This document shows positions 1 through 54,033 of a stretch of DNA of 54,033 bases, piece by piece. This DNA is from Bacteroidota bacterium. Its GTDB lineage: Bacteria; Bacteroidota; Bacteroidia; Cytophagales; Microscillaceae. The stretch spans positions 1-54,033 of the forward strand of contig RDXZ01000013.1 of NCBI GenBank assembly GCA_004293265.1, in the 5' to 3' direction. Both the position numbers and the translations under genes were made by a program. Each line of letters opens with the position of its first letter. Position 1 is the stretch's first letter. The notes below the pieces were generated by a model. That model saw only the letters and a list, made by a program, of their open reading frames with translations, was not told where the DNA came from and searched no databases.

Positions 1-461
1 AAACAACACCATTCTCCCAACGAACAGAACGAAGAATATCCCAGCAAAGGCTAATATTTAAGATTTTATGAAGTTGTATATTTATCATATATTTTTTTTG
101 CAAATTTATGAAAAAAAATTTTTTTTATCAAAATTTTAAAATAAAATTATCAGTCCACTATTAGGTAAGAGCCTTTTTTATTTTTATGATATTTTTCTAA
201 CTGGTCGTATGATTTTTTTGGTTCTACTAAGATTTATAGGTAGTGTTGTTAATGTAATGCTTTGTCCTAATTATTAGAACCTACATATTTAAAAGTGGCT
301 TTCTTTTCTAATGCGTCTGCATCTTCAGTATGAGTATTTGCATTGTCCCCTAAGCATTAAAAAAACTTTGTGCTAAAATTTCTTGTCTAAATATAATTAT
401 GACAGAAAATATAAATAAGCAAATATATATTTTATTTTTCATTTTTATTCTTGCTAAAAGA
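1..461. other. Intergenic, no complete gene
   Basis: No convincing complete gene is visible. Frame 1 is open from base 1 to a TAA at 52-54, which could be the last 17 codons of a truncated or upstream gene, but the peptide is not recognisable. Bases 240-265 resemble the dispersed repeat also found near 4705 and, inverted, near 9300. Bases 291-343 are the left end of a tandem duplication that recurs at 980-1034. Confidence 0.5.
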
Positions 462-905
462 TTACTTATAAATCATAATATATTTATAGTTTTGCAAAAC
501 ACCATTTACTTTATAACTTTTTAGTTCTATGTATTGATTGGCTTTTCTAAACCAAGCCGTTCTACAACTTTTAGTTTCAAATTCAAGATTAGTTACTTTA
601 TAATCTCCTATATTGGTTCTGACCAGATAATCATAATCAAAACTATAATTATCATTACTAACCCGAAGATCTCCATTTGCACTAATTCTACCATACATTT
701 TTATCGTATCTAAAGCTTGACTAAAATTACTATTTTTGGTAAATCTTACCACATAACAGCAATCATTTAAGTGCATAAATTCTGTATTGAAACCGTTTGA
801 ACCAACTGCTAACCTAAACAAATTTATCTTAGTTTGACTTTCAGGACAAAGACTTTCTATACATCCACTCAAAAAAAAGAGTATTATTAAACATAAATAT
901 TTCAT
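462..905 (-). CDS. Small lipoprotein, copy 1 of a tandem pair
   Basis: A 147-residue secreted lipoprotein of unknown function. Residues 1-15 form a short lipoprotein signal peptide ending in a lipobox (LSGC), so Cys15 should be lipidated and the protein anchored in the envelope. The mature part has conserved cysteines (Cys20, a CC pair near residue 50, one Cys in KSCRTAWF near 112), which suggests disulphide bonds in the periplasm. It is paralogous to the next gene and aligns along its whole length; the C-terminal tail is shorter. A possible -7 element, TACTTTTA (one mismatch to TAnnTTTG), lies about 30 bases upstream in both copies. I recognise no named family. Confidence 0.75.
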   Translation of the reverse strand: MKYLCLIILFFLSGCIESLCPESQTKINLFRLAVGSNGFNTEFMHLNDCCYVVRFTKNSNFSQALDTIKMYGRISANGDLRVSNDNYSFDYDYLVRTNIGDYKVTNLEFETKSCRTAWFRKANQYIELKSYKVNGVLQNYKYIMIYK

Positions 906-1125
906 ATTTTTTTTAAAAAATTTAGTTGTGAATAAAAGTAGATTGAAAAAAAGTTTTTTTTTTGATTGGTTTTATACTTAAAAGTGGCTTTCTTTTCTAA
1001 TGCGTGTGCATCTTCAGTATGAGTATTTGCATTGACCATAAGAGTGTTGCTTGTGCATAAACTCTTTGTATGCAAAGTAAGATGATGATGTATAACATAT
1101 TATTTTTCATTGCGTTATTTGTTTT

Positions 1126-1596
1126 TTATCTGTATATTTCAATCCCACCACAAATTGAGTTCTGAGAATTAGATGACGCGTTTTGTGAAACATTGTTTAC
1201 TTTGTAACTTTTAAGTTGTGAATATTGATTGGCTTTTCTAAACCAAGCCGTTCTACAACTTTTTGTTTCAAGTTCAAAATCAGTTACTTTGTAATCTCCT
1301 ACATTAGTTCTGACCAAATAATCATAATCAAAAGTATAGTTACTATTATTTATTGTAATAATTCCAGTTGAGCTAATATTACGATACATTTTTAGACTAT
1401 CTAAAGATTGACTGAAATTACTATTTTTTACAAATCTTACCACATAACAACAATCATTGTTAAACATAAATTCTGTATTAAAATTATTAGAACGAGCAGA
1501 TAACTGAATAACACACATTGTTCTTTGACTTTCGGGACATAAATTTTCAATACATCCATTCAAAAAAAAGAGTATTATTAAACATAAATATTTCAT
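1126..1596 (-). CDS. Small lipoprotein, copy 2 of a tandem pair
   Basis: A 156-residue lipoprotein paralogous to the gene at 462-905. The signal peptide is almost identical and ends in a lipobox LNGC (Cys15). The cysteine pattern (Cys20, the CC pair, KSCRTAWF) is retained. The most divergent parts are residues 20-45 and the C-terminus, where this copy has an asparagine/serine-rich tail with one extra cysteine. Since signal peptide and flanks are nearly identical, the changes are concentrated in the exposed mature part. Function unknown. Confidence 0.75.
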   Translation of the reverse strand: MKYLCLIILFFLNGCIENLCPESQRTMCVIQLSARSNNFNTEFMFNNDCCYVVRFVKNSNFSQSLDSLKMYRNISSTGIITINNSNYTFDYDYLVRTNVGDYKVTDFELETKSCRTAWFRKANQYSQLKSYKVNNVSQNASSNSQNSICGGIEIYR

Positions 1597-1949
1597 ATTT
1601 TTTTTAAAAATTTAGTTGTGAATAAAAGTAGATTGAAAAAAAGTTTTTTTATAAGTTGGTAAATCACGCAAACTTGTATCAAGGCAATCAATGTTTATCA
1701 ATATCAGTATTTTTACTTTTAATGAACAAAATACAATTAGTGTAAATGAAAGTAACTTTTTTTTAAAAGTTATACTACTATAACTACGATTAGATAACTA
1801 TTGTTTTGAAAAAAGATATTTTTTTTTCAATTTTTTTTGCTATGTAGATTATGAAAAATAACTTATTTTTTAACTCAATTAATCGCAACATTTTCTTATA
1901 AGTCTATAAAAAAAATAAACGCATCTAATTTTAAGCCTCAAATATAAAA
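1597..1949. other. AT-rich intergenic region
   Basis: No gene seen. The first 50 bases are the duplicated leader shared with 906-955. The rest is A/T-rich and ends at the terminator of the porE-like gene. Confidence 0.6.
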
Positions 1950-1995
1950 ACAACAAAAACTACAATATTTTTAAATGTATTGTAGTTTTTGTTGT
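1950..1995 (-). terminator. Intrinsic terminator of the porE-like gene
   Basis: A perfect 18-bp inverted repeat (1950-1967 with 1978-1995) with a 10-base loop lies 9 bases beyond the stop codon at 2005. On the minus strand it is followed by TTTTATATT. No plus-strand gene ends here. Confidence 0.9.
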
Positions 1996-2004
1996 CAAAA
2001 CGTT

Positions 2005-4077
2005 TTATTTCATTTTAAAAATTTCAAATTCAACGCGGCGATTGAGTTTTTTATGCTCATCATTTTCTTCTTTTTGCACAACTCTTTTTTTACTTCCGTG
2101 TCCTTCTGCTTTGATTCGTTCAGGTTTAAATTTTCCTCGATTGAGTAAATATTGTCGGATTGCTTCTGCTCTTTTTTCAGATAATTCTTGATTGGCATTC
2201 TCATCAGGATTTGAGCCTTCAGTATGTCCTGAGATTGTCAAACCTAAATTAGGATGGTCTGCCAAGAAAAATATTAGTTTTTCGAGGTCAGGGTGCATAT
2301 CTTCACTGACATCGGCACTATTTTGTCCAAATTCGATGGCTTCAAACTTCCATTTTTTAAATTTGATGGAAGGTGTAGAAAAATTGATAGTCGTATCACC
2401 TTTGAGTAACAATTGTTTTTCGATTCTAAAAAAATCTTCTCCTGTGATAATGACCAAATAATTTCTATTTCTAATCAAATCAAATCGATACGAACCATCA
2501 GGTCTTAAATATTTGGGGGCAACTTCTACGCCTTCGTCCATATCGACAATAGACACAATTCCCTCAAAAGATTTTCCGGTGAGCGAATCCGTAACTGCTC
2601 CTTGAAACTTAATAAACGCTTCAGGTTGGGCTTCCATTGGTAGGCTTGCCGTATGTAAATTAAGCACTTCTTTATCCAAGGAATCGCCTGTAAATCCGTC
2701 CCAAAACTTTATTTTTGTTGTCTTGGCATAATATAAATTTTTGGCTTTTGAATCAATGGTAAAATAATATTCATCTTTTTTATAATTGACCAGCGGTCCG
2801 ATATTTTTAGGTTCGCCTTTCCATCTGCCTCCTATTTCTCTCCTAATTTTATAAATATCCATTCCGCCAAAATTGACTAATTGTCCGTTAGAACTAAAAT
2901 ATAATACATTGTTATTTGGGTGATAAAACGGGCTTACTTCATTGCCTCTGGTATTAATAATCGGTCCTAAATTGCGTGCTTTGGCATAATTCCAAAGCGT
3001 ATCACCGTCAGCATCAACCCGAAATCCACGCCTGTATGTATAATAAATATCAGACATTCCAAAGCCACCAAATCTATCAGAGGCAAAAAATAAGGTATCT
3101 TCTGTATGAGATAGGGTAGGTTGGGAGTCCCAATTGATAGAATTAACAGCGAAACCTAAATTTCTAATTTTTCCCCATCTACCATTTTTCAATTTTTTGG
3201 CTTCATAAATATCACAATTTCCGATACTATTGGGAGCGCCACATCTTGAAAAATACATAGTTTTTCCGTTTTTAGACAAACAAGGTGAACCTTCATTGTA
3301 TTCTGAGTTGATTTCTCCTAACAAAGGTTTGGCAGTTGTCCAAGGAATGGTATCAAATTTTTGTCCTGCGTCTGTTTCTTTCAAAAACAAACTATCTGCT
3401 TTTCTTGAGGTATAAATATCTTCATCAATGGTATATTTTGCACCATTTTTTTTTTGTTTTCGAGTAGATGTAAACAATAAAATAACATCTTTTCCACCTA
3501 AGGCAGGTCCGTAATCGTCATATTTTGAATTGACAGAATCACTCATTTGCGTATAAACCGCAGAAGGCACGTCTAATGTATCAATATTAGCAGAAGGATT
3601 AGCATAATTAAAATAATATTCGACAGGAAGATAATAATCTTTATCGTTTCGGGTTAAAGAATCATAAAAAATTCTTGCATTTTTTAAATTTCCTTTGGGG
3701 TGATGTTTGAGTACAATTCCATAAAAAAGTTTTGCTTTTTCTTCATATCTTAGTTCCTCAGCTAATTTAGCCAATCTAAAAATCAGATATAAATCTTTTT
3801 GAAAATTTTTTGCTCCAAAACTCATCACATAATTATATAACAGATGATAAGTTTTTTGTTTATCACCTTTTTTTGCCATTTTTTCAATGGCTTTCATTTT
3901 TTCTTCATCTCTATAATAAGGATACAAACCAATTTTTCCAAAATGTAAAATCCTGCCGTCATCTCTTTTGATAGTATCAGCGGATTCTTTTATTTTTCCT
4001 CGTTTTTGGGCAAAAACAATAGTAGATGAGCAACAAATAAAAAGTAAAAATACTCCTAATAATTTTAAGAAATACAT
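2005..4077 (-). CDS. porE: PorE-like OmpA-family envelope protein, probable type IX secretion component
   Basis: A 690-residue secreted protein. It has a signal peptide (residues 1-23, ending VFA), a TPR-like helical region (about 55-140) and a WD40/PD40-type beta-propeller (about 190-450) with repeated 'YFSSNG/YFSR' strands. A carboxypeptidase-regulatory-like domain follows (about 490-555), then a C-terminal OmpA domain (about 580-690) with ISGHTEG and ELSEKRAEAIRQYL, the peptidoglycan-binding motif. The usual Asp of GHTD is Glu. The order TPR, propeller, CRD, OmpA is that of PorE, which links the PorKN ring to peptidoglycan. The gldKLMN locus is 23 kb away. The signal peptide contains CC but no good lipobox, so I predict ordinary signal peptidase I cleavage. 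Other OmpA/PD40 paralogues exist in this phylum, so the exact orthology is inferred. Confidence 0.75.
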   Translation of the reverse strand: MYFLKLLGVFLLFICCSSTIVFAQKRGKIKESADTIKRDDGRILHFGKIGLYPYYRDEEKMKAIEKMAKKGDKQKTYHLLYNYVMSFGAKNFQKDLYLIFRLAKLAEELRYEEKAKLFYGIVLKHHPKGNLKNARIFYDSLTRNDKDYYLPVEYYFNYANPSANIDTLDVPSAVYTQMSDSVNSKYDDYGPALGGKDVILLFTSTRKQKKNGAKYTIDEDIYTSRKADSLFLKETDAGQKFDTIPWTTAKPLLGEINSEYNEGSPCLSKNGKTMYFSRCGAPNSIGNCDIYEAKKLKNGRWGKIRNLGFAVNSINWDSQPTLSHTEDTLFFASDRFGGFGMSDIYYTYRRGFRVDADGDTLWNYAKARNLGPIINTRGNEVSPFYHPNNNVLYFSSNGQLVNFGGMDIYKIRREIGGRWKGEPKNIGPLVNYKKDEYYFTIDSKAKNLYYAKTTKIKFWDGFTGDSLDKEVLNLHTASLPMEAQPEAFIKFQGAVTDSLTGKSFEGIVSIVDMDEGVEVAPKYLRPDGSYRFDLIRNRNYLVIITGEDFFRIEKQLLLKGDTTINFSTPSIKFKKWKFEAIEFGQNSADVSEDMHPDLEKLIFFLADHPNLGLTISGHTEGSNPDENANQELSEKRAEAIRQYLLNRGKFKPERIKAEGHGSKKRVVQKEENDEHKKLNRRVEFEIFKMK

Positions 4078-4420
4078 ATATGCTTGTTTATAAATATGTT
4101 TTCAACCATCAAAAAAGGACTGAAAATATACAAAAATTGTCAATGTTTTTATAAAAAATATGTTAAATATGATAAAATCGAACTATATTGTGTGTAATTT
4201 TAGAACGTTTAAACTTATATAAGATTATGTTTTGAGTAGTAAAAAAATCATACCATATTTTTAAATATTTATACCTTTTTTTATTTTTTAGGTAATAAAC
4301 AAATTGTTTTAGTATATTTTTCTCACATATTTGTTTTATACGCATAAAAAACATAAAAAATATTTTTTTTTCAAAAATATTTATAAAAAAAATAGAACTT
4401 TTGTTGATGTGAGTATATAT

Positions 4421-4576
4421 ACACAAAAAAAAAACAGTCAAATAAATTATTTGACCGTTTCCGACGAACAATAAAAACACATTATTTACCTTACAATTTT
4501 TCTATGAAAAATTTAAAATCTAAGGTATGAAAAATATATCTTTCGAACACAAAACTTCTTACTTTTATTTTTCATA
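4421..4576 (-). ncRNA. Candidate structured small RNA of about 155 nt
   Basis: A minus-strand transcription unit that encodes no plausible protein. A consensus promoter lies directly upstream (4580-4611). The predicted 5' end starts a 10-bp perfect stem (4567-4576 pairing with 4526-4535). A second hairpin follows with an outer 6-bp stem (4521-4526/4488-4493, sharing one base with stem 1) and an 8-bp inner stem (4506-4513/4495-4502) closed by a 3-base loop. A 27-base unpaired linker leads to the terminator hairpin at 4432-4460 and a U-rich tail. It does not show the long closing stem expected of 6S RNA or the SRP signature. It could instead be a long attenuated leader of the porE-like gene that starts 345 bases downstream. 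Confidence 0.55.
4432..4460 (-). terminator. Intrinsic terminator of the candidate small RNA
   Basis: GTCAAATAA at 4437-4445 pairs with TTATTTGAC at 4447-4455. The stem is extended after one mismatch by AAAC/GTTT. On the minus strand it is followed by about ten U residues. It lies 440 bases beyond the stop of the 4903-5439 gene and only about 115 bases from the promoter at 4580-4611. Confidence 0.75.
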
Positions 4577-4579
4577 GTG

Positions 4580-4611
4580 CAAAGGTAAAAACTATTTTTT
4601 AATTTTGCAAA
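4580..4611 (-). promoter_or_regulatory. Bacteroidota consensus promoter for the small RNA
   Basis: On the minus strand: TTTG (4608-4611), a 20-base spacer, then TACCTTTG (4580-4587). This matches TTTG-N19..21-TAnnTTTG at every fixed position. No protein start lies close downstream. Confidence 0.75.
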
Positions 4612-4654
4612 CGTTTGCATAAATTTTTTAAAATTTTTTTAAAAAAAATTTTTT

Positions 4655-4850
4655 TCTTATTTTGGTGCAAGCCTCCAAGCTTGTATGAAGTTCTTTTTAA
4701 AAGTTGGTAGTGCTGCTAATGTATAGCTTTGTCCTGCTGAACGAAGTGAAGCAACTGCTTATTTTGGTACAAGTGTGTATGCTTGCACCAGTGAGTGTTT
4801 TGTAAACGAAAAACGAGATTTTTCGCTTCGCTCAAAACGACAAAAACATT
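4655..4850. repeat. Composite of dispersed repeats, degenerate
   Basis: Contains imperfect palindromes of the GCAAGC family (near 4660-4690 and 4740-4785). It also has two segments that recur, inverted and in inverted order, inside the 9187-9368 element: the part around 4720-4760 (GAACGAAGTGAAGCAAC) and the part around 4808-4840 (TTTTTCGCTTCGCTCAAAA). It looks like a decayed reverse-oriented copy of that element with a palindromic repeat inserted. Non-coding. Confidence 0.6.
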
Positions 4851-4902
4851 ATATTTTTAGCACTACCCAAAAGTTTTAAACTTTTAAAAAATGCTAAAAA
4901 TA

Positions 4903-5439
4903 TTATTTTTCAATCACAATCACTTCGTCATCGCGCACCCAACCCCAAACGATTTCGTCGGGCGTACATACGACAGAAATTTCGTCATCTTTTTGAAGGC
5001 TCAAAAACATAGATTCTTGTACTTCTAATCTGATTTTTCCATGTTTATCTGTCAATTCTAAGGCATCTAAACCATCTTTATCAAAACCTACGGCGTGTAC
5101 GACTTCGATTTCGAAATAAAAATTTTCAAATTCTTCTTCGGTTTTTTCGTCTATTGATATTTTTTGTATTCTTTGTAACAATTTTCCTTCAATCAAATAA
5201 GGTTTTTCCATTGTAATTAAATTATACAATTCATCACCATATAATAAATAATCCAAAGGCAACGCGATACCACCCAAAGCCAATACCAAACCTACATTTT
5301 GAAACATCAAAAGCCCAATAATTATTCCAACAGCAAACGTAATTGTCCATAAATAAATATGTTTTAAAAGGTGTTTTCCTTTTGCTTCACGCATAATTTC
5401 AGCATGTAAATTTACCCAATCAATATGATATTTTGACAT
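4903..5439 (-). CDS. Membrane protein of unknown function
   Basis: A 178-residue protein. The N-terminal 30 residues are soluble. Two hydrophobic helices follow (about 33-50 and 52-68, the second rich in Gly/Ala/Leu), then a cytosolic acidic C-terminal domain of about 105 residues that ends in short beta-strand-like segments (IRLEVQESMFLSLQ, EISVVCTPDEIVWGWV). This resembles bacterial small two-helix proteins with an OB/SH3-like tail, but I cannot name a family. It is divergently transcribed from the TPR-PspC gene, and the two have back-to-back promoters in the 140-bp gap. Confidence 0.75.
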   Translation of the reverse strand: MSKYHIDWVNLHAEIMREAKGKHLLKHIYLWTITFAVGIIIGLLMFQNVGLVLALGGIALPLDYLLYGDELYNLITMEKPYLIEGKLLQRIQKISIDEKTEEEFENFYFEIEVVHAVGFDKDGLDALELTDKHGKIRLEVQESMFLSLQKDDEISVVCTPDEIVWGWVRDDEVIVIEK

Positions 5440-5479
5440 TTTTTATGTACTTTGAAGAAAATAATTTTAAATGATTGAG

Positions 5480-5548
5480 TAAAGGTAAAATTTATTTTTG
5501 AGAAAATCAAAAAAAAGTTGTTTTTATCCAAAAAAATATATTACTTTG
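5480..5548. promoter_or_regulatory. Divergent promoter pair
   Basis: Minus-strand promoter: TTTG (5508-5511), 20-base spacer, TACCTTTA (5480-5487), serving the gene starting at 5439. Plus-strand promoter: GTTG (5517-5520), 20-base spacer, TTACTTTG (5541-5548), serving the gene starting at 5580. Each is one base off the TTTG/TAnnTTTG consensus per box, with exact spacing. The two -33 boxes are only 5 bases apart, so the genes may be co-regulated. Confidence 0.65.
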
Positions 5549-5579
5549 TGCTTTAATTCGAAAAAATAGTAAAATAGCA

Positions 5580-6332
5580 ATGGAAAATTCTGATAAATTG
5601 CAAGAATATATACAAAAAATTTTAAGCTTGCAAAACGAACAAAGAGAAAAACCTATCGATGGGCAAGAACTTAAACGTATTGCTTCAGACTTGGGTTTGT
5701 CTGATAGTGAAATTGCTTTTATTAATTCGAAACAAAAAGACTATTTTACAAGAGGGGAGGGGTATAGCCGATACGAAGATTGGGATAGTGCTATCGAGGA
5801 ATTTCAACAATCTATTATTTTAAATCCCTCTCATTTGGAGGCATTGTACGGATTGGCAAACGCTCACAAACATAGGTATATGCTCAAAAAAAATAAAGAT
5901 GATTTACAAAAAGCAAAAAACTATGTCAAACAATCTTTGCAAGTCAATGCTTCACACGAACCATCTTTTAAACTATCGGCGGAACTCAATAAAGGAACTT
6001 TCTCAAAAAGTAATCCATTTAGTCAGCCTACTGATAACCAAAGCAAACTCAATCAGATGATGGAAGATGTTTTGAATGATATGCGAAATACGTCAAAATC
6101 AGTCTTTAAAACTTCTACCACTGATATTTTTGGTAATAATGTAGAAAAAAAACTAAGAAAATCCTCAAGAGATAAAAAAATATTTGGGGTCTGTGGAGGA
6201 ATTGCTGAATATTTAGGCATCGATTCTACTTGGGTAAGATTGGTTTTTATTGCTCTTTTAGTTACGACAGGTATGTCTTTTCCTGTGTATTTAGCGTTGG
6301 CTTTTATTATGCCCAAACATCAAAAATACTAA
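5580..6332 (+). CDS. TPR and PspC domain protein
   Basis: A 250-residue protein with a helical N-terminus (1-55), two tetratricopeptide units (about 58-125; YSRYEDWDSAIEEFQQSI... then a second repeat), a linker (130-190) and a C-terminal PspC domain (about 193-248: KKIFGVCGGIAEYLG, then a hydrophobic helix and MPKH). PspC domains in other bacteria sense envelope stress or anchor regulators at the inner membrane. In this fusion the TPR part would be the protein-binding arm. The single membrane segment near the end makes the protein C-tail anchored. Function is inferred from domains only. It probably forms an operon with the following gene (16 bp). Confidence 0.85.
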   Translation: MENSDKLQEYIQKILSLQNEQREKPIDGQELKRIASDLGLSDSEIAFINSKQKDYFTRGEGYSRYEDWDSAIEEFQQSIILNPSHLEALYGLANAHKHRYMLKKNKDDLQKAKNYVKQSLQVNASHEPSFKLSAELNKGTFSKSNPFSQPTDNQSKLNQMMEDVLNDMRNTSKSVFKTSTTDIFGNNVEKKLRKSSRDKKIFGVCGGIAEYLGIDSTWVRLVFIALLVTTGMSFPVYLALAFIMPKHQKY

Positions 6333-6348
6333 CTAATATTTGCTTTTT

Positions 6349-7119
6349 ATGGCTTTTAAAATCAATCAAGAAATTTTAGATGATTTATTTTTGAGATATA
6401 ATCGAATAGAATTTATCGAAAAAGACCCGATTTCTTTGCCTCATCAATATACAAAAAAACAAGACATTGAAATTGTAGCGTTTTGGACTGCGATTTTATC
6501 ATGGGGACAACGCACGACTATCATCAAAAAAGCCAAAGAATTGTTTAGTTTGATGGATAATGCACCTTCTGATTTTATTAAAAATCATTACCCCAAAGAT
6601 AGAATTGCCTTTGATAATTTTAAACATCGAACTTTTAATGCCGTTGATACTGATTATTTTTTGACTTTTTTACAAAATCATTATCAAAAAAACGAAAGTT
6701 TAGAAACTGCTTTTGCTGATTTTATTCTTCCCAATGATATAGATATAGAAAATGCTTTGAAAGGATTTTATCGATATTTTATTGACAATAAAAATTTTCC
6801 TGCCCGCACAGCAAAACACATTTCTACACCCGAAAAAAATTCTGCTTGCAAAAGATTGTGTATGTTTTTGAGATGGATGGTAAGAAATGATAGTTTGGGA
6901 GTCGATTTTGGATTGTGGAAAAAAATACTACCTTCACAACTTATCTGCCCTTTTGACGTACACGTGGAACGAATCGCAAGAGAATGGAATTTGGTAGAGC
7001 GAAAAAAAGCTGATTGGAAAACTGCCAAAGAACTAACCGAAAATTTACGATTGTTTTCTGCTGATGACCCTGTTAAATATGATTTTGCTTTGTTTGGTTG
7101 GGGAGTCGAAAATAAATAA
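6349..7119 (+). CDS. TIGR02757 (DUF2400) family protein
   Basis: A 256-residue protein matching the TIGR02757 family. Hallmarks are EIVAFWTAILSWGQRTTI near residue 40, the conserved CKRLCMFLRWMVR segment around 170, and CPFDVHVERIARE near 200. The family is related in fold to HhH-GPD DNA glycosylases but has no proven activity. An upstream in-frame TTG at 6340 is possible, but ATG 6349 gives the usual N-terminus (MAFKINQEILDDL). It lies 16 bases after the PspC gene and is followed by a hairpin. Confidence 0.9.
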   Translation: MAFKINQEILDDLFLRYNRIEFIEKDPISLPHQYTKKQDIEIVAFWTAILSWGQRTTIIKKAKELFSLMDNAPSDFIKNHYPKDRIAFDNFKHRTFNAVDTDYFLTFLQNHYQKNESLETAFADFILPNDIDIENALKGFYRYFIDNKNFPARTAKHISTPEKNSACKRLCMFLRWMVRNDSLGVDFGLWKKILPSQLICPFDVHVERIAREWNLVERKKADWKTAKELTENLRLFSADDPVKYDFALFGWGVENK

Positions 7120-7148
7120 CTTTCCAAAAATTTTAAATCTTTGGAAAG
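7120..7148 (+). terminator. Hairpin after the TIGR02757 gene
   Basis: A perfect 9-bp stem, CTTTCCAAA (7120-7128) with TTTGGAAAG (7140-7148), starts right at the stop codon. The U-tract is weak (TTGTTTTTGG), so termination may be partial. Confidence 0.55.
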
Positions 7149-7161
7149 CTGTTGTTTTTGG

Positions 7162-7276
7162 AAAGTTAAGATTTTTGTAACTATTTAGGTTATTTTGGTG
7201 CAAGCGTGGACGCTTGCACCAGTTAATATCTCGTGCAAGCGTCCACGCTTGCACGAAGTTCAAAGTTAAGATTTTT
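7162..7276. repeat. 85-bp palindromic element bracketed by a 15-bp direct repeat
   Basis: AAAGTTAAGATTTTT occurs at 7162-7176 and again at 7262-7276. The 85 bases between (7177-7261) begin with CTATTTAGGTTATTTTG and contain two strong palindromes, 7197-7220 and 7232-7255, whose arms share the core GTGCAAGCGT. The 15-bp repeat looks like a target duplication or recombination footprint. The right copy overlaps the stop codon of the MarC-family gene. Confidence 0.75.
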
Positions 7277-7847
7277 AAATATTGATATGTGTTCTAAACA
7301 TTTTGATAGCGATAGCCAACAAAATGACTCCAAAAACTTTTCTTAAAATATCTGCACCTGTTGTACCCAATTTTTTTTCTATCCAATTTGAGGCTCTCAA
7401 AACCAAATAAATGAGTAATAAATTCAAACAAATAGCAATCAAAACAGATAATTGATGAAATTCGGCACGCAAAGTTAAAATAGTTGTCATCGTTCCTGCG
7501 CCTGCAATAATCGGAAAAGCAATCGGAACAATGGCGGCTGAGCCTGTGTTTCCATTCATTTCACCTTTGAACAAATGAATACCCAAGACCATTTCTAATC
7601 CTAAAAAAAATATAACCAACGCACCCGCAATGGCAAAAGAGGGCGTATCCAAACCAAATAAATGTAAAATACTTTCTCCTAAAAACAAGAAAGCAATCAT
7701 AATCAAACCTGCCACCAAAGTAACTTTACCTGATTGCAAAACGCCTGTCTTTTTTTTAAGGTCGATAATCACAGGAATTGAACCTAAAATATCAATCACT
7801 GAAAATAAAATCAATGAAACTGATAAAATTTCTTTAAAATTTAACAT
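7275..7847 (-). CDS. MarC family integral membrane protein
   Basis: A 190-residue polytopic protein of the MarC/UPF0056 family with six hydrophobic helices. Family marks are the N-terminal SLILFSVIDILGSIPV, the central MNGNTGSAAIVPIAFPIIAGAG and the C-terminal RKVFGVILLAIAIKMF. The founding name came from an assumed role in multiple antibiotic resistance that was later withdrawn; the true transport role is unknown. I start at ATG 7847, because the longer frame to 7904 runs through a probable -7 element (TACCTTTG at 7878-7885) and the shorter start fits the family. The last codons lie in the direct repeat of the palindromic element. Confidence 0.9.
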   Translation of the reverse strand: MLNFKEILSVSLILFSVIDILGSIPVIIDLKKKTGVLQSGKVTLVAGLIMIAFLFLGESILHLFGLDTPSFAIAGALVIFFLGLEMVLGIHLFKGEMNGNTGSAAIVPIAFPIIAGAGTMTTILTLRAEFHQLSVLIAICLNLLLIYLVLRASNWIEKKLGTTGADILRKVFGVILLAIAIKMFRTHINI

Positions 7848-7997
7848 AATATTGCACTTATTTTTTTTAATAATGTGCAAAGGTAGGTAATAAAAAAATA
7901 CCAAACAATATTTGGTTAAAGATTTTACAATAGATTAACATTGAACACTAAAAATAAATCAAAAAATATAAATATTTTACAATTTTTTATTTCTCTA

Positions 7998-8028
7998 AAA
8001 ATAGGTTTAGTTGATTTAAACCTATTTT
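7998..8028 (-). terminator. Probable terminator of the aminotransferase gene
   Basis: A 12-bp perfect stem, AAAATAGGTTTA (7998-8009) with TAAACCTATTTT (8017-8028), lies 75 bases past the stop at 8103 in A/T-rich DNA. A modest U-rich tail follows on the minus strand. The remaining gap 7848-8102 shows nothing else. Confidence 0.55.
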
Positions 8029-8102
8029 GTTATGATAAAAATATGCTTTTTTTGTTTAAAATTAAAATAAAATTATTTTTTTATAAAAATAAAATATTTT
8101 TT

Positions 8103-9131
8103 TTAGGTTAAATTTATTTCTAAAAAATCTTGTAAAAATACAATTTCGTTGTCTTCAATTTGTGGAAAATTAGCTATTCTAAAACTTGTACTTTTCCATT
8201 CTCCATATCCGTTTCCCAAAATAATATTTTGTTTCAGTGCTTCTTGATGTAAAGCCACCAAAGTATGTTTGTCGGTTTCAATTGCCCAAACTGTGTCCGA
8301 ACGTTTTTCTTTATTTTTGATGAGTGGTTTTGCTTTTTTTAATTTTTCTATCCATTGATAAGCATTTTTTGTCCTTTGTTTTAGTTTTTCAGCGATTTTA
8401 TCAATAGGTAATGTTTGTTTTGCCCATTCATTTAATAAAAAAATATTTAAAATATTAGGTGTAAAAGGTGTTTGAAATGTTAAAAAATTGGTTTCTAACT
8501 GCAATAAATCGTTATAATGATTTTTTTGATTAATTTTTTTGGCTTCCTCAATCGCTTTGGGAGAAACTATCATCAATGCCAAACCTGAAGGCAAACCAAA
8601 ACATTTTTGCACAGAGGCAAACCAAATATCACCTTTTTTTAGGTCATAATTTACACCTGCCAAGCCAGAAGTTACATCACAAGCGATAAGCATTTTGGGA
8701 TATAGTTTTTTGAAAGTATCTAAAATTTCTAACTCAAAAATACTTCCATTGGAAGTTTCGTTAGGGGTAACACAAAGCAAAGAGTTTTTACAAAAGTTTT
8801 GATTGAAAACAGAAAAATTTTGTTGTTTTTTTTGTGCATTTTTTGCCCACTTTTCTCCAAAACTACCTGTATAAAAATGAATCGTAGGCAAATTGGCAAA
8901 AGATTGCGTGATGATTTCCCAACATTCAGTTGCCGAACTTACAAAATAAATACTATAATCGTTAGGAATATTTAGTTTTATTTGTAAATTTTTTACAACT
9001 TCTTGGTATAAATCCATAAAAACTTGGCTTCGATGATTTCGACTGATGATGCCACTTTCTAATGCTTTTGTTATCCAAATTGGCACAGAAGTATGTAGTT
9101 TTGAAGGACCTGGATAAAAATTATATATCAT
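8103..9131 (-). CDS. Class V aminotransferase, phosphoserine aminotransferase-like
   Basis: A 342-residue PLP enzyme of fold type I, class V. It begins with the typical FYPGPS motif. Further marks are SSATECWEII (cofactor phosphate region), CVTPNETSNGSIF, ACDVTSGLAGV (the Asp that binds the pyridine nitrogen) and WFASVQKCFGLPSG, where the Lys of VQK is the predicted Schiff-base lysine. This resembles the SerC/alanine-glyoxylate aminotransferase group and a serine-biosynthesis role is likely, but true bacterial SerC proteins have a different N-terminus, so I withhold a symbol. ATG 9131 is preferred over 9152, because a TAATTTTG -7 box (9150-9157) overlaps the latter. Confidence 0.85.
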   Translation of the reverse strand: MIYNFYPGPSKLHTSVPIWITKALESGIISRNHRSQVFMDLYQEVVKNLQIKLNIPNDYSIYFVSSATECWEIITQSFANLPTIHFYTGSFGEKWAKNAQKKQQNFSVFNQNFCKNSLLCVTPNETSNGSIFELEILDTFKKLYPKMLIACDVTSGLAGVNYDLKKGDIWFASVQKCFGLPSGLALMIVSPKAIEEAKKINQKNHYNDLLQLETNFLTFQTPFTPNILNIFLLNEWAKQTLPIDKIAEKLKQRTKNAYQWIEKLKKAKPLIKNKEKRSDTVWAIETDKHTLVALHQEALKQNIILGNGYGEWKSTSFRIANFPQIEDNEIVFLQDFLEINLT

Positions 9132-9186
9132 ATTTTTTTGTTTATGTATCAAAATTAAGAAAAAAAAATCTAATTTTTTATTTTTT

Positions 9187-9368
9187 TGTATCTATTTAGG
9201 TTATTTTTTGATAAATAAAAGAGTGAGCGTTATTTTGTCTTTTTGAGCGAAGCGAAAAATATACTTTTTCATTTACAAACCACCTTTAACAAGCAGTTGC
9301 TTCACTTCGTTCAGCAGGACAAAGTAGGACATCTGCAACACCAAGAAAAAATAACCTAAATAGATACA
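9187..9368. mobile_element. MITE-like element with 23-bp perfect terminal inverted repeats
   Basis: The 23 bases at 9187-9209 (TGTATCTATTTAGGTT...) are the exact inverse complement of 9346-9368. The 182-bp element has no reading frame. Inside it are segments also found, inverted, at 4700-4850 (GAGCGAAGCGAAAAA and GCTTCACTTCGTTCAGCAGG). The terminal sequence CTATTTAGGTTATTTT also starts the element at 7180 and, with one change, one near 36509. The flanks are T-runs, so a target duplication cannot be judged. This fits a non-autonomous element mobilised in trans. Confidence 0.75.
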
Positions 9369-9443
9369 TTTTTTTTATCAAAAATATAAGAAAAAAAACG
9401 TTCACTAAGGAATAAAAATTAAATAAATAGTTAGTGTAAAAAT

Positions 9444-9475
9444 TTTGTATATTAATAAAAATGGAGAAATATTTG
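9444..9475 (+). promoter_or_regulatory. Probable promoter for the second candidate small RNA
   Basis: TTTG (9444-9447), a spacer of exactly 20 bases, then AATATTTG (9468-9475), one mismatch from TAnnTTTG. No protein start follows within 270 bases. Confidence 0.5.
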
Positions 9476-9479
9476 TTTT

Positions 9480-9594
9480 ACACACTTGCTTGTGTTACAC
9501 AAGCGAGGGTTGTAACAAACAACTCTTATACCAACGACGACTGTTTGTGGGACATAAGCAGGGGCGAATTGGTTGGTAAATATATTTTTTTTTA
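9480..9594 (+). ncRNA. Candidate structured RNA or structured repeat, about 115 nt
   Basis: A clearly G/C-richer island in very A/T-rich DNA, without a reading frame. Three hairpins can be drawn. The first is a 10-bp stem at 9485-9507 (core GCTTGTG/CACAAGC, loop TTA). The second is a 5-bp stem at 9509-9523. The third is a two-part hairpin at 9529-9578 with an outer 7-bp stem (TACCAAC/GTTGGTA) and a 9-bp inner stem (9541-9549 with 9553-9561, two G-U pairs). A run of nine T follows at 9585-9593, as in an intrinsic terminator. The alternative is a dispersed palindromic repeat that is not transcribed. Confidence 0.45.
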
Positions 9595-9717
9595 AATTTC
9601 AAAATATATACAAAATTTTTACAGCAAGTAAATGTATAACCGCTTTTTTTATAACTTTTTTTCTAAAAAATTGAGGTTAAAACATCAAATACTTATATTT
9701 TTTTTATACAAATAATC

Positions 9718-9748
9718 GTTGATAATAAAAAATAATTGTTTAAATTTG
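9718..9748 (+). promoter_or_regulatory. Promoter of the HD-domain gene, predicted leaderless
   Basis: GTTG (9718-9721), 19-base spacer, TAAATTTG (9741-9748). The start codon ATG follows only 4 bases after the -7 box (9753), so the transcript should start at or next to the ATG. Confidence 0.7.
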
Positions 9749-9752
9749 CAGA

Positions 9753-10970
9753 ATGAATAAACATAAAATTATCAACGATCCTGTGCATGGCTTTATTAAA
9801 ATTCCTTCTGACTTGATATATGATTTGATTGCTCATCCTTATTATCAACGATTAAGAAGAATAAAACAGTTAGGATTGTCTGAATTTATTTATCCCGGTG
9901 CGGTTCATACTCGTTTTCATCACGCATTAGGGGCGATGCATTTGATTGGTTTAGCCCTCGAAACTTTAAAAAATAAAGGGGTAGAAATCACTGCTCAAGA
10001 ATTAGAAGCTACCCAAATTGCTATTCTTTTGCACGATATTGGGCATGGTCCTATGTCTCACGCATTGGAATATTCTATTCTTAAAAACGTTCCTCACGAG
10101 GAAATTTCAAGTTTGTTTATTCAAAAATTAAACGATATTTTTGAAGGAAAATTAACTTTAGCAAAACAAATTTTTGTCAATGAATATCCTCGAAAATTTT
10201 TTCATCAATTGGTTTCAAGCCAATTAGATATGGATAGATTGGATTATTTGCAACGAGATAGATTTTTTACAGGCGTAATGGAGGGAACGGTAGGAGCGGA
10301 GCGGATTATTAAAATGTTAGCGGTGTATCAAGATGAAATCGTGGTCGAAGAAAAAGGAATTTTGAGTATTGAGCAGTTTTTGACGGCAAGAAGATTGATG
10401 TATTGGCAAGTATATCTGCATAAAACTAATATTTGTGCAGAGCAAATGCTTATTCAAACGCTTCGAAGGGCAAAACATTTGTATAGAGAAGGTAAAAAAA
10501 TCCCATTGATAAAAAGTTTAATTATTTTTTTTGAGCAAGAAGTAAATCTGAAAGAGTTTACAGAAAATCCTATTTATTTAGAAAATTTTGCTCAATTAGA
10601 TGATAATGATATTTGGGCTTGTTTGAAACAATGGCAATTTGAAAAAGATATAGTTTTGAGTACTTTAAGTAAAAATTTATTGGAAAGAAAATTATTTAAA
10701 ATTATATTATCAGCAGAAAAAGATACAAATATTGACCTCAACGAACTCAAAAAAAATATCGCAGAAAAATTAAAAATTTCTGAAAGAGAAACAAATTATT
10801 TTTTGAGAGAAGGAATTGCGTACAATGAAGCTTATCAAGCAAAAGCAGAAGTGATTAATATTTTATCTAAAAATGGTGAGATAAATGACATTGCACAAGC
10901 CTCAGATTTGCCTAATATAAAAGCTTTAAAAAAAGTGGTAAAAAAATATTATTTATGTTATTTTAGATAA
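9753..10970 (+). CDS. HD-domain phosphohydrolase, SAMHD1/dGTPase-like
   Basis: A 405-residue metal-dependent phosphohydrolase. The N-terminal motif NDPVHGFIKIP, the TRFHHALG motif (His57), LLHDIGHGPMSH (His94-Asp95) and DMDRLDYLQRD (Asp161) supply the expected H...HD...D metal ligands. The family resembles SAMHD1 and bacterial dNTP triphosphohydrolases; many Bacteroidota carry one such gene. A role in dNTP pool control is likely but the substrate is unproven. The C-terminal 150 residues are helical and less conserved. It forms an operon with the patatin gene 5 bases downstream. Confidence 0.9.
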   Translation: MNKHKIINDPVHGFIKIPSDLIYDLIAHPYYQRLRRIKQLGLSEFIYPGAVHTRFHHALGAMHLIGLALETLKNKGVEITAQELEATQIAILLHDIGHGPMSHALEYSILKNVPHEEISSLFIQKLNDIFEGKLTLAKQIFVNEYPRKFFHQLVSSQLDMDRLDYLQRDRFFTGVMEGTVGAERIIKMLAVYQDEIVVEEKGILSIEQFLTARRLMYWQVYLHKTNICAEQMLIQTLRRAKHLYREGKKIPLIKSLIIFFEQEVNLKEFTENPIYLENFAQLDDNDIWACLKQWQFEKDIVLSTLSKNLLERKLFKIILSAEKDTNIDLNELKKNIAEKLKISERETNYFLREGIAYNEAYQAKAEVINILSKNGEINDIAQASDLPNIKALKKVVKKYYLCYFR

Positions 10971-10975
10971 AATTT

Positions 10976-11734
10976 ATGCTCGGAGTTACTTTATCAGGGG
11001 GCGGCACACGCGGAATCGCCCATATTGGCGTGTTACACGCATTAGAAGAATTGAAAATTAAAATAAATGTTTTGGCGGGAGTAAGTTCGGGAGCAATTGT
11101 CGGAGTTTTGTATTCGGCAGGTTATTCTCCTGAAAGAATATTACATTTATTAATGGAATATCCAAAAATTTCTATTTTTCAACCTTCTTGGACAAAAAGT
11201 CTTGGTTTTTTTGAACTTAAATCTTTAGAAAAATTTATCAAAACTTATGTTCCAACCAACGATTTTTCGGACTTAAAAATTCCAATCACTATTTCTGCCA
11301 TTGATTTGGAACAAGGAGAGGAGGTTTATTTTTCTGAGGGAGAAATTGCAAAACCTTTGATTGCTTCTTGTTGCGTCCCAATTTTGTTTAATCCTATCAA
11401 ACATCAAAATAGATTATTGGTCGATGGTGGACTTTTGAATGGTTTGATAACAAAGCCATTAGAAAATTGTGATAAAAAAATAGGAGTTCATGTGAATCCT
11501 TTTGATAAAAATCATACTTTACGCAACACAAAAGATATTTTTGAAAGATGTTTTACCTTAGCAGTGCATCAAAATTCTCGTAAAAATCTTCAACTTTGTG
11601 ATTTGATAATAGAACCGATTGAGTTAGCAAAACACGCCGCTTTTCGTTGGGATAAAGCAAGATTGATTTATGAAATTGGTTATTATGCTACTTTGGAAAA
11701 AAAAGATGAAATATTAAAACTAATGGAAATGTAG
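10976..11734 (+). CDS. Patatin-like phospholipase
   Basis: A 252-residue serine lipid acyl hydrolase. It has the oxyanion motif SGGGTRG (7-13), the nucleophile elbow GVSSG with Ser37, and the DGG motif near residue 150 that holds the second member of the Ser-Asp dyad. There is no signal peptide, so it is cytosolic, acting on membrane lipids or lysophospholipids. It is of the short RssA/YchK type, lacking the C-terminal barrel of secreted patatins. It is co-transcribed with the HD phosphohydrolase gene. Confidence 0.9.
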   Translation: MLGVTLSGGGTRGIAHIGVLHALEELKIKINVLAGVSSGAIVGVLYSAGYSPERILHLLMEYPKISIFQPSWTKSLGFFELKSLEKFIKTYVPTNDFSDLKIPITISAIDLEQGEEVYFSEGEIAKPLIASCCVPILFNPIKHQNRLLVDGGLLNGLITKPLENCDKKIGVHVNPFDKNHTLRNTKDIFERCFTLAVHQNSRKNLQLCDLIIEPIELAKHAAFRWDKARLIYEIGYYATLEKKDEILKLMEM

Positions 11735-11746
11735 TTTTTTTGTGAT

Positions 11747-11788
11747 GTTTCGCCGTTCATTGCATTTTCGAAGCGATAATGGCGAAAC
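11747..11788. terminator. Bidirectional hairpin between convergent genes
   Basis: GTTTCGCC (11747-11754) pairs with GGCGAAAC (11781-11788), with weaker inner pairing. It sits midway between the stops of the patatin gene (11734) and the flavoprotein gene (11807). A T-run precedes it on the plus strand but no strong U-tract follows, so it may act as a 3' stabiliser. Confidence 0.5.
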
Positions 11789-11806
11789 TAAAACTATCAA
11801 CAAAAA

Positions 11807-13021
11807 CTATATTCCTGCATTTTTACCTGCTAAAAAACCGGTTGTCCAAGCGGCTTGAAAATTAAAACCACCTGTGATGCCGTCAATATCTAATACTTCG
11901 CCTGCAAAAAATAAATTTTTTATTTTTTTACTTTCCATTGTGTTATGGTTTACGTCTTCCAAACTTACTCCGCCACAAGTTACAAATTCTTCTTTAAAAG
12001 TTGTTTTTCCTTTCACTTGATAAGTGTCGTTGGTGAGTAGTTCTATTAGTTTATTTTGTTCATTTTTTTTCAAATCATTTGCTTTTTTTTCGAGGTCGAT
12101 ATTTGCTTTTTCCAATAAAAAAATCCATAATCTTTTAGGCAAATCAGTCCAAATATTTTTCATTTGTTTGTTTGATTTTCTCCATTCTTCTATTTCTTGT
12201 TGCCAATCGCTTGGTTTTTTATCGCCAATCCATTGAATAGAAACGACAAAATCATAATTTTTTTCGGCTAATATTCTTGCTCCCCAAGCAGATAATCTCA
12301 AAATTGCGGGTCCGCTCATTCCCCAATGTGTGATTAAAATGGCTCCGTTTGATACCAAATTTGTGCCTTGTATGCGTGCTTGTGCGTGTGAGTACGCTAC
12401 GCCTTGCAAAGCCAAAATTGGATTTTTTGGCATATTAAAAGTAAAAAGAGAAGGCAAACAAGGTATGATAGTATGTGAGCCAAGTTTTTTTATCCAGTCT
12501 AAATTTTCTGTTTTAGGGCTTCCACCTGTGGTAATAATTATTTTTTTAGCAATGATATTTGTTTGATTTTTTATTTTTAATACAAAATTTTCTTTTGAAT
12601 TGATACTAATTTCTTCTAATTCTGCTCCTAAAACAAGTTGAATATTTTGTTTTTTTCTTTCTTTTTCCAATACATCGACAATTGTTTGGGAGTCATCTGT
12701 GGTTGGAAACATTCTATTATCTGGTTCTGTTTTGAGTTTGACATCTCGATTTTCAAACCATTCGATGGTATCTTTGGTATAAAAATATTGAAAAGATTTC
12801 TTTAAAAATTTTTCGCCACGTGGATAGTTTTTTGATAATTCTGTGATTTGTACGCAAGCGTTGGTTACATTGCAACGTCCTCCGCCTGAAATTTTTACTT
12901 TTGATAAAACTTTGTGCATTTTTTCTATCAAAATCACTTCATAATTTTTGTTTTCTGCGGCGTGAATAGCGGCAAAATATCCTGCGGCTCCGGCACCTAC
13001 TACTATTATTTTTTCAGCCAT
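11807..13021 (-). CDS. HI0933/YhiN family FAD-dependent oxidoreductase
   Basis: A 404-residue flavoprotein. It starts with the Rossmann dinucleotide motif IIVVGAGAAGYFAA, followed by the family signature KVKISGGGRCNVTNA. A second NAD(P)/FAD-type motif (IIITTGGSP) lies near 160. The C-terminal FAGEVLDIDGITGGFNFQ, then AWTTGFLAG, completes the FAD site. The substrate is unknown in this family. ATG 13021 is chosen because the Rossmann fold starts 5 residues later; the ATG at 13042 would add seven lysine-rich residues. A -7 box, TAACTTTG, lies at 13065-13072 on the minus strand. Confidence 0.9.
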   Translation of the reverse strand: MAEKIIVVGAGAAGYFAAIHAAENKNYEVILIEKMHKVLSKVKISGGGRCNVTNACVQITELSKNYPRGEKFLKKSFQYFYTKDTIEWFENRDVKLKTEPDNRMFPTTDDSQTIVDVLEKERKKQNIQLVLGAELEEISINSKENFVLKIKNQTNIIAKKIIITTGGSPKTENLDWIKKLGSHTIIPCLPSLFTFNMPKNPILALQGVAYSHAQARIQGTNLVSNGAILITHWGMSGPAILRLSAWGARILAEKNYDFVVSIQWIGDKKPSDWQQEIEEWRKSNKQMKNIWTDLPKRLWIFLLEKANIDLEKKANDLKKNEQNKLIELLTNDTYQVKGKTTFKEEFVTCGGVSLEDVNHNTMESKKIKNLFFAGEVLDIDGITGGFNFQAAWTTGFLAGKNAGI

Positions 13022-13208
13022 TTTTTTTATTTTTGTATTCAACTAAAACATTGTTGTTGTTTTGCAAAGTTAGTATTTTTATCTTTTAATTTTGTTATAA
13101 AGATGAAAATTTTTTTTTGCATTGTTTATATTTTATCATCAACTTTGGGAGTAAAAATTGTGGTTAGATGTCAGAATAGAAAAATAACTTAAAAGATAGA
13201 TTTTATTT

Positions 13209-14054
13209 TTAGACAAATGCCATTAAAATACTTAATAACCCAAAAAAAGGTAGAATAAGATAAACAACACCAAGTAAAATATTCCCTTTTTCAAAAGTAT
13301 TATCAGGTAATAATTTGATATTAGAAGGCAAACCATCTATCAAAAGGGCTTTTGAGGGATTTTCTGCGTCATAAAAAATAGTTTCTTCAGGTTCGTCTTG
13401 TAATTTTTTAGTATCCAATAAATCAGCAGTAGTGGTTTGTGTTTTACCAAAATGGTCTGTAAATTCAAAATACAATCTCTGTACAAATTGGTTATCCACT
13501 TTTACCTTTGTGGGTTCCATTTTTATAAATTTACCTTTTGTAACCACGCCAATTTGCAATAAACGAATATTTTTTAGTCCTCTGGATATACTAATAACTG
13601 AAATCACTATGCCTATCAACGAAATGACAGCAAGCAAAATAATATACATTGGAAATAATTTTTTTTGCATATTTTCAATACGTGAATAAGTAGTTTTTTT
13701 TTCCAAATATTCAACATTGACGAGGCTATTTATTGACAAATCTTTATTTGTTGAATACGAAATACCTTGTAATTTTACATTATTTTTATCTTGGTATTCA
13801 TAATGAAATTCATAAACATTACGTTTATTTATTCTTGTGTTAGTGTTATTAATTTTGGTGATTTTTCCTTGTGTTTTTGGGCTATTTTTTCCCAAATAAA
13901 AATCACTAAAATCTACTTGCATCACAAATAAAATAAAGAAAATTTGTCCTAAAATCAAAATTCCCCAACCTGATTGGGCAGTTGTGTTTCCAAATAAAAT
14001 TTTTAGACGGAGTGCAAGTGATAAATGACGGTAATTAGAATTATTGTTATACAT
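13209..14054 (-). CDS. DUF3592-type membrane protein
   Basis: A 281-residue protein with a hydrophobic helix near the N-terminus (about 27-43), a soluble beta-rich domain, a helix near 135-155, a second beta-rich domain (KGKFIKMEPTKVKV..., QRLYFEFTDHFGKTQ) and a final helix. The two domains look like repeated DUF3592 units, which are usually found as bacterial membrane proteins of unknown function. I start at ATG 14054, because a promoter (GTTG-N19-TATATTTG, 14097-14127) lies between it and the longer start at 14129. The direct repeat that opens the defence island starts 72 bases upstream of this start codon. Confidence 0.75.
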   Translation of the reverse strand: MYNNNSNYRHLSLALRLKILFGNTTAQSGWGILILGQIFFILFVMQVDFSDFYLGKNSPKTQGKITKINNTNTRINKRNVYEFHYEYQDKNNVKLQGISYSTNKDLSINSLVNVEYLEKKTTYSRIENMQKKLFPMYIILLAVISLIGIVISVISISRGLKNIRLLQIGVVTKGKFIKMEPTKVKVDNQFVQRLYFEFTDHFGKTQTTTADLLDTKKLQDEPEETIFYDAENPSKALLIDGLPSNIKLLPDNTFEKGNILLGVVYLILPFFGLLSILMAFV

Positions 14055-14096
14055 AATTATTTTTATTTGAGTTATAATTGTTACATAAAACTTATG

Positions 14097-14127
14097 CAAA
14101 TATATAAATTTATTTGGTTTTTCCAAC
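14097..14127 (-). promoter_or_regulatory. Promoter of the DUF3592 gene at the island edge
   Basis: On the minus strand: GTTG (14124-14127), 19-base spacer, TATATTTG (14097-14104). The -33 box straddles the start of the 108-bp direct repeat (14126), so the repeat supplies part of this promoter. Confidence 0.6.
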
Positions 14128-14233
14128 ATCTATACAAATAAAATTTTTATAAAAACCAAAAAATCATTTTAAATCTCTAAAATCTGCTTTATTTTTGTGC
14201 TTCTTTGCGATAGTTTTTTTTTTGTAAATCTTA
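14126..14233. repeat. Left copy of the island direct repeat
   Basis: 108 bp that match 23510-23616 except for one substitution (GCGATAG versus GTGATAG) and one T in a T-run. Non-coding. It includes a TATTTTTG -7-like motif at 14190-14197 reading inward, without a good -33 box. Confidence 0.9.
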
Positions 14234-14345
14234 AAAAAATAAGAATCATCTTAGATAATATAAACTAAATACGAACAAGTGCTTAGGTATTTTTGTCTAT
14301 ATTTTTATCTAAATTTAAAAAAAAAGAACATTTAATTAATAATTT

Positions 14346-14377
14346 TTTGGAAATATTTAAAATAGTTTTTATTTTTG
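14346..14377 (+). promoter_or_regulatory. Promoter of the defence operon
   Basis: TTTG (14346-14349), 20-base spacer, TATTTTTG (14370-14377): a full match to the Bacteroidota consensus. It predicts a leader of about 112 bases before the methyltransferase ATG at 14496. It lies inside the island, so the cassette carries its own promoter. The gap 14234-14345 shows nothing else. Confidence 0.75.
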
Positions 14378-14495
14378 CAAAAAAGAAAATGCAGTTAATA
14401 TTCAAAATTGATAAAAATTGTATTAAAAAGTATAATGTAAATAAACAAAAGTTTAATTTTATAAAAAATAGACTTTCTAAAAATTCTAAATAGCA

Positions 14496-15749
14496 ATGAA
14501 ACGACTTAATTATATAGATTTATTTGCAGGAGCTGGTGGACTTTCTGAAGGATTTATAAGGGCAGGATTTAATCCTATCGCTCACGTAGAAATGAACAAA
14601 GATGCTTGTGATACTTTGAAAACAAGAGCAGCTTATCATTGGTTGAAAGAGAATGGAAAAGAAGGTGTAGGTATATATCATAATTATCTTAAATCTGAGA
14701 TAAAAAATAAAAAAGAACTTTGGAGTAAAATTCCCGAAAATTTAATTAATTCAGTTATAAATAAAGAGATTTCTGAAGATACATTGCCTGAGATATTTGA
14801 AATAATTGATGAAGAATTGGGTAATAAAAATGTTGATTTAATTGTTGGTGGTCCGCCTTGTCAGGCTTATTCTATTGCTGGACGTGCCAGAAAAAATATG
14901 GAAAATGACCCAAGAAATTATCTATATAAATACTATGTTAAATTTTTAGAAAAATATCAGCCAAAAATGTTTGTATTTGAGAATGTATTAGGTATATTAA
15001 GTGCTAAAAATGGAGAATATCTTGAAAAAATACTTGAAGCTGTAAGAAGTATAGGCTATCAAGTTGAAGCGCCACCAAAAAAATACTTAAATGCAAAAGA
15101 TTTTGGTGTATTACAAGATAGAAAAAGAGTAATTATTATCGGTTGGAAAAAAGAACTAAACTTAAATTACCCAGAGTTTGAAAAAATGGAAAATAACTTT
15201 GAAATTTTAAATGACCTATTTTCTGACCTCAAACCATTGAAAAATGGGGAGGGAACTATGAACACGATAGAATATTCTGATATAACAACAGAATACCTAA
15301 AAACATCAAAAATTAGAAATGGACTTGATTTTGTTACACAACATATTACAAGACCAAACAATGAAAATGATTTAGAAATTTATCAAATTGCAGTCGATGA
15401 ATGGAATAAAGGAAAACGGCTCAATTATGCCAATCTACCTAAAAGACTTATTAAACATTCCAATACAAAATCGTTTTTTAATCGCTTTCAGGTTGTAAAT
15501 GGTAAAGGTATTTCACATACTGTAGTGGCACATATTGCGATGGACGGACATTATTATATTCATCCAGATATCAAACAAAATCGTTCTATTTCTGTAAGAG
15601 AAGCAGCAAGAATACAATCTTTCCCTGATGATTATTTCTTTGAAGGAAGTCGAACTGCAATTTTTAAACAAATTGGTAATGCTGTGCCACCTTTGATGGC
15701 TGAAAAAATAGCTGAAAAAATTAAGGTGATGATATGGAAGAACACATAA
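14496..15749 (+). CDS. C5-cytosine DNA methyltransferase
   Basis: A 417-residue modification methylase. The ordered motifs are I (YIDLFAGAGGLSEGF, SAM binding), IV (GGPPCQ with catalytic Cys122), VI (FENV, 161-164), VIII (QDRKRV) and X (QIGNAVPPLMAEKIAEKI). The target-recognition region lies between VIII and IX (about 225-360). It is the first gene of a five-gene operon and overlaps the next gene by 16 bp. In this context it presumably marks host DNA for the Z1/nuclease machinery. The target sequence cannot be read from the protein. Confidence 0.95.
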   Translation: MKRLNYIDLFAGAGGLSEGFIRAGFNPIAHVEMNKDACDTLKTRAAYHWLKENGKEGVGIYHNYLKSEIKNKKELWSKIPENLINSVINKEISEDTLPEIFEIIDEELGNKNVDLIVGGPPCQAYSIAGRARKNMENDPRNYLYKYYVKFLEKYQPKMFVFENVLGILSAKNGEYLEKILEAVRSIGYQVEAPPKKYLNAKDFGVLQDRKRVIIIGWKKELNLNYPEFEKMENNFEILNDLFSDLKPLKNGEGTMNTIEYSDITTEYLKTSKIRNGLDFVTQHITRPNNENDLEIYQIAVDEWNKGKRLNYANLPKRLIKHSNTKSFFNRFQVVNGKGISHTVVAHIAMDGHYYIHPDIKQNRSISVREAARIQSFPDDYFFEGSRTAIFKQIGNAVPPLMAEKIAEKIKVMIWKNT

Positions 15750-17197
15750 AAGCAGAAATAACAACACCAAATCCAAAATCTATAATAAATTCTTATAGAA
15801 GTTTTGGTTATAATCTTTCTACTGCTATTGCAGATATTATTGATAATTCTATTTCTGCAAATGCTAATGAAATTAGGTTGGAATACAAATGGAAAGGGCA
15901 AGATTCTTTCATTTCTATTTCTGACAATGGAGTAGGAATGAATAGGGACGAACTTATTTTGGCAATGACATTAGGTAGTAAAAACCCTGAAGAAGTACGA
16001 AGTGAAAAAGATTTGGGACGTTTTGGAATGGGCTTAAAAACAGCATCATTTTCACAATGTAAAAGACTTACATGTATTACAAAAAAACAAAATTATGCAA
16101 CAATAAAACGTTGTTGGGATATTGATTTTATTAATTCAGAAAATGAATGGCAGTTATTGGATTATGTTTCTGATAATTCATTTCTTGAGAAAATTGAAAA
16201 GCAAAAATCGGGAACATTAGTTCTTTGGGAAAAATTAGACCGAATTATTGGTAATGCTGAAATGAGTAATGAAAGTGTGAAAAATGTTTTTTACCAAGAA
16301 ATGATAAATGTAAAACGTCACTTAAGTTTGGTGTTTCACAAATTTATTGAGAGTAAACAGATAAAAATTTACTTTCAAAACTCAGAGATTGAAGCCTATA
16401 ATCCCTTTTTACTTAACTTAAATCCCAAGCCTGAAATGGGACAAACAGAAAATTTTGGCAATGTTGAAATAACTTATTTTATACTTCCACACATGTCAGA
16501 AATTGGCAAAACAGATTATGAAAATTCAGGTGGTTCGCTTGGCTGGTTTCAAGAACAAGGTTTTTACATTTATCGGGGTAACAGATTATTAGTTGCTTGC
16601 GATTGGCTTGGATTAGAAAAAAAACGTGATTATTCAAAATTGGCAAGAATTGCAGTTAATTTTACCAATATAAATGATTTTAATTGGCAATTAGATATTA
16701 AAAAATCAACTGCAACTCCACCAATAGAAATTAGAAAAGAACTTACACGAATTGCAAAAATTGCAATTATGAAGTCTGCTAAAATTTATAATTGGCGCGG
16801 ACAAAAAACAATTTCAGAAAACGGAAACACAAATTATGAACCATTGTGGACTGATGAAAAAACAAGAGAAGGAATTAAGAAATACAAAATTAACCGAAAA
16901 CACCCAATAATAAAATCATTATTGGAAGAAAATAATAAATTGGTTGGAAAAGCGTTAAAATTATTGGAAGATAACGTTCCAATTGAATTAATTTTATCAA
17001 ACCAAAACGAAGATCCTGCATTTCACGAATTAGAAAAACAAACCGAGAAACCAAGTGATGATTTAATCAATTTGGCTATTGAACTTTATAAAATAAACGT
17101 ATCACAAGGAGTACCGAATGAATTAGCAAGGCAACAAATTATGTGTTCAACACCTTTTAATTTATTTCCACTTATTAATGAATATCTAAATGAATGA
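15734..17197 (+). CDS. MORC/MutL-like GHKL ATPase
   Basis: A 487-residue ATP-binding protein. The Bergerat fold motifs are ADIIDNSISANA (33-44, with Asn38 for Mg), DNGVGM (64-69) and GRFGMGLKTAS (95-105). The residue in the place of the catalytic Glu of MutL is Asp34. A transducer-like domain with an S5-type fold follows (about 200-360), then a helical tail. Bacterial MORC-like ATPases of this type are known from comparative genomics to sit with Dcm-type methylases and Z1 proteins in restriction-like operons. It probably acts as an ATP-gated DNA clamp. The ATG lies inside the methylase gene, and the stop overlaps the Z1 start by 8 bp. Confidence 0.9.
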   Translation: MEEHIKAEITTPNPKSIINSYRSFGYNLSTAIADIIDNSISANANEIRLEYKWKGQDSFISISDNGVGMNRDELILAMTLGSKNPEEVRSEKDLGRFGMGLKTASFSQCKRLTCITKKQNYATIKRCWDIDFINSENEWQLLDYVSDNSFLEKIEKQKSGTLVLWEKLDRIIGNAEMSNESVKNVFYQEMINVKRHLSLVFHKFIESKQIKIYFQNSEIEAYNPFLLNLNPKPEMGQTENFGNVEITYFILPHMSEIGKTDYENSGGSLGWFQEQGFYIYRGNRLLVACDWLGLEKKRDYSKLARIAVNFTNINDFNWQLDIKKSTATPPIEIRKELTRIAKIAIMKSAKIYNWRGQKTISENGNTNYEPLWTDEKTREGIKKYKINRKHPIIKSLLEENNKLVGKALKLLEDNVPIELILSNQNEDPAFHELEKQTEKPSDDLINLAIELYKINVSQGVPNELARQQIMCSTPFNLFPLINEYLNE

Positions 17198-20045
17198 TTT
17201 ACTAGAATCTGCTAAGGCAATTGTATATACTTTACTTTCTCATCATAAAGGGGAAGTAACAGATGAAATATTAATATCTTTTGTTAATAAAGCCTCAGTA
17301 ATTAATATTATTGAAGGATTAGAATTTGATAAACAAGAGTTATTTGAAATTTTAAAAGCAGAATTGAGTATTGGTAAAGCAGAAATCACTATTCTGTCAG
17401 AAGATGTTGAGCCTTGGTTAAATAACGAAAAAGTAAATATAAAATTCTCTTTATGGAATAGATACAAAGCATATTTAAAAAACAATGATTCATCTTTTCC
17501 GATTTCTGAATTAGATGATTTCACGGACAAAATATTAGATAAATGTGTAAATCCAAAAAAAGATGGTTCTTGGGATAGACGAGGAATGGTTGTGGGACAC
17601 GTTCAGTCTGGAAAAACATCTAATTATGTTGGTCTTATCAATAAAGCAACTGATGCAGGTTACAAAGTAATTATCGTAATTGCTGGAACAATTAGTTCAT
17701 TACGAAGACAAACACAAGAAAGAATTGATTCTGGATATATTGGAAGAAACAGTTCAGCATTCATAAGAGAAAAAGAAAATAGAGTAATAGGTGTTGGGCA
17801 AAGCAAGTTTAATAACATTAAAAATCCTGCACCTGATATTTACTCTCTAACATCAGCATTCTACCAAAGCGGAGACGAGGGTGATTTTAACCAAAAAATT
17901 GCTAACGGTCTTAATATTCCAATTGGGAAAAACCCTGTGGTTTTTGTAATCAAAAAGAACAAAAGTATTTTAGAAAATTTGATTGATTGGTTTTCAAAAG
18001 ATGTAAACGCAAAAATTGTGGATGGAACATCAAAATTGTTTAATGTTCCAGCGTTGGTAATAGATGATGAAGCCGATTCTGCTTCTGTAAATGCATCAAG
18101 AGATGTTAATGAAATAAAAACAATCAATCGCTTAATCCGAACTTTACTAAATATTTTCAATCAGAATACTTTTATTGGCTATACTGCTACACCTTACGCC
18201 AATTTATTTATTCCTCAAGATTTTAATCAAGAACTGATCACAAGAGTAAAAAATAAGCCATATAAAATCGGAGAAGATTTATTTCCAAGAGATTTTATCA
18301 TTAACATTAAAGCACCCACTAATTATATTGGGGCGGCTAAAATTTTTGGTTATGAAAACGCAAATCCAGAACTCACAAAAGAGCCATTGGATATTTTCAG
18401 AGAAATAGACAATTACGACCCGCCATTTTTCCAAACAATCAACCGACAAAATAAAGATATTTTGCCTGAATATCTTCCGCAAAGTTTGGAAAAAGCCATA
18501 AAATCCTTCATTCTTATTTGTGTCATTCGTAGAGTGCGAGGGTACGAAAACAAGCATAATTCAATGTTGATTCACGTTGCTTTATTGGTGCGTTGGATTG
18601 ACAGAGTTGCCTATTTGGTAAACGAAAAAACGAAAGAATATAAAAACGCAATACAAAGCGAAGATGTTACATTGTTGAACGAGTTGAAAGAATTATACGA
18701 AAAAGATTTTTTGCCAACCACAAAAAATGTATTAGAAAATTTAGATTATAAAGATAGTAGAATAAAAGAACATACTTGGGAAGAAGTCAAAAAAGAACTA
18801 AAAAAAGCAGTTTTGAAAATAGATGTTCGTTCAGTTCATGGTACACGTTCAACAACAAATTTAGAATATCATAACATTGAAGAAATTGACTACAATCGAT
18901 ACGAAAATGGTTTGTCTGTTATTGCTGTTGGGGGTAGCCGTTTGTCAAGAGGAATAACTTTAGAAGGATTATCAGTTTCTTATTACATAAGAACAACTCG
19001 GATGTATGATTCGCTTATGCAAATGGGACGTTGGTTTGGTTATCGTCCAGGTTATGTTGATTTGTGTAGATTATATACTACAAACCAAATTTTTGAGTGG
19101 TTTAATCATATAACAATGGCAACCGAGGAGATGCGAAACGACTTTGACGAAATGACGGTAATGCACCAACGCCCAAAAGATTTCCGTTTGAAAGTTAGAA
19201 ATCATCATGGTTTATTGACCATTACAAGTTTGAACAAATTATATTTTTCAGAAGATATTGAAATTTCGTTTTCAGGTGAAAATATTCAAACGTATCAATT
19301 ACTCAAAACCAAGTTGGCAATTGAAAACAATCTTGCAACTTTAAATAATTTAATTGAGTCAATTGGATTTCCATCAAGGGATAATCGTATCGAACGCAAT
19401 GGTAGAACTAGACATTTATTATATCGTAATGTGAACATTGATGCATTGTGTAATTTTATAGATTCATTCAAAATAATTCAGCCAAGCATAAATAATGCTA
19501 CAATAAGTGAGTATATTAAGAATCAATCAAAAGGCAATATTATTAAAGAATGGAGTATTTGTATTGTAGGCAATACTGATGATGACGTTTTTATTGATTT
19601 TAACGGAAATGCCTTGCCAAAAGAACGATTACCAAATAGAAAATTCGCTACTTATAACTTAAAGTATAATGGAGAATTTATAACAATGGGTTGCTCGGTT
19701 CGTAACCAAATGTTTAGAGACAGAAGTTCAGAATATTACAAAATATCAAAAAATCAAATTGACCAAACAGGAGATCGACAAGTAGATTTGTTGGTTCAAA
19801 GTAACGAGTACAATAAAATTAAAGAAAACCGCTCTAAGGAAAAAAAAGGTTTGTTGTTAATTTATGCACTAGACGAAAGAGGTACTTTCTTTGAAGATAA
19901 ATTTGGACTACCTGTAATTGGTTATAGTTTGCATTTTCCAAGAATTGATGATGAAATTAAAGTTTCATATACAACTACAATCAATAAAGATTTCGATACT
20001 GAAACGATGATTGACGATGATAACCCTGAAACAGAAGAAAACTAA
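17190..20045 (+). CDS. Z1-domain helicase-like ATPase
   Basis: A 951-residue superfamily 2-like motor. Walker A is GHVQSGKTSNY (136-146), Walker B is ALVIDDEAD (about 288-296), and motif III is GYTATPYANLF (330-340). The Z1 domain proper, with GGSRLSRGITLEGL and MQMGRWFGYRPGY, carries the distal arginine finger region near 580-640. The N-terminal 120 residues are helical, and the C-terminal 250 residues are unassigned. Z1 proteins occur almost only in defence operons with MORC-like ATPases, where they probably translocate on DNA. It overlaps both neighbours, by 8 bp and 1 bp. Confidence 0.92.
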   Translation: MNDLLESAKAIVYTLLSHHKGEVTDEILISFVNKASVINIIEGLEFDKQELFEILKAELSIGKAEITILSEDVEPWLNNEKVNIKFSLWNRYKAYLKNNDSSFPISELDDFTDKILDKCVNPKKDGSWDRRGMVVGHVQSGKTSNYVGLINKATDAGYKVIIVIAGTISSLRRQTQERIDSGYIGRNSSAFIREKENRVIGVGQSKFNNIKNPAPDIYSLTSAFYQSGDEGDFNQKIANGLNIPIGKNPVVFVIKKNKSILENLIDWFSKDVNAKIVDGTSKLFNVPALVIDDEADSASVNASRDVNEIKTINRLIRTLLNIFNQNTFIGYTATPYANLFIPQDFNQELITRVKNKPYKIGEDLFPRDFIINIKAPTNYIGAAKIFGYENANPELTKEPLDIFREIDNYDPPFFQTINRQNKDILPEYLPQSLEKAIKSFILICVIRRVRGYENKHNSMLIHVALLVRWIDRVAYLVNEKTKEYKNAIQSEDVTLLNELKELYEKDFLPTTKNVLENLDYKDSRIKEHTWEEVKKELKKAVLKIDVRSVHGTRSTTNLEYHNIEEIDYNRYENGLSVIAVGGSRLSRGITLEGLSVSYYIRTTRMYDSLMQMGRWFGYRPGYVDLCRLYTTNQIFEWFNHITMATEEMRNDFDEMTVMHQRPKDFRLKVRNHHGLLTITSLNKLYFSEDIEISFSGENIQTYQLLKTKLAIENNLATLNNLIESIGFPSRDNRIERNGRTRHLLYRNVNIDALCNFIDSFKIIQPSINNATISEYIKNQSKGNIIKEWSICIVGNTDDDVFIDFNGNALPKERLPNRKFATYNLKYNGEFITMGCSVRNQMFRDRSSEYYKISKNQIDQTGDRQVDLLVQSNEYNKIKENRSKEKKGLLLIYALDERGTFFEDKFGLPVIGYSLHFPRIDDEIKVSYTTTINKDFDTETMIDDDNPETEEN

Positions 20046-21016
20046 TGATAAACATAAACTCCATTTGGGAAAATCAAAAACCAACAAACGATATTATAAT
20101 CAAAACTAAAATTGATGAAATATCACATTTTAATTGCTATGTCGCAACCAATAATATCACAAGACAGCATTTATATATTATGTCTATTTCAAAAAAAGTG
20201 GTAATTCCTGAATTAAAAAATTATCGTTTCAAAGGAGTTGAAATCTTTGCCATTGAAGTAGAAAACAATTTTGAACTTAATATTTATCTTTTAGACAATG
20301 ATTTGAAAGATATTTTTTCATTGTTCGTTCAAAATATCTTGGAAGATATTGAAAAATGTGTTACAGAAAATGAAGCCATTATAACAACGCTAAACGTAAT
20401 TTCAAAATGGAAGAAACTTTTTGATAAAATCAACTTCAATGGTTTATCTCTTGAACAACAAAAAGGATTGATAGGCGAATTATTGTTTCTCAACTATCTT
20501 TTGAGCAATAAGAAAATATCAACAAACGCTGTAAGTGCTTGGACAAGTACAGAACGAGAATTTCAAGCAAAAGATTTCACGTTGGGAACTATTGGGATTG
20601 AAATTAAGTTTACTTCTTCAATGCAACCAAAAATAAAAATTTCTAATGAAAAACAATTAGATGCTGAAAATTTAACAGAATTGTTTTTGGTTTTATATTC
20701 AACCGAAGCGGTAAAGGAAAATGGATTTTCGCTTAATTCAATCGTAGAACAAACCCGACAAAGTATTTCAACCGTTCAAGAACTCAATATTTTCAATGGT
20801 AAATTACAAATAAATGGCTATTTTGATGACGATAAAGAACATTATGGCAAAATGTACTCAATAAAAAAAATATTTGCTTTTGCTGTAGTTTCTGGCTTTC
20901 CTAAAATTGTGAAAACTGATTTACCGTTGGGAATTTATGATACTTCATATTCAATAGAAATTTCAGCAATTGAAAAATTTATTATAGATATTAAAGATAT
21001 TTTACAAAAAATTTAA
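20045..21016 (+). CDS. PD-(D/E)XK nuclease-motif protein (DUF4420-like)
   Basis: A 323-residue protein with the restriction-endonuclease-like core in its second half: GLIGELLFLNYLL (Glu145), KDFTLGT (Asp177) and IGIEIKFTSS with Glu186-x-Lys188, the expected active site. The first 120 residues are beta-rich. It is the likely cleavage subunit of the system. Its ATG shares one base with the stop of the Z1 gene, so translation is coupled. In other genomes this family usually follows a Z1 gene (from memory, not checked here). Confidence 0.88.
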   Translation: MININSIWENQKPTNDIIIKTKIDEISHFNCYVATNNITRQHLYIMSISKKVVIPELKNYRFKGVEIFAIEVENNFELNIYLLDNDLKDIFSLFVQNILEDIEKCVTENEAIITTLNVISKWKKLFDKINFNGLSLEQQKGLIGELLFLNYLLSNKKISTNAVSAWTSTEREFQAKDFTLGTIGIEIKFTSSMQPKIKISNEKQLDAENLTELFLVLYSTEAVKENGFSLNSIVEQTRQSISTVQELNIFNGKLQINGYFDDDKEHYGKMYSIKKIFAFAVVSGFPKIVKTDLPLGIYDTSYSIEISAIEKFIIDIKDILQKI

Positions 21017-21020
21017 AAAA

Positions 21021-23396
21021 ATGGAAAGAGCATTACAAAATTATATTGACGAACTAAAATCTGATATTTCTTCTTTGGTTTATTCCGAAGGAGAAGGAAC
21101 AAGTTTTGAAGACAAATTTACGGAGTATTGCATCGAAGTTTTAGAATCAATTGGAAAATCCGAAGGGGCGAGAGTTTTGTCATATATTCATCCAACCAAA
21201 CAAGGTACAATAGATTGGAAAATAAATGGCTTTTGTTTGAAAGACTTTGTAAAAGATGAAAACAAAAAAGAGTATTACGAAACGCTTGATTTATTTATTA
21301 CATTTTATAAAAATGAATATGGCTATAATATTACAAAAGATGATTATACAAAATCACTCAATCAAATAAAACGTTTTATTAATTATGCTTTAAAAGGTCA
21401 TATTGATTATATCGATAAATCGCATAAAGAACTTAACGAACTAATTAAAATAATAGAAAATCAAAGTAATAGTTTTGACAGAATCAATGTTTATTTTTTG
21501 ATAAACGGTTTTTCAAGCCACGAAAAAGAAAATATTGATATAAAAGATATTGATGTTTTTGTTCATACTTGGGATATTACACGATTATTTAAAATCAATG
21601 AATCAAATAGCATACACGAACCGATAGAAATAGATTTTGAAACATTTACCGAAAATGGAAAAGGTTTGCAATGTTTGCAAGTTCCCAATATTGATGAAAT
21701 GTACGATTGTTATTTGGCAATAGTTCAAGGCGAAATTCTCGCAAGGTTATACAAGGAATTTTCAAATGAATTGTTAGAAAGCAATGTGCGTGCTTTTTTA
21801 GGACAAACCGGAAAGTTTAATAAAGGAATAAGGGACACAATTCGTAATAAACCGCAAATGTTTTTGCCTTATAACAATGGAATTACTGCAACTGCTGAGA
21901 GCGTAGAAACAAAGTTTATCAATAATAATCAACTAATTATTACTAAATTAAAGGATTTTCAAATTGTAAATGGTGGACAAACAACGGCATCTCTTTATCA
22001 CACACAGAAAAAATTTAAAGACGTAGATTTGAGTAAAATATTTGTTCAAATGAAACTAACTGTCATTAAAGACAAAGAACAAAAAAATATTGAAGTGCCT
22101 AATATTTCACGATTTGCCAATAGTCAAAATAAAGTTTCTGAGTTAGATTTATCTTCCAATAATCCGTATTTTGTACAAATTGAAAATTTATCGAGAAAAA
22201 AATATGTTCTTAATCCTGATAACAAAAATCAATCTTTTTTATGGTTTTTTGAACGTACAAACGGACAATATCGCGAAGCATTGAATAAACAAACACCTAC
22301 ACAACAGAAAAAATTTAAAGAACAAAATCCTTCTAATTTAAAATTTTTGAAGTCAGATATAGCCAAATTTATTAACCTTTGGGAATTAGAACCACATTTT
22401 GTTGCACAAGGCTCACAGAAAAATTTTATTCATTTTACCAAAAAAATTAATGAACTTGTGAGTAAAAATAAATTACCTAGCGAAAATTTTTATCGCAAGT
22501 TAATTGCCAACGGCATTTTATTCAAAACAACAGATAAACTTTTTGGAAAGAAAAATATAGATGCCATTGGAGATACAAATTTAAAATCTTTTACAATTGC
22601 TTATACAATTTCTTATTTTCATTTTCTTACTAATAATCGTCTTGACCTTTGGAAAATCTATGAAAAACAAAAAATAGATGAGAATTTGAGTAATTATATC
22701 AAAGATATGTTAGTTTTTGTTCACAATCATTTAATTAAAGAAGCCAATAATAGTTTGATTTCTGAATACGCAAAAAGAGAATCGTCTTGGAAAAAATTAA
22801 AGGAAATACCTTATTCTATCAATTTGATAGATTGTTTGAAAGATTATTTGATTTTAGAAGAAGAAAAAATACAACGAGAAAAGGAAAAAGAATTGGATAC
22901 GACCACAATTGAAAATAGTATATATTTGGTAAGTGAAATCTATAGTATGGGTTTGAAATTTTGGGATGGCTTCAAAACGTATATTGAAACTAATAAAATA
23001 AATGAATTTGATTTTTATGATGCTTTTGATTTGCTCCAAAAACTAAATAACAAAACAAATTTATCTTTTAAAGCAACTAATTTTGGTAAGAAAGTTCTTG
23101 ATTTTATTCATCAAAATTTATCACTTGTAGAAGAAATTAAATCATTGTCAAACTTAGAAGAAAGTCCAATCATAGAGATAAAATTTATTTATGATAGGCT
23201 TTTGCTCATTTCAAAAGACAAATGGAAAAGTATTATTGATATAACAAATAGAAATAACATTTTTGATAATTTAGAACTTGCAAATATAAAATCAGTGCAA
23301 ATTTCTCTATCAAATAAAGAAAATCTAAAAGAAAATGCTTTAATTAAGTGCTATGAATCTTTACAAAAACTAAAAAAATTTAATATTGAGATATAA
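21021..23396 (+). CDS. AIPR family protein
   Basis: A 791-residue protein with the AIPR (abortive infection phage resistance) core at about 230-480: RAFLGQTGKFNKGIRDTI (258 on), FLPYNNGITATAE, and FQIVNGGQTTAS (313-324). The N-terminus has FEDKFTEYCIEVLE and TIDWKINGF, perhaps a degenerate nuclease-like region. The C-terminal 300 residues are helical and unassigned. It starts 4 bases after the nuclease gene and ends the operon. Its presence next to the restriction-like genes suggests an added effector or a sensor for phage. There is no clear intrinsic terminator after it. Confidence 0.9.
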   Translation: MERALQNYIDELKSDISSLVYSEGEGTSFEDKFTEYCIEVLESIGKSEGARVLSYIHPTKQGTIDWKINGFCLKDFVKDENKKEYYETLDLFITFYKNEYGYNITKDDYTKSLNQIKRFINYALKGHIDYIDKSHKELNELIKIIENQSNSFDRINVYFLINGFSSHEKENIDIKDIDVFVHTWDITRLFKINESNSIHEPIEIDFETFTENGKGLQCLQVPNIDEMYDCYLAIVQGEILARLYKEFSNELLESNVRAFLGQTGKFNKGIRDTIRNKPQMFLPYNNGITATAESVETKFINNNQLIITKLKDFQIVNGGQTTASLYHTQKKFKDVDLSKIFVQMKLTVIKDKEQKNIEVPNISRFANSQNKVSELDLSSNNPYFVQIENLSRKKYVLNPDNKNQSFLWFFERTNGQYREALNKQTPTQQKKFKEQNPSNLKFLKSDIAKFINLWELEPHFVAQGSQKNFIHFTKKINELVSKNKLPSENFYRKLIANGILFKTTDKLFGKKNIDAIGDTNLKSFTIAYTISYFHFLTNNRLDLWKIYEKQKIDENLSNYIKDMLVFVHNHLIKEANNSLISEYAKRESSWKKLKEIPYSINLIDCLKDYLILEEEKIQREKEKELDTTTIENSIYLVSEIYSMGLKFWDGFKTYIETNKINEFDFYDAFDLLQKLNNKTNLSFKATNFGKKVLDFIHQNLSLVEEIKSLSNLEESPIIEIKFIYDRLLLISKDKWKSIIDITNRNNIFDNLELANIKSVQISLSNKENLKENALIKCYESLQKLKKFNIEI

Positions 23397-23509
23397 AAAT
23401 AAATAAGCACTGAATACTCAAAATAAGTTAGTACTACATTTTGGGCTGACTTAAAATAGATGTATAATTTATGTGTCAAAAGTAATAAATCTGCGCTTTT
23501 CTAACATCT

Positions 23510-23616
23510 ACATCTATACAAATAAAATTTTTATAAAAACCAAAAAATCATTTTAAATCTCTAAAATCTGCTTTATTTTTGTGCTTCTTTGTGATAGTTT
23601 TTTTTTGTAAATCTTA
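23510..23616. repeat. Right copy of the island direct repeat
   Basis: The match to 14126-14233 ends exactly after GTAAATCTTA. The gap 23397-23509 before it and 23617-23779 after it hold no gene and no good hairpin; an 8-bp inverted repeat (TAGATGTA 23457-23464, TACATCTA 23509-23516) touches the repeat edge. Confidence 0.9.
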
Positions 23617-23817
23617 GAAACCATAAATAATAAATGAGTTATAATTAAACCAATTAATTATTATCAAGTCAAATAAAAAAAACATTTTTTTTCCAAAAAA
23701 AATGATAAAACATATAATAATTTCACGTATCTTCTCACAAACTACCTTTAAAAAAATTTTAATTTTCAAAAATAATAACTATTTTTGCACCAATTAAATT
23801 TTTTTTTACCTAAAAAT

Positions 23818-24495
23818 ATGATAAAACAAATAATTATTTTTACTTTTTTGTTTATAATAGTTAGAGTTACTTTTGCTCAAGATACAACTATTTTAATCAA
23901 TAAAAAAAATTGGCAATACTATGCTGACGAACAAGCAAAATGGAAACCTATCGCAAATATGGACGTTAGGCAATCTTTTTTAAAAGATGCACCCATTACT
24001 ATTCAAGGTTTTCAAGTTGGGGCAAGAAATCAAGGTAAATATCAACTTACTTTAGGGTATTATTGGCTCACACAAAGTTCTCAAACAGCTATCAAAGTTA
24101 AAAATAGAAATAGATTATCTATCATTAATTTAGACGGAAATACAAAAATTAATTATTTTAGTCTTTGTTTCAATTATATTTTTTTAAATACCAAATATAT
24201 AGAATTAGGACTGCCTACCGAAGTCGGTTTTGCACAGATGACTGATAAAGTAACTGCACCAAACGGAACGGTTTTGAGAGATTTGAATACTAATTTTGTT
24301 CCTATTCAATTAGGCGTTTCTTTTCATTGGCGAGTAACCCGTTGGGTAGGGGCAAAAGCCGCTGTGGGTATCAGACAAGTCGTTTCTAACGTAGAAGAAA
24401 CTACTTTATCACAAGATTTTGACGGAACGTATTATAGTTATGGAGTGGTTCTGTATTTATCCAATATTTATAAAAGTATTTCTAAAACTAAATAA
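23818..24495 (+). CDS. Secreted outer-membrane beta-barrel-like protein
   Basis: A 225-residue protein with a signal peptide (1-20, ending TFA before QDTT). The body alternates hydrophobic and polar residues in long strands (GKYQLTLGYYWL, YFSLCFNYIFL, PIQLGVSFHWRV), which is typical of small outer-membrane barrels in Bacteroidota. I recognise no named family. ATG 23818 gives the signal peptide; the frame extends to 23785 but without sense. A TATTTTTG -7 box (23780-23787) precedes it. It is followed after 16 bases by the TPR gene and precedes the porP-gldKLMN locus, so an envelope role is plausible. Confidence 0.75.
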   Translation: MIKQIIIFTFLFIIVRVTFAQDTTILINKKNWQYYADEQAKWKPIANMDVRQSFLKDAPITIQGFQVGARNQGKYQLTLGYYWLTQSSQTAIKVKNRNRLSIINLDGNTKINYFSLCFNYIFLNTKYIELGLPTEVGFAQMTDKVTAPNGTVLRDLNTNFVPIQLGVSFHWRVTRWVGAKAAVGIRQVVSNVEETTLSQDFDGTYYSYGVVLYLSNIYKSISKTK

Positions 24496-24511
24496 TTACA
24501 AAAAAAACTTT

Positions 24512-25183
24512 ATGAAAATATATATATTATTTTTTCTTCTAATTATTTTCTCTTTTACAATATATGCTCAAAATAATTCTGAAGAAACAAAAAACGATAA
24601 AAAAGAAGAACCTAAAAAAACACCACAAGAATACTTTGATGATGGTATTTTGAAGTTCAAAACAGGAAATTTTGTTGGCTCTGCTAATGATTTTGATATG
24701 GCAATCAAAGAAAAAAATGATTGGGGAGAAGCATATCTCAAAAGAGCAAGAAGTCGCCGATATGCTGGTAATTATGAATCAGCCATAGAAGATTATACAA
24801 TTTCTTTGCGTATTAATCCTAATGCAAAACAAGCCTATGCAGGCAGGGCGCAAGCGTATTTAAAGTTAAAAAATTATGATTTAGCTATCAAAGATTATGA
24901 TTTAGCCATTCAAAATTTACCCAATGTACCTTATATTAATAGCCTCTATTTTAATCGCGGTTTGGCTTACCAAAAATTACAAAAACAAAAAGAAGCATTA
25001 CAAGATTATACGCAAGTGCTACAAAATGAACCTGAACACGTAAAAGCACTTACCAACAGAGGAATTATTAAATATCAACAAAAACAAGTAAGACAAGCCT
25101 GCCAAGATTGGATTAAGGCAAAAAAATTAGGCAACGAAAAAGCAAAGAAAAATGTGGATAAAGCTTGTCAATGTTGTATCTAA
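24512..25183 (+). CDS. Secreted TPR protein
   Basis: A 223-residue protein with a signal peptide (1-18, ending IYA before QNN), a lysine/glutamate-rich linker (20-40) and about five tetratricopeptide repeats from 40 to the end. The last ends in a cysteine-bearing tail (CQDWIKAKKLG...DKACQCC). Similar periplasmic Sel1/TPR proteins with 'ACxDWxKA' endings are common in Bacteroidota. The start at 24512 is chosen for the signal peptide; the frame is open to 24419 inside the previous gene. Partner unknown. Confidence 0.82.
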   Translation: MKIYILFFLLIIFSFTIYAQNNSEETKNDKKEEPKKTPQEYFDDGILKFKTGNFVGSANDFDMAIKEKNDWGEAYLKRARSRRYAGNYESAIEDYTISLRINPNAKQAYAGRAQAYLKLKNYDLAIKDYDLAIQNLPNVPYINSLYFNRGLAYQKLQKQKEALQDYTQVLQNEPEHVKALTNRGIIKYQQKQVRQACQDWIKAKKLGNEKAKKNVDKACQCCI

Positions 25184-25290
25184 AATGATATTTTCTACTG
25201 ATTTTTTGTAAAAAAAAAGATTAAAATTGGTTATTTTTAAGATATTAGAAAAAAAAATGAAAAAAAAATTTTTTTTTATACAAAAGTTTG

Positions 25291-25298
25291 TAACTTTG
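25291..25298 (+). promoter_or_regulatory. -7 element upstream of the porP gene
   Basis: TAACTTTG, 70 bases before the start codon. No good TTTG lies 19-21 bases upstream (poly-T there), so the promoter is probable but not complete. Confidence 0.5.
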
Positions 25299-25367
25299 CA
25301 CTAATATTTTGATAAACTAATTAAATAAAAACGTCTTTTTCTCTTTGGCATCACAAAAAAAACCAGT

Positions 25368-26363
25368 ATGACAAAAAACTTACACATATTGATATTTATT
25401 GGAATTATTGTTAGTGTGTTATTGCATACCCATTTAAAAGCACAACAAGACGCTCAATTTACGCAATTTGCCTACAATCAACAATATTTTAATCCTGCTA
25501 TAGTCGGAGCAAAATTAGAAACTAATTTTTCTTTTACACACAGAAATCAATGGCTGGCTTACCAACCTTCTTTTGATAACGGAGGCGCACCCTCTACTCA
25601 ATTATTGACATTCAATACTGCCTTGCCAAAATATAAAAGCGGAGTAGGAGTTCATATATTAAACGATAGATTAGGAGCATTAAATAATTTGGAGGTGCAA
25701 CTTTCTTACGCATATCACGTAAAAGTAGGAGAAGGTAAAAAATTATCTTTCGGATTACGTGCAGGAATGTACGCAGTTACTATTGATGGAAGTGCTTTGA
25801 GATTTAGACAACCTAATGACCCTTATGCCGCCATTGCAGGAAAAGAAACAAGTTTGAAACCTGATTTTGCCGCAGGTATATACTACCAAACCCCCAAATT
25901 TTTTGCAGGTGCATCTTTTAATCACCTTAATCAAGCAGGATTTAATTTTGGAGAAGGCATCAAAGGACAAACTTTGGCACGTAGTATGTATATAATGAGT
26001 GGATATGTATGGGAAATTGAACCTGATAAATTTACTTTAACTCCTATTGCATTATTAAAAAGTACAGATTTTAAAGTGTTTTCTGTGGAAGCAGGCGTGT
26101 TACTTACGTATAACAAAAAATTTACTTTTGGAACTACATATAGACACGAAGAATCTATCAATGCAATTTTAAGTGTTGATTTTCCAAGAAAAACATCAAA
26201 AAATGTACTACATAATATAAGAATTGGCTATGCTTTTGATTATATTATTGGCGGGCAAAGTGCAAAACAACCTACTTCTCACGAAATATTGTTGTCTTAT
26301 CAAATACCCGTTAAAATGCCTTTGCCTCCTTCTATTATTAGAAGCCCAAGATTTAGGTATTAA
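25368..26363 (+). CDS. PorP/SprF family type IX secretion outer-membrane protein
   Basis: A 331-residue outer-membrane barrel. A signal peptide (to about residue 25, LKA) is followed by the family's opening motif QQDAQFTQFAYNQQYFNPA, then GVGVHILNDRLG and repeated amphipathic strands, ending in SYQIP. In Porphyromonas the porP gene stands directly before porK-L-M-N; the same order here (porP, then gldK-L-M-N) supports a role in type IX secretion rather than as one of the many SprF paralogues. The gap of 293 bases to gldK is A/T-rich and shows no strong terminator. Confidence 0.92.
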   Translation: MTKNLHILIFIGIIVSVLLHTHLKAQQDAQFTQFAYNQQYFNPAIVGAKLETNFSFTHRNQWLAYQPSFDNGGAPSTQLLTFNTALPKYKSGVGVHILNDRLGALNNLEVQLSYAYHVKVGEGKKLSFGLRAGMYAVTIDGSALRFRQPNDPYAAIAGKETSLKPDFAAGIYYQTPKFFAGASFNHLNQAGFNFGEGIKGQTLARSMYIMSGYVWEIEPDKFTLTPIALLKSTDFKVFSVEAGVLLTYNKKFTFGTTYRHEESINAILSVDFPRKTSKNVLHNIRIGYAFDYIIGGQSAKQPTSHEILLSYQIPVKMPLPPSIIRSPRFRY

Positions 26364-26656
26364 AATAAATAAACAATAAAAAATTTCTTTTTAAAAAATG
26401 AAATCTTTTTATATTTTGTAAAGAGATTAAAAAAAATTGGCAAGAAATTTAATAATAAAAATAATAAACTATCGTTAAAAGAAAAGTGTTCAAAAAACTT
26501 AATACTTTTTTTCAAAAAAAAGTAACCTATTTCAAAAAAAAACGTATATAACTATAAATAAAAAGTTAGATAGTATTTGAAATAGTTTTTTGAATATATT
26601 TTTAATACAATTAAAAACAAAAGTAATTTATAAAATAAAATAATAAAAGTGTGTTT

Positions 26657-27856
26657 ATGAACAAAATCAGATTACGATACAGTACTATATTAGTGTGTTT
26701 TTTAGTGCTGTCAGTATCATTACAAGGCTGTTTCCTTTTTAAAAAGAAAGGCGGAAAAAGTAGTGAAACCCTTGACGAAAAGATAAATGGCTCTGGTGGA
26801 GAAATTTATCCTTTTACGCAAACAAGACCTTATGATGCACAATATGTGCCAGCAGGTATGGTTGTAGTCCCTAATGGAACTTTCCACATGGGGCAAGCCG
26901 ATGAAGATGTAGCCTCTTCTCGTTTGAACATGAATAAACAAATCACTATCAGTGCGTTTTTTATGGATCAAACCGAAATCACAAATAATCAATATAGATT
27001 ATTCACTGACGTATTGTTAGCTTATTCAGAAGGAAAAACGGCAAATAACCAAGAATTGCCCGAAGAATACGTACAAAACGTAATGGATAAAATATTCAAC
27101 AAAGGTGGTACACCTGTACGTCCCGACTCTGTGCGTGTGATGCAAGAAATGTACCCTGATACAACGCGTTGGTTGAAAGATTACGCACATCACTTGGGAG
27201 ACCCTTTGTTAGAGTATTATTATATGCACCCTGCTTTTGATGATTATCCAGTAGTAGGTGTGGATTGGCAAGCAGCTCAGTTTTTCTGTACTTGGAGAAC
27301 TTTCCACTTAAATTATTACAAACAAGTACAACAAGAACAACCTTATCCGTCACCACGTTTTCGCCTTCCAACAGAAGCAGAATGGGAATACTCATCAAGA
27401 GGTGGACGTGATTTGGCAAAATATCCTTGGGGAAGCCCTTATTTGAGAAATACATTAGGTTGTATGTTAGCAAACTTTAAACCTGGTCGTGGTAATTATT
27501 ATGATGATGGTTTTGCTTATACAGGTCCAGTAGCCCAATATTTTCCAAACGATTATGGTTTGTATGATATGGCAGGTAACGTAGCCGAATGGGTACAAGA
27601 TGCTTATTATGAATCTTCTGTGCCGATTGTTTGGGATATGAATCCTACTTATAATCCGCCAATTACTCAAAACGGTCAAAATGATAGAAACCCAAATAAC
27701 CGTCGTGTTATTCGTGGTGGTTCTTGGAAAGATATTGCTTATTATTGCGAAACAGGTACACGTACCTTCCAACATTGGGATTCTGCATCAAGTTCTATCG
27801 GTTTCCGTTGTGCTATGACTTACTTGGGACGTTCTCAAGGTACTGAATTTGATTAG
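26657..27856 (+). CDS. gldK: GldK, gliding/type IX secretion lipoprotein
   Basis: A 399-residue outer-membrane lipoprotein. A type II signal peptide ends in SLQGC (Cys25). The rest is a formylglycine-generating-enzyme-like (SUMF1) domain: MVVVPNGTFHMGQ, FFMDQTEITNNQYRLF, FRLPTEAEWEYSSRGG, YGLYDMAGNVAEWVQDAYY, RRVIRGGSW and FRCAMTYLG. GldK/PorK forms a periplasmic ring with GldN/PorN and is not an active enzyme. ATG 26657 is used; a GTG two codons earlier is also in frame. The gene is followed by a strong hairpin and then by a separate gldL promoter. Confidence 0.95.
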   Translation: MNKIRLRYSTILVCFLVLSVSLQGCFLFKKKGGKSSETLDEKINGSGGEIYPFTQTRPYDAQYVPAGMVVVPNGTFHMGQADEDVASSRLNMNKQITISAFFMDQTEITNNQYRLFTDVLLAYSEGKTANNQELPEEYVQNVMDKIFNKGGTPVRPDSVRVMQEMYPDTTRWLKDYAHHLGDPLLEYYYMHPAFDDYPVVGVDWQAAQFFCTWRTFHLNYYKQVQQEQPYPSPRFRLPTEAEWEYSSRGGRDLAKYPWGSPYLRNTLGCMLANFKPGRGNYYDDGFAYTGPVAQYFPNDYGLYDMAGNVAEWVQDAYYESSVPIVWDMNPTYNPPITQNGQNDRNPNNRRVIRGGSWKDIAYYCETGTRTFQHWDSASSSIGFRCAMTYLGRSQGTEFD

Positions 27857-27863
27857 TAGTAAA

Positions 27864-27904
27864 AATTATGAATGTATATTTTTATTAAATATACATTCAT
27901 AATT
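27864..27904 (+). terminator. Long hairpin between gldK and gldL
   Basis: A 17-bp perfect stem (27864-27880 with 27888-27904) and a 7-base loop, right after the gldK stop. There is no long U-tract, so it may be a partial terminator or protect the 3' end of the gldK message. Confidence 0.7.
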
Positions 27905-27995
27905 ACTAATATAAATAAAAAATTTTAATAAATAAGAGTGTTTTTTCAAATTTGGCAAGATTTTGTAACAATAAATAAAAAAAATCTTATAAAAT

Positions 27996-28027
27996 TTTGC
28001 ATAAATAAAAAAAGTACATTATATTTG
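27996..28027 (+). promoter_or_regulatory. Consensus promoter of gldL-gldM
   Basis: TTTG (27996-27999), 20-base spacer, TATATTTG (28020-28027). A full match at every fixed base. It predicts a leader of about 75 bases before gldL. Confidence 0.75.
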
Positions 28028-28106
28028 TTGCAAATTTTAAAATAAATATTTTCTTTAAAAAAAATCAATTATTAACTTTTAAAAATCAATTTAAACTTTT
28101 ACTAAA

Positions 28107-28937
28107 ATGAGTGCAAAAAAAATGAGTGGATTGGACTACTTCTACGTCTATCTTGTACCGAAAATTACTGCTCTTGGAGCGGCTGTTGTTATCTTGGGTG
28201 CTTTATTTAAAATTATGCACTGGCCTGGTGCAGCGGAAATGTTAATTATTGGTATGACTACCGAAGCTGTGTTATTTGCTATGGGGGTTGCAGAACCTAT
28301 TCACCCTGAAGCACCACGTCCAGACTGGTCAAAAGTATATCCTCAATTAGCAGAAGGCTCTAATCTTCCTCCTATGCAAATGAGTGGTAATCAAATTGCC
28401 GCTCCAAAAGACGAAAAAACAGCTGCTAAATTGGCTGCTATCGAAAATGCTGTAGCAAATGTATTAGACCCAGCTAAAATCGAAAATTTTGGCAAAGGAA
28501 TGCAAGACTTTACTACAAATGTAGCAAAATTAGGTGCCGCTTCTGACGCATCAGTAGCAACTACTGAATATGCAAAAAATGTAAAATTGGCTTCTACGGC
28601 TATCGTTGAAATGAATAAATCTTATTCTGTAGCTATCGGTTCGATGAATGAAATGGCAAATGCAACTAAAGACGCAAAAGCTTATCACGCACAAGTACAA
28701 GTTTTAACTAAAAACTTGACTGAATTGAACGCTGTATATGAAACAGAATTACGTAGCGCAAGCAAACACGTAAAAACTTTAAATGAGTTCTACGAAAAAG
28801 TAGGTGTTGCTATGCAAAACGTTGCCAATGCAAGTGATGATACACAAAAATTCAAAGACCAATTAAGCGTATTAACTACCAACTTAGGTTCATTGAACAA
28901 AATCTATGGTGGAATGTTAACTGCTATGAAAGGCTAA
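28107..28937 (+). CDS. gldL: GldL, inner-membrane motor subunit
   Basis: A 276-residue protein with two N-terminal transmembrane helices (about 20-37 and 45-60) and the signature ILGALFKIMHWPGA between them. Glu53 in the second helix (MTTEAVLFAMG) corresponds to the conserved glutamate thought to couple proton flow to rotation in the GldL5-GldM2 motor. The long cytoplasmic tail is helical and repetitive (NxxYxxxLxxA heptads). It is somewhat longer than typical Flavobacterium GldL, which is usual for Cytophagales. It is followed by gldM after 51 bases. Confidence 0.96.
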   Translation: MSAKKMSGLDYFYVYLVPKITALGAAVVILGALFKIMHWPGAAEMLIIGMTTEAVLFAMGVAEPIHPEAPRPDWSKVYPQLAEGSNLPPMQMSGNQIAAPKDEKTAAKLAAIENAVANVLDPAKIENFGKGMQDFTTNVAKLGAASDASVATTEYAKNVKLASTAIVEMNKSYSVAIGSMNEMANATKDAKAYHAQVQVLTKNLTELNAVYETELRSASKHVKTLNEFYEKVGVAMQNVANASDDTQKFKDQLSVLTTNLGSLNKIYGGMLTAMKG

Positions 28938-28988
28938 TTATTTATTTAATATATTTTATTCACATTAAAAAAATAAAAAAATACTAAT

Positions 28989-30572
28989 ATGGCAGGAGGC
29001 GGTAAACAAACCCCAAGGCAACGGATGATCAATATGATGTATCTGGTTCTTACGGCTATGTTGGCTTTGCAAGTGAGCTCATCTATTATCGATAAATTCA
29101 TCTTTTTGAACGATAGTTTGGAACGCGCACTTGGATTTTCAAGACAAGCCAGTGAAAATGCTTTGAAAAAATTTGAAGAAAAAGTAAAAAAAGAAGGAAA
29201 TAGTGCTGATGGGCAAAGAGCAATCAAACGTGCCCACGAACTAAAACAAAAAACTTCTGATTTAATTTCTTATATTGATAAACTAAAAACTCGCCTTGAA
29301 AAAGAAGCGGGTGGCGGTAGAGAACACGGCGTAATCAAAGACCCAAAAGAAGAAACAAAAGTGGAATTGATTATGTTAGGAGCTACTAAAAATGGTGAAG
29401 GTTATACATTAGGCAAAAAATTAGATGCTTATACTACAGCTTTAGCATCAGAGTATGCTGATTTGGGACTAAGTAAAAATGATTTTCCTTCATTGGCAAT
29501 GGGCAATGAAAAAAATAAAATTTACGAACACGACCAAATACAAAAAAATAAAGGTTTTGCTGAAGCAAACTTTGGACAAACTCCAGTAGTAGCGGCAATG
29601 GCAGTTTTGACACAAAAACAAAACGAAATTATCCGTTACGAACAAGAGGTATTGAAAAAACTTGTTTCTGGTGATATGAGTTCTGAATTGAAATTTGATA
29701 AAATTCGTGCAGTAGCAACTGCTGATGCGAACATTGTTGCATTGGGTAGTGAATACAAAGCTGAAATGTATATCACAGCAAGTTCAAGTAAATCAGGTGC
29801 AAGTATGACGTATAATGGTTCTTCAGTAAGAGTTGATCCAGACGGCGTAGGTGAAGTAAAATTCACGGCATCAGGAAAAGGTGAGCAATCTTGGAAAGGT
29901 ACTATCACTATCAAACAAAGAGGAAAAGATACTACTTTTACATTTACTAAAAAATTCGAAGTAGTAGAACCAGTTTTGATTGTGAAAGCAGAAGCTAACT
30001 TCCCATTGTATCGTAATTGTGCTAATCCGTTGGAAACTGCAGTACCTGCTTTGGGTGCGAGTTACAAACCAAGTTTTAGTGTAACTAATGGTACAGCTAT
30101 TCCGGGAGCAAGAGCAGGTTCGGTAACTATATTTCCGGGTGCAGGTCCTTCATCTAAATTGACAGTAACAAGTAGTGGTAAAGTAGCAGGTACAGCAGAT
30201 TTTAGAATTATGCCTGTTCCACCACCTGATGTATTTATTGCTAATACATCTGGCGGAAAAATAAATGTGAAAGATCCGATTCCAATGCCGCCAACACTTC
30301 GTATTGCTGCAAAATCAGATGAAACATTTTATAATACTTTGCCAAAAGAAGCTAACTTCCAAGTAATGCAGTTTACAGTAACACAGTTCCGTGGAGGTCG
30401 TGGTATTACAAATCAAGTAGTAAATGGTTCACAATTTAGCACTGGTTCATTAAGTACAAGACCTGGCGATGGTATTCAAATACAAGTTACATCAGTAATA
30501 CGTATTAACTCTCGTGGAGAAAAAGAACAAAGTCCTATTAATGCGGCGTTCCATAGTTTCTTTATCAAATAA
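28989..30572 (+). CDS. gldM: GldM, periplasm-spanning motor subunit
   Basis: A 527-residue protein. The cytoplasmic N-terminus (AGGGKQTPRQRMINMMYLV) runs into a single transmembrane helix (about 15-33), followed by a helical domain D1 (35-215) and beta-rich domains D2-D4 to the C-terminus (PVLIVKAEANFPLYRNCANP, and a final IRINSRGEKEQ strand pair). It forms the dimeric shaft between the GldL ring and the GldK/GldN ring. Co-transcribed with gldL. Two hairpins separate it from gldN. Confidence 0.96.
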   Translation: MAGGGKQTPRQRMINMMYLVLTAMLALQVSSSIIDKFIFLNDSLERALGFSRQASENALKKFEEKVKKEGNSADGQRAIKRAHELKQKTSDLISYIDKLKTRLEKEAGGGREHGVIKDPKEETKVELIMLGATKNGEGYTLGKKLDAYTTALASEYADLGLSKNDFPSLAMGNEKNKIYEHDQIQKNKGFAEANFGQTPVVAAMAVLTQKQNEIIRYEQEVLKKLVSGDMSSELKFDKIRAVATADANIVALGSEYKAEMYITASSSKSGASMTYNGSSVRVDPDGVGEVKFTASGKGEQSWKGTITIKQRGKDTTFTFTKKFEVVEPVLIVKAEANFPLYRNCANPLETAVPALGASYKPSFSVTNGTAIPGARAGSVTIFPGAGPSSKLTVTSSGKVAGTADFRIMPVPPPDVFIANTSGGKINVKDPIPMPPTLRIAAKSDETFYNTLPKEANFQVMQFTVTQFRGGRGITNQVVNGSQFSTGSLSTRPGDGIQIQVTSVIRINSRGEKEQSPINAAFHSFFIK

Positions 30573-30579
30573 AAAATAT

Positions 30580-30619
30580 AATTTTTTTACAAGGTTTGCA
30601 AAAATCTTGTAAAAAAATT
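30580..30619 (+). terminator. Hairpin after gldM
   Basis: A 14-bp perfect stem (30580-30593 with 30606-30619) with a 12-base loop, starting 8 bases after the gldM stop. The A/T-rich arms make it weaker than its length suggests. Confidence 0.55.
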
Positions 30620-30682
30620 AAAAAAAATAGTAAGAAAAATACAACTCTTGCTTAAAAATAACGTTAAATAGAATAAGAAGTG

Positions 30683-30716
30683 ATACCACTTTGACTGAGG
30701 TTAGGTGGTATTTTTT
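30683..30716 (+). terminator. Second hairpin upstream of gldN, with U-tract
   Basis: ATACCAC (30683-30689) pairs with GTGGTAT (30705-30711), followed by TTTTTT. It is a typical small intrinsic terminator 40 bases before the gldN start. I see no consensus promoter after it, so gldN would be reached by read-through. It may act as an attenuator. Confidence 0.65.
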
Positions 30717-30756
30717 AATAATAAAGTAATTCATAAAAATCATTTTAAATTATTGT

Positions 30757-31602
30757 ATGAAAAAATTAAGTGTTAAACTATGTGCATTGTTATTGTTTGT
30801 TGCGTTATTTATCACACAATCAGCACACGCACAATTTGGGGCGCAAGGGTATAATCCAAACTCTGTACGTCCTATTTTAGAGTCGGATATTATGTTCCGT
30901 ACTACTGTTTGGAGACGCATTAACCTATTAGAGAAGCAAAATATGCCTTTCTTTTCTCGTGATAATGAAATTACAAGAGTAATTATTGAAGGAGTAAAAG
31001 CAAAAAAATTACAACCTTACAATACCACCTCAGGTCCTCGTTTAACTGGTTTTGAAACGCCTTTGTCAGAAGCGGATTTTAATCGTAACTTCAAATATTT
31101 TGATACTAACTTACAAGATTCGATTGAGGTAAAACCAGAAAATTTAACAACTTTAGAGATTAAAGAAGATTATATTTTTGACCGTCGTCGTTCATTGCGT
31201 TATTGGGATATACAATCAGTAACTTTAGTAATTCCACAAGGTTCTACACCGGGTACTCAAATGGGAGATTTACCATTTGCAAACTTTAAATTCAAAGATT
31301 TATATAATTATTTCAAAGAAACTTACGAAACTTCACAAGAAAAAGGTAGTTTTGAAGAAGTGAGGGCGCATTGGTATAATCCAGAAAATCCTCGCAGACA
31401 CATGTCATTGTCAGATGCGTTTGATTTACGTTTGTTTAGTTCTCGTATTTTTAAAGTATCTAATCCAAAAGATGATGATATCAACGTAATTGTGAATGCT
31501 GAATATGCGAATGACCCTAAAGCAACTCGTAAAATTTTGGAAATGTCACAAAAAACTGAATATGATTTAATGGAATTTGAACACAATTTGTGGGAATTTT
31601 AA
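30757..31602 (+). CDS. gldN: GldN, type IX secretion ring protein
   Basis: A 281-residue periplasmic protein. A signal peptide (1-25, AHA before QFGAQGYN) is followed by the GldN/PorN core: RPILESDIMFRTTVWRRINL, FNRNFKYF, FDRRRSLRYWDIQSVTLV and FKDLYNYFKE, with EHNLWEF at the very end. GldN/PorN binds GldK/PorK to form the outer ring. The gene order K-L-M-N is complete. It is separated from gldM by two hairpins, unlike the tight L-M spacing. Confidence 0.95.
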   Translation: MKKLSVKLCALLLFVALFITQSAHAQFGAQGYNPNSVRPILESDIMFRTTVWRRINLLEKQNMPFFSRDNEITRVIIEGVKAKKLQPYNTTSGPRLTGFETPLSEADFNRNFKYFDTNLQDSIEVKPENLTTLEIKEDYIFDRRRSLRYWDIQSVTLVIPQGSTPGTQMGDLPFANFKFKDLYNYFKETYETSQEKGSFEEVRAHWYNPENPRRHMSLSDAFDLRLFSSRIFKVSNPKDDDINVIVNAEYANDPKATRKILEMSQKTEYDLMEFEHNLWEF

Positions 31603-31623
31603 TATTTAGTATTCAATAAAAAG

Positions 31624-31656
31624 AAAGCTTGTAATCCAAATTGCAGGCTTTTTTTA
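31624..31656 (+). terminator. Terminator of the gld locus
   Basis: A 9-bp stem with G-U pairs, 31624-31632 with 31641-31650, followed by seven T, 21 bases after the gldN stop. Confidence 0.8.
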
Positions 31657-31796
31657 TTTTTAATAATATTTTATTTCAGTAGAAAATTGATATTTGTATG
31701 ATTTTATCCTAAAAATACTTGCAAATAATTAACATAGTATTTGGAATTACTAAGAATAAAAAATTGTTTTAAAGTATATCAAAAAATAAAAACGCA

Positions 31797-34292
31797 ATGA
31801 AACATATTTATCTTTTTTTATTTATTCATATAATTTTACTTTCCAAAATTATACTCTCTGCACAAACTTCTCCTAAAATGTTGCATACAGGAGAGATATT
31901 AAATAAAATAAAAAAATTACAGGTATTAGGAACTGCCTTATATTTGGCGGCACATCCCGATGACGAAAATACTGCAGTAATTGCTTATTTGGCGAACGAA
32001 CGAAAAGTCAGAACAGGATATTTGTCTTTGACAAGAGGCGATGGTGGACAAAACTTGATTGGAGCGGAACAAAGTGAATTATTGGGTTTGATACGCACAC
32101 AAGAATTATTGCAAGCACGCAGAATTGATGGAGGAGAACAATTTTTTACACGTGCTAATGACTTCGGTTTCTCTAAAAATGCACAAGAAACTTTTAGTAT
32201 TTGGAATAAAAAAGAATTATTAAAAGATGTGGTGCGAATTATCCGATATTTCAAACCAGATGTGATTATTACTCGATTCCCACCCAATCGCGAGGCGGGA
32301 CATGGGCATCACGAAGCATCTATGTTGTTGGCTTTGGAGGCGTTTGATTTGGCAAACGATGAAAATTATGAGCCAGAGTTAGGAAAAAAACATCAAACAA
32401 CAAGATTAGTTTGGAACGAATACTCAAGAGGATTTAAAAATACGACCAACGACAGCACCCAATCTTTTAGCACTGAAATTGGTAATTATAATTATTTATT
32501 GGGAAAATCTAATTTGGTAATTGCGGCAGAAAGTAGAAGTATGCACAAATCTCAAGGTTTTGGTTCGTCTAAAAATTATGGAAATAGAATAGATTGGTTT
32601 CAACATTTTAAAGGTAAAAAAGCAGAAAAAGATTTGTTTGATAATGTAGAACTATCGTGGAAAAGAATTCCAAATTCTGAAAAAATCCAAACATTGATAG
32701 AAGAAATTATTAGTGCTTATCAACCTGAAAAACCTTTTGAGATTGTCAATTTATTACTTCAATTAAAATCAGAAATTATAAAAATTAGTGAGAAAAATAA
32801 GCAATATTCATATTTATTAAATCAAAAAATAAAACAAATAGATGTTCTTTTAAAATCTTGTTTGGGACTCTGGGTTGATGCCAATGCTAAAAATTATAGT
32901 GTTTCGCAAGGTGATTCTTTAGAAATTAATGTAGAAATTTCTCAAAATAGCCCTTTTCCTGTGGAAGTTGAATATCATATTTCGGCTAATCATAAAGATT
33001 TTGACGGCTGGAGTGAAGTGGTAAATGTATCAAAAGGAAAATTATACGCAAAGAAAAATAAATATTTTATTCCTAAAAATTTTCAAACGACACAGCCTTA
33101 TTGGTTAAGAGAAAAAAAAGAAAATGAATTTTTTAAGATTGAAAACGATAATGATTTTTTAATCCCTGAAAATCAATCTTTTATTTTTGCCAATGTCAAT
33201 ACAAAAATAAAAGGCAATTCTTTTCAATTTCAAATTCCTGTTACTTATAAATATGTGAAACCTGAGGAGGGAGAAATTTATCGCCCTTTGGAAATCACGC
33301 CTGCGGTAATGGTTAATTTTTCTGAAAAAATATTACTTTTTGCCAATGATAAATCTGAAAATCTAAAAATTACAATCAAAGCGGGAAAAAATAATTTAAA
33401 AGGAAAATTAAAATTAGAAATTCCAAACGATTGGAAAATTTCCCCCAAAGAATATACGTTTGAGTTGCCTAAAAAAGATGATGAAACTGATATTTTAGTC
33501 CAAATTACTCCCCCTAAAAATATTTCTACTGCGTATTTAAAAGCTTGGATTCAGTTAGAAAACGAATCAAATTTTATAGAAGCAAAAGGAATTTATCGAA
33601 TAGAATATGCTCATATTCCTACACAAACTTTGTTTCCGATGGCTGAAACGAAGTTAAATCGTTTAGAAATTAAAATAACTTCTCCTAAAATTGGCTATAT
33701 TGCGGGGGCAGGTGACGAAATTCCGCGTTATCTTATTCAGTTGGGTTATCAGGTAACTATGTTGGATAAAAATTTGTTACAAAAGGACTTATCTATGTAT
33801 CAAGCCATTATTATCGGCGTAAGAGCGTACAATACAGAGGAGCATCTGAAAGTTGAACAAAAAGATTTGCACGAATACGTCAAAAATGGGGGAGTTTTGG
33901 TCGTGCAATACCAAACTGCACAGGAATTAAAAGTACCACAATTAGGTGTTTTTCCTATCACACAAAGTCGAGAAAGAGTTACGGAGGAGAGGGCAGAAGT
34001 GCGTTTTTTAAGCCCAAAACATCAAATTTTGAACAAGCCTAATCAAATTACACAAGAAGATTTTAAAAATTGGGTGCAAGAAAGAGGTCTGTATTTTGCA
34101 AGCAGTTGGGATAAAAATTATACATCTATTTTATCTTCTAATGATACAAATGAAAAACCGCAAGACGGCGGATTGTTGGTGGCTAACTTTGGCAAAGGTA
34201 AATTTATTTATACAGGATATTCGTTTTTTAGACAAATTCCTGCGGGAGTAAGTGGTGCAATTCGGTTATTTATCAATTTATTAGAGAAATAA
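31797..34292 (+). CDS. PIG-L/LmbE family deacetylase with C-terminal amidotransferase-like domain
   Basis: An 831-residue secreted protein. A signal peptide (1-21, LSA) leads to the LmbE/PIG-L zinc deacetylase domain (about 40-270): AAHPDDE (52-57; His53, Asp56) and HGHHEA with His169 and His172 complete the metal site. The middle part (350-620) is made of beta-sandwich repeats. The C-terminal part (about 630-831) looks like a glutamine-amidotransferase-like (ThuA-type) fold with YIAGAGDEIPRYL and IIIGVRAYN. The family deacetylates N-acetylglucosamine-type groups; the substrate of this long periplasmic Bacteroidota form is unknown. Confidence 0.88.
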   Translation: MKHIYLFLFIHIILLSKIILSAQTSPKMLHTGEILNKIKKLQVLGTALYLAAHPDDENTAVIAYLANERKVRTGYLSLTRGDGGQNLIGAEQSELLGLIRTQELLQARRIDGGEQFFTRANDFGFSKNAQETFSIWNKKELLKDVVRIIRYFKPDVIITRFPPNREAGHGHHEASMLLALEAFDLANDENYEPELGKKHQTTRLVWNEYSRGFKNTTNDSTQSFSTEIGNYNYLLGKSNLVIAAESRSMHKSQGFGSSKNYGNRIDWFQHFKGKKAEKDLFDNVELSWKRIPNSEKIQTLIEEIISAYQPEKPFEIVNLLLQLKSEIIKISEKNKQYSYLLNQKIKQIDVLLKSCLGLWVDANAKNYSVSQGDSLEINVEISQNSPFPVEVEYHISANHKDFDGWSEVVNVSKGKLYAKKNKYFIPKNFQTTQPYWLREKKENEFFKIENDNDFLIPENQSFIFANVNTKIKGNSFQFQIPVTYKYVKPEEGEIYRPLEITPAVMVNFSEKILLFANDKSENLKITIKAGKNNLKGKLKLEIPNDWKISPKEYTFELPKKDDETDILVQITPPKNISTAYLKAWIQLENESNFIEAKGIYRIEYAHIPTQTLFPMAETKLNRLEIKITSPKIGYIAGAGDEIPRYLIQLGYQVTMLDKNLLQKDLSMYQAIIIGVRAYNTEEHLKVEQKDLHEYVKNGGVLVVQYQTAQELKVPQLGVFPITQSRERVTEERAEVRFLSPKHQILNKPNQITQEDFKNWVQERGLYFASSWDKNYTSILSSNDTNEKPQDGGLLVANFGKGKFIYTGYSFFRQIPAGVSGAIRLFINLLEK

Positions 34293-34309
34293 AAAATCAT
34301 ATACACGCG

Positions 34310-34362
34310 TGGGCGTTTGTGCGATTAATTTTTGGTGCAAATATCCAAACTTGCACAATTAA
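34310..34362. repeat. Degenerate GCAAGC-family palindromic repeat
   Basis: Related to the elements at 7197-7255 and 36523-36578 (GGTGCAAATATCC, TTGCACAA). Non-coding. The rest of the gap up to 34529 shows no gene. Confidence 0.5.
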
Positions 34363-34529
34363 ATCATCATTTTTATTGTCCAGACTTAAATAATTGCTTT
34401 TTTATTTTGGTAGAGTAGGGGAGAGGTTTTTTTTAAGAGAAAAATAACACATCTTAAAATAAAAGGTTGAACTTAAATGCTTGATTTTTTGTTTTTAGGT
34501 AAAATTTTATATATATAAAAAAAGTAAAA

Positions 34530-35081
34530 ATGAAACTTATGAAAGTCTTAAAAATTACAGGAATTGTAATTTTGTTGTTGGTAATGGTTGGTTATGGCTT
34601 GGTATTTTATACAAAATTAGCCAGCCCCAAAGATGTAGTTGAACTAAAAGAAGGCGATTTTTTTACTAAAATCGTGTATTGTCAGCCGTCTGTTAAAAAT
34701 AGAAAAGTTTTTGGTGAAGTAGTGCCTTTTGGAAAAGTTTGGAGAACTGGTGCCAATGAAGCCACCGAAATTACGTTTAATCAAGACATAGTTTTTGGCG
34801 GAAAGTCCGTCAAAGCAGGGACTTATGCTTTATTTACGATACCAACGCCTGAAAAATGGACAATTATTTTGAATAGTGTTTTAGGACAATGGGGAAGTTT
34901 TACTTATGATTCTACTAAAGACGTTTTGCGTGTAGAAGTAAGTTCGCTTAAAAATGAAAAAGTAGTGGAAAAATTTAAAATTTCATTGGATAAAAATGAA
35001 AAAATGATAGATTTGACTATGGTTTGGGAAAAGACAAAAGTAATAATACCGATTGAAAAAACGATAAAAGTTGCATTTTAA
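34530..35081 (+). CDS. DUF2911 family protein
   Basis: A 183-residue protein with one N-terminal membrane helix (about 9-28, uncleaved anchor or signal) and a periplasmic DUF2911 domain. Signature segments are VYCQPSVKNRKVFGEVVPFG, WRTGANEATEITFNQDI, GKSVKAGTYALFTIP and WTIILNSVLGQWG. The family is a beta-sandwich of unknown function, common in Bacteroidota. A second ATG three codons downstream is possible. A terminator shared with the convergent siaC-like gene follows. Confidence 0.88.
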   Translation: MKLMKVLKITGIVILLLVMVGYGLVFYTKLASPKDVVELKEGDFFTKIVYCQPSVKNRKVFGEVVPFGKVWRTGANEATEITFNQDIVFGGKSVKAGTYALFTIPTPEKWTIILNSVLGQWGSFTYDSTKDVLRVEVSSLKNEKVVEKFKISLDKNEKMIDLTMVWEKTKVIIPIEKTIKVAF

Positions 35082-35094
35082 TTGATATAAAAGC

Positions 35095-35131
35095 AAAAAG
35101 GAACATTGACAAACAAAATGTTCCTTTTTTT
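35095..35131. terminator. Bidirectional intrinsic terminator
   Basis: AAAAAGGAACATT (35095-35107) pairs with AATGTTCCTTTTT (from 35118), flanked by T-runs in both directions. It lies between the DUF2911 gene and the converging siaC-like gene. Confidence 0.88.
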
Positions 35132-35133
35132 AT

Positions 35134-35511
35134 TTAGTAAGCAATTAAATTAAATTCTAATTTTACATCTTCGGCGTATTCCTCACCGCTTTCGAGCATA
35201 TCTAAATCGTTTTTTTCGTAATACCAATTGACAGTAACTCTGCCATTTTTTTCTTTTTCATATTCTTCTAACAAGTTCATGATTTCTAAAAAACGCCTTG
35301 AAGAACTTGTATTAAAATAACTCATTCTAAAATTGAGTTCAATTTTTTTTTCAGGGGTTTTGGTGTATTCACGTAGCCAATTAAAAATAGGCTCAAAAAA
35401 TTCAAGTGTGTATTCGTGATAAGATTCACCTTCTATGTTGAGGACACCCGTTTCCACGTCCATATTTACGCGAGGTATATAATCAAGTCCAGTAATTGAA
35501 AGATTTTCCAT
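35134..35511 (-). CDS. SiaC family regulatory phosphoprotein (DUF1987)
   Basis: A 125-residue protein of the SiaC/DUF1987 family. Hallmarks are the strand SYHEYTLEFFEPIFNWLREY, then the ELNFRMSYFNTSSSR motif containing the Thr/Ser equivalent to the residue phosphorylated by SiaB in Pseudomonas, and the end region VTVNWYYEKNDLDMLESGEEY. In Pseudomonas, dephosphorylated SiaC activates a diguanylate cyclase. No GGDEF gene is seen here, so the output may differ. It lies 70 bases downstream of the siaB-like gene, in the same direction. Confidence 0.9.
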   Translation of the reverse strand: MENLSITGLDYIPRVNMDVETGVLNIEGESYHEYTLEFFEPIFNWLREYTKTPEKKIELNFRMSYFNTSSSRRFLEIMNLLEEYEKEKNGRVTVNWYYEKNDLDMLESGEEYAEDVKLEFNLIAY

Positions 35512-35581
35512 ATTTTTATGTGTGTGTGTTTCGAAAAAATAATTTTCTATTTTATTAATGCTTAATGGTTTGAATTTCTAT

Positions 35582-36151
35582 TTAATTTGAGGCTTCGTTT
35601 TCAACTTCTGTTTTATTTATGGTGATAGATAATGAAAAAAACGATATATCATCATCAACATTTGTTATATCATATTGTAATGGATTTTGAGAGCGGCGTG
35701 CCATATCTATCAATCCAATATTTGCTCCAACTCCTCCTGTGGGGCGTTTTCTTTGTTGCATATAATAAGTACGTAGTTCGTCAGGAGTCATTTGGTTAAT
35801 AAATTCACATCTTTCTCTCAATCCTTCTACTTTATAATTTTCAATTAGATTACCAGAAGAAAGCACAAACGTTTCTGCCTCTTCTTGAATGGCTAACATA
35901 CCCACACCAGAAGGTCTACCTTTACTGACAGAAAATTCTTTTTGTGCAGAATGGTGGTATATATTTTGTGCTAATTCAACAAAAATTGCAAAAATTCTCT
36001 TACCTGTATGGAAAGACCCTAATTTAGACCTAAGATTTATGCCTACATCGGCTAAAATCTCTTGAGAAATTGTGCCTTTGAATGTTAAAATTACGTTTTG
36101 ATGGCTCATATCTCTTAAATATTTTAATAAACTTAAACTATTAGTATTCAT
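35582..36151 (-). CDS. SiaB-like protein kinase
   Basis: A 189-residue HATPase-type kinase. It shows the N box VELAQNIYHHS (about 57-67), a G1-like region SGVGMLAI and the conserved GANIGLIDMARRS toward the C-terminus. SiaB proteins phosphorylate SiaC. The pair forms a small partner switch resembling anti-sigma factor systems. The phosphatase SiaA, a PP2C protein, is not within the window. A TAACTTTG -7 element lies at 36216-36223 on the minus strand, giving a leader of about 60 bases. Confidence 0.9.
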   Translation of the reverse strand: MNTNSLSLLKYLRDMSHQNVILTFKGTISQEILADVGINLRSKLGSFHTGKRIFAIFVELAQNIYHHSAQKEFSVSKGRPSGVGMLAIQEEAETFVLSSGNLIENYKVEGLRERCEFINQMTPDELRTYYMQQRKRPTGGVGANIGLIDMARRSQNPLQYDITNVDDDISFFSLSITINKTEVENEASN

Positions 36152-36616
36152 ATCTAATTTGATGCAACACTTTTATACTTGCTATTAATATTGTTAATAA
36201 GAAGTATATTTTCTGCAAAGTTAAAATAATTTTTATAGATTTGTATAATAAATATAAAAAAAAAGTTGTTTTTTTATAAAATTTATTTTTTTACTAAAAA
36301 ATTAACTTGTTTTAAGTAAATCAATACAATTGAATTTATAAAACTTTATTAGGTTTTTAAAACTTTATAGGTTTGGTTATCCTTGTTTTTAATAGAAACA
36401 ATTTGATTGATTATATATTTGAGAACACTTTGATTTTTACTATAAACAAATATAGTGCAAGTTTTGTCGGTTTAATAAAAATCATATACTTTTGATAAAT
36501 AATAAGTATCTATTTAGTTTATTTTGATGCAAGCGCGTCCACACTCACACCAAATATTATCCACGCTTGCACGAAGGTCTTTTTAACTAAAATAATAATT
36601 ATACCAATAAATACGA
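36152..36616. other. Intergenic region with promoter box and repeat
   Basis: No gene. It holds the -7 box TAACTTTG of the siaB-like gene (36216-36223, minus strand). It also contains a partial direct duplication of AAAACTTTAT(T)AGGTTT (36340-36375) and a diverged palindromic repeat element at about 36507-36580 that starts with ATCTATTTAGTTTATTTT. Confidence 0.6.
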
Positions 36617-38557
36617 TTATAAATCTTCTGCCAATACGATTATTTTATCTCCTTCTTTCAAAAAAACATTTTCTTTTTTATTTGGATTTAAAAACACGCC
36701 GTAGTGATGTGCAGGACTTTCTGCAAATTCTTTTAAACGATAACCGATAGCAATTTCGTTGCGTCTTAATGCCGCTTCTGTAATGGTATAAAAATTTATT
36801 TCTTGATTAGGAACAACGTATAAATCCAAAGGTTTGAGATAAAATTCAGAGCCTTGTGCATCAAAAAGTTGGTCAAAAACAAGTTTTAGTTCTTTGTTTT
36901 CTGCTACCTGTGAAACTATCAAACTAATCACATGGTCGCTGATAATAAAATCATCAGGTTTTGCTACTTCGGCTAAAGTTCTATTTTTTATATCCAACAT
37001 TTCGCTGATAATCGTAAACTCTAATTTTTTATTTTTTTTGATTTCTCGCAAGTGCATCAACGCTACCAAAGTGATTGCGTCTGCTTCTTGGATATGCATT
37101 TTATTAGCATAACTCAAAATCATAAGATGTTGATGTTGTGCCAAAGGAAGTTGGTTTAAGGCTTTTCTGTTGCTAATATCTGCTTCTTGATAAGAAATAT
37201 TGACATTTTTTAAAGGCATTAGTATATCTAAATCAGCTCTTACTTTGTCCGCATCATCACAGACGATACATAATTCAGAGCCTTTCATTACATAACTATC
37301 CATTTGTTTTACAATCGTAAAACCTTCTTGATTCCAACCTAAAATCATCACAGAACGCGGAGCATTAATGAGATTTTTTCCGTCTTTTAAAATTTTATCT
37401 TCTTGAATATACTCTTTGGTATCAAAATTTGGCAGAGGCAAAGCGTGGTCATCTTGCGCCATACAAATCAATTTATCAGAATTTCTAATTTTTTGAGATT
37501 GTTTTGGATTTAATAAAACAATTTGTGTATTTGTCCTCAAAATTCCTAAAACAATTACATCATCATAAGCCAAAGTAGCTTCTCTAAAAGTTTTGCCGAG
37601 CAATAACTCAGGAACATCATAAAAATAAATTTCGGTATGGTCAAAATCTAAAATTTTATTATACACTGCACTCAATCCTGATTGTAAGCAAGTTTGAACC
37701 GCAATTCGAGCAATTACTTCATCAGAAACTATCAAAGTCAATTCATCTCCGCCCACAATACTCGCCACTTCTTTGTTGTTATCAGTTTGTAATTCAGCCA
37801 CAATATGGTATAAATGCCCTTCTTCCCGCCTTTCAGGATTGCGTCTATTGGGGTGATTGACGATAGCCAAAATACATTTCACATTTTGAACGTCTGTGTT
37901 GTGGTCGTCTGGTGATAAAATAATAATCGATTTTGCGTCATGTGGATTAACAATTTCTAAGTCATCGAGGTCAATCGGGTTGCCTGTACGACAAATAATT
38001 CTTACATTTTTTGATTTTTTAACTTTTTCTTTCAATTCATCTTCCATTTCAATTTGGTCTTTATCCGCCAAAATGACGACACAAGCATGCACTTGATTGG
38101 CGTTTGCTTTGATAAGTTCTTTAATGACTGAAAAAATCTTAGCAGACCATCCTAAAATCACAATATGGTTTTCTTCGATTACCAAAGAACGACCTTTTCG
38201 AAAATTACTTAAAATAATACCAATTCGAGAAGTAATTAAAGCGACTAATGTACTCAAAGTAAAAATTCCGACAAAGGTTGGTATCATCATAGTAAGCCTA
38301 AACGACCATGTTTTTTTGTCAGTAATTGTTCCTTGGTCGATTACGTGCATCAACACTTGCCAAAAGTTTTCTAAAAAGCTTGTACTTACGTTTGATTTTT
38401 CTTCGAAATGAAAAACCATTACGGTAACGGTAATAAAAATAGTTAAGAATAAGGCAAAAATAATCAAAATAACAATCAGAGGCATCAGCCCGCCTGTCAT
38501 TAAGTTATCAAATCTATATTGGAAACGTTGTGCAAACGAAAATTTTTTAACAGACAT
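36617..38557 (-). CDS. CASTOR/POLLUX-like ion channel protein
   Basis: A 646-residue inner-membrane protein. Two N-terminal helices (about 25-50 and 88-112) frame a short pore-like loop (ENFWQVLMHVIDQG). A long C-terminal region follows with two RCK/TrkA-N-like nucleotide-binding domains: HIVILGWSAKIFSVIKEL (about 131 on) and SVMILGWNQEGFTIVKQM (about 400 on). This is the architecture of CASTOR/POLLUX-type channels, cation channels known from plant nuclear envelopes and with bacterial homologues. The ion is unknown. It is transcribed alone, divergent to the PH-domain gene. Confidence 0.88.
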   Translation of the reverse strand: MSVKKFSFAQRFQYRFDNLMTGGLMPLIVILIIFALFLTIFITVTVMVFHFEEKSNVSTSFLENFWQVLMHVIDQGTITDKKTWSFRLTMMIPTFVGIFTLSTLVALITSRIGIILSNFRKGRSLVIEENHIVILGWSAKIFSVIKELIKANANQVHACVVILADKDQIEMEDELKEKVKKSKNVRIICRTGNPIDLDDLEIVNPHDAKSIIILSPDDHNTDVQNVKCILAIVNHPNRRNPERREEGHLYHIVAELQTDNNKEVASIVGGDELTLIVSDEVIARIAVQTCLQSGLSAVYNKILDFDHTEIYFYDVPELLLGKTFREATLAYDDVIVLGILRTNTQIVLLNPKQSQKIRNSDKLICMAQDDHALPLPNFDTKEYIQEDKILKDGKNLINAPRSVMILGWNQEGFTIVKQMDSYVMKGSELCIVCDDADKVRADLDILMPLKNVNISYQEADISNRKALNQLPLAQHQHLMILSYANKMHIQEADAITLVALMHLREIKKNKKLEFTIISEMLDIKNRTLAEVAKPDDFIISDHVISLIVSQVAENKELKLVFDQLFDAQGSEFYLKPLDLYVVPNQEINFYTITEAALRRNEIAIGYRLKEFAESPAHHYGVFLNPNKKENVFLKEGDKIIVLAEDL

Positions 38558-38720
38558 ATAATTTTTTAAAGAAAGTAAATCTTAACTTTTCTTCTAATTT
38601 TGTTTAGAAGTTGCGAAATTAGAGAATATTTATCAAAAATAAAAAAAAATCATTACTTTTTTTAACTTAAAAATATTTTTTTCGTTATATATACAATCAT
38701 TTTATTTTCTTATAATTATT

Positions 38721-39281
38721 ATGCCTAATAAAAAACGCGTCAAAGAATTACTTGCCCCACACGAAAAACTGATTTACATTGGGCATTTGCATTGGTTTTT
38801 ATTTAAAGAAAGTGTTATTACACTTATTTTAACGACTTCTTTGTATTATTTTTCTTTTGTTTATTTTTCTGCACAATTAAGAGATTTTTTAAATATAATT
38901 ATTACTTTGTTGTTTTTTTATGCCGCTTTCAAATTCCTTTTGGAATATTTGAAGCACAATAGTTCGTTTTTTTTGATTACTAACGAAAGAATTTTGATTC
39001 AAGTTGGTTTATTTAAAACAAGCTCGATGGCGATTTCTTTGCCTAAAATCCAAACCATAGAAGTAAATCAAACACTTTTTGGGCAAATGTTAGGATATGG
39101 AACCGTAACTATTATGGGAGTTGGTATCAATACAATGAATAAATTTGATATGGTTTCAAACCCCAATATATTTAGACAAAGATTACAAACTGCTATAGAT
39201 GGTGAAGGTTCTGAACCAATTATAGAGCAAACAATACACAAAACAAGAGAAACTGCTCCACGTCCGCGTCCACGTAGGTAA
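38721..39281 (+). CDS. Membrane protein with bacterial PH domain (DUF304/bPH2)
   Basis: A 186-residue protein. The N-terminus is cytosolic, followed by two membrane helices (about 31-50 and 53-75) and a PH-like domain with SSFFLITNERILIQVGLFK, MAISLPKIQTIEVNQT and LGYGTVTIMG. The C-terminal tail is basic and proline-rich (APRPRPRR). The family has no proven function; YdbS/YdbT-type members affect secretion and antibiotic tolerance in some bacteria. A palindromic repeat at 39304-39329 follows and may serve as a terminator. Confidence 0.85.
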   Translation: MPNKKRVKELLAPHEKLIYIGHLHWFLFKESVITLILTTSLYYFSFVYFSAQLRDFLNIIITLLFFYAAFKFLLEYLKHNSSFFLITNERILIQVGLFKTSSMAISLPKIQTIEVNQTLFGQMLGYGTVTIMGVGINTMNKFDMVSNPNIFRQRLQTAIDGEGSEPIIEQTIHKTRETAPRPRPRR

Positions 39282-39303
39282 TAATTTTGTGTTAAAAATA
39301 ATT

Positions 39304-39329
39304 TCGTGCAAGTGTGGAAACTTGCACGA
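39304..39329. repeat. GCAAGT palindrome, possible terminator
   Basis: TCGTGCAAGT (39304-39313) pairs perfectly with ACTTGCACGA (39320-39329). It belongs to the same family as the elements near 7200 and lies 23 bases after the PH-domain gene. Confidence 0.65.
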
Positions 39330-39405
39330 GATAATAATGTTCATCATAAATTTTCATTTTTCTCGTTTTAAATTTTTAATTATCAAAAAAAATAAGTTTA
39401 TTTTT

Positions 39406-39831
39406 ATGAATTACAAGTTTTTCTTTTTAGTTTTATTTTCTTTGATTTGTGTGAATAATATTTTTGCACAAAGAAAAGTATTTACCAAAAAAAATGGTAT
39501 TACAATTATGGTACAAGAAGAACCACGCATAGGCGAGTGCCAATTGCAAAATGGTAAAAAAATGTACCAGCATCGAATTACGGTGTATGCTGTCAATGAA
39601 AATGCTTTTGAAGTAACGTTTAACAAACCACTCGCCGCCAGAGTCCCAGAAGATGCCAAACTTCCAAGCAATAGAGATGGTTGTTGGGATAAATTAGACA
39701 GAGGCAAATGGCGTGATTTAACAAAATTAGATTCGCGTGCCGAAGCAACGCTTATCACAAAAATTGTGTTAAGTGAAAATATCAACACAGCAGGAAGAAT
39801 TACTTGTGAAATACCTGATTTAAAAAAATAA
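39406..39831 (+). CDS. Small secreted protein of unknown function
   Basis: A 141-residue protein with a clear signal peptide (1-19, IFA before QRK). The mature part of about 122 residues is beta-rich (ITIMVQEEPRIGECQL, MYQHRITVYAVNENAFEVTFNKP) and contains three cysteines (GEC, DGC, ITC). ATG 39406 is chosen for the signal peptide; the open frame reaches back to 39289 through the palindromic repeat. No family recognised. A terminator follows. Confidence 0.72.
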   Translation: MNYKFFFLVLFSLICVNNIFAQRKVFTKKNGITIMVQEEPRIGECQLQNGKKMYQHRITVYAVNENAFEVTFNKPLAARVPEDAKLPSNRDGCWDKLDRGKWRDLTKLDSRAEATLITKIVLSENINTAGRITCEIPDLKK

Positions 39832-39887
39832 GTTCGTATAAAAATTGAGTAGATAAAAAAAACAATTTTTTATTGAAATATTTACAC

Positions 39888-39923
39888 AAAAAAAGCGTTT
39901 AAAGTACTATTAAACGCTTTTTT
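39888..39923. terminator. Bidirectional terminator
   Basis: An A-run, then AGCGTTTAA (about 39894-39902) pairing with TTAAACGCT (39910-39918), then a T-run. It lies between the converging genes ending at 39831 and 39978. Confidence 0.88.
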
Positions 39924-39977
39924 GAATTTATTTTGCTTTTTCAGCTTCTTGACTATTCCACCAAAACTAATACCGGT

Positions 39978-40490
39978 TTAATATCTGGCTTTATAATCAA
40001 CAATGATAGTAGTATAAGATTGTTTGTTACGAGTAATTTCGATTTTAAAAATATTATTTTCTGTATCCAAACTATTAGCATATAATTTTTTTATTCCTTT
40101 TTCATTCACTTCTTCTACAAAAATGGAATATTGACCTACTTCCAAATCCATTTCAAAACAACCTTTTTCATTGCTTTGTGTAGCACCTACAAAAACACTC
40201 GTTGGATTTTCATAAAAACGTCCTATTTGAGTAATTTGTTTGATATGAGTGAGTTTATATATCAAAATTTTTCGCTCAATCGGTAATCCTTCTTTCATAG
40301 GTTTATTTTTTTGAGGTCTAAGATTGCCTTCTTTCCATATCACTTGTCCTACAATTCCTTGTTTTATATTACTTTTACAAGCTTGGTGAGTGGATATGTT
40401 TTGTAAATTTTCTTTTTTACAAGCACTTAATAAACCAAAAACAACAAAAGAAATGGCAATCGAAATAATGATAATTTGATATTGTTTCAT
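39978..40490 (-). CDS. Lipoprotein with carboxypeptidase-regulatory-like fold
   Basis: A 170-residue lipoprotein. The signal sequence ends in the lipobox LLSAC (Cys24) followed by KKE. The mature domain (45-165) has the look of a carboxypeptidase regulatory/transthyretin-like beta-sandwich: GIVGQVIWKEGNLRP, ILIYKLTHIKQ, SNEKGCFEMDLEVGQYSIFVEE, then a final TIIVDY strand. Such domains are common in envelope lipoproteins of Bacteroidota. Specific function unknown. Confidence 0.75.
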   Translation of the reverse strand: MKQYQIIIISIAISFVVFGLLSACKKENLQNISTHQACKSNIKQGIVGQVIWKEGNLRPQKNKPMKEGLPIERKILIYKLTHIKQITQIGRFYENPTSVFVGATQSNEKGCFEMDLEVGQYSIFVEEVNEKGIKKLYANSLDTENNIFKIEITRNKQSYTTIIVDYKARY

Positions 40491-40608
40491 ACAGATTGAA
40501 TGATAAAAGTAACTTTTAACCTACTATTTTTTGATTGATTGTTACGTATTTCAAATAAAAATTTGATTTTAAACTTACGTTATAACAAAATAAAGTCGAT
40601 AAAGTTTA

Positions 40609-40648
40609 AAAAAATAGAGAAAATATACAAATATTTTCTCTATTTTTT
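40609..40648 (-). terminator. Terminator of the ABC ATPase gene
   Basis: An 18-bp perfect stem (40609-40626 with 40631-40648) and a 4-base loop, 10 bases beyond the stop at 40659. A/T-rich with U residues in the distal arm. Confidence 0.85.
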
Positions 40649-40658
40649 ATTGTTTTGA

Positions 40659-41327
40659 TTAGTCATTGACCACCAAACCATCTTTCAACCTAATCACTCT
40701 ATTGGTGTTGGCGGCAACCTCAGGGTCGTGTGTAACAATGACAACGGTGGTGCCTTGTTGATGAATATCTTTGAATAATTGTATTACTTCTGAAGATGTT
40801 TTTGTGTCCAATGCACCTGTGGGTTCGTCAGCCAAAATTACTTTGGGTTTGGTAATCAAGGCACGTGCTAAGGCTACTCTTTGTTTTTGTCCTCCTGAGA
40901 GTTCGTTAGGAGAGTGGTTTGCCCAATCTTTTAGTCCTACTTTATCCAGATATTCGAGTGCTAATATATTTCTTTTTTTTCGGGATACTTTTTGATAATA
41001 CAAAGGCAGTGCAACATTTTCGACTGCATTTTTGAAGCTCAATAAATTAAAAGATTGAAATACAAATCCGATAAATTGATTTCGGTAAAAAGCAGATTTG
41101 GAAGCAGATAAATTTTTCATCAAAGTATTATTCAAATAATATTCACCTGAATCATAATCATCTAAAATTCCTAAAATATTTAATAATGTAGATTTTCCAG
41201 AGCCAGACGCGCCCATAATAGACACCAATTCGCCATCGCCAATATGCACATTTGTTCCTTTTAAGACGTGCATTTTGTGGTCTTTTCCTATTGAATAAAA
41301 TTTATTTATATTTTTTACCTCAATCAT
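40659..41327 (-). CDS. ABC transporter ATP-binding protein, LolD/MacB type
   Basis: A 222-residue ATPase. Walker A is GASGSGKST (38-46), the Q-loop is FVFQSFNLLSF, the signature is LSGGQKQRVALARAL, Walker B is VILADEPTGALD, and the H-loop is VTHD. The sequence matches the LolD/MacB/FtsE type, which works with an FtsX-like permease in lipoprotein release, efflux or macrolide export. No permease gene lies next to it in the window, although the nearby TolC gene could belong to the same export route. It is preceded by a small lysine-rich secreted protein gene. Confidence 0.93.
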   Translation of the reverse strand: MIEVKNINKFYSIGKDHKMHVLKGTNVHIGDGELVSIMGASGSGKSTLLNILGILDDYDSGEYYLNNTLMKNLSASKSAFYRNQFIGFVFQSFNLLSFKNAVENVALPLYYQKVSRKKRNILALEYLDKVGLKDWANHSPNELSGGQKQRVALARALITKPKVILADEPTGALDTKTSSEVIQLFKDIHQQGTTVVIVTHDPEVAANTNRVIRLKDGLVVND

Positions 41328-41404
41328 AATTTATTTTTTTGGGAATATGGAATTTATTTTTAGTAATATGTATTACAAGGTAGCAAATTTATTACATATT
41401 CATA

Positions 41405-41446
41405 AAAAAAAACTTGCTATCTTTGTAAAAATAGCAAGTTTTTTTT
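41405..41446 (-). terminator. Terminator of the small lysine-rich protein gene
   Basis: A stem of 16 bases, AAAAAAAACTTGCTAT (41405-41420) with ATAGCAAGTTTTTTTT (41431-41446), begins 3 bases beyond the stop at 41450. It has U-runs on both strands. Confidence 0.88.
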
Positions 41447-41449
41447 TGA

Positions 41450-41740
41450 TTATTTTTTGTCTTTGATATATTGTTTATTACCAGAGCCGTTCAAATAATA
41501 CCTACCGCCTTTTGGTCCTTCGTAAATAGTGCGTCCTTTTTCATCTTTTCCGACTACTTTATCGTCGCCAGCACCTTTCTCGTCTTTTTTGGGAGTAACT
41601 TTTTTCTCATCTTTTTTCGGAGTAACTTTTTTCTCATCTTTTTTCGGAATAACTTGTTTAGTTTGTGCTTCCGCAGAATTTACGTTTAAAAAAAAGCAAA
41701 GTGTTGCAATAAGAATTGTGAATAAAAACTTGTTTTTCAT
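41450..41740 (-). CDS. Small secreted protein with KKDEKKVTP repeats
   Basis: A 96-residue protein. A signal peptide (1-25, AEA before QTK) is followed by three tandem nonapeptides of the type PKKDEKKVT (about 33-55). A conserved C-terminal motif follows, GRTIYEGPKGGRYYLNGSG then NKQYI. Motifs like GPxGGxYYxNxxGNKxYI recur in many Bacteroidota secreted proteins and resemble a viral basic-adaptor motif; assignment from memory only. The repeat number can vary by slippage without frameshift, because the DNA unit is 27 bp. Role unknown, possibly a cell-wall or DNA-binding basic protein. Confidence 0.75.
   Translation of the reverse strand: MKNKFLFTILIATLCFFLNVNSAEAQTKQVIPKKDEKKVTPKKDEKKVTPKKDEKGAGDDKVVGKDEKGRTIYEGPKGGRYYLNGSGNKQYIKDKK
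41580..41655. repeat. 27-bp tandem repeat, about three copies, in frame
   Basis: The unit CTCATCTTTTTTCGGAGTAA plus CTTTTTT repeats inside the preceding small gene, with the copies nearly identical. It encodes the nonapeptide repeats. Confidence 0.85.
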
Positions 41741-41836
41741 TTTTAAATTAAATTTTAGGTAAATAAATATAAACCAAATAATAAACGCAACAAATATGGA
41801 TAAATTATTTTTTTTTTACTTTTTTTTTACTTTTTT

Positions 41837-43144
41837 TTATTTTATCAAACTTCCACTAATTCTCAATAAATTGATTTCTTGTACTTTTAATTGAAAATTG
41901 AGCAATAAAACTCGATTTTGAATTTCTAAAAAAGTTTGTTGTGCATCACGAAATTCTAAGGCAGTTATTTTTCCTAATTGAAATTTTTCGACTGTGATTT
42001 CCAAATTTTGTTTGGTAATAATTACATTTTCTTTTTCAATTTTCAATAATTCCAAAGAAGTTTGATATTGTTCGAAGGCTTGTGTAAGATTTGTTTCGGC
42101 TTCTAATTGTGTTTGTTCGATGGTAGTTTGTTGTCTTTTTTGTGCGATGACCGCATTTTGAATATTCCTTTGTCTTTCGTATCCATCAAAAATCGGAATA
42201 GTAATCGTAACTCGTCCATTTAGACCATAATTTTGATTAGTGCGTAAAATTCCCGCCCCTGCGACTGCGTTGGCATAATTATAACCTGCTGTAAAATTTA
42301 CACTCGGCAAAATTTGTCCTTTTGTGATTTGAGTATTGATAAAAGCGACATCGTTTTGTTTTCTTTGGATAAGCAATTGTGTATTTTGTGCTTTTAAATT
42401 CTCTAAAATTTCGTTATAAGTAATTGTTTTGGTGTCAGGTAGATTTTCACTGACTTCAAATTCAGTTTTTACATTTCTGTTCAATATTTGATTGAGTTGA
42501 ATTTTAGCGATTTTGATTTGTTGTAATTGTTGAATTAAATTAGCACTATCTCTTTTGGCATCAATTTGCGCTCTTAAATAATCGTTTTTTGACATGGCTC
42601 CCAGTTCAAATCTATCTTTGGCAATTCTGACTCTTTCTTGAGAAATGCTTAGATTTTCTGTTAAAACCTTTGCAGTTTGTTTGTTTTGAACGATATTGCA
42701 ATATGTGATAATTGTATTGGCTGTAATGTTTTCGAGTTGTAATCTAACATTTAGATTGGTAAGTTCTTTTTGTAAACCTAAGATTTGATACGTTCTTTGG
42801 GCGGCAAATCCATTGAAAATCAACCAGTTCATATTTACGCCAATATTTCCATTTCTATTGATAGCATTGTTTACATTTTGGACGCTTCCCGTCAAAAACT
42901 CTTGTTTTGCATTGATAACACTTCCGCCATAATCGATGTTACCTGTGATGGTAGGTTGTAAGCCAGCGTTTCCTTTTTGGTAATTATTTTGGGCAATTTG
43001 TTGGTCAAATTTGACTAATTGTGCGGCAAAATTTTGAGATAAAGCGATTTGTAATGCATCATCAATGGTGAGTATTTGAGCGAATAATTTTATTTCAAAG
43101 GAAAAAAATAAACAAAAAATAAATAAAAATATATTTTTATACAT
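41837..43144 (-). CDS. TolC family outer-membrane efflux protein
   Basis: A 435-residue protein. The signal peptide ends at LFA before QILT, followed by two outer-membrane-factor repeats of about 190 residues each with long coiled helices. Typical segments are LTIDDALQIALSQNF, NWLIFNGFAAQRTYQILGLQ and VTITIPIFDGYERQRNIQNA, ending in QLKVQEINLLRISGSL. It forms the trimeric exit duct of efflux or type I secretion machines. No membrane-fusion protein is adjacent; its partners are presumably elsewhere, or include the ABC ATPase 0.5 kb downstream. The DUF262 array's terminal repeat lies 60 bases upstream of its start. Confidence 0.93.
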   Translation of the reverse strand: MYKNIFLFIFCLFFSFEIKLFAQILTIDDALQIALSQNFAAQLVKFDQQIAQNNYQKGNAGLQPTITGNIDYGGSVINAKQEFLTGSVQNVNNAINRNGNIGVNMNWLIFNGFAAQRTYQILGLQKELTNLNVRLQLENITANTIITYCNIVQNKQTAKVLTENLSISQERVRIAKDRFELGAMSKNDYLRAQIDAKRDSANLIQQLQQIKIAKIQLNQILNRNVKTEFEVSENLPDTKTITYNEILENLKAQNTQLLIQRKQNDVAFINTQITKGQILPSVNFTAGYNYANAVAGAGILRTNQNYGLNGRVTITIPIFDGYERQRNIQNAVIAQKRQQTTIEQTQLEAETNLTQAFEQYQTSLELLKIEKENVIITKQNLEITVEKFQLGKITALEFRDAQQTFLEIQNRVLLLNFQLKVQEINLLRISGSLIK

Positions 43145-43201
43145 AAAAAACGATGATTTGATTACAAAAAAGAATGATTTTAATACAACATTTTTAAAGT
43201 T

Positions 43202-43341
43202 AAAATCTCTCCTTAAATCAAAAAATTAACATATATTTAAAGTATTTTGATATAAATTTATTGACAATCAAAGGTTTAGGAAGTGATGAAAAAACTTAGC
43301 CAAATAAGGTTTTTATTTTTATTTGGATAAGGTTTTTTTTG
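43202..43341. repeat. 140-bp direct repeat, copy after DUF262 module 2
   Basis: About 97% identical to 47136-47275: the few differences are one A/C, one extra A, and changes near the T-run. On the minus strand it starts 13 bases beyond the type-A gene's stop. It contains an 8-bp hairpin (CCAAATAA 43300-43307 with TTATTTGG 43319-43326) that may terminate transcription. It borders a tract of seven G (43341-43347). Confidence 0.92.
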
Positions 43342-43353
43342 GGGGGGTAAGGT

Positions 43354-45402
43354 TTAATTAAACTCTTTTTCTAATTTCTTATAACTTCCTGTAGTCAATT
43401 TCGAAGAAGTCATAACATATATAGATTTTTCATTGTGCCATTCAAATAAAAAATATTTTTGCTTAGAATATTTTAAAATTTCTTCATTTTTTATTAAAAA
43501 TTTTCGCCAATCTGTTATCTTATCAGCATCAAAATTTTTTAAAAAGGTTTCTATGTATTCCTTATAATTAGAATCTTTTATATCACCAGAAATTTTACTC
43601 AAAGCATCAAAGAAAATTTTATATCCTTTTTCACTTTTATTAGTAAAAAAAGTTCTCCAATCTGGATAATCATAAGGAAAATAATATTTATCTCCTATTA
43701 AATTACCATTTGTTCCTGTAGTATCATAAACAGCAAAATCTCCTTCTGTAAGTATAAACCTTATGATTAAATCTACACCTAAATTAATAATATTGTGATA
43801 GTTTTCCCATAAATCTTTAAATTTGGATATGTCTAAAACATCAGAAGTTTTACTATTTTCCAATAAACATTCTATTTTTCCATGCAAATATTTATGGTCT
43901 TCCGCTTTCCAAAAAATATGTTCTAATTCTTCTCTTTTGATGTTTGGTGGTGGGTTTTTATATAATTTCAGTTTATAAATTTCCTCCTCTGTCAGAGTAT
44001 TTTTATATTCATTTGTTGGTTTTAGTAAATCTAAAACTGATTCTTTAATTCCTTTTGCCAACGCAATACTTTCCTGAACTGCTTGGGTATTTTTAGAAAC
44101 ATTGCTAAAAAACCTTATTATTCTATAAAGTTCTGCATTATTAATTTTAGTTTGGTTGATTTGATATTGATTATTTTTCCACTCAAAAGATGCAGTATTT
44201 ACCAAATAAATTAAAACAGGGTATAAAGCAACTTTTTCATTGTTACCTATTTTTTTACCAGAAGTAAGACTTTTAAAATCAATAATATGAAATTCTTTAC
44301 CATTTTTAATTAATTCAATATTATCAATCAAATATTTCAAAACCAAAAAATACTTTTCAATTTTATTCAACAAATCACAATACCAATGTTCATTAAAATT
44401 AGTATTAAGTTCAGGTGGAATACCTACTTTTTTAAAATATTCACGAGTAATAGATACGGCATCTTGTTGTAACTCGATTTGTAAAAACCACGTTAGAAAT
44501 TCATTGACTCCTGCGTCTGCGGTTGGTTCTCCATCTTTTCTATTGCGCCAAAAAAAATCCTCTCTATCTTCCCATTGGTCGTTATATTTTTGCTGTACTT
44601 CTTGTTCTGTTGTTGTTGTGTCTTTAATTTGACTTAACAAAATAGGTTTTATATTTTCAGAGGCAGTGAGTGGTTCGCCTGTTGTGTTGATTATCACAAA
44701 CATTTCTTCGCCATGTGTGCGATTTTCCATATCATAATACAAAATTTTTACTTTTTCTAATAAAAAAAGCGAAAATAAACCTTTATCTATATCCTTAAAA
44801 CCCTTGTGTTCTTGAGATGGCATAAATGCCACCGCTATAATATCTAAGGCAGATAACATACTTTGCACACTTGCATCTAAGTTGTGTTCTTCGTGATACC
44901 AATCTTGTTTTTTAATATATTCACTTGGTATTTCTGTTGATGAATCATTTTTTAAAAAATATTCTTTAACCAAATCCATCATAAAAAACAAAGTATTTTC
45001 TCGCACCGCATAACGCAAATAAGGCTCATAATCGTCTTGCATTTCTTGTTCTGAAATCAACTTATGCTGAATAAGATTAGACATTTCTTTATTAAGCATA
45101 CCCAATAAAAGAAACAAAGTCGTTATGCGTTGTTGTCCATCGCAAAGATGAATATGCTTAGTAGGATTTTCGTAGGCGTATATCATACCTAACGTTAAAT
45201 CTTCCTCTTTTTTCTCATTAAAACTCTCCAAAAGACTATCTAAAAAACCTGTTACAAGTTCTGTTTTGTCTTTCTCTCCATGTATTTTGTTCCCCCAACA
45301 ATAATCACGTTGTAAGTCAGGAATGATGATTTTATGGTTGTTACTCAAAAGTTCGTTAAGCGAATAATAATTACCACTTTGAAGTTTATTTGTATTTGAC
45401 AT
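43354..45402 (-). CDS. DUF262 protein, type A, module 2
   Basis: A 682-residue protein. The N-terminal DUF262 domain has IIIPDLQRDYCWG (Gln31-Arg32) and LCDGQQRITTLF (Asp88-Arg92), the nucleotide-binding motif of GmrS/SspE-like proteins. The centre is helical. Near residue 490 it has ELEHIFWKAEDHKYLHGKI, a pattern (ED...K[YF]..G[KR]I) also present in the other type-A protein at 47296. The C-terminus has DWRKFLIKNEEIL, matching EWKKRLIKETDLL there. There is no complete His-Me finger, so this may be a sensor or NTPase arm rather than the nuclease. It starts 1 base after the type-B gene's stop, so the two are coupled. Confidence 0.88.
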   Translation of the reverse strand: MSNTNKLQSGNYYSLNELLSNNHKIIIPDLQRDYCWGNKIHGEKDKTELVTGFLDSLLESFNEKKEEDLTLGMIYAYENPTKHIHLCDGQQRITTLFLLLGMLNKEMSNLIQHKLISEQEMQDDYEPYLRYAVRENTLFFMMDLVKEYFLKNDSSTEIPSEYIKKQDWYHEEHNLDASVQSMLSALDIIAVAFMPSQEHKGFKDIDKGLFSLFLLEKVKILYYDMENRTHGEEMFVIINTTGEPLTASENIKPILLSQIKDTTTTEQEVQQKYNDQWEDREDFFWRNRKDGEPTADAGVNEFLTWFLQIELQQDAVSITREYFKKVGIPPELNTNFNEHWYCDLLNKIEKYFLVLKYLIDNIELIKNGKEFHIIDFKSLTSGKKIGNNEKVALYPVLIYLVNTASFEWKNNQYQINQTKINNAELYRIIRFFSNVSKNTQAVQESIALAKGIKESVLDLLKPTNEYKNTLTEEEIYKLKLYKNPPPNIKREELEHIFWKAEDHKYLHGKIECLLENSKTSDVLDISKFKDLWENYHNIINLGVDLIIRFILTEGDFAVYDTTGTNGNLIGDKYYFPYDYPDWRTFFTNKSEKGYKIFFDALSKISGDIKDSNYKEYIETFLKNFDADKITDWRKFLIKNEEILKYSKQKYFLFEWHNEKSIYVMTSSKLTTGSYKKLEKEFN

Positions 45403-45403
45403 T

Positions 45404-47113
45404 TTAGTTTATTTTGATGTTGTAAGTTGTTTTGAAGTTATTTATGAAATATTCTGCATTGTCTTTTACATTTTGAGCGTTCCATTCATTGTCATTGTTA
45501 AAAAATATTGTGTTTTTATCTTGAAATGATTTAGAAAAAACAATAAGTGTATGAGGTAATAAAAAGCCTTGTGTAATTTTCTGAAATAAGATATTTTTCT
45601 TTTGTAAGAAAGGATTATTACTCAAAGATGAATTTGTTGAACCATCTAATAAAACTAAATTACCAATAGAATGAAGTCCATTAGAGTTTTCTTCAATGTC
45701 TTTTTGATTTTTTATACTTAATTCATTATTAGGCGTTTGAGGGCTAATATGTTCAAGACTTTTGGTTTTAAATGTATTGAACTCAAATTTTTTGTTTCCA
45801 ATACCCATTACATTCATTCTTAAAAGTTGCTTATATGCGTGAGATTTTGCAACTCCTTCCTTTCCTTCCTCATTTTGATAAACATATTTCCCTGATAATT
45901 CACCCAATATATTTTCTGCTTCTATTTGCAAATCATCTTTATTTGTTTGTAAGTCTTTACATTTTTCATAAGAAACAATTAAATTCCAAACGGAAAATTT
46001 TTTAATTTCTTCTTTTGTTTTTAGTTTCATTTCGCCCAAACACCATAAAATAATTTCTTTTTTTGTTGATTGACCAGCATTGAAAGCCAACCCCAAATAA
46101 TTATAAATTTCAGCGTCATTAAACCAATCTTCAAAATGCTTTTGTAGTTTTCTTATTTTTAAAAAAGTTTCTTTTGCTTGTTTTTTATTTTTGATAAATT
46201 CAGAGGCAAAAGTATTGAAAGAATAGGTTTGTTCTTTGTTTTGTTCGTCTTTTTTATCAGATTTATATTTTTGAAAATAAATTTCTAAAAGCAAGCCCAT
46301 TGTATTATTTGTACCAAAAAAAACTTTTACATCTGTTCTATTCCACCAATATAACCATTTATCCCATTCTCTTGCGTATTTGCTACGCAATTCGTTTACT
46401 TCCCATTCTGTATTTTCTGTATTTTCTGCATTTGCTTCTGCACGTGAAGATTCAGATAAAAGTTTTGCTTTTATCAATTCTTCCTCTGTCATTTTGGCTT
46501 TCTGACCATTGAGCATCGTGAAAGATTTTATAGCATTTTCTTCTAAAATATTGATATAAATAATTTTTACATTTTCAAGTAAATATTTTGTAAAATTAGG
46601 TTTATCAACTTTTTCAAGGCTTTTATGGATAGTTTCTAACGCTTTTTTGAAATAAAAAATGTCTTGTGAGTCTTTATCATCTTTTTCATAAATTTCCGAA
46701 ATATTCATAACCTCTTTTTTATCAAAAATAGATTTTAAAAATTCGTGAGATTTTTTTCTTACTTTATACTCTAAAATATTAGGTGCAAATTCTGATACTT
46801 TTTGTAAGCGTAAATAATGAAGTAACAAAAATAAAGTAGTTGTTCTTTGTTGTCCATCAATTAAAATTGTACCTTCTGTATTTTCTGAAACGGTAACGCC
46901 TTGCAAAAAATATTCTGTTTTACTGCTTTGAAATTTACTGCTTTGAAAGGCATTTATAATGTCTTGCATCAGTTTTTCTACGCTACATTTTGCAGTACCA
47001 TTTTGATTTGGAACGCCCCATTTATACCCACGCTGATAATAGGGTATGATAAATTTCTTCGCATCAGCAAAATATTGCTGAATTGTTTTGAAGTTACTTT
47101 TATTTTCACTCAT
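45404..47113 (-). CDS. DUF262-HNH (GmrSD/SspE-like) protein, type B, module 2
   Basis: A 569-residue protein. The DUF262 domain has IPYYQRGYKWG (Gln27-Trp32) and ILIDGQQRTTTLFLLLHYL (Asp86-Arg90). The C-terminal DUF1524-like His-Me finger has SLEHISPQTP (His455), then LHSIGNLVLLDGSTN (His481) and LSNNPFLQKK. Single-chain DUF262-DUF1524 proteins include GmrSD type IV restriction enzymes and SspE, which cleave or nick modified or unmodified phage DNA in an NTP-dependent manner. It is the first gene of module 2 and has a conserved leader shared with the type-B gene at 49450-51159. Confidence 0.9.
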   Translation of the reverse strand: MSENKSNFKTIQQYFADAKKFIIPYYQRGYKWGVPNQNGTAKCSVEKLMQDIINAFQSSKFQSSKTEYFLQGVTVSENTEGTILIDGQQRTTTLFLLLHYLRLQKVSEFAPNILEYKVRKKSHEFLKSIFDKKEVMNISEIYEKDDKDSQDIFYFKKALETIHKSLEKVDKPNFTKYLLENVKIIYINILEENAIKSFTMLNGQKAKMTEEELIKAKLLSESSRAEANAENTENTEWEVNELRSKYAREWDKWLYWWNRTDVKVFFGTNNTMGLLLEIYFQKYKSDKKDEQNKEQTYSFNTFASEFIKNKKQAKETFLKIRKLQKHFEDWFNDAEIYNYLGLAFNAGQSTKKEIILWCLGEMKLKTKEEIKKFSVWNLIVSYEKCKDLQTNKDDLQIEAENILGELSGKYVYQNEEGKEGVAKSHAYKQLLRMNVMGIGNKKFEFNTFKTKSLEHISPQTPNNELSIKNQKDIEENSNGLHSIGNLVLLDGSTNSSLSNNPFLQKKNILFQKITQGFLLPHTLIVFSKSFQDKNTIFFNNDNEWNAQNVKDNAEYFINNFKTTYNIKIN

Positions 47114-47135
47114 AATTATTTTTTTAAAATTTTTA

Positions 47136-47275
47136 AAAATCTCTCCTTAAATCAAAAAATTAACCTATATTTAAAGTATTTTGATATAAATTTATTGACA
47201 ATCAAAGGTTTAGGAAGTGATGAAAAAAACTTAGCCAAATAAGGTTTTTATTTTTATTTGGGTAAGTTTTTTTTG
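47136..47275. repeat. 140-bp direct repeat, copy between the two DUF262 modules
   Basis: The partner of 43202-43341. On the minus strand it begins 21 bases after the stop of the type-A gene of module 1 and ends 22 bases before the type-B start of module 2. It contains the same hairpin (CCAAATAA 47235-47242 with TTATTTGG 47254-47261), a possible attenuator between the modules. Confidence 0.92.
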
Positions 47276-47295
47276 CTTTTTAACATTTGACTACC

Positions 47296-49443
47296 TTACT
47301 CAATTTTTTCACAATCTTTTTCGTTATTTGGGCGTTTTTTATCTCTAAATAATAAAACATATTTATTATCATTAGATATTCCTATATAATGTCCTACACA
47401 ATGCTTGTCCAACAAATCAGTTTCTTTGATGAGCCTTTTTTTCCACTCAGGCATACCAGATGGGCATACATATTCTTCTGCTATTTTATCAGGTGTTTTT
47501 TCTATCATTTGATTGACCAAATCTTTGAGATAATGCCTCCACCCACCATAAGCAAAATAGGATTTTAATTGTGATAAATCCTCCAATAAACACCTTTTCA
47601 TAGTATTTGTGGTATAACTCCGAGTTCCCCAATAGTTATAGAAGTGATTATCTTTAATAGTGAAAAATGCTCTTCGTATATCGTTTGACACATCATTTGA
47701 CACATCATTTGACACATCATTTGAAAAATGATTATCAAATACATTTTTTATTTTCACTAATTTTTTAGAATCAAAGTTATCAATATTATTTTCAACATCA
47801 ATACAATAAAGAGCAAAAATAATACGTCCTTTACAAAATTTAGTATCTTCTACGTGAAAAATAACCGTTCTATTGTTTGAATTTTGTATTATTATTTTTG
47901 CTTTTAAAATTTCTTCTTTTACTTGTTCAGATGCGAAATTTGAAGAAATGTTATTTTTAGATAAATATTCATAAATATTATCACAACCTATTGCAAGTTC
48001 TTTTATCAAGGTAATAGCACTTATGAAAGTAGCGTTGTCTATGTTTGCATTTTCAACAATATTACGTACCACACGAATCCAATCAGCAAAACCGTCTTGA
48101 TTTATTGGTGAAACATTGTTTTTTAATAAAAATACTGTTTGCGCATAAAAAAGGACACGTTTTTTGTACGTAACTCCACTAACTTCAGTAAATTCATTAA
48201 ATATAGTAGAACCTACTTTACAATAACTCCATAAATCAATATTTTGAGGTCTGAGATTATCAAAATTTTTAGTCTTATCAGCATATAAGTCCAAACATTT
48301 TACTAAATATTCAAAATCCTCTTTTGTATTAAAATCTTTTGGACTTACACTACTTGGATTATTAAATAAATGTTGTATTCTCTTTTCAATACGCTCTTTT
48401 TTAACTGCATCATCTGTAACAGTTCCTTGTTTTTGTTTAGATACAAGTTCTTTTTTTACTTGTTCTTTTTCTGTGTCATCTTCATAAATTTTTTGCTCTT
48501 GAGCATATAAGTTAATAGCAATTCCTGCAAAAAAATTAATGAAAATTTCATCGAAAGTGGTTTTATTATTTTTCCAAAATAAATCAGTCCAAAGGTTATC
48601 TGTTTTAAAAGCAAAAGTATTTTGTAAATCTATATTTTCTTCCCATTTTTCATTGTGTATTTTTTCTTCAAAACGAGCCTTAAACTGCTCAAATTCACTC
48701 AAAGCCTTTCCCCTTGCGTTCATTTTCAAGTAAAGCTCGTCAGAAAGATTAAAATCTTCTAAATTTAGAAATTTAAAAGAAATAATGGGTTGTTTTTTTA
48801 AATCAATCAACGCGTTTTTTACCTTTTCTACTTCTTTGTATTCATCAATACTCTCTATTAAATTAACTAATTTAGGATTGTCTTTTGGTAAAAGATAATT
48901 TGGTTCTATCAATTTTCCCCAAATTTCATTGGCATCTTTTTCCTTAAATTTATTGTGAATTTCATCAAGCATTGTAAGCATAGATTGTACCGTAGGGTCT
49001 TTTTCCCAAGCAAGGAAAAACCAAGATGCGTCTTTGATTTTTTCAGAAAGGGTTTTATCTGCAATATCGATTTTATTTTTGATTAATTGCGTACAAAAAT
49101 CTCTTGCACTTATGCGTGTTTTGTATGAAAATGAAATTTTTTCAAATTCACTTTGCTTTTCTGCTTTTTGGGCAATGTACCAATGCAACAAAAATAAAGT
49201 TGTAAGGCGTTGTTGTCCATCAATAGGCACAAAAATATCATTTTCAACTTTACCATACACAAAATCAAGTTCGATACTTTTATTATTTGTGAGGCAATCA
49301 AATAAATCATCAAGAAATTTATCTCTTATTTCTTTTGATTTCTGGTCATTGCGTCCTTGCGCATAATCACGTTGCACGATAGGAATTTCAATTGTATATT
49401 TTTGGGCAAGTTCCCAAAAAGTCATAGTTTTTATTTGGCTCAT
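47296..49443 (-). CDS. DUF262 protein, type A, module 1
   Basis: A 715-residue protein. DUF262 motifs are IPIVQRDYAQGRND (Gln24-Tyr27) and PIDGQQRLTTLFLLHWY (Asp75-Arg79). It shares with the other type-A protein the element IFHVEDTKFCKGRI (around 550) and the C-terminal EWKKRLIKETDLL with a following strand (KYVLLFRDK). The C-terminus also holds YNYWGTRSYTTNT. Residues near 585-600 are a short in-frame tandem repeat (SNDV). Six bases separate it from the upstream type-B gene. The sequence is far diverged from its paralogue at 43354, so the duplication of the modules is old, or the cassettes were acquired separately. Confidence 0.87.
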   Translation of the reverse strand: MSQIKTMTFWELAQKYTIEIPIVQRDYAQGRNDQKSKEIRDKFLDDLFDCLTNNKSIELDFVYGKVENDIFVPIDGQQRLTTLFLLHWYIAQKAEKQSEFEKISFSYKTRISARDFCTQLIKNKIDIADKTLSEKIKDASWFFLAWEKDPTVQSMLTMLDEIHNKFKEKDANEIWGKLIEPNYLLPKDNPKLVNLIESIDEYKEVEKVKNALIDLKKQPIISFKFLNLEDFNLSDELYLKMNARGKALSEFEQFKARFEEKIHNEKWEENIDLQNTFAFKTDNLWTDLFWKNNKTTFDEIFINFFAGIAINLYAQEQKIYEDDTEKEQVKKELVSKQKQGTVTDDAVKKERIEKRIQHLFNNPSSVSPKDFNTKEDFEYLVKCLDLYADKTKNFDNLRPQNIDLWSYCKVGSTIFNEFTEVSGVTYKKRVLFYAQTVFLLKNNVSPINQDGFADWIRVVRNIVENANIDNATFISAITLIKELAIGCDNIYEYLSKNNISSNFASEQVKEEILKAKIIIQNSNNRTVIFHVEDTKFCKGRIIFALYCIDVENNIDNFDSKKLVKIKNVFDNHFSNDVSNDVSNDVSNDIRRAFFTIKDNHFYNYWGTRSYTTNTMKRCLLEDLSQLKSYFAYGGWRHYLKDLVNQMIEKTPDKIAEEYVCPSGMPEWKKRLIKETDLLDKHCVGHYIGISNDNKYVLLFRDKKRPNNEKDCEKIE
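47683..47724. repeat. 12-bp tandem repeat, in frame
   Basis: TTTGACACATCA is repeated three times plus a partial copy inside the type-A gene of module 1, encoding NDVS units. A 12-base unit changes length without changing frame. Confidence 0.9.
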
Positions 49444-49449
49444 AGTTTT

Positions 49450-51159
49450 TTAAGAAATAAAGGGTTTAAGTTTATTTTCAATGTCAGATAAATATTCTTG
49501 GCTATCTTTGTCAGTCCAAAGAAACATTTGTGAAATATCTTTGCTATAATACTTTAAAAATACATTTTTTGTACAAATTGGAATAAAAACGCCTTTTGTG
49601 TCTTGTGCAATAATTTTATTTCTTTTTACAGAAAAAATAGCATTTTTATAAGAACGATTTGTGCCTGCATCTAATAATACAAGATTAGCCAAACCATTTA
49701 TTTCATTTTTATTTCCTGAAATTTTATTGTAAAATTCAATCACATCATTAAAAAGAGTATCAAAAATATCTTGTGTAAGCGTATTTTCATCTACTTTCAA
49801 TTTTTCTACTATTTCTTCTTTTATTGTTGTTTCAGAAATATTTACCTTTTCTACTTCTGCTTTAGTTTCAGTTATCCAAATTAACCAATCTTTCTTTTGT
49901 GTAATTGCTTGAGATTGCTGTGCGTGAATATGCTCAATATCCCAATTTTCACCTTTAAATTTGGTAAATGAAAAATTATTACTTGTTTCTGATTCCAATA
50001 AGGTAGCAATATTATGAAGCAATAAAATACTTTTTATCCTACTATCTCCAAACTCAATAGTTTCCAGATTTTCGTTTGGTTTAAAAGTGATTTTTGCGTG
50101 ATTTATAATTTCTTGCTTAAATTCTTTTTTCGTTTTGCCTTTTTTCCAAGATAAAATGTCACTTACTTTTTCACCTTTCCAAATCAAAAACCCAATCAAA
50201 TGATACAATTCCCTATTTTCATACCATTCTTGCAAAGTTTGAAAGGTGATTCTTACTTTTTGCCATTCAGTTTCTACCCAAGTTTGTTTATTAGATTCTT
50301 TGGCAAAATTTTCATTATAAGATAAAAAAGTAGAATATTTATCTTTTTCGTTTTTATTTTTATCTGCAATCAAATCAAAAATAAAATCAATTCTTGTAGC
50401 AGTTGGTTTATCATTTGAAATAAAAGACCAGAAAGCATCATCTTGTAAAGTATATTCAATGTTATCCCATTGTTGAGCGATTTCATTTTGTTTGAGTTGT
50501 AAAATTTCTGCATTTTTATCATTTTGCACATTGATTAAAAACAAGGCTTTTATCAATTCTGCATTAGTAAGTGGAATTTTTCCACTGTTTATTCTTGTAA
50601 AAATTTTGATAGATTCTTGTTTGGAGTTTTCAATATTTGGTACTTCATACCAAATTACTTTTACTTGTTCGGTTAGTTTTTTATGAAAAGCCTCTTTATC
50701 AGCCGACTTATTTCCAAACCATTTTTTGACTGTTTCATAAGCATTGAAAAAATAATAATTATCAATATTATCCATTTCTTTACCTTCATAGTTAGAAATC
50801 CAAGTTTTGTTCTCCACATTTTCCTTGATTTTACTTAGAAAATCCTTACTACTTTCTCTTGTACGATAATCAATACTATATTTTTCTTTGCCTAAATAAG
50901 AAAGAATTATATAAATAGTTGTGGTGCGTTGTTGCCCATCTATGAGTTCTGTTTTATCTTTTTCATTATCAATGACATTTTTTACAACTATAGGTTGCAA
51001 ACAATAAAATTCATTTGAATTACCACTAAATTCGTTGATGTCATTTAGAAGCTGCTCTACTTCTGTTTTTGTCCATTTGTAGCCACGTTGATAATCTTCC
51101 ACAAGAAAATGAAAGTCTTTTAATTCTGCAATACTTTTTATTGCTGTGTTATTACTCAT
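49450..51159 (-). CDS. DUF262-HNH (GmrSD/SspE-like) protein, type B, module 1
   Basis: A 569-residue protein, the same length as its counterpart in module 2. DUF262 motifs are VEDYQRGYKWTKTEV (Gln24-Trp29) and ELIDGQQRTTTIYIIL (Asp74-Arg78). The C-terminal His-Me-like region has WDIEHIHAQ (His410), then INGLANLVLLDAGTNRSY and KNAIFSVKR. The second histidine of the module 2 protein (LHSIGN) is Asn here, so one catalytic-site residue may differ; the family shows both forms. The leader before the ATG (about 28 bases) is shared with the other type-B gene. First of the DUF262 genes in the transcript. Confidence 0.9.
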   Translation of the reverse strand: MSNNTAIKSIAELKDFHFLVEDYQRGYKWTKTEVEQLLNDINEFSGNSNEFYCLQPIVVKNVIDNEKDKTELIDGQQRTTTIYIILSYLGKEKYSIDYRTRESSKDFLSKIKENVENKTWISNYEGKEMDNIDNYYFFNAYETVKKWFGNKSADKEAFHKKLTEQVKVIWYEVPNIENSKQESIKIFTRINSGKIPLTNAELIKALFLINVQNDKNAEILQLKQNEIAQQWDNIEYTLQDDAFWSFISNDKPTATRIDFIFDLIADKNKNEKDKYSTFLSYNENFAKESNKQTWVETEWQKVRITFQTLQEWYENRELYHLIGFLIWKGEKVSDILSWKKGKTKKEFKQEIINHAKITFKPNENLETIEFGDSRIKSILLLHNIATLLESETSNNFSFTKFKGENWDIEHIHAQQSQAITQKKDWLIWITETKAEVEKVNISETTIKEEIVEKLKVDENTLTQDIFDTLFNDVIEFYNKISGNKNEINGLANLVLLDAGTNRSYKNAIFSVKRNKIIAQDTKGVFIPICTKNVFLKYYSKDISQMFLWTDKDSQEYLSDIENKLKPFIS

Positions 51160-51192
51160 AATTATTTTAAAATTTTTAAAAATCTCGCAAAT

Positions 51193-51435
51193 CTAAATAA
51201 AAAAATTTAATATTACAACTACAAAATATAGTAAAATAAAATATTTTATTTTGATGTTTTTAGCAAATATTTTTAGGGTAAAAAATAAAATTACCCCAAA
51301 AATACCAACATACAAAGGTGGATACATTTGATAAGCACCATAAAAATCGCCCTGCCACAACAACCAAACACTTCGCTGAAATCCACAGCCCAAACACGAA
51401 AAACCTAAGTATTTTTTGAACAAACAAGGCAACAT
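51193..51435 (-). CDS. DUF2752 family small membrane protein
   Basis: An 80-residue protein with the DUF2752 signature: a cysteine pair region FSCLGCGFQRSVWLL (the family has CPxCGxxR) and YQMYPPLYVG, followed by two hydrophobic helices. Members are short membrane proteins of unknown function in Bacteroidota. Its start touches the stop of the next upstream gene (51436) with no gap, and 33 bases separate it from the DUF262 array. Confidence 0.75.
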   Translation of the reverse strand: MLPCLFKKYLGFSCLGCGFQRSVWLLWQGDFYGAYQMYPPLYVGIFGVILFFTLKIFAKNIKIKYFILLYFVVVILNFFI

Positions 51436-51732
51436 TTATATTTTAATTTTTTCTTCTGAGATGTTGCCTGCACTATCAAGCGAAATTCTAATGCGTTGTT
51501 CTGCGGGCTTCATCAATGCCAGCACAATCCATACCAGCCACCACGCCCCACACGTACAAAGCCCAATAATCAAGTGTAAAACGTGATTGACTTTTCCGCC
51601 TGCTTTGCCCAAAACTGCCACAAGTCCTTTGTCGTTGCGGTCAATTACTGTGTAACCTTCCATTGTTTTGGTAGAAATAATTTGCGAAAAACGTTGAAAT
51701 TTCGCTTCATAATCAGAATTTTGATTTTCCAT
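51436..51732 (-). CDS. Small single-pass membrane protein
   Basis: A 98-residue protein. Residues 1-45 are soluble (FQRFSQIISTKTMEGYTVIDR), 46-72 form a hydrophobic segment with CTCGAWWLVWIVLAL, and the tail is a short strand-rich end (IRISLDSAGNI). The pattern resembles small superinfection-type or SHOCT-like membrane proteins, but no family is named. It lies 41 bases after the WYL regulator gene and directly abuts the DUF2752 gene. Confidence 0.65.
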   Translation of the reverse strand: MENQNSDYEAKFQRFSQIISTKTMEGYTVIDRNDKGLVAVLGKAGGKVNHVLHLIIGLCTCGAWWLVWIVLALMKPAEQRIRISLDSAGNISEEKIKI

Positions 51733-51773
51733 TTTTTTTATTTTTATAAATTGATAAATAATGATAATTTTTT

Positions 51774-52754
51774 TTAGTAAAGAGTTGGTCTTGAAGGCGA
51801 TGCGTCATTTTCGTCATAATACGTTTTGATGTGTGCATTTGCTTTTTGCATACTATCTTTGAGCGACTCAGGAGCAATGACTTTTACATTTTCTCCAAAA
51901 TGAAAAATCTCTTGCACAAAATCATAAGTAATATAAACATTCAGACGAATACGCACCTCTTTATTATCATCTTCAAAAACAATTTCTTGAGAGTGATGCA
52001 AAGGTAATTTTTTTACATACCGCCCTTGTATTGGTTCAAAAGAAAGTATCACTTCTTCTACTTTTTTATTTTGATAGTCATAAGGTTTTAAAATACCAAA
52101 GCAATCTTTATAAAAATTATCAGCATCAAAATTAAGATTTTTGAATTTTCTTTTTGTGTTGATAATGCCTTTTTCTTGTGAAAATCTATCCAAAGAAAAA
52201 TTATAAATTTGTTTATTAATTTGCTCATACAATCCATCTTTTTTACCTGACATTTCTACTATTTTGGCTATCAAATACCAACGATTACGAAATTGTTTCA
52301 GTAAATAAGGCTCAACAGTATATTCCCTTTCGTCGTACCAAAAATTATCGTATTTAAAAGTAATAATATTACAATTTTTACAAGATTCGACTAATGTATC
52401 AAAATAAGTTTGTTCCACTAAATTTGCTCTTTCGTATTGTAATACTTTTGTGTTTTTATTATTGACTGTGCGTTTCATATAAAAAATTGTTTGTTCTAAC
52501 AAATATTTTTTTTCTTTGTTATTAAATGTTTCTTCCAAAGAATATTCGCCTTTTTTATTTTTTAAAAAGGTAAAACCCATATCTTCCAAATCTTCTAAAT
52601 CTCTTTCTATAGTTTTGTAAGAGATTTTTTGATTTGGGATATTGTTATAAGAAGCATTTTTTGTTTTCTCGGATAAATTTTTACAAGAAAGTTCTTCCTT
52701 ATCCAGCAAAGAAATAAGGTAAAAATATCTTCTGAGTTTGTTAATAATTGTCAT
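51774..52754 (-). CDS. WYL-domain transcriptional regulator
   Basis: A 326-residue regulator. The N-terminal part (1-70) is a helix-turn-helix of the DeoR type (SYKTIERDLEDLEDMGF). The WYL domain spans about 120-210, with RNRWYLIAK at 157-164. The C-terminal extension (WCX-like) spans 215-310 (VILSFEPIQGRYVKKLPLHHSQEI). WYL regulators such as BrxR and CapW repress phage-defence operons and sense nucleic-acid ligands. It heads the transcript that leads through two small membrane genes into the DUF262 array. A 7-bp inverted repeat over its promoter region may be its own operator. Confidence 0.9.
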   Translation of the reverse strand: MTIINKLRRYFYLISLLDKEELSCKNLSEKTKNASYNNIPNQKISYKTIERDLEDLEDMGFTFLKNKKGEYSLEETFNNKEKKYLLEQTIFYMKRTVNNKNTKVLQYERANLVEQTYFDTLVESCKNCNIITFKYDNFWYDEREYTVEPYLLKQFRNRWYLIAKIVEMSGKKDGLYEQINKQIYNFSLDRFSQEKGIINTKRKFKNLNFDADNFYKDCFGILKPYDYQNKKVEEVILSFEPIQGRYVKKLPLHHSQEIVFEDDNKEVRIRLNVYITYDFVQEIFHFGENVKVIAPESLKDSMQKANAHIKTYYDENDASPSRPTLY

Positions 52755-52783
52755 ATTTTTTTGAGTTTATTTTAAATCTTATG

Positions 52784-52819
52784 CAAAGTAAATGACCGAC
52801 TTGGACAAAACCTGTCCAA
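52784..52819 (-). promoter_or_regulatory. Candidate operator and -7 box of the WYL gene
   Basis: TTGGACA (52801-52807), 5 bases, TGTCCAA (52813-52819): a perfect 7-bp inverted repeat. On the minus strand a TTACTTTG -7 box (52784-52791) lies 9 bases downstream of it, so a dimer bound there would overlap the promoter spacer and -33 region. I see no good -33 TTTG at the expected distance. Confidence 0.6.
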
Positions 52820-52958
52820 TGCAATAAATATTTTAAAATATTTTAAAAAAAATTTAAAACCTAAGTTATAATTATTCAAAAAAATTAAAATAAAAAAAAT
52901 ACTTTTCCGTTATTTAAGGAAAAAACTGAATAAAATATCATCTTTTTGTTTGATAAAA

Positions 52959-53001
52959 ACACCAAACGAGGATATTTGATGATTTTGGCTGTGTTTGGTG
53001 T
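52959..53001. promoter_or_regulatory. Hairpin upstream of the Rpn-type gene
   Basis: ACACCAAAC (52959-52967) pairs perfectly with GTTTGGTGT (52993-53001) across a 25-base loop. It ends 51 bases before the start codon at 53053. It could be a leader hairpin limiting translation, or a binding site. The T-tract needed for a terminator is missing. Confidence 0.45.
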
Positions 53002-53052
53002 CAGCACAAAGTACTTTAAAGAATGGAACTTTATTTGTTCCTAAGATAAAAG

Positions 53053-54030
53053 ATGAAAAAAATAAGTATCAGCAAAGATATGCTTTGGAAAGGCATCATA
53101 GAAGATTTATTCTTTGAATTTTTAGAATATTTTTTTGATGATTGGGCAAAAGAATACGTAGATTTTAATATCGAACCTGTTTTTTTAAATGATGAATTGG
53201 AGAAAATTTATGAAAAAACTAAAGAAGGCGGCAGAAGTGCTGATAAATTAGTCAAAGTATTTTTAAAGAATGGTAAAGAACAATATCTTTTCTTGCACAT
53301 TGAAATACAAGGATATGAAGATTCGTTGTTTCCTTATCGAATGTTTGTTAGTTTTTACCGAATACTTGATAATTTGGTGCAAAAAGACACCAATAAAGGT
53401 TTTAAAATTACAGACATACCTAAAATAATGGCTTTTGCTATCTATACAGATGAAGTACCTGATTTTAAACCTACTGAGTTTAAATACGATTGTTTTGAAA
53501 CTACTTTAAATTATAATTTTAAAACTTTCAAAATCTTAGATAAAAATATTGATGAGCTAAACATAAACAATAATATTTTTAGTTATGTAGTGCAAGCAGT
53601 TCGATATGCAGTCGATAAAAATAAAAAAACAGACTTATCACAATTAGAATGGAAGTTTGATTTGATGGAACGCTTGACAAAAGCGGGTTATGACAATAGA
53701 AAAAAACAATTAGTTTGGTATTTTATTAAAAACTATATTGGATTTAAAGCAAAAGAATATTCAAAAAAATTAGAAAATAAAATAAACAAAAAACCTAAAA
53801 GTATGACTTTAACAGAAATGATTATCCAAGAGGCAAAAGCCGAAGGAAGAGAAGAAGGTGAGGCAAAAGGAATAGAAAAAGGAAGAGCGAAAGAAAAAGC
53901 GGAATCTAACGTAAAGAACACGCTTAAACTATTTTCAAAAGGTATGAAAATACACGAAATTTCTGAAATTCTTGAGATTTCTATCGAAGAAGTAAAAGAA
54001 ATTATAGAAAAAAATAAACATTCTTCTTAA
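53053..54030 (+). CDS. Rpn/PD-(D/E)XK family nuclease, transposase-like
   Basis: A 325-residue protein of the Rpn family (recombination-promoting nuclease, PDDEXK fold). The core (about 35-110) has RSADKLVKVFLKNGKEQYLF with Asp64, then HIEIQGYEDSLFPYRMFVSF with Glu84-x-Gln86, the usual ExQ form of this family. The middle part (110-230) is helical. Residues about 255-295 are an E/K/R/A-rich coiled coil (AEGREEGEAKGIEKGRAKEK), followed by a helix-turn-helix-like tail (MKIHEISEILEISIEEV). Such proteins are often numerous, variable accessory genes. It is divergent to the WYL regulator, and complete. Confidence 0.85.
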   Translation: MKKISISKDMLWKGIIEDLFFEFLEYFFDDWAKEYVDFNIEPVFLNDELEKIYEKTKEGGRSADKLVKVFLKNGKEQYLFLHIEIQGYEDSLFPYRMFVSFYRILDNLVQKDTNKGFKITDIPKIMAFAIYTDEVPDFKPTEFKYDCFETTLNYNFKTFKILDKNIDELNINNNIFSYVVQAVRYAVDKNKKTDLSQLEWKFDLMERLTKAGYDNRKKQLVWYFIKNYIGFKAKEYSKKLENKINKKPKSMTLTEMIIQEAKAEGREEGEAKGIEKGRAKEKAESNVKNTLKLFSKGMKIHEISEILEISIEEVKEIIEKNKHSS

Positions 54031-54033
54031 AAT

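What the first reader, a model, noticed from the sequence alone, without database searches (positions are those of the whole stretch)
43202..52819. Two tandem type B-type A DUF262 modules led by a WYL regulator
Seen in the sequence: four consecutive DUF262 genes form two pairs. Each pair is a 569-residue type-B protein (motif QRGYKW, C-terminal LEHI/IEHI His-Me region) followed at 1 or 6 bp by a longer type-A protein (motif QRDY, shared ED...G[KR]I and W[RK]K.LIK segments). A WYL regulator and two small membrane genes precede them on the same strand. Established: DUF262 with DUF1524 is the GmrSD/SspE/BrxU restriction architecture, and WYL proteins control phage-defence operons. Inference: B is the nuclease and A a partner NTPase or specificity subunit of a two-component restriction system, duplicated to broaden the range of phages or DNA modifications recognised.
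Basis: partly seen in the sequence, partly recalled or inferred. Interest (0 to 1): 0.85.

Follow-up and report, generated by a model that had tools for sequence, protein, structure and literature searches.

The report
Two unlike phage-restriction gene pairs
Side by side in one genome lie two distantly related copies of a recently described two-protein bacterial defence (GrwAB type) that probably cuts phage DNA carrying chemical modifications; the second copy looks like a recent insertion between 154-base repeats rather than a duplicate of the first.

Summary
In detail: two B-A pairs of DUF262 genes on the minus strand, gaps 6 and 1 bp, behind a WYL regulator gene. B has DUF262 plus a His-Me nuclease. 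A has DUF262, a helical linker and its own C-terminal domain. Linkage is close to absolute: in 89 of 89 type-A loci with upstream sequence, B lies 5' on the same strand, 12 of 12 viral-contig loci agree, and one genome has a B-A fusion. A and B trees agree (Mantel r 0.74-0.82; highest permuted value 0.26).

The architecture is that of GrwAB, a two-protein GmrSD-like type IV restriction system published in 2025; TgvAB has the opposite gene order and an unrelated partner. I file both modules as GrwAB-type. The GrwAB sequence itself was not held, so direct homology is untested.

The modules belong to different clades in both trees, while the 154-bp non-coding repeats flanking module 2 are still 94% identical, so an already diverged module was inserted. 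A terminator separates the modules; WYL plausibly leads only module 1; the two small membrane genes were found with no other module. Two modules in tandem were seen only here among 98 loci.

The parts
51774..52754 (-). WYL/WCX transcriptional regulator gene (326 aa); likely controls module 1
   Evidence: Pfam WYL 2.4e-9, WCX 4.9e-9; a WYL gene within 5 kb upstream on the same strand in 11 of 67 other modules; control itself is inference
52801..52819 (.). perfect inverted repeat TTGGACA-N5-TGTCCAA, 47 bp upstream of the WYL start codon: candidate operator
   Evidence: only perfect copy in the window; function is inference
51436..51732 (-). 98-aa small membrane protein, no family; probably a passenger
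   Evidence: no Pfam hit; not found in any other module locus
51193..51435 (-). 80-aa DUF2752 membrane protein; probably a passenger
   Evidence: Pfam DUF2752 2.4e-14; not found in any other module locus
49450..51159 (-). B1: DUF262 - helical linker - His-Me (DUF1524) nuclease, GrwA-type subunit of module 1 (R78, H410, N492, N501)
   Evidence: alignments; motif counts
47296..49443 (-). A1: DUF262 - linker - conserved C-terminal domain, GrwB-type subunit of module 1
   Evidence: AlphaFold2 pLDDT 88.4; residues 1-505 match SspE, DndI and, weakly, BrxU
47121..47274 (.). copy 1 of the 154-bp direct repeat (terminator hairpin 47223-47273 plus leader), between A1 and B2
   Evidence: 94% identical to 43191-43339; two full copies in the 4.03-Mb genome; hairpin z -4.8
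45404..47113 (-). B2: DUF262 - linker - His-Me nuclease, GrwA-type subunit of module 2
   Evidence: Pfam GmrSD_N 8e-24, GmrSD_C 3e-14; profile match to the other B clade E 5.6e-38
43354..45402 (-). A2: DUF262 - linker - conserved C-terminal domain, GrwB-type subunit of module 2
   Evidence: C-terminal domain matches that of the other clade, probability 98.3%, E 1.8e-14
43191..43339 (.). copy 2 of the direct repeat, after A2; its distal part is the native leader of the outer-membrane efflux gene 41837-43144
   Evidence: leader present upstream of the orthologue in both congeners held

Best explanation
These are two GrwAB-type two-gene restriction modules. In each, B (GrwA-like) carries a DUF262 NTP-dependent sensor domain, a helical linker and a His-Me nuclease. 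A (GrwB-like) carries a second, intact DUF262 domain, a similar linker and a family-specific C-terminal domain where the nuclease would sit. Inferred mechanism: A and B form a complex on incoming DNA, one or both DUF262 domains sense a modified base, NTP binding or hydrolysis by both releases the nuclease of B, and the phage DNA is cut, so phages with modified genomes (for example glycosylated hydroxymethylcytosine or 7-deazaguanine) are restricted. The modules diverged long before they met. Module 2 was added next to module 1 together with duplication of a 154-bp stretch (terminator plus the leader of the neighbouring efflux gene), as described for restriction-modification genes (insertion with long target duplication), so two specificities may be stacked at one site. 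Shown here: domain content, invariant motifs, B-A linkage, A-B co-evolution, clade membership, flanking repeats, absence of the modules beside the same neighbour gene in two congeners. Inferred: complex formation, recognition of modified DNA, cleavage, insertion mechanism, WYL control of module 1.
For: Domains. B immediately or nearly 5' of A in 89/89 loci with upstream sequence, from Bacteroidota, Bacillota, Actinomycetota, Pseudomonadota, Spirochaetota, Campylobacterota and others, most often with a 4-bp overlap; one pair is split by an IS3 element; further modules; 12/12 on viral contigs; one natural B-A fusion of 1262 aa in L113. Plasmids: the 15 records where B1 matches over at least 80% of its length are the same 15 that lead the A1 list. 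Mantel r 0.74-0.82, no permutation of 2000 above 0.26, 39 of 83 splits shared; module 2 with the same six relatives in both trees, 100% support in the B tree. NTPase and nuclease residues invariant. A1 model residues 1-505 match SspE (Z 13.8), DndI (Z 11.8) and weakly BrxU (Z 5.5). Published GrwAB has the same order and domains, needs both genes and both DGQQR motifs, and restricts Tevenvirinae and Queuovirinae; escapers map to the 7-deazaguanine enzyme DpdA (PMC12137116). B1 residue spacing H410-N492-N501 (82, 9) resembles GrwA H431-N521-N530 (90, 9). Repeat and site evidence.
Against: No GrwA/GrwB sequence was held, so homology to the tested proteins is inferred from architecture, order and residue spacing. 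B2 has only 30 residues between the His and the first Asn (82 in B1, 90 in GrwA), and module 2 lies in a remote clade. No complex was modelled. The C-terminal domain of A has no convincing structural match, so its role is unknown. The genome is a 265-contig draft (91.6% complete, 3.3% contamination). The 154-bp repeat includes a leader type that also precedes B1 and another DUF262 gene, so recombination between pre-existing leaders could replace target duplication.
Confidence: 0.78

Rival explanations
1. Module 2 arose by duplication of module 1 in place, followed by divergence.
For: Same gene order, same lengths of B1 and B2, adjacency.
Against: B1/B2 31% and A1/A2 26% identity over parts only; different clades in both trees; flanking non-coding repeat still 94% identical, so the juxtaposition is recent compared with the divergence.
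Confidence: 0.03
2. B is a self-sufficient GmrSD/BrxU-like nuclease and A is an antagonist or guard (a TA-like pair), or a factor needed only against phage inhibitors such as IPI*.
For: B has the complete architecture of single-chain GmrSD enzymes; the TgvAB authors list an anti-inhibitor role as one possibility (PMC11411939).
Against: GrwA alone gave no protection, and mutating DGQQR in either partner abolished it (PMC12137116); A keeps a complete set of NTPase motifs, which a passive inhibitor would not need.
Confidence: 0.15
3. All four proteins act as one machine, the two modules interacting or exchanging subunits.
For: Adjacency on one strand.
Against: Two modules at one site were seen in 1 of 98 loci; each module type occurs alone elsewhere and co-evolves with its own partner; a terminator lies between them.
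Confidence: 0.05
4. The direct repeat is a dispersed intergenic element rather than an insertion footprint.
For: Half copies and similar leaders occur elsewhere: the hairpin half after a GmrSD gene on contig C107 and a similar leader before B1 and before that gene.
Against: Only two full copies in 4.03 Mb, placed exactly on either side of module 2; distal part is the native efflux-gene leader in congeners; flanking repeats at 6 of 95 modules against 2 of 397 gene-bounded control spans, p 0.0009, 0.013 without the window.
Confidence: 0.25

Closest known systems
GrwAB (GmrSD-like type IV restriction enzyme of V. cholerae WASA strains; Adams et al. 2025, PMC12137116)
   Same: Two-gene operon; first gene DUF262 + His-Me nuclease, second gene DUF262 + long C-terminal part of unknown domains; same motif sets; N-to-N spacing 9 and, in module 1, a similar long His-to-Asn spacing.
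TgvAB (V. cholerae VPI-2; Vizzarro et al. 2024, PMC11411939)
   Same: Two DUF262 proteins, one with a His-Me nuclease, both needed.
   Different: Opposite gene order (DUF262-only first); TgvA is distinct from GrwB outside DUF262 (PMC12137116). Probable Tgv-type pairs found here in Gammaproteobacteria have 441-526 aa then 641-670 aa proteins and no type-A C-terminal domain.
SspE, BrxU, DndI, Eco94GmrSD (single-chain GmrSD family)
   Same: DUF262, helical linker and His-Me nuclease as in B; A1 residues 1-505 match SspE Z 13.8, DndI 11.8, BrxU 5.5.
   Different: Single proteins; A lacks the nuclease and has another C-terminal domain.
Insertion with long target duplication of restriction-modification genes (Nobusato et al. 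2000, cited in PMC3031569 and PMC4978471)
   Same: Restriction genes flanked by long direct repeats derived from the target site.
   Different: Described for R-M gene complexes; here a modification-dependent two-gene module inserted beside another.

Membership tests
GrwAB | Two-gene operon, nuclease-bearing DUF262 gene first, DUF262-only gene second | tested here: met
   both modules, gaps 6 and 1 bp; 89/89 relatives
GrwAB | GrwA: QR, DGQQR, FxxxN and His...Asn...Asn (N-N spacing 9) | tested here: met
   B1 R78/H410/N492/N501; B2 R90/H455/N485, second Asn nine residues on
GrwAB | Long His-to-Asn spacing (90 in GrwA) | tested here: inconclusive
   module 1 has 82, module 2 has 30; relatives mostly 64-116. 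Not stated as a criterion in the paper
GrwAB | GrwB: N-terminal DUF262 with intact motifs and long C-terminal part of unknown domains | tested here: met
   A1 715 aa, A2 682 aa; motifs invariant; C-terminal domain shared by both clades
GrwAB | Sequence homology to V. cholerae GrwA and GrwB | not testable with these tools
   the sequences were not in any collection reached
GrwAB | Both genes required; restricts phages with modified DNA | not testable with these tools
   needs phage assays
TgvAB | DUF262-only gene upstream of the nuclease gene | tested here: not met
   order is the reverse in both modules
Single-chain GmrSD / BrxU / SspE | One protein, without an obligatory DUF262 partner gene | tested here: not met
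   type-A partner next to B in all complete loci examined
GmrSD domain family (Pfam GmrSD_N / GmrSD_C) | DUF262 and DUF1524 profile matches above cut-off | tested here: met
   GmrSD_N in all four above cut-off; GmrSD_C in B2 (53 bits) and just under cut-off in B1 (22.1 against 23)
Insertion with long target duplication | Long direct repeats flank the insert | tested here: met
   154 bp, 94% identical, either side of module 2
Insertion with long target duplication | Related genome has the same site with one copy and no insert | tested here: inconclusive
   congeners have the neighbour gene and part of its leader once and no module there, but the site differs beyond position 43241

The most novel reading that the evidence does not exclude
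GrwAB-type modules spread as stand-alone cassettes that insert beside one another at recurrent hairpin/leader junctions, duplicating the junction, so a genome can stack modification-dependent restriction systems of different specificity and lose them again by recombination between the repeats; the conserved C-terminal domain of subunit A would be the exchangeable reader of the DNA modification.
Probability: 0.22. Interest if true: 0.62.

Novelty: new member of a known kind. Interest (0 to 1): 0.42.

Why it matters
GrwAB was described in 2025 from one V. cholerae island, and why two DUF262 proteins are needed is open. This work shows that the pair is an old, almost inseparable unit across many phyla, including a natural one-chain fusion (useful for structural work), and names invariant residues in the partner's C-terminal domain (E511, K514, E532, G539 of A1) for mutagenesis. 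It gives a natural side-by-side pair of divergent modules in which specificity can be compared in one strain, and suggests that such modules insert with long target duplications, as restriction-modification genes do.

Tried and rejected
Local duplication: rejected. TgvAB membership: rejected on gene order. PADLOC HEC-06/Orf5/SspE matches: partial-length DUF262 similarity, not taken as assignment. phmmer of B1 and A1 against PDB sequences: nothing; profiles found DndI, SspE, BrxU and two further DUF262 chains. Fold search with the C-terminal domain of a type-A relative (pLDDT 91.5): no match above noise (best Z 6.9 over 80 residues); its fold is neither assigned nor called new. Pfam over 63 type-A proteins: no recurrent domain beyond GmrSD_N. 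WYL as a fixed component: not supported, 11/67 upstream against 5/67 same-strand downstream. DUF2752 and the 98-aa gene as components: no other occurrence. Sigma-70 promoter scan: fewer sites than in shuffled sequence, uninformative. A maximum-likelihood tree of A with the mixture model did not finish; FastTree was used. Two modules in tandem elsewhere: none in 98 loci, of which 67 had 5 kb or more upstream and 67 downstream. The second long repeat pair in the window (14126-14237/23510-23620) is part of a dispersed family and was not used as evidence.
Full report
OBSERVATION. In transcription order on the minus strand: WYL regulator (52754-51774), 98-aa protein, DUF2752 protein, B1, A1, B2, A2 (ending at 43354). 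All four large proteins carry GmrSD_N (DUF262); B2 has a clear GmrSD_C (DUF1524) domain and B1 one just under the cut-off; A1 and A2 have none. B1 and B2 are 31% identical over 368 residues, A1 and A2 26% over the DUF262 part. Padloc gave only partial-length hits to HEC-06, Orf5 and SspE.

LINKAGE. In 89 of 89 type-A genes with upstream sequence, a type-B gene lies 5' on the same strand, most often overlapping by 4 bp; the largest gap (1353 bp) contains an IS3 element; three more were cut by contig ends. Further modules from the window's phylum and from Gammaproteobacteria agree, as do 12 of 12 loci on viral contigs, and in L113 the two are one 1262-aa protein, B at about 123-632 and A at about 644-1257. 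Conversely, the 15 plasmid records in which B1 matches over most of its length are the same 15 that lead the A1 list.

CO-EVOLUTION AND ORIGIN OF THE TANDEM. Trees of 86 A and B partners agree: Mantel r 0.74 or 0.82 by tree method, no value above 0.26 in 2000 permutations, 39 of 83 splits shared (mixture-model B tree, FastTree for A). Shared host ancestry may add to this, but the modules cross phyla. Module 2 groups in both trees with the same six relatives (L047, L048, L128, L176, L177, L178; 100% support in the B tree) and module 1 does not. Profile comparison of the two clades shows that they share the type-A C-terminal part (98.3%, E 1.8e-14) and the B linker and nuclease (E 5.6e-38), while a B-against-A control gave nothing. 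So these are two members of one system that parted long before they met. Among 98 module loci only the window has two modules at one site.

FLANKING REPEATS. The gap between A1 and B2 and the gap after A2 hold a 154-bp direct repeat (47121-47274 and 43191-43339, 94% identical). It starts with a 20-bp-arm hairpin followed by T residues, a strong terminator (z -4.8 and -3.3), and ends in a leader. The 4.03-Mb genome has two full copies and a half copy. Both congeners held keep the efflux gene downstream (88% and 81% protein identity) and a conserved leader, which is the distal part of copy 2, but have no restriction genes there. The repeat being far less diverged than the proteins, module 2 was added as an already different unit. 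Long direct repeats at inserted restriction genes are known as insertion with long target duplication (Nobusato et al. 2000, as cited in PMC3031569 and PMC4978471). Elsewhere, flanking repeats were found at 6 of 95 modules (two of them the window's own) against 2 of 397 gene-bounded control spans (p 0.0009; 0.013 without the window). The half copy lies after a one-chain GmrSD gene (732 aa) on contig C107, whose 5' flank is 88% identical to that of B1 up to the start codon. Recombination between such shared flanks is therefore an alternative to target duplication.

ARCHITECTURE AND MECHANISM. In 45 type-B proteins QR, DGQQR, FxxxN, EH, N492 and N501 are invariant; in 63 type-A proteins DGQQR, N242, E511 and E532 are invariant and QR, K514, G539 nearly so. 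A1 was predicted with confidence 88. Residues 1-505 match SspE (Z 13.8), DndI (11.8) and weakly BrxU (5.5), that is DUF262 plus linker. The part that replaces the nuclease, predicted alone in a relative with confidence 91.5, matches nothing convincingly. I infer that A and B are two NTP-binding sensors with one nuclease, acting as a complex, and that the C-terminal domain of A positions or reads DNA. This matches the experiments on GrwAB: both genes are needed, DGQQR mutants of either protein and nuclease mutants of GrwA are dead, phages with modified bases are restricted, and escapers map to the modification enzyme DpdA (PMC12137116).

COMPARISON. GrwAB has the same order, domains and residue pattern; module 1 also has a similar long His-to-Asn spacing (82 against 90), module 2 a short one (30). 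TgvAB has the reverse order and a distinct partner (PMC11411939, PMC12409362); probable Tgv-type pairs seen in Gammaproteobacteria had neither the order nor the C-terminal domain. Sequences of GrwA and GrwB were not available, so membership rests on architecture. 'GrwAB-type' is used in that sense.

REGULATION. Short gaps (41, 0, 33, 6 bp) make WYL to A1 one plausible transcription unit, with a perfect inverted repeat 47 bp upstream of the WYL start as candidate operator. The terminator and the second leader suggest that module 2 is a separate unit. WYL regulators are known partners of defence loci (PMC9122601), but here a WYL gene is frequent rather than fixed (11 of 67 upstream), and the DUF2752 and 98-aa genes were seen only here.

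VERDICT. The new points are how tight and widespread the pair is, that the tandem is a juxtaposition of diverged modules and not a duplication, and that the second module carries insertion-like repeats.

Noticed in passing
window 14496-23396, with repeats at 14126-14237 and 23510-23620: A probable restriction-modification operon (C5 cytosine methylase, Z1-domain protein, AIPR abortive-infection protein and two further genes) lies between two 112-bp direct repeats of 97% identity; about eleven more diverged copies of that repeat occur elsewhere in the genome.
   Followed up: partly
L255 (G000 contig C107) 10250-12448, flanks 10157-10253 and 12585-12651: A one-chain DUF262-DUF1524 protein (732 aa) with an extra N-terminal domain of about 150 residues; its 5' flank is 88% identical to that of B1 and its 3' hairpin 94% identical to the one after A1.
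   Followed up: partly
G000, contigs C226, C258, C95, C167, C1, C32, C144, C233: Besides the window genes the draft genome has about twelve more DUF262 genes, eight of them of a similar short size (open frames of 358-397 aa).
   Followed up: no
L113 1878-5666 (Victivallis MAG): Natural fusion of type B and type A in one 1262-aa reading frame; a candidate for structural work.
   Followed up: partly
L226, L228, L229, L230, L233, L234 (Gammaproteobacteria): Probable TgvAB-type pairs: a DUF262-only gene followed by a DUF262 gene of 641-670 aa; residue numbers (R86, H568, about N600 in L228) resemble those of TgvB.
   Followed up: partly
window 53053-54030: Gene weakly related to Rpn-family nuclease/transposase genes (TIGR01784, 2e-7, below cut-off) at the contig end, divergent from the WYL gene, so the outer border of the defence locus is not seen.
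   Followed up: no
window 285-960 and 974-1650: Tandem direct duplication of about 680 bp at 77% identity.
   Followed up: no
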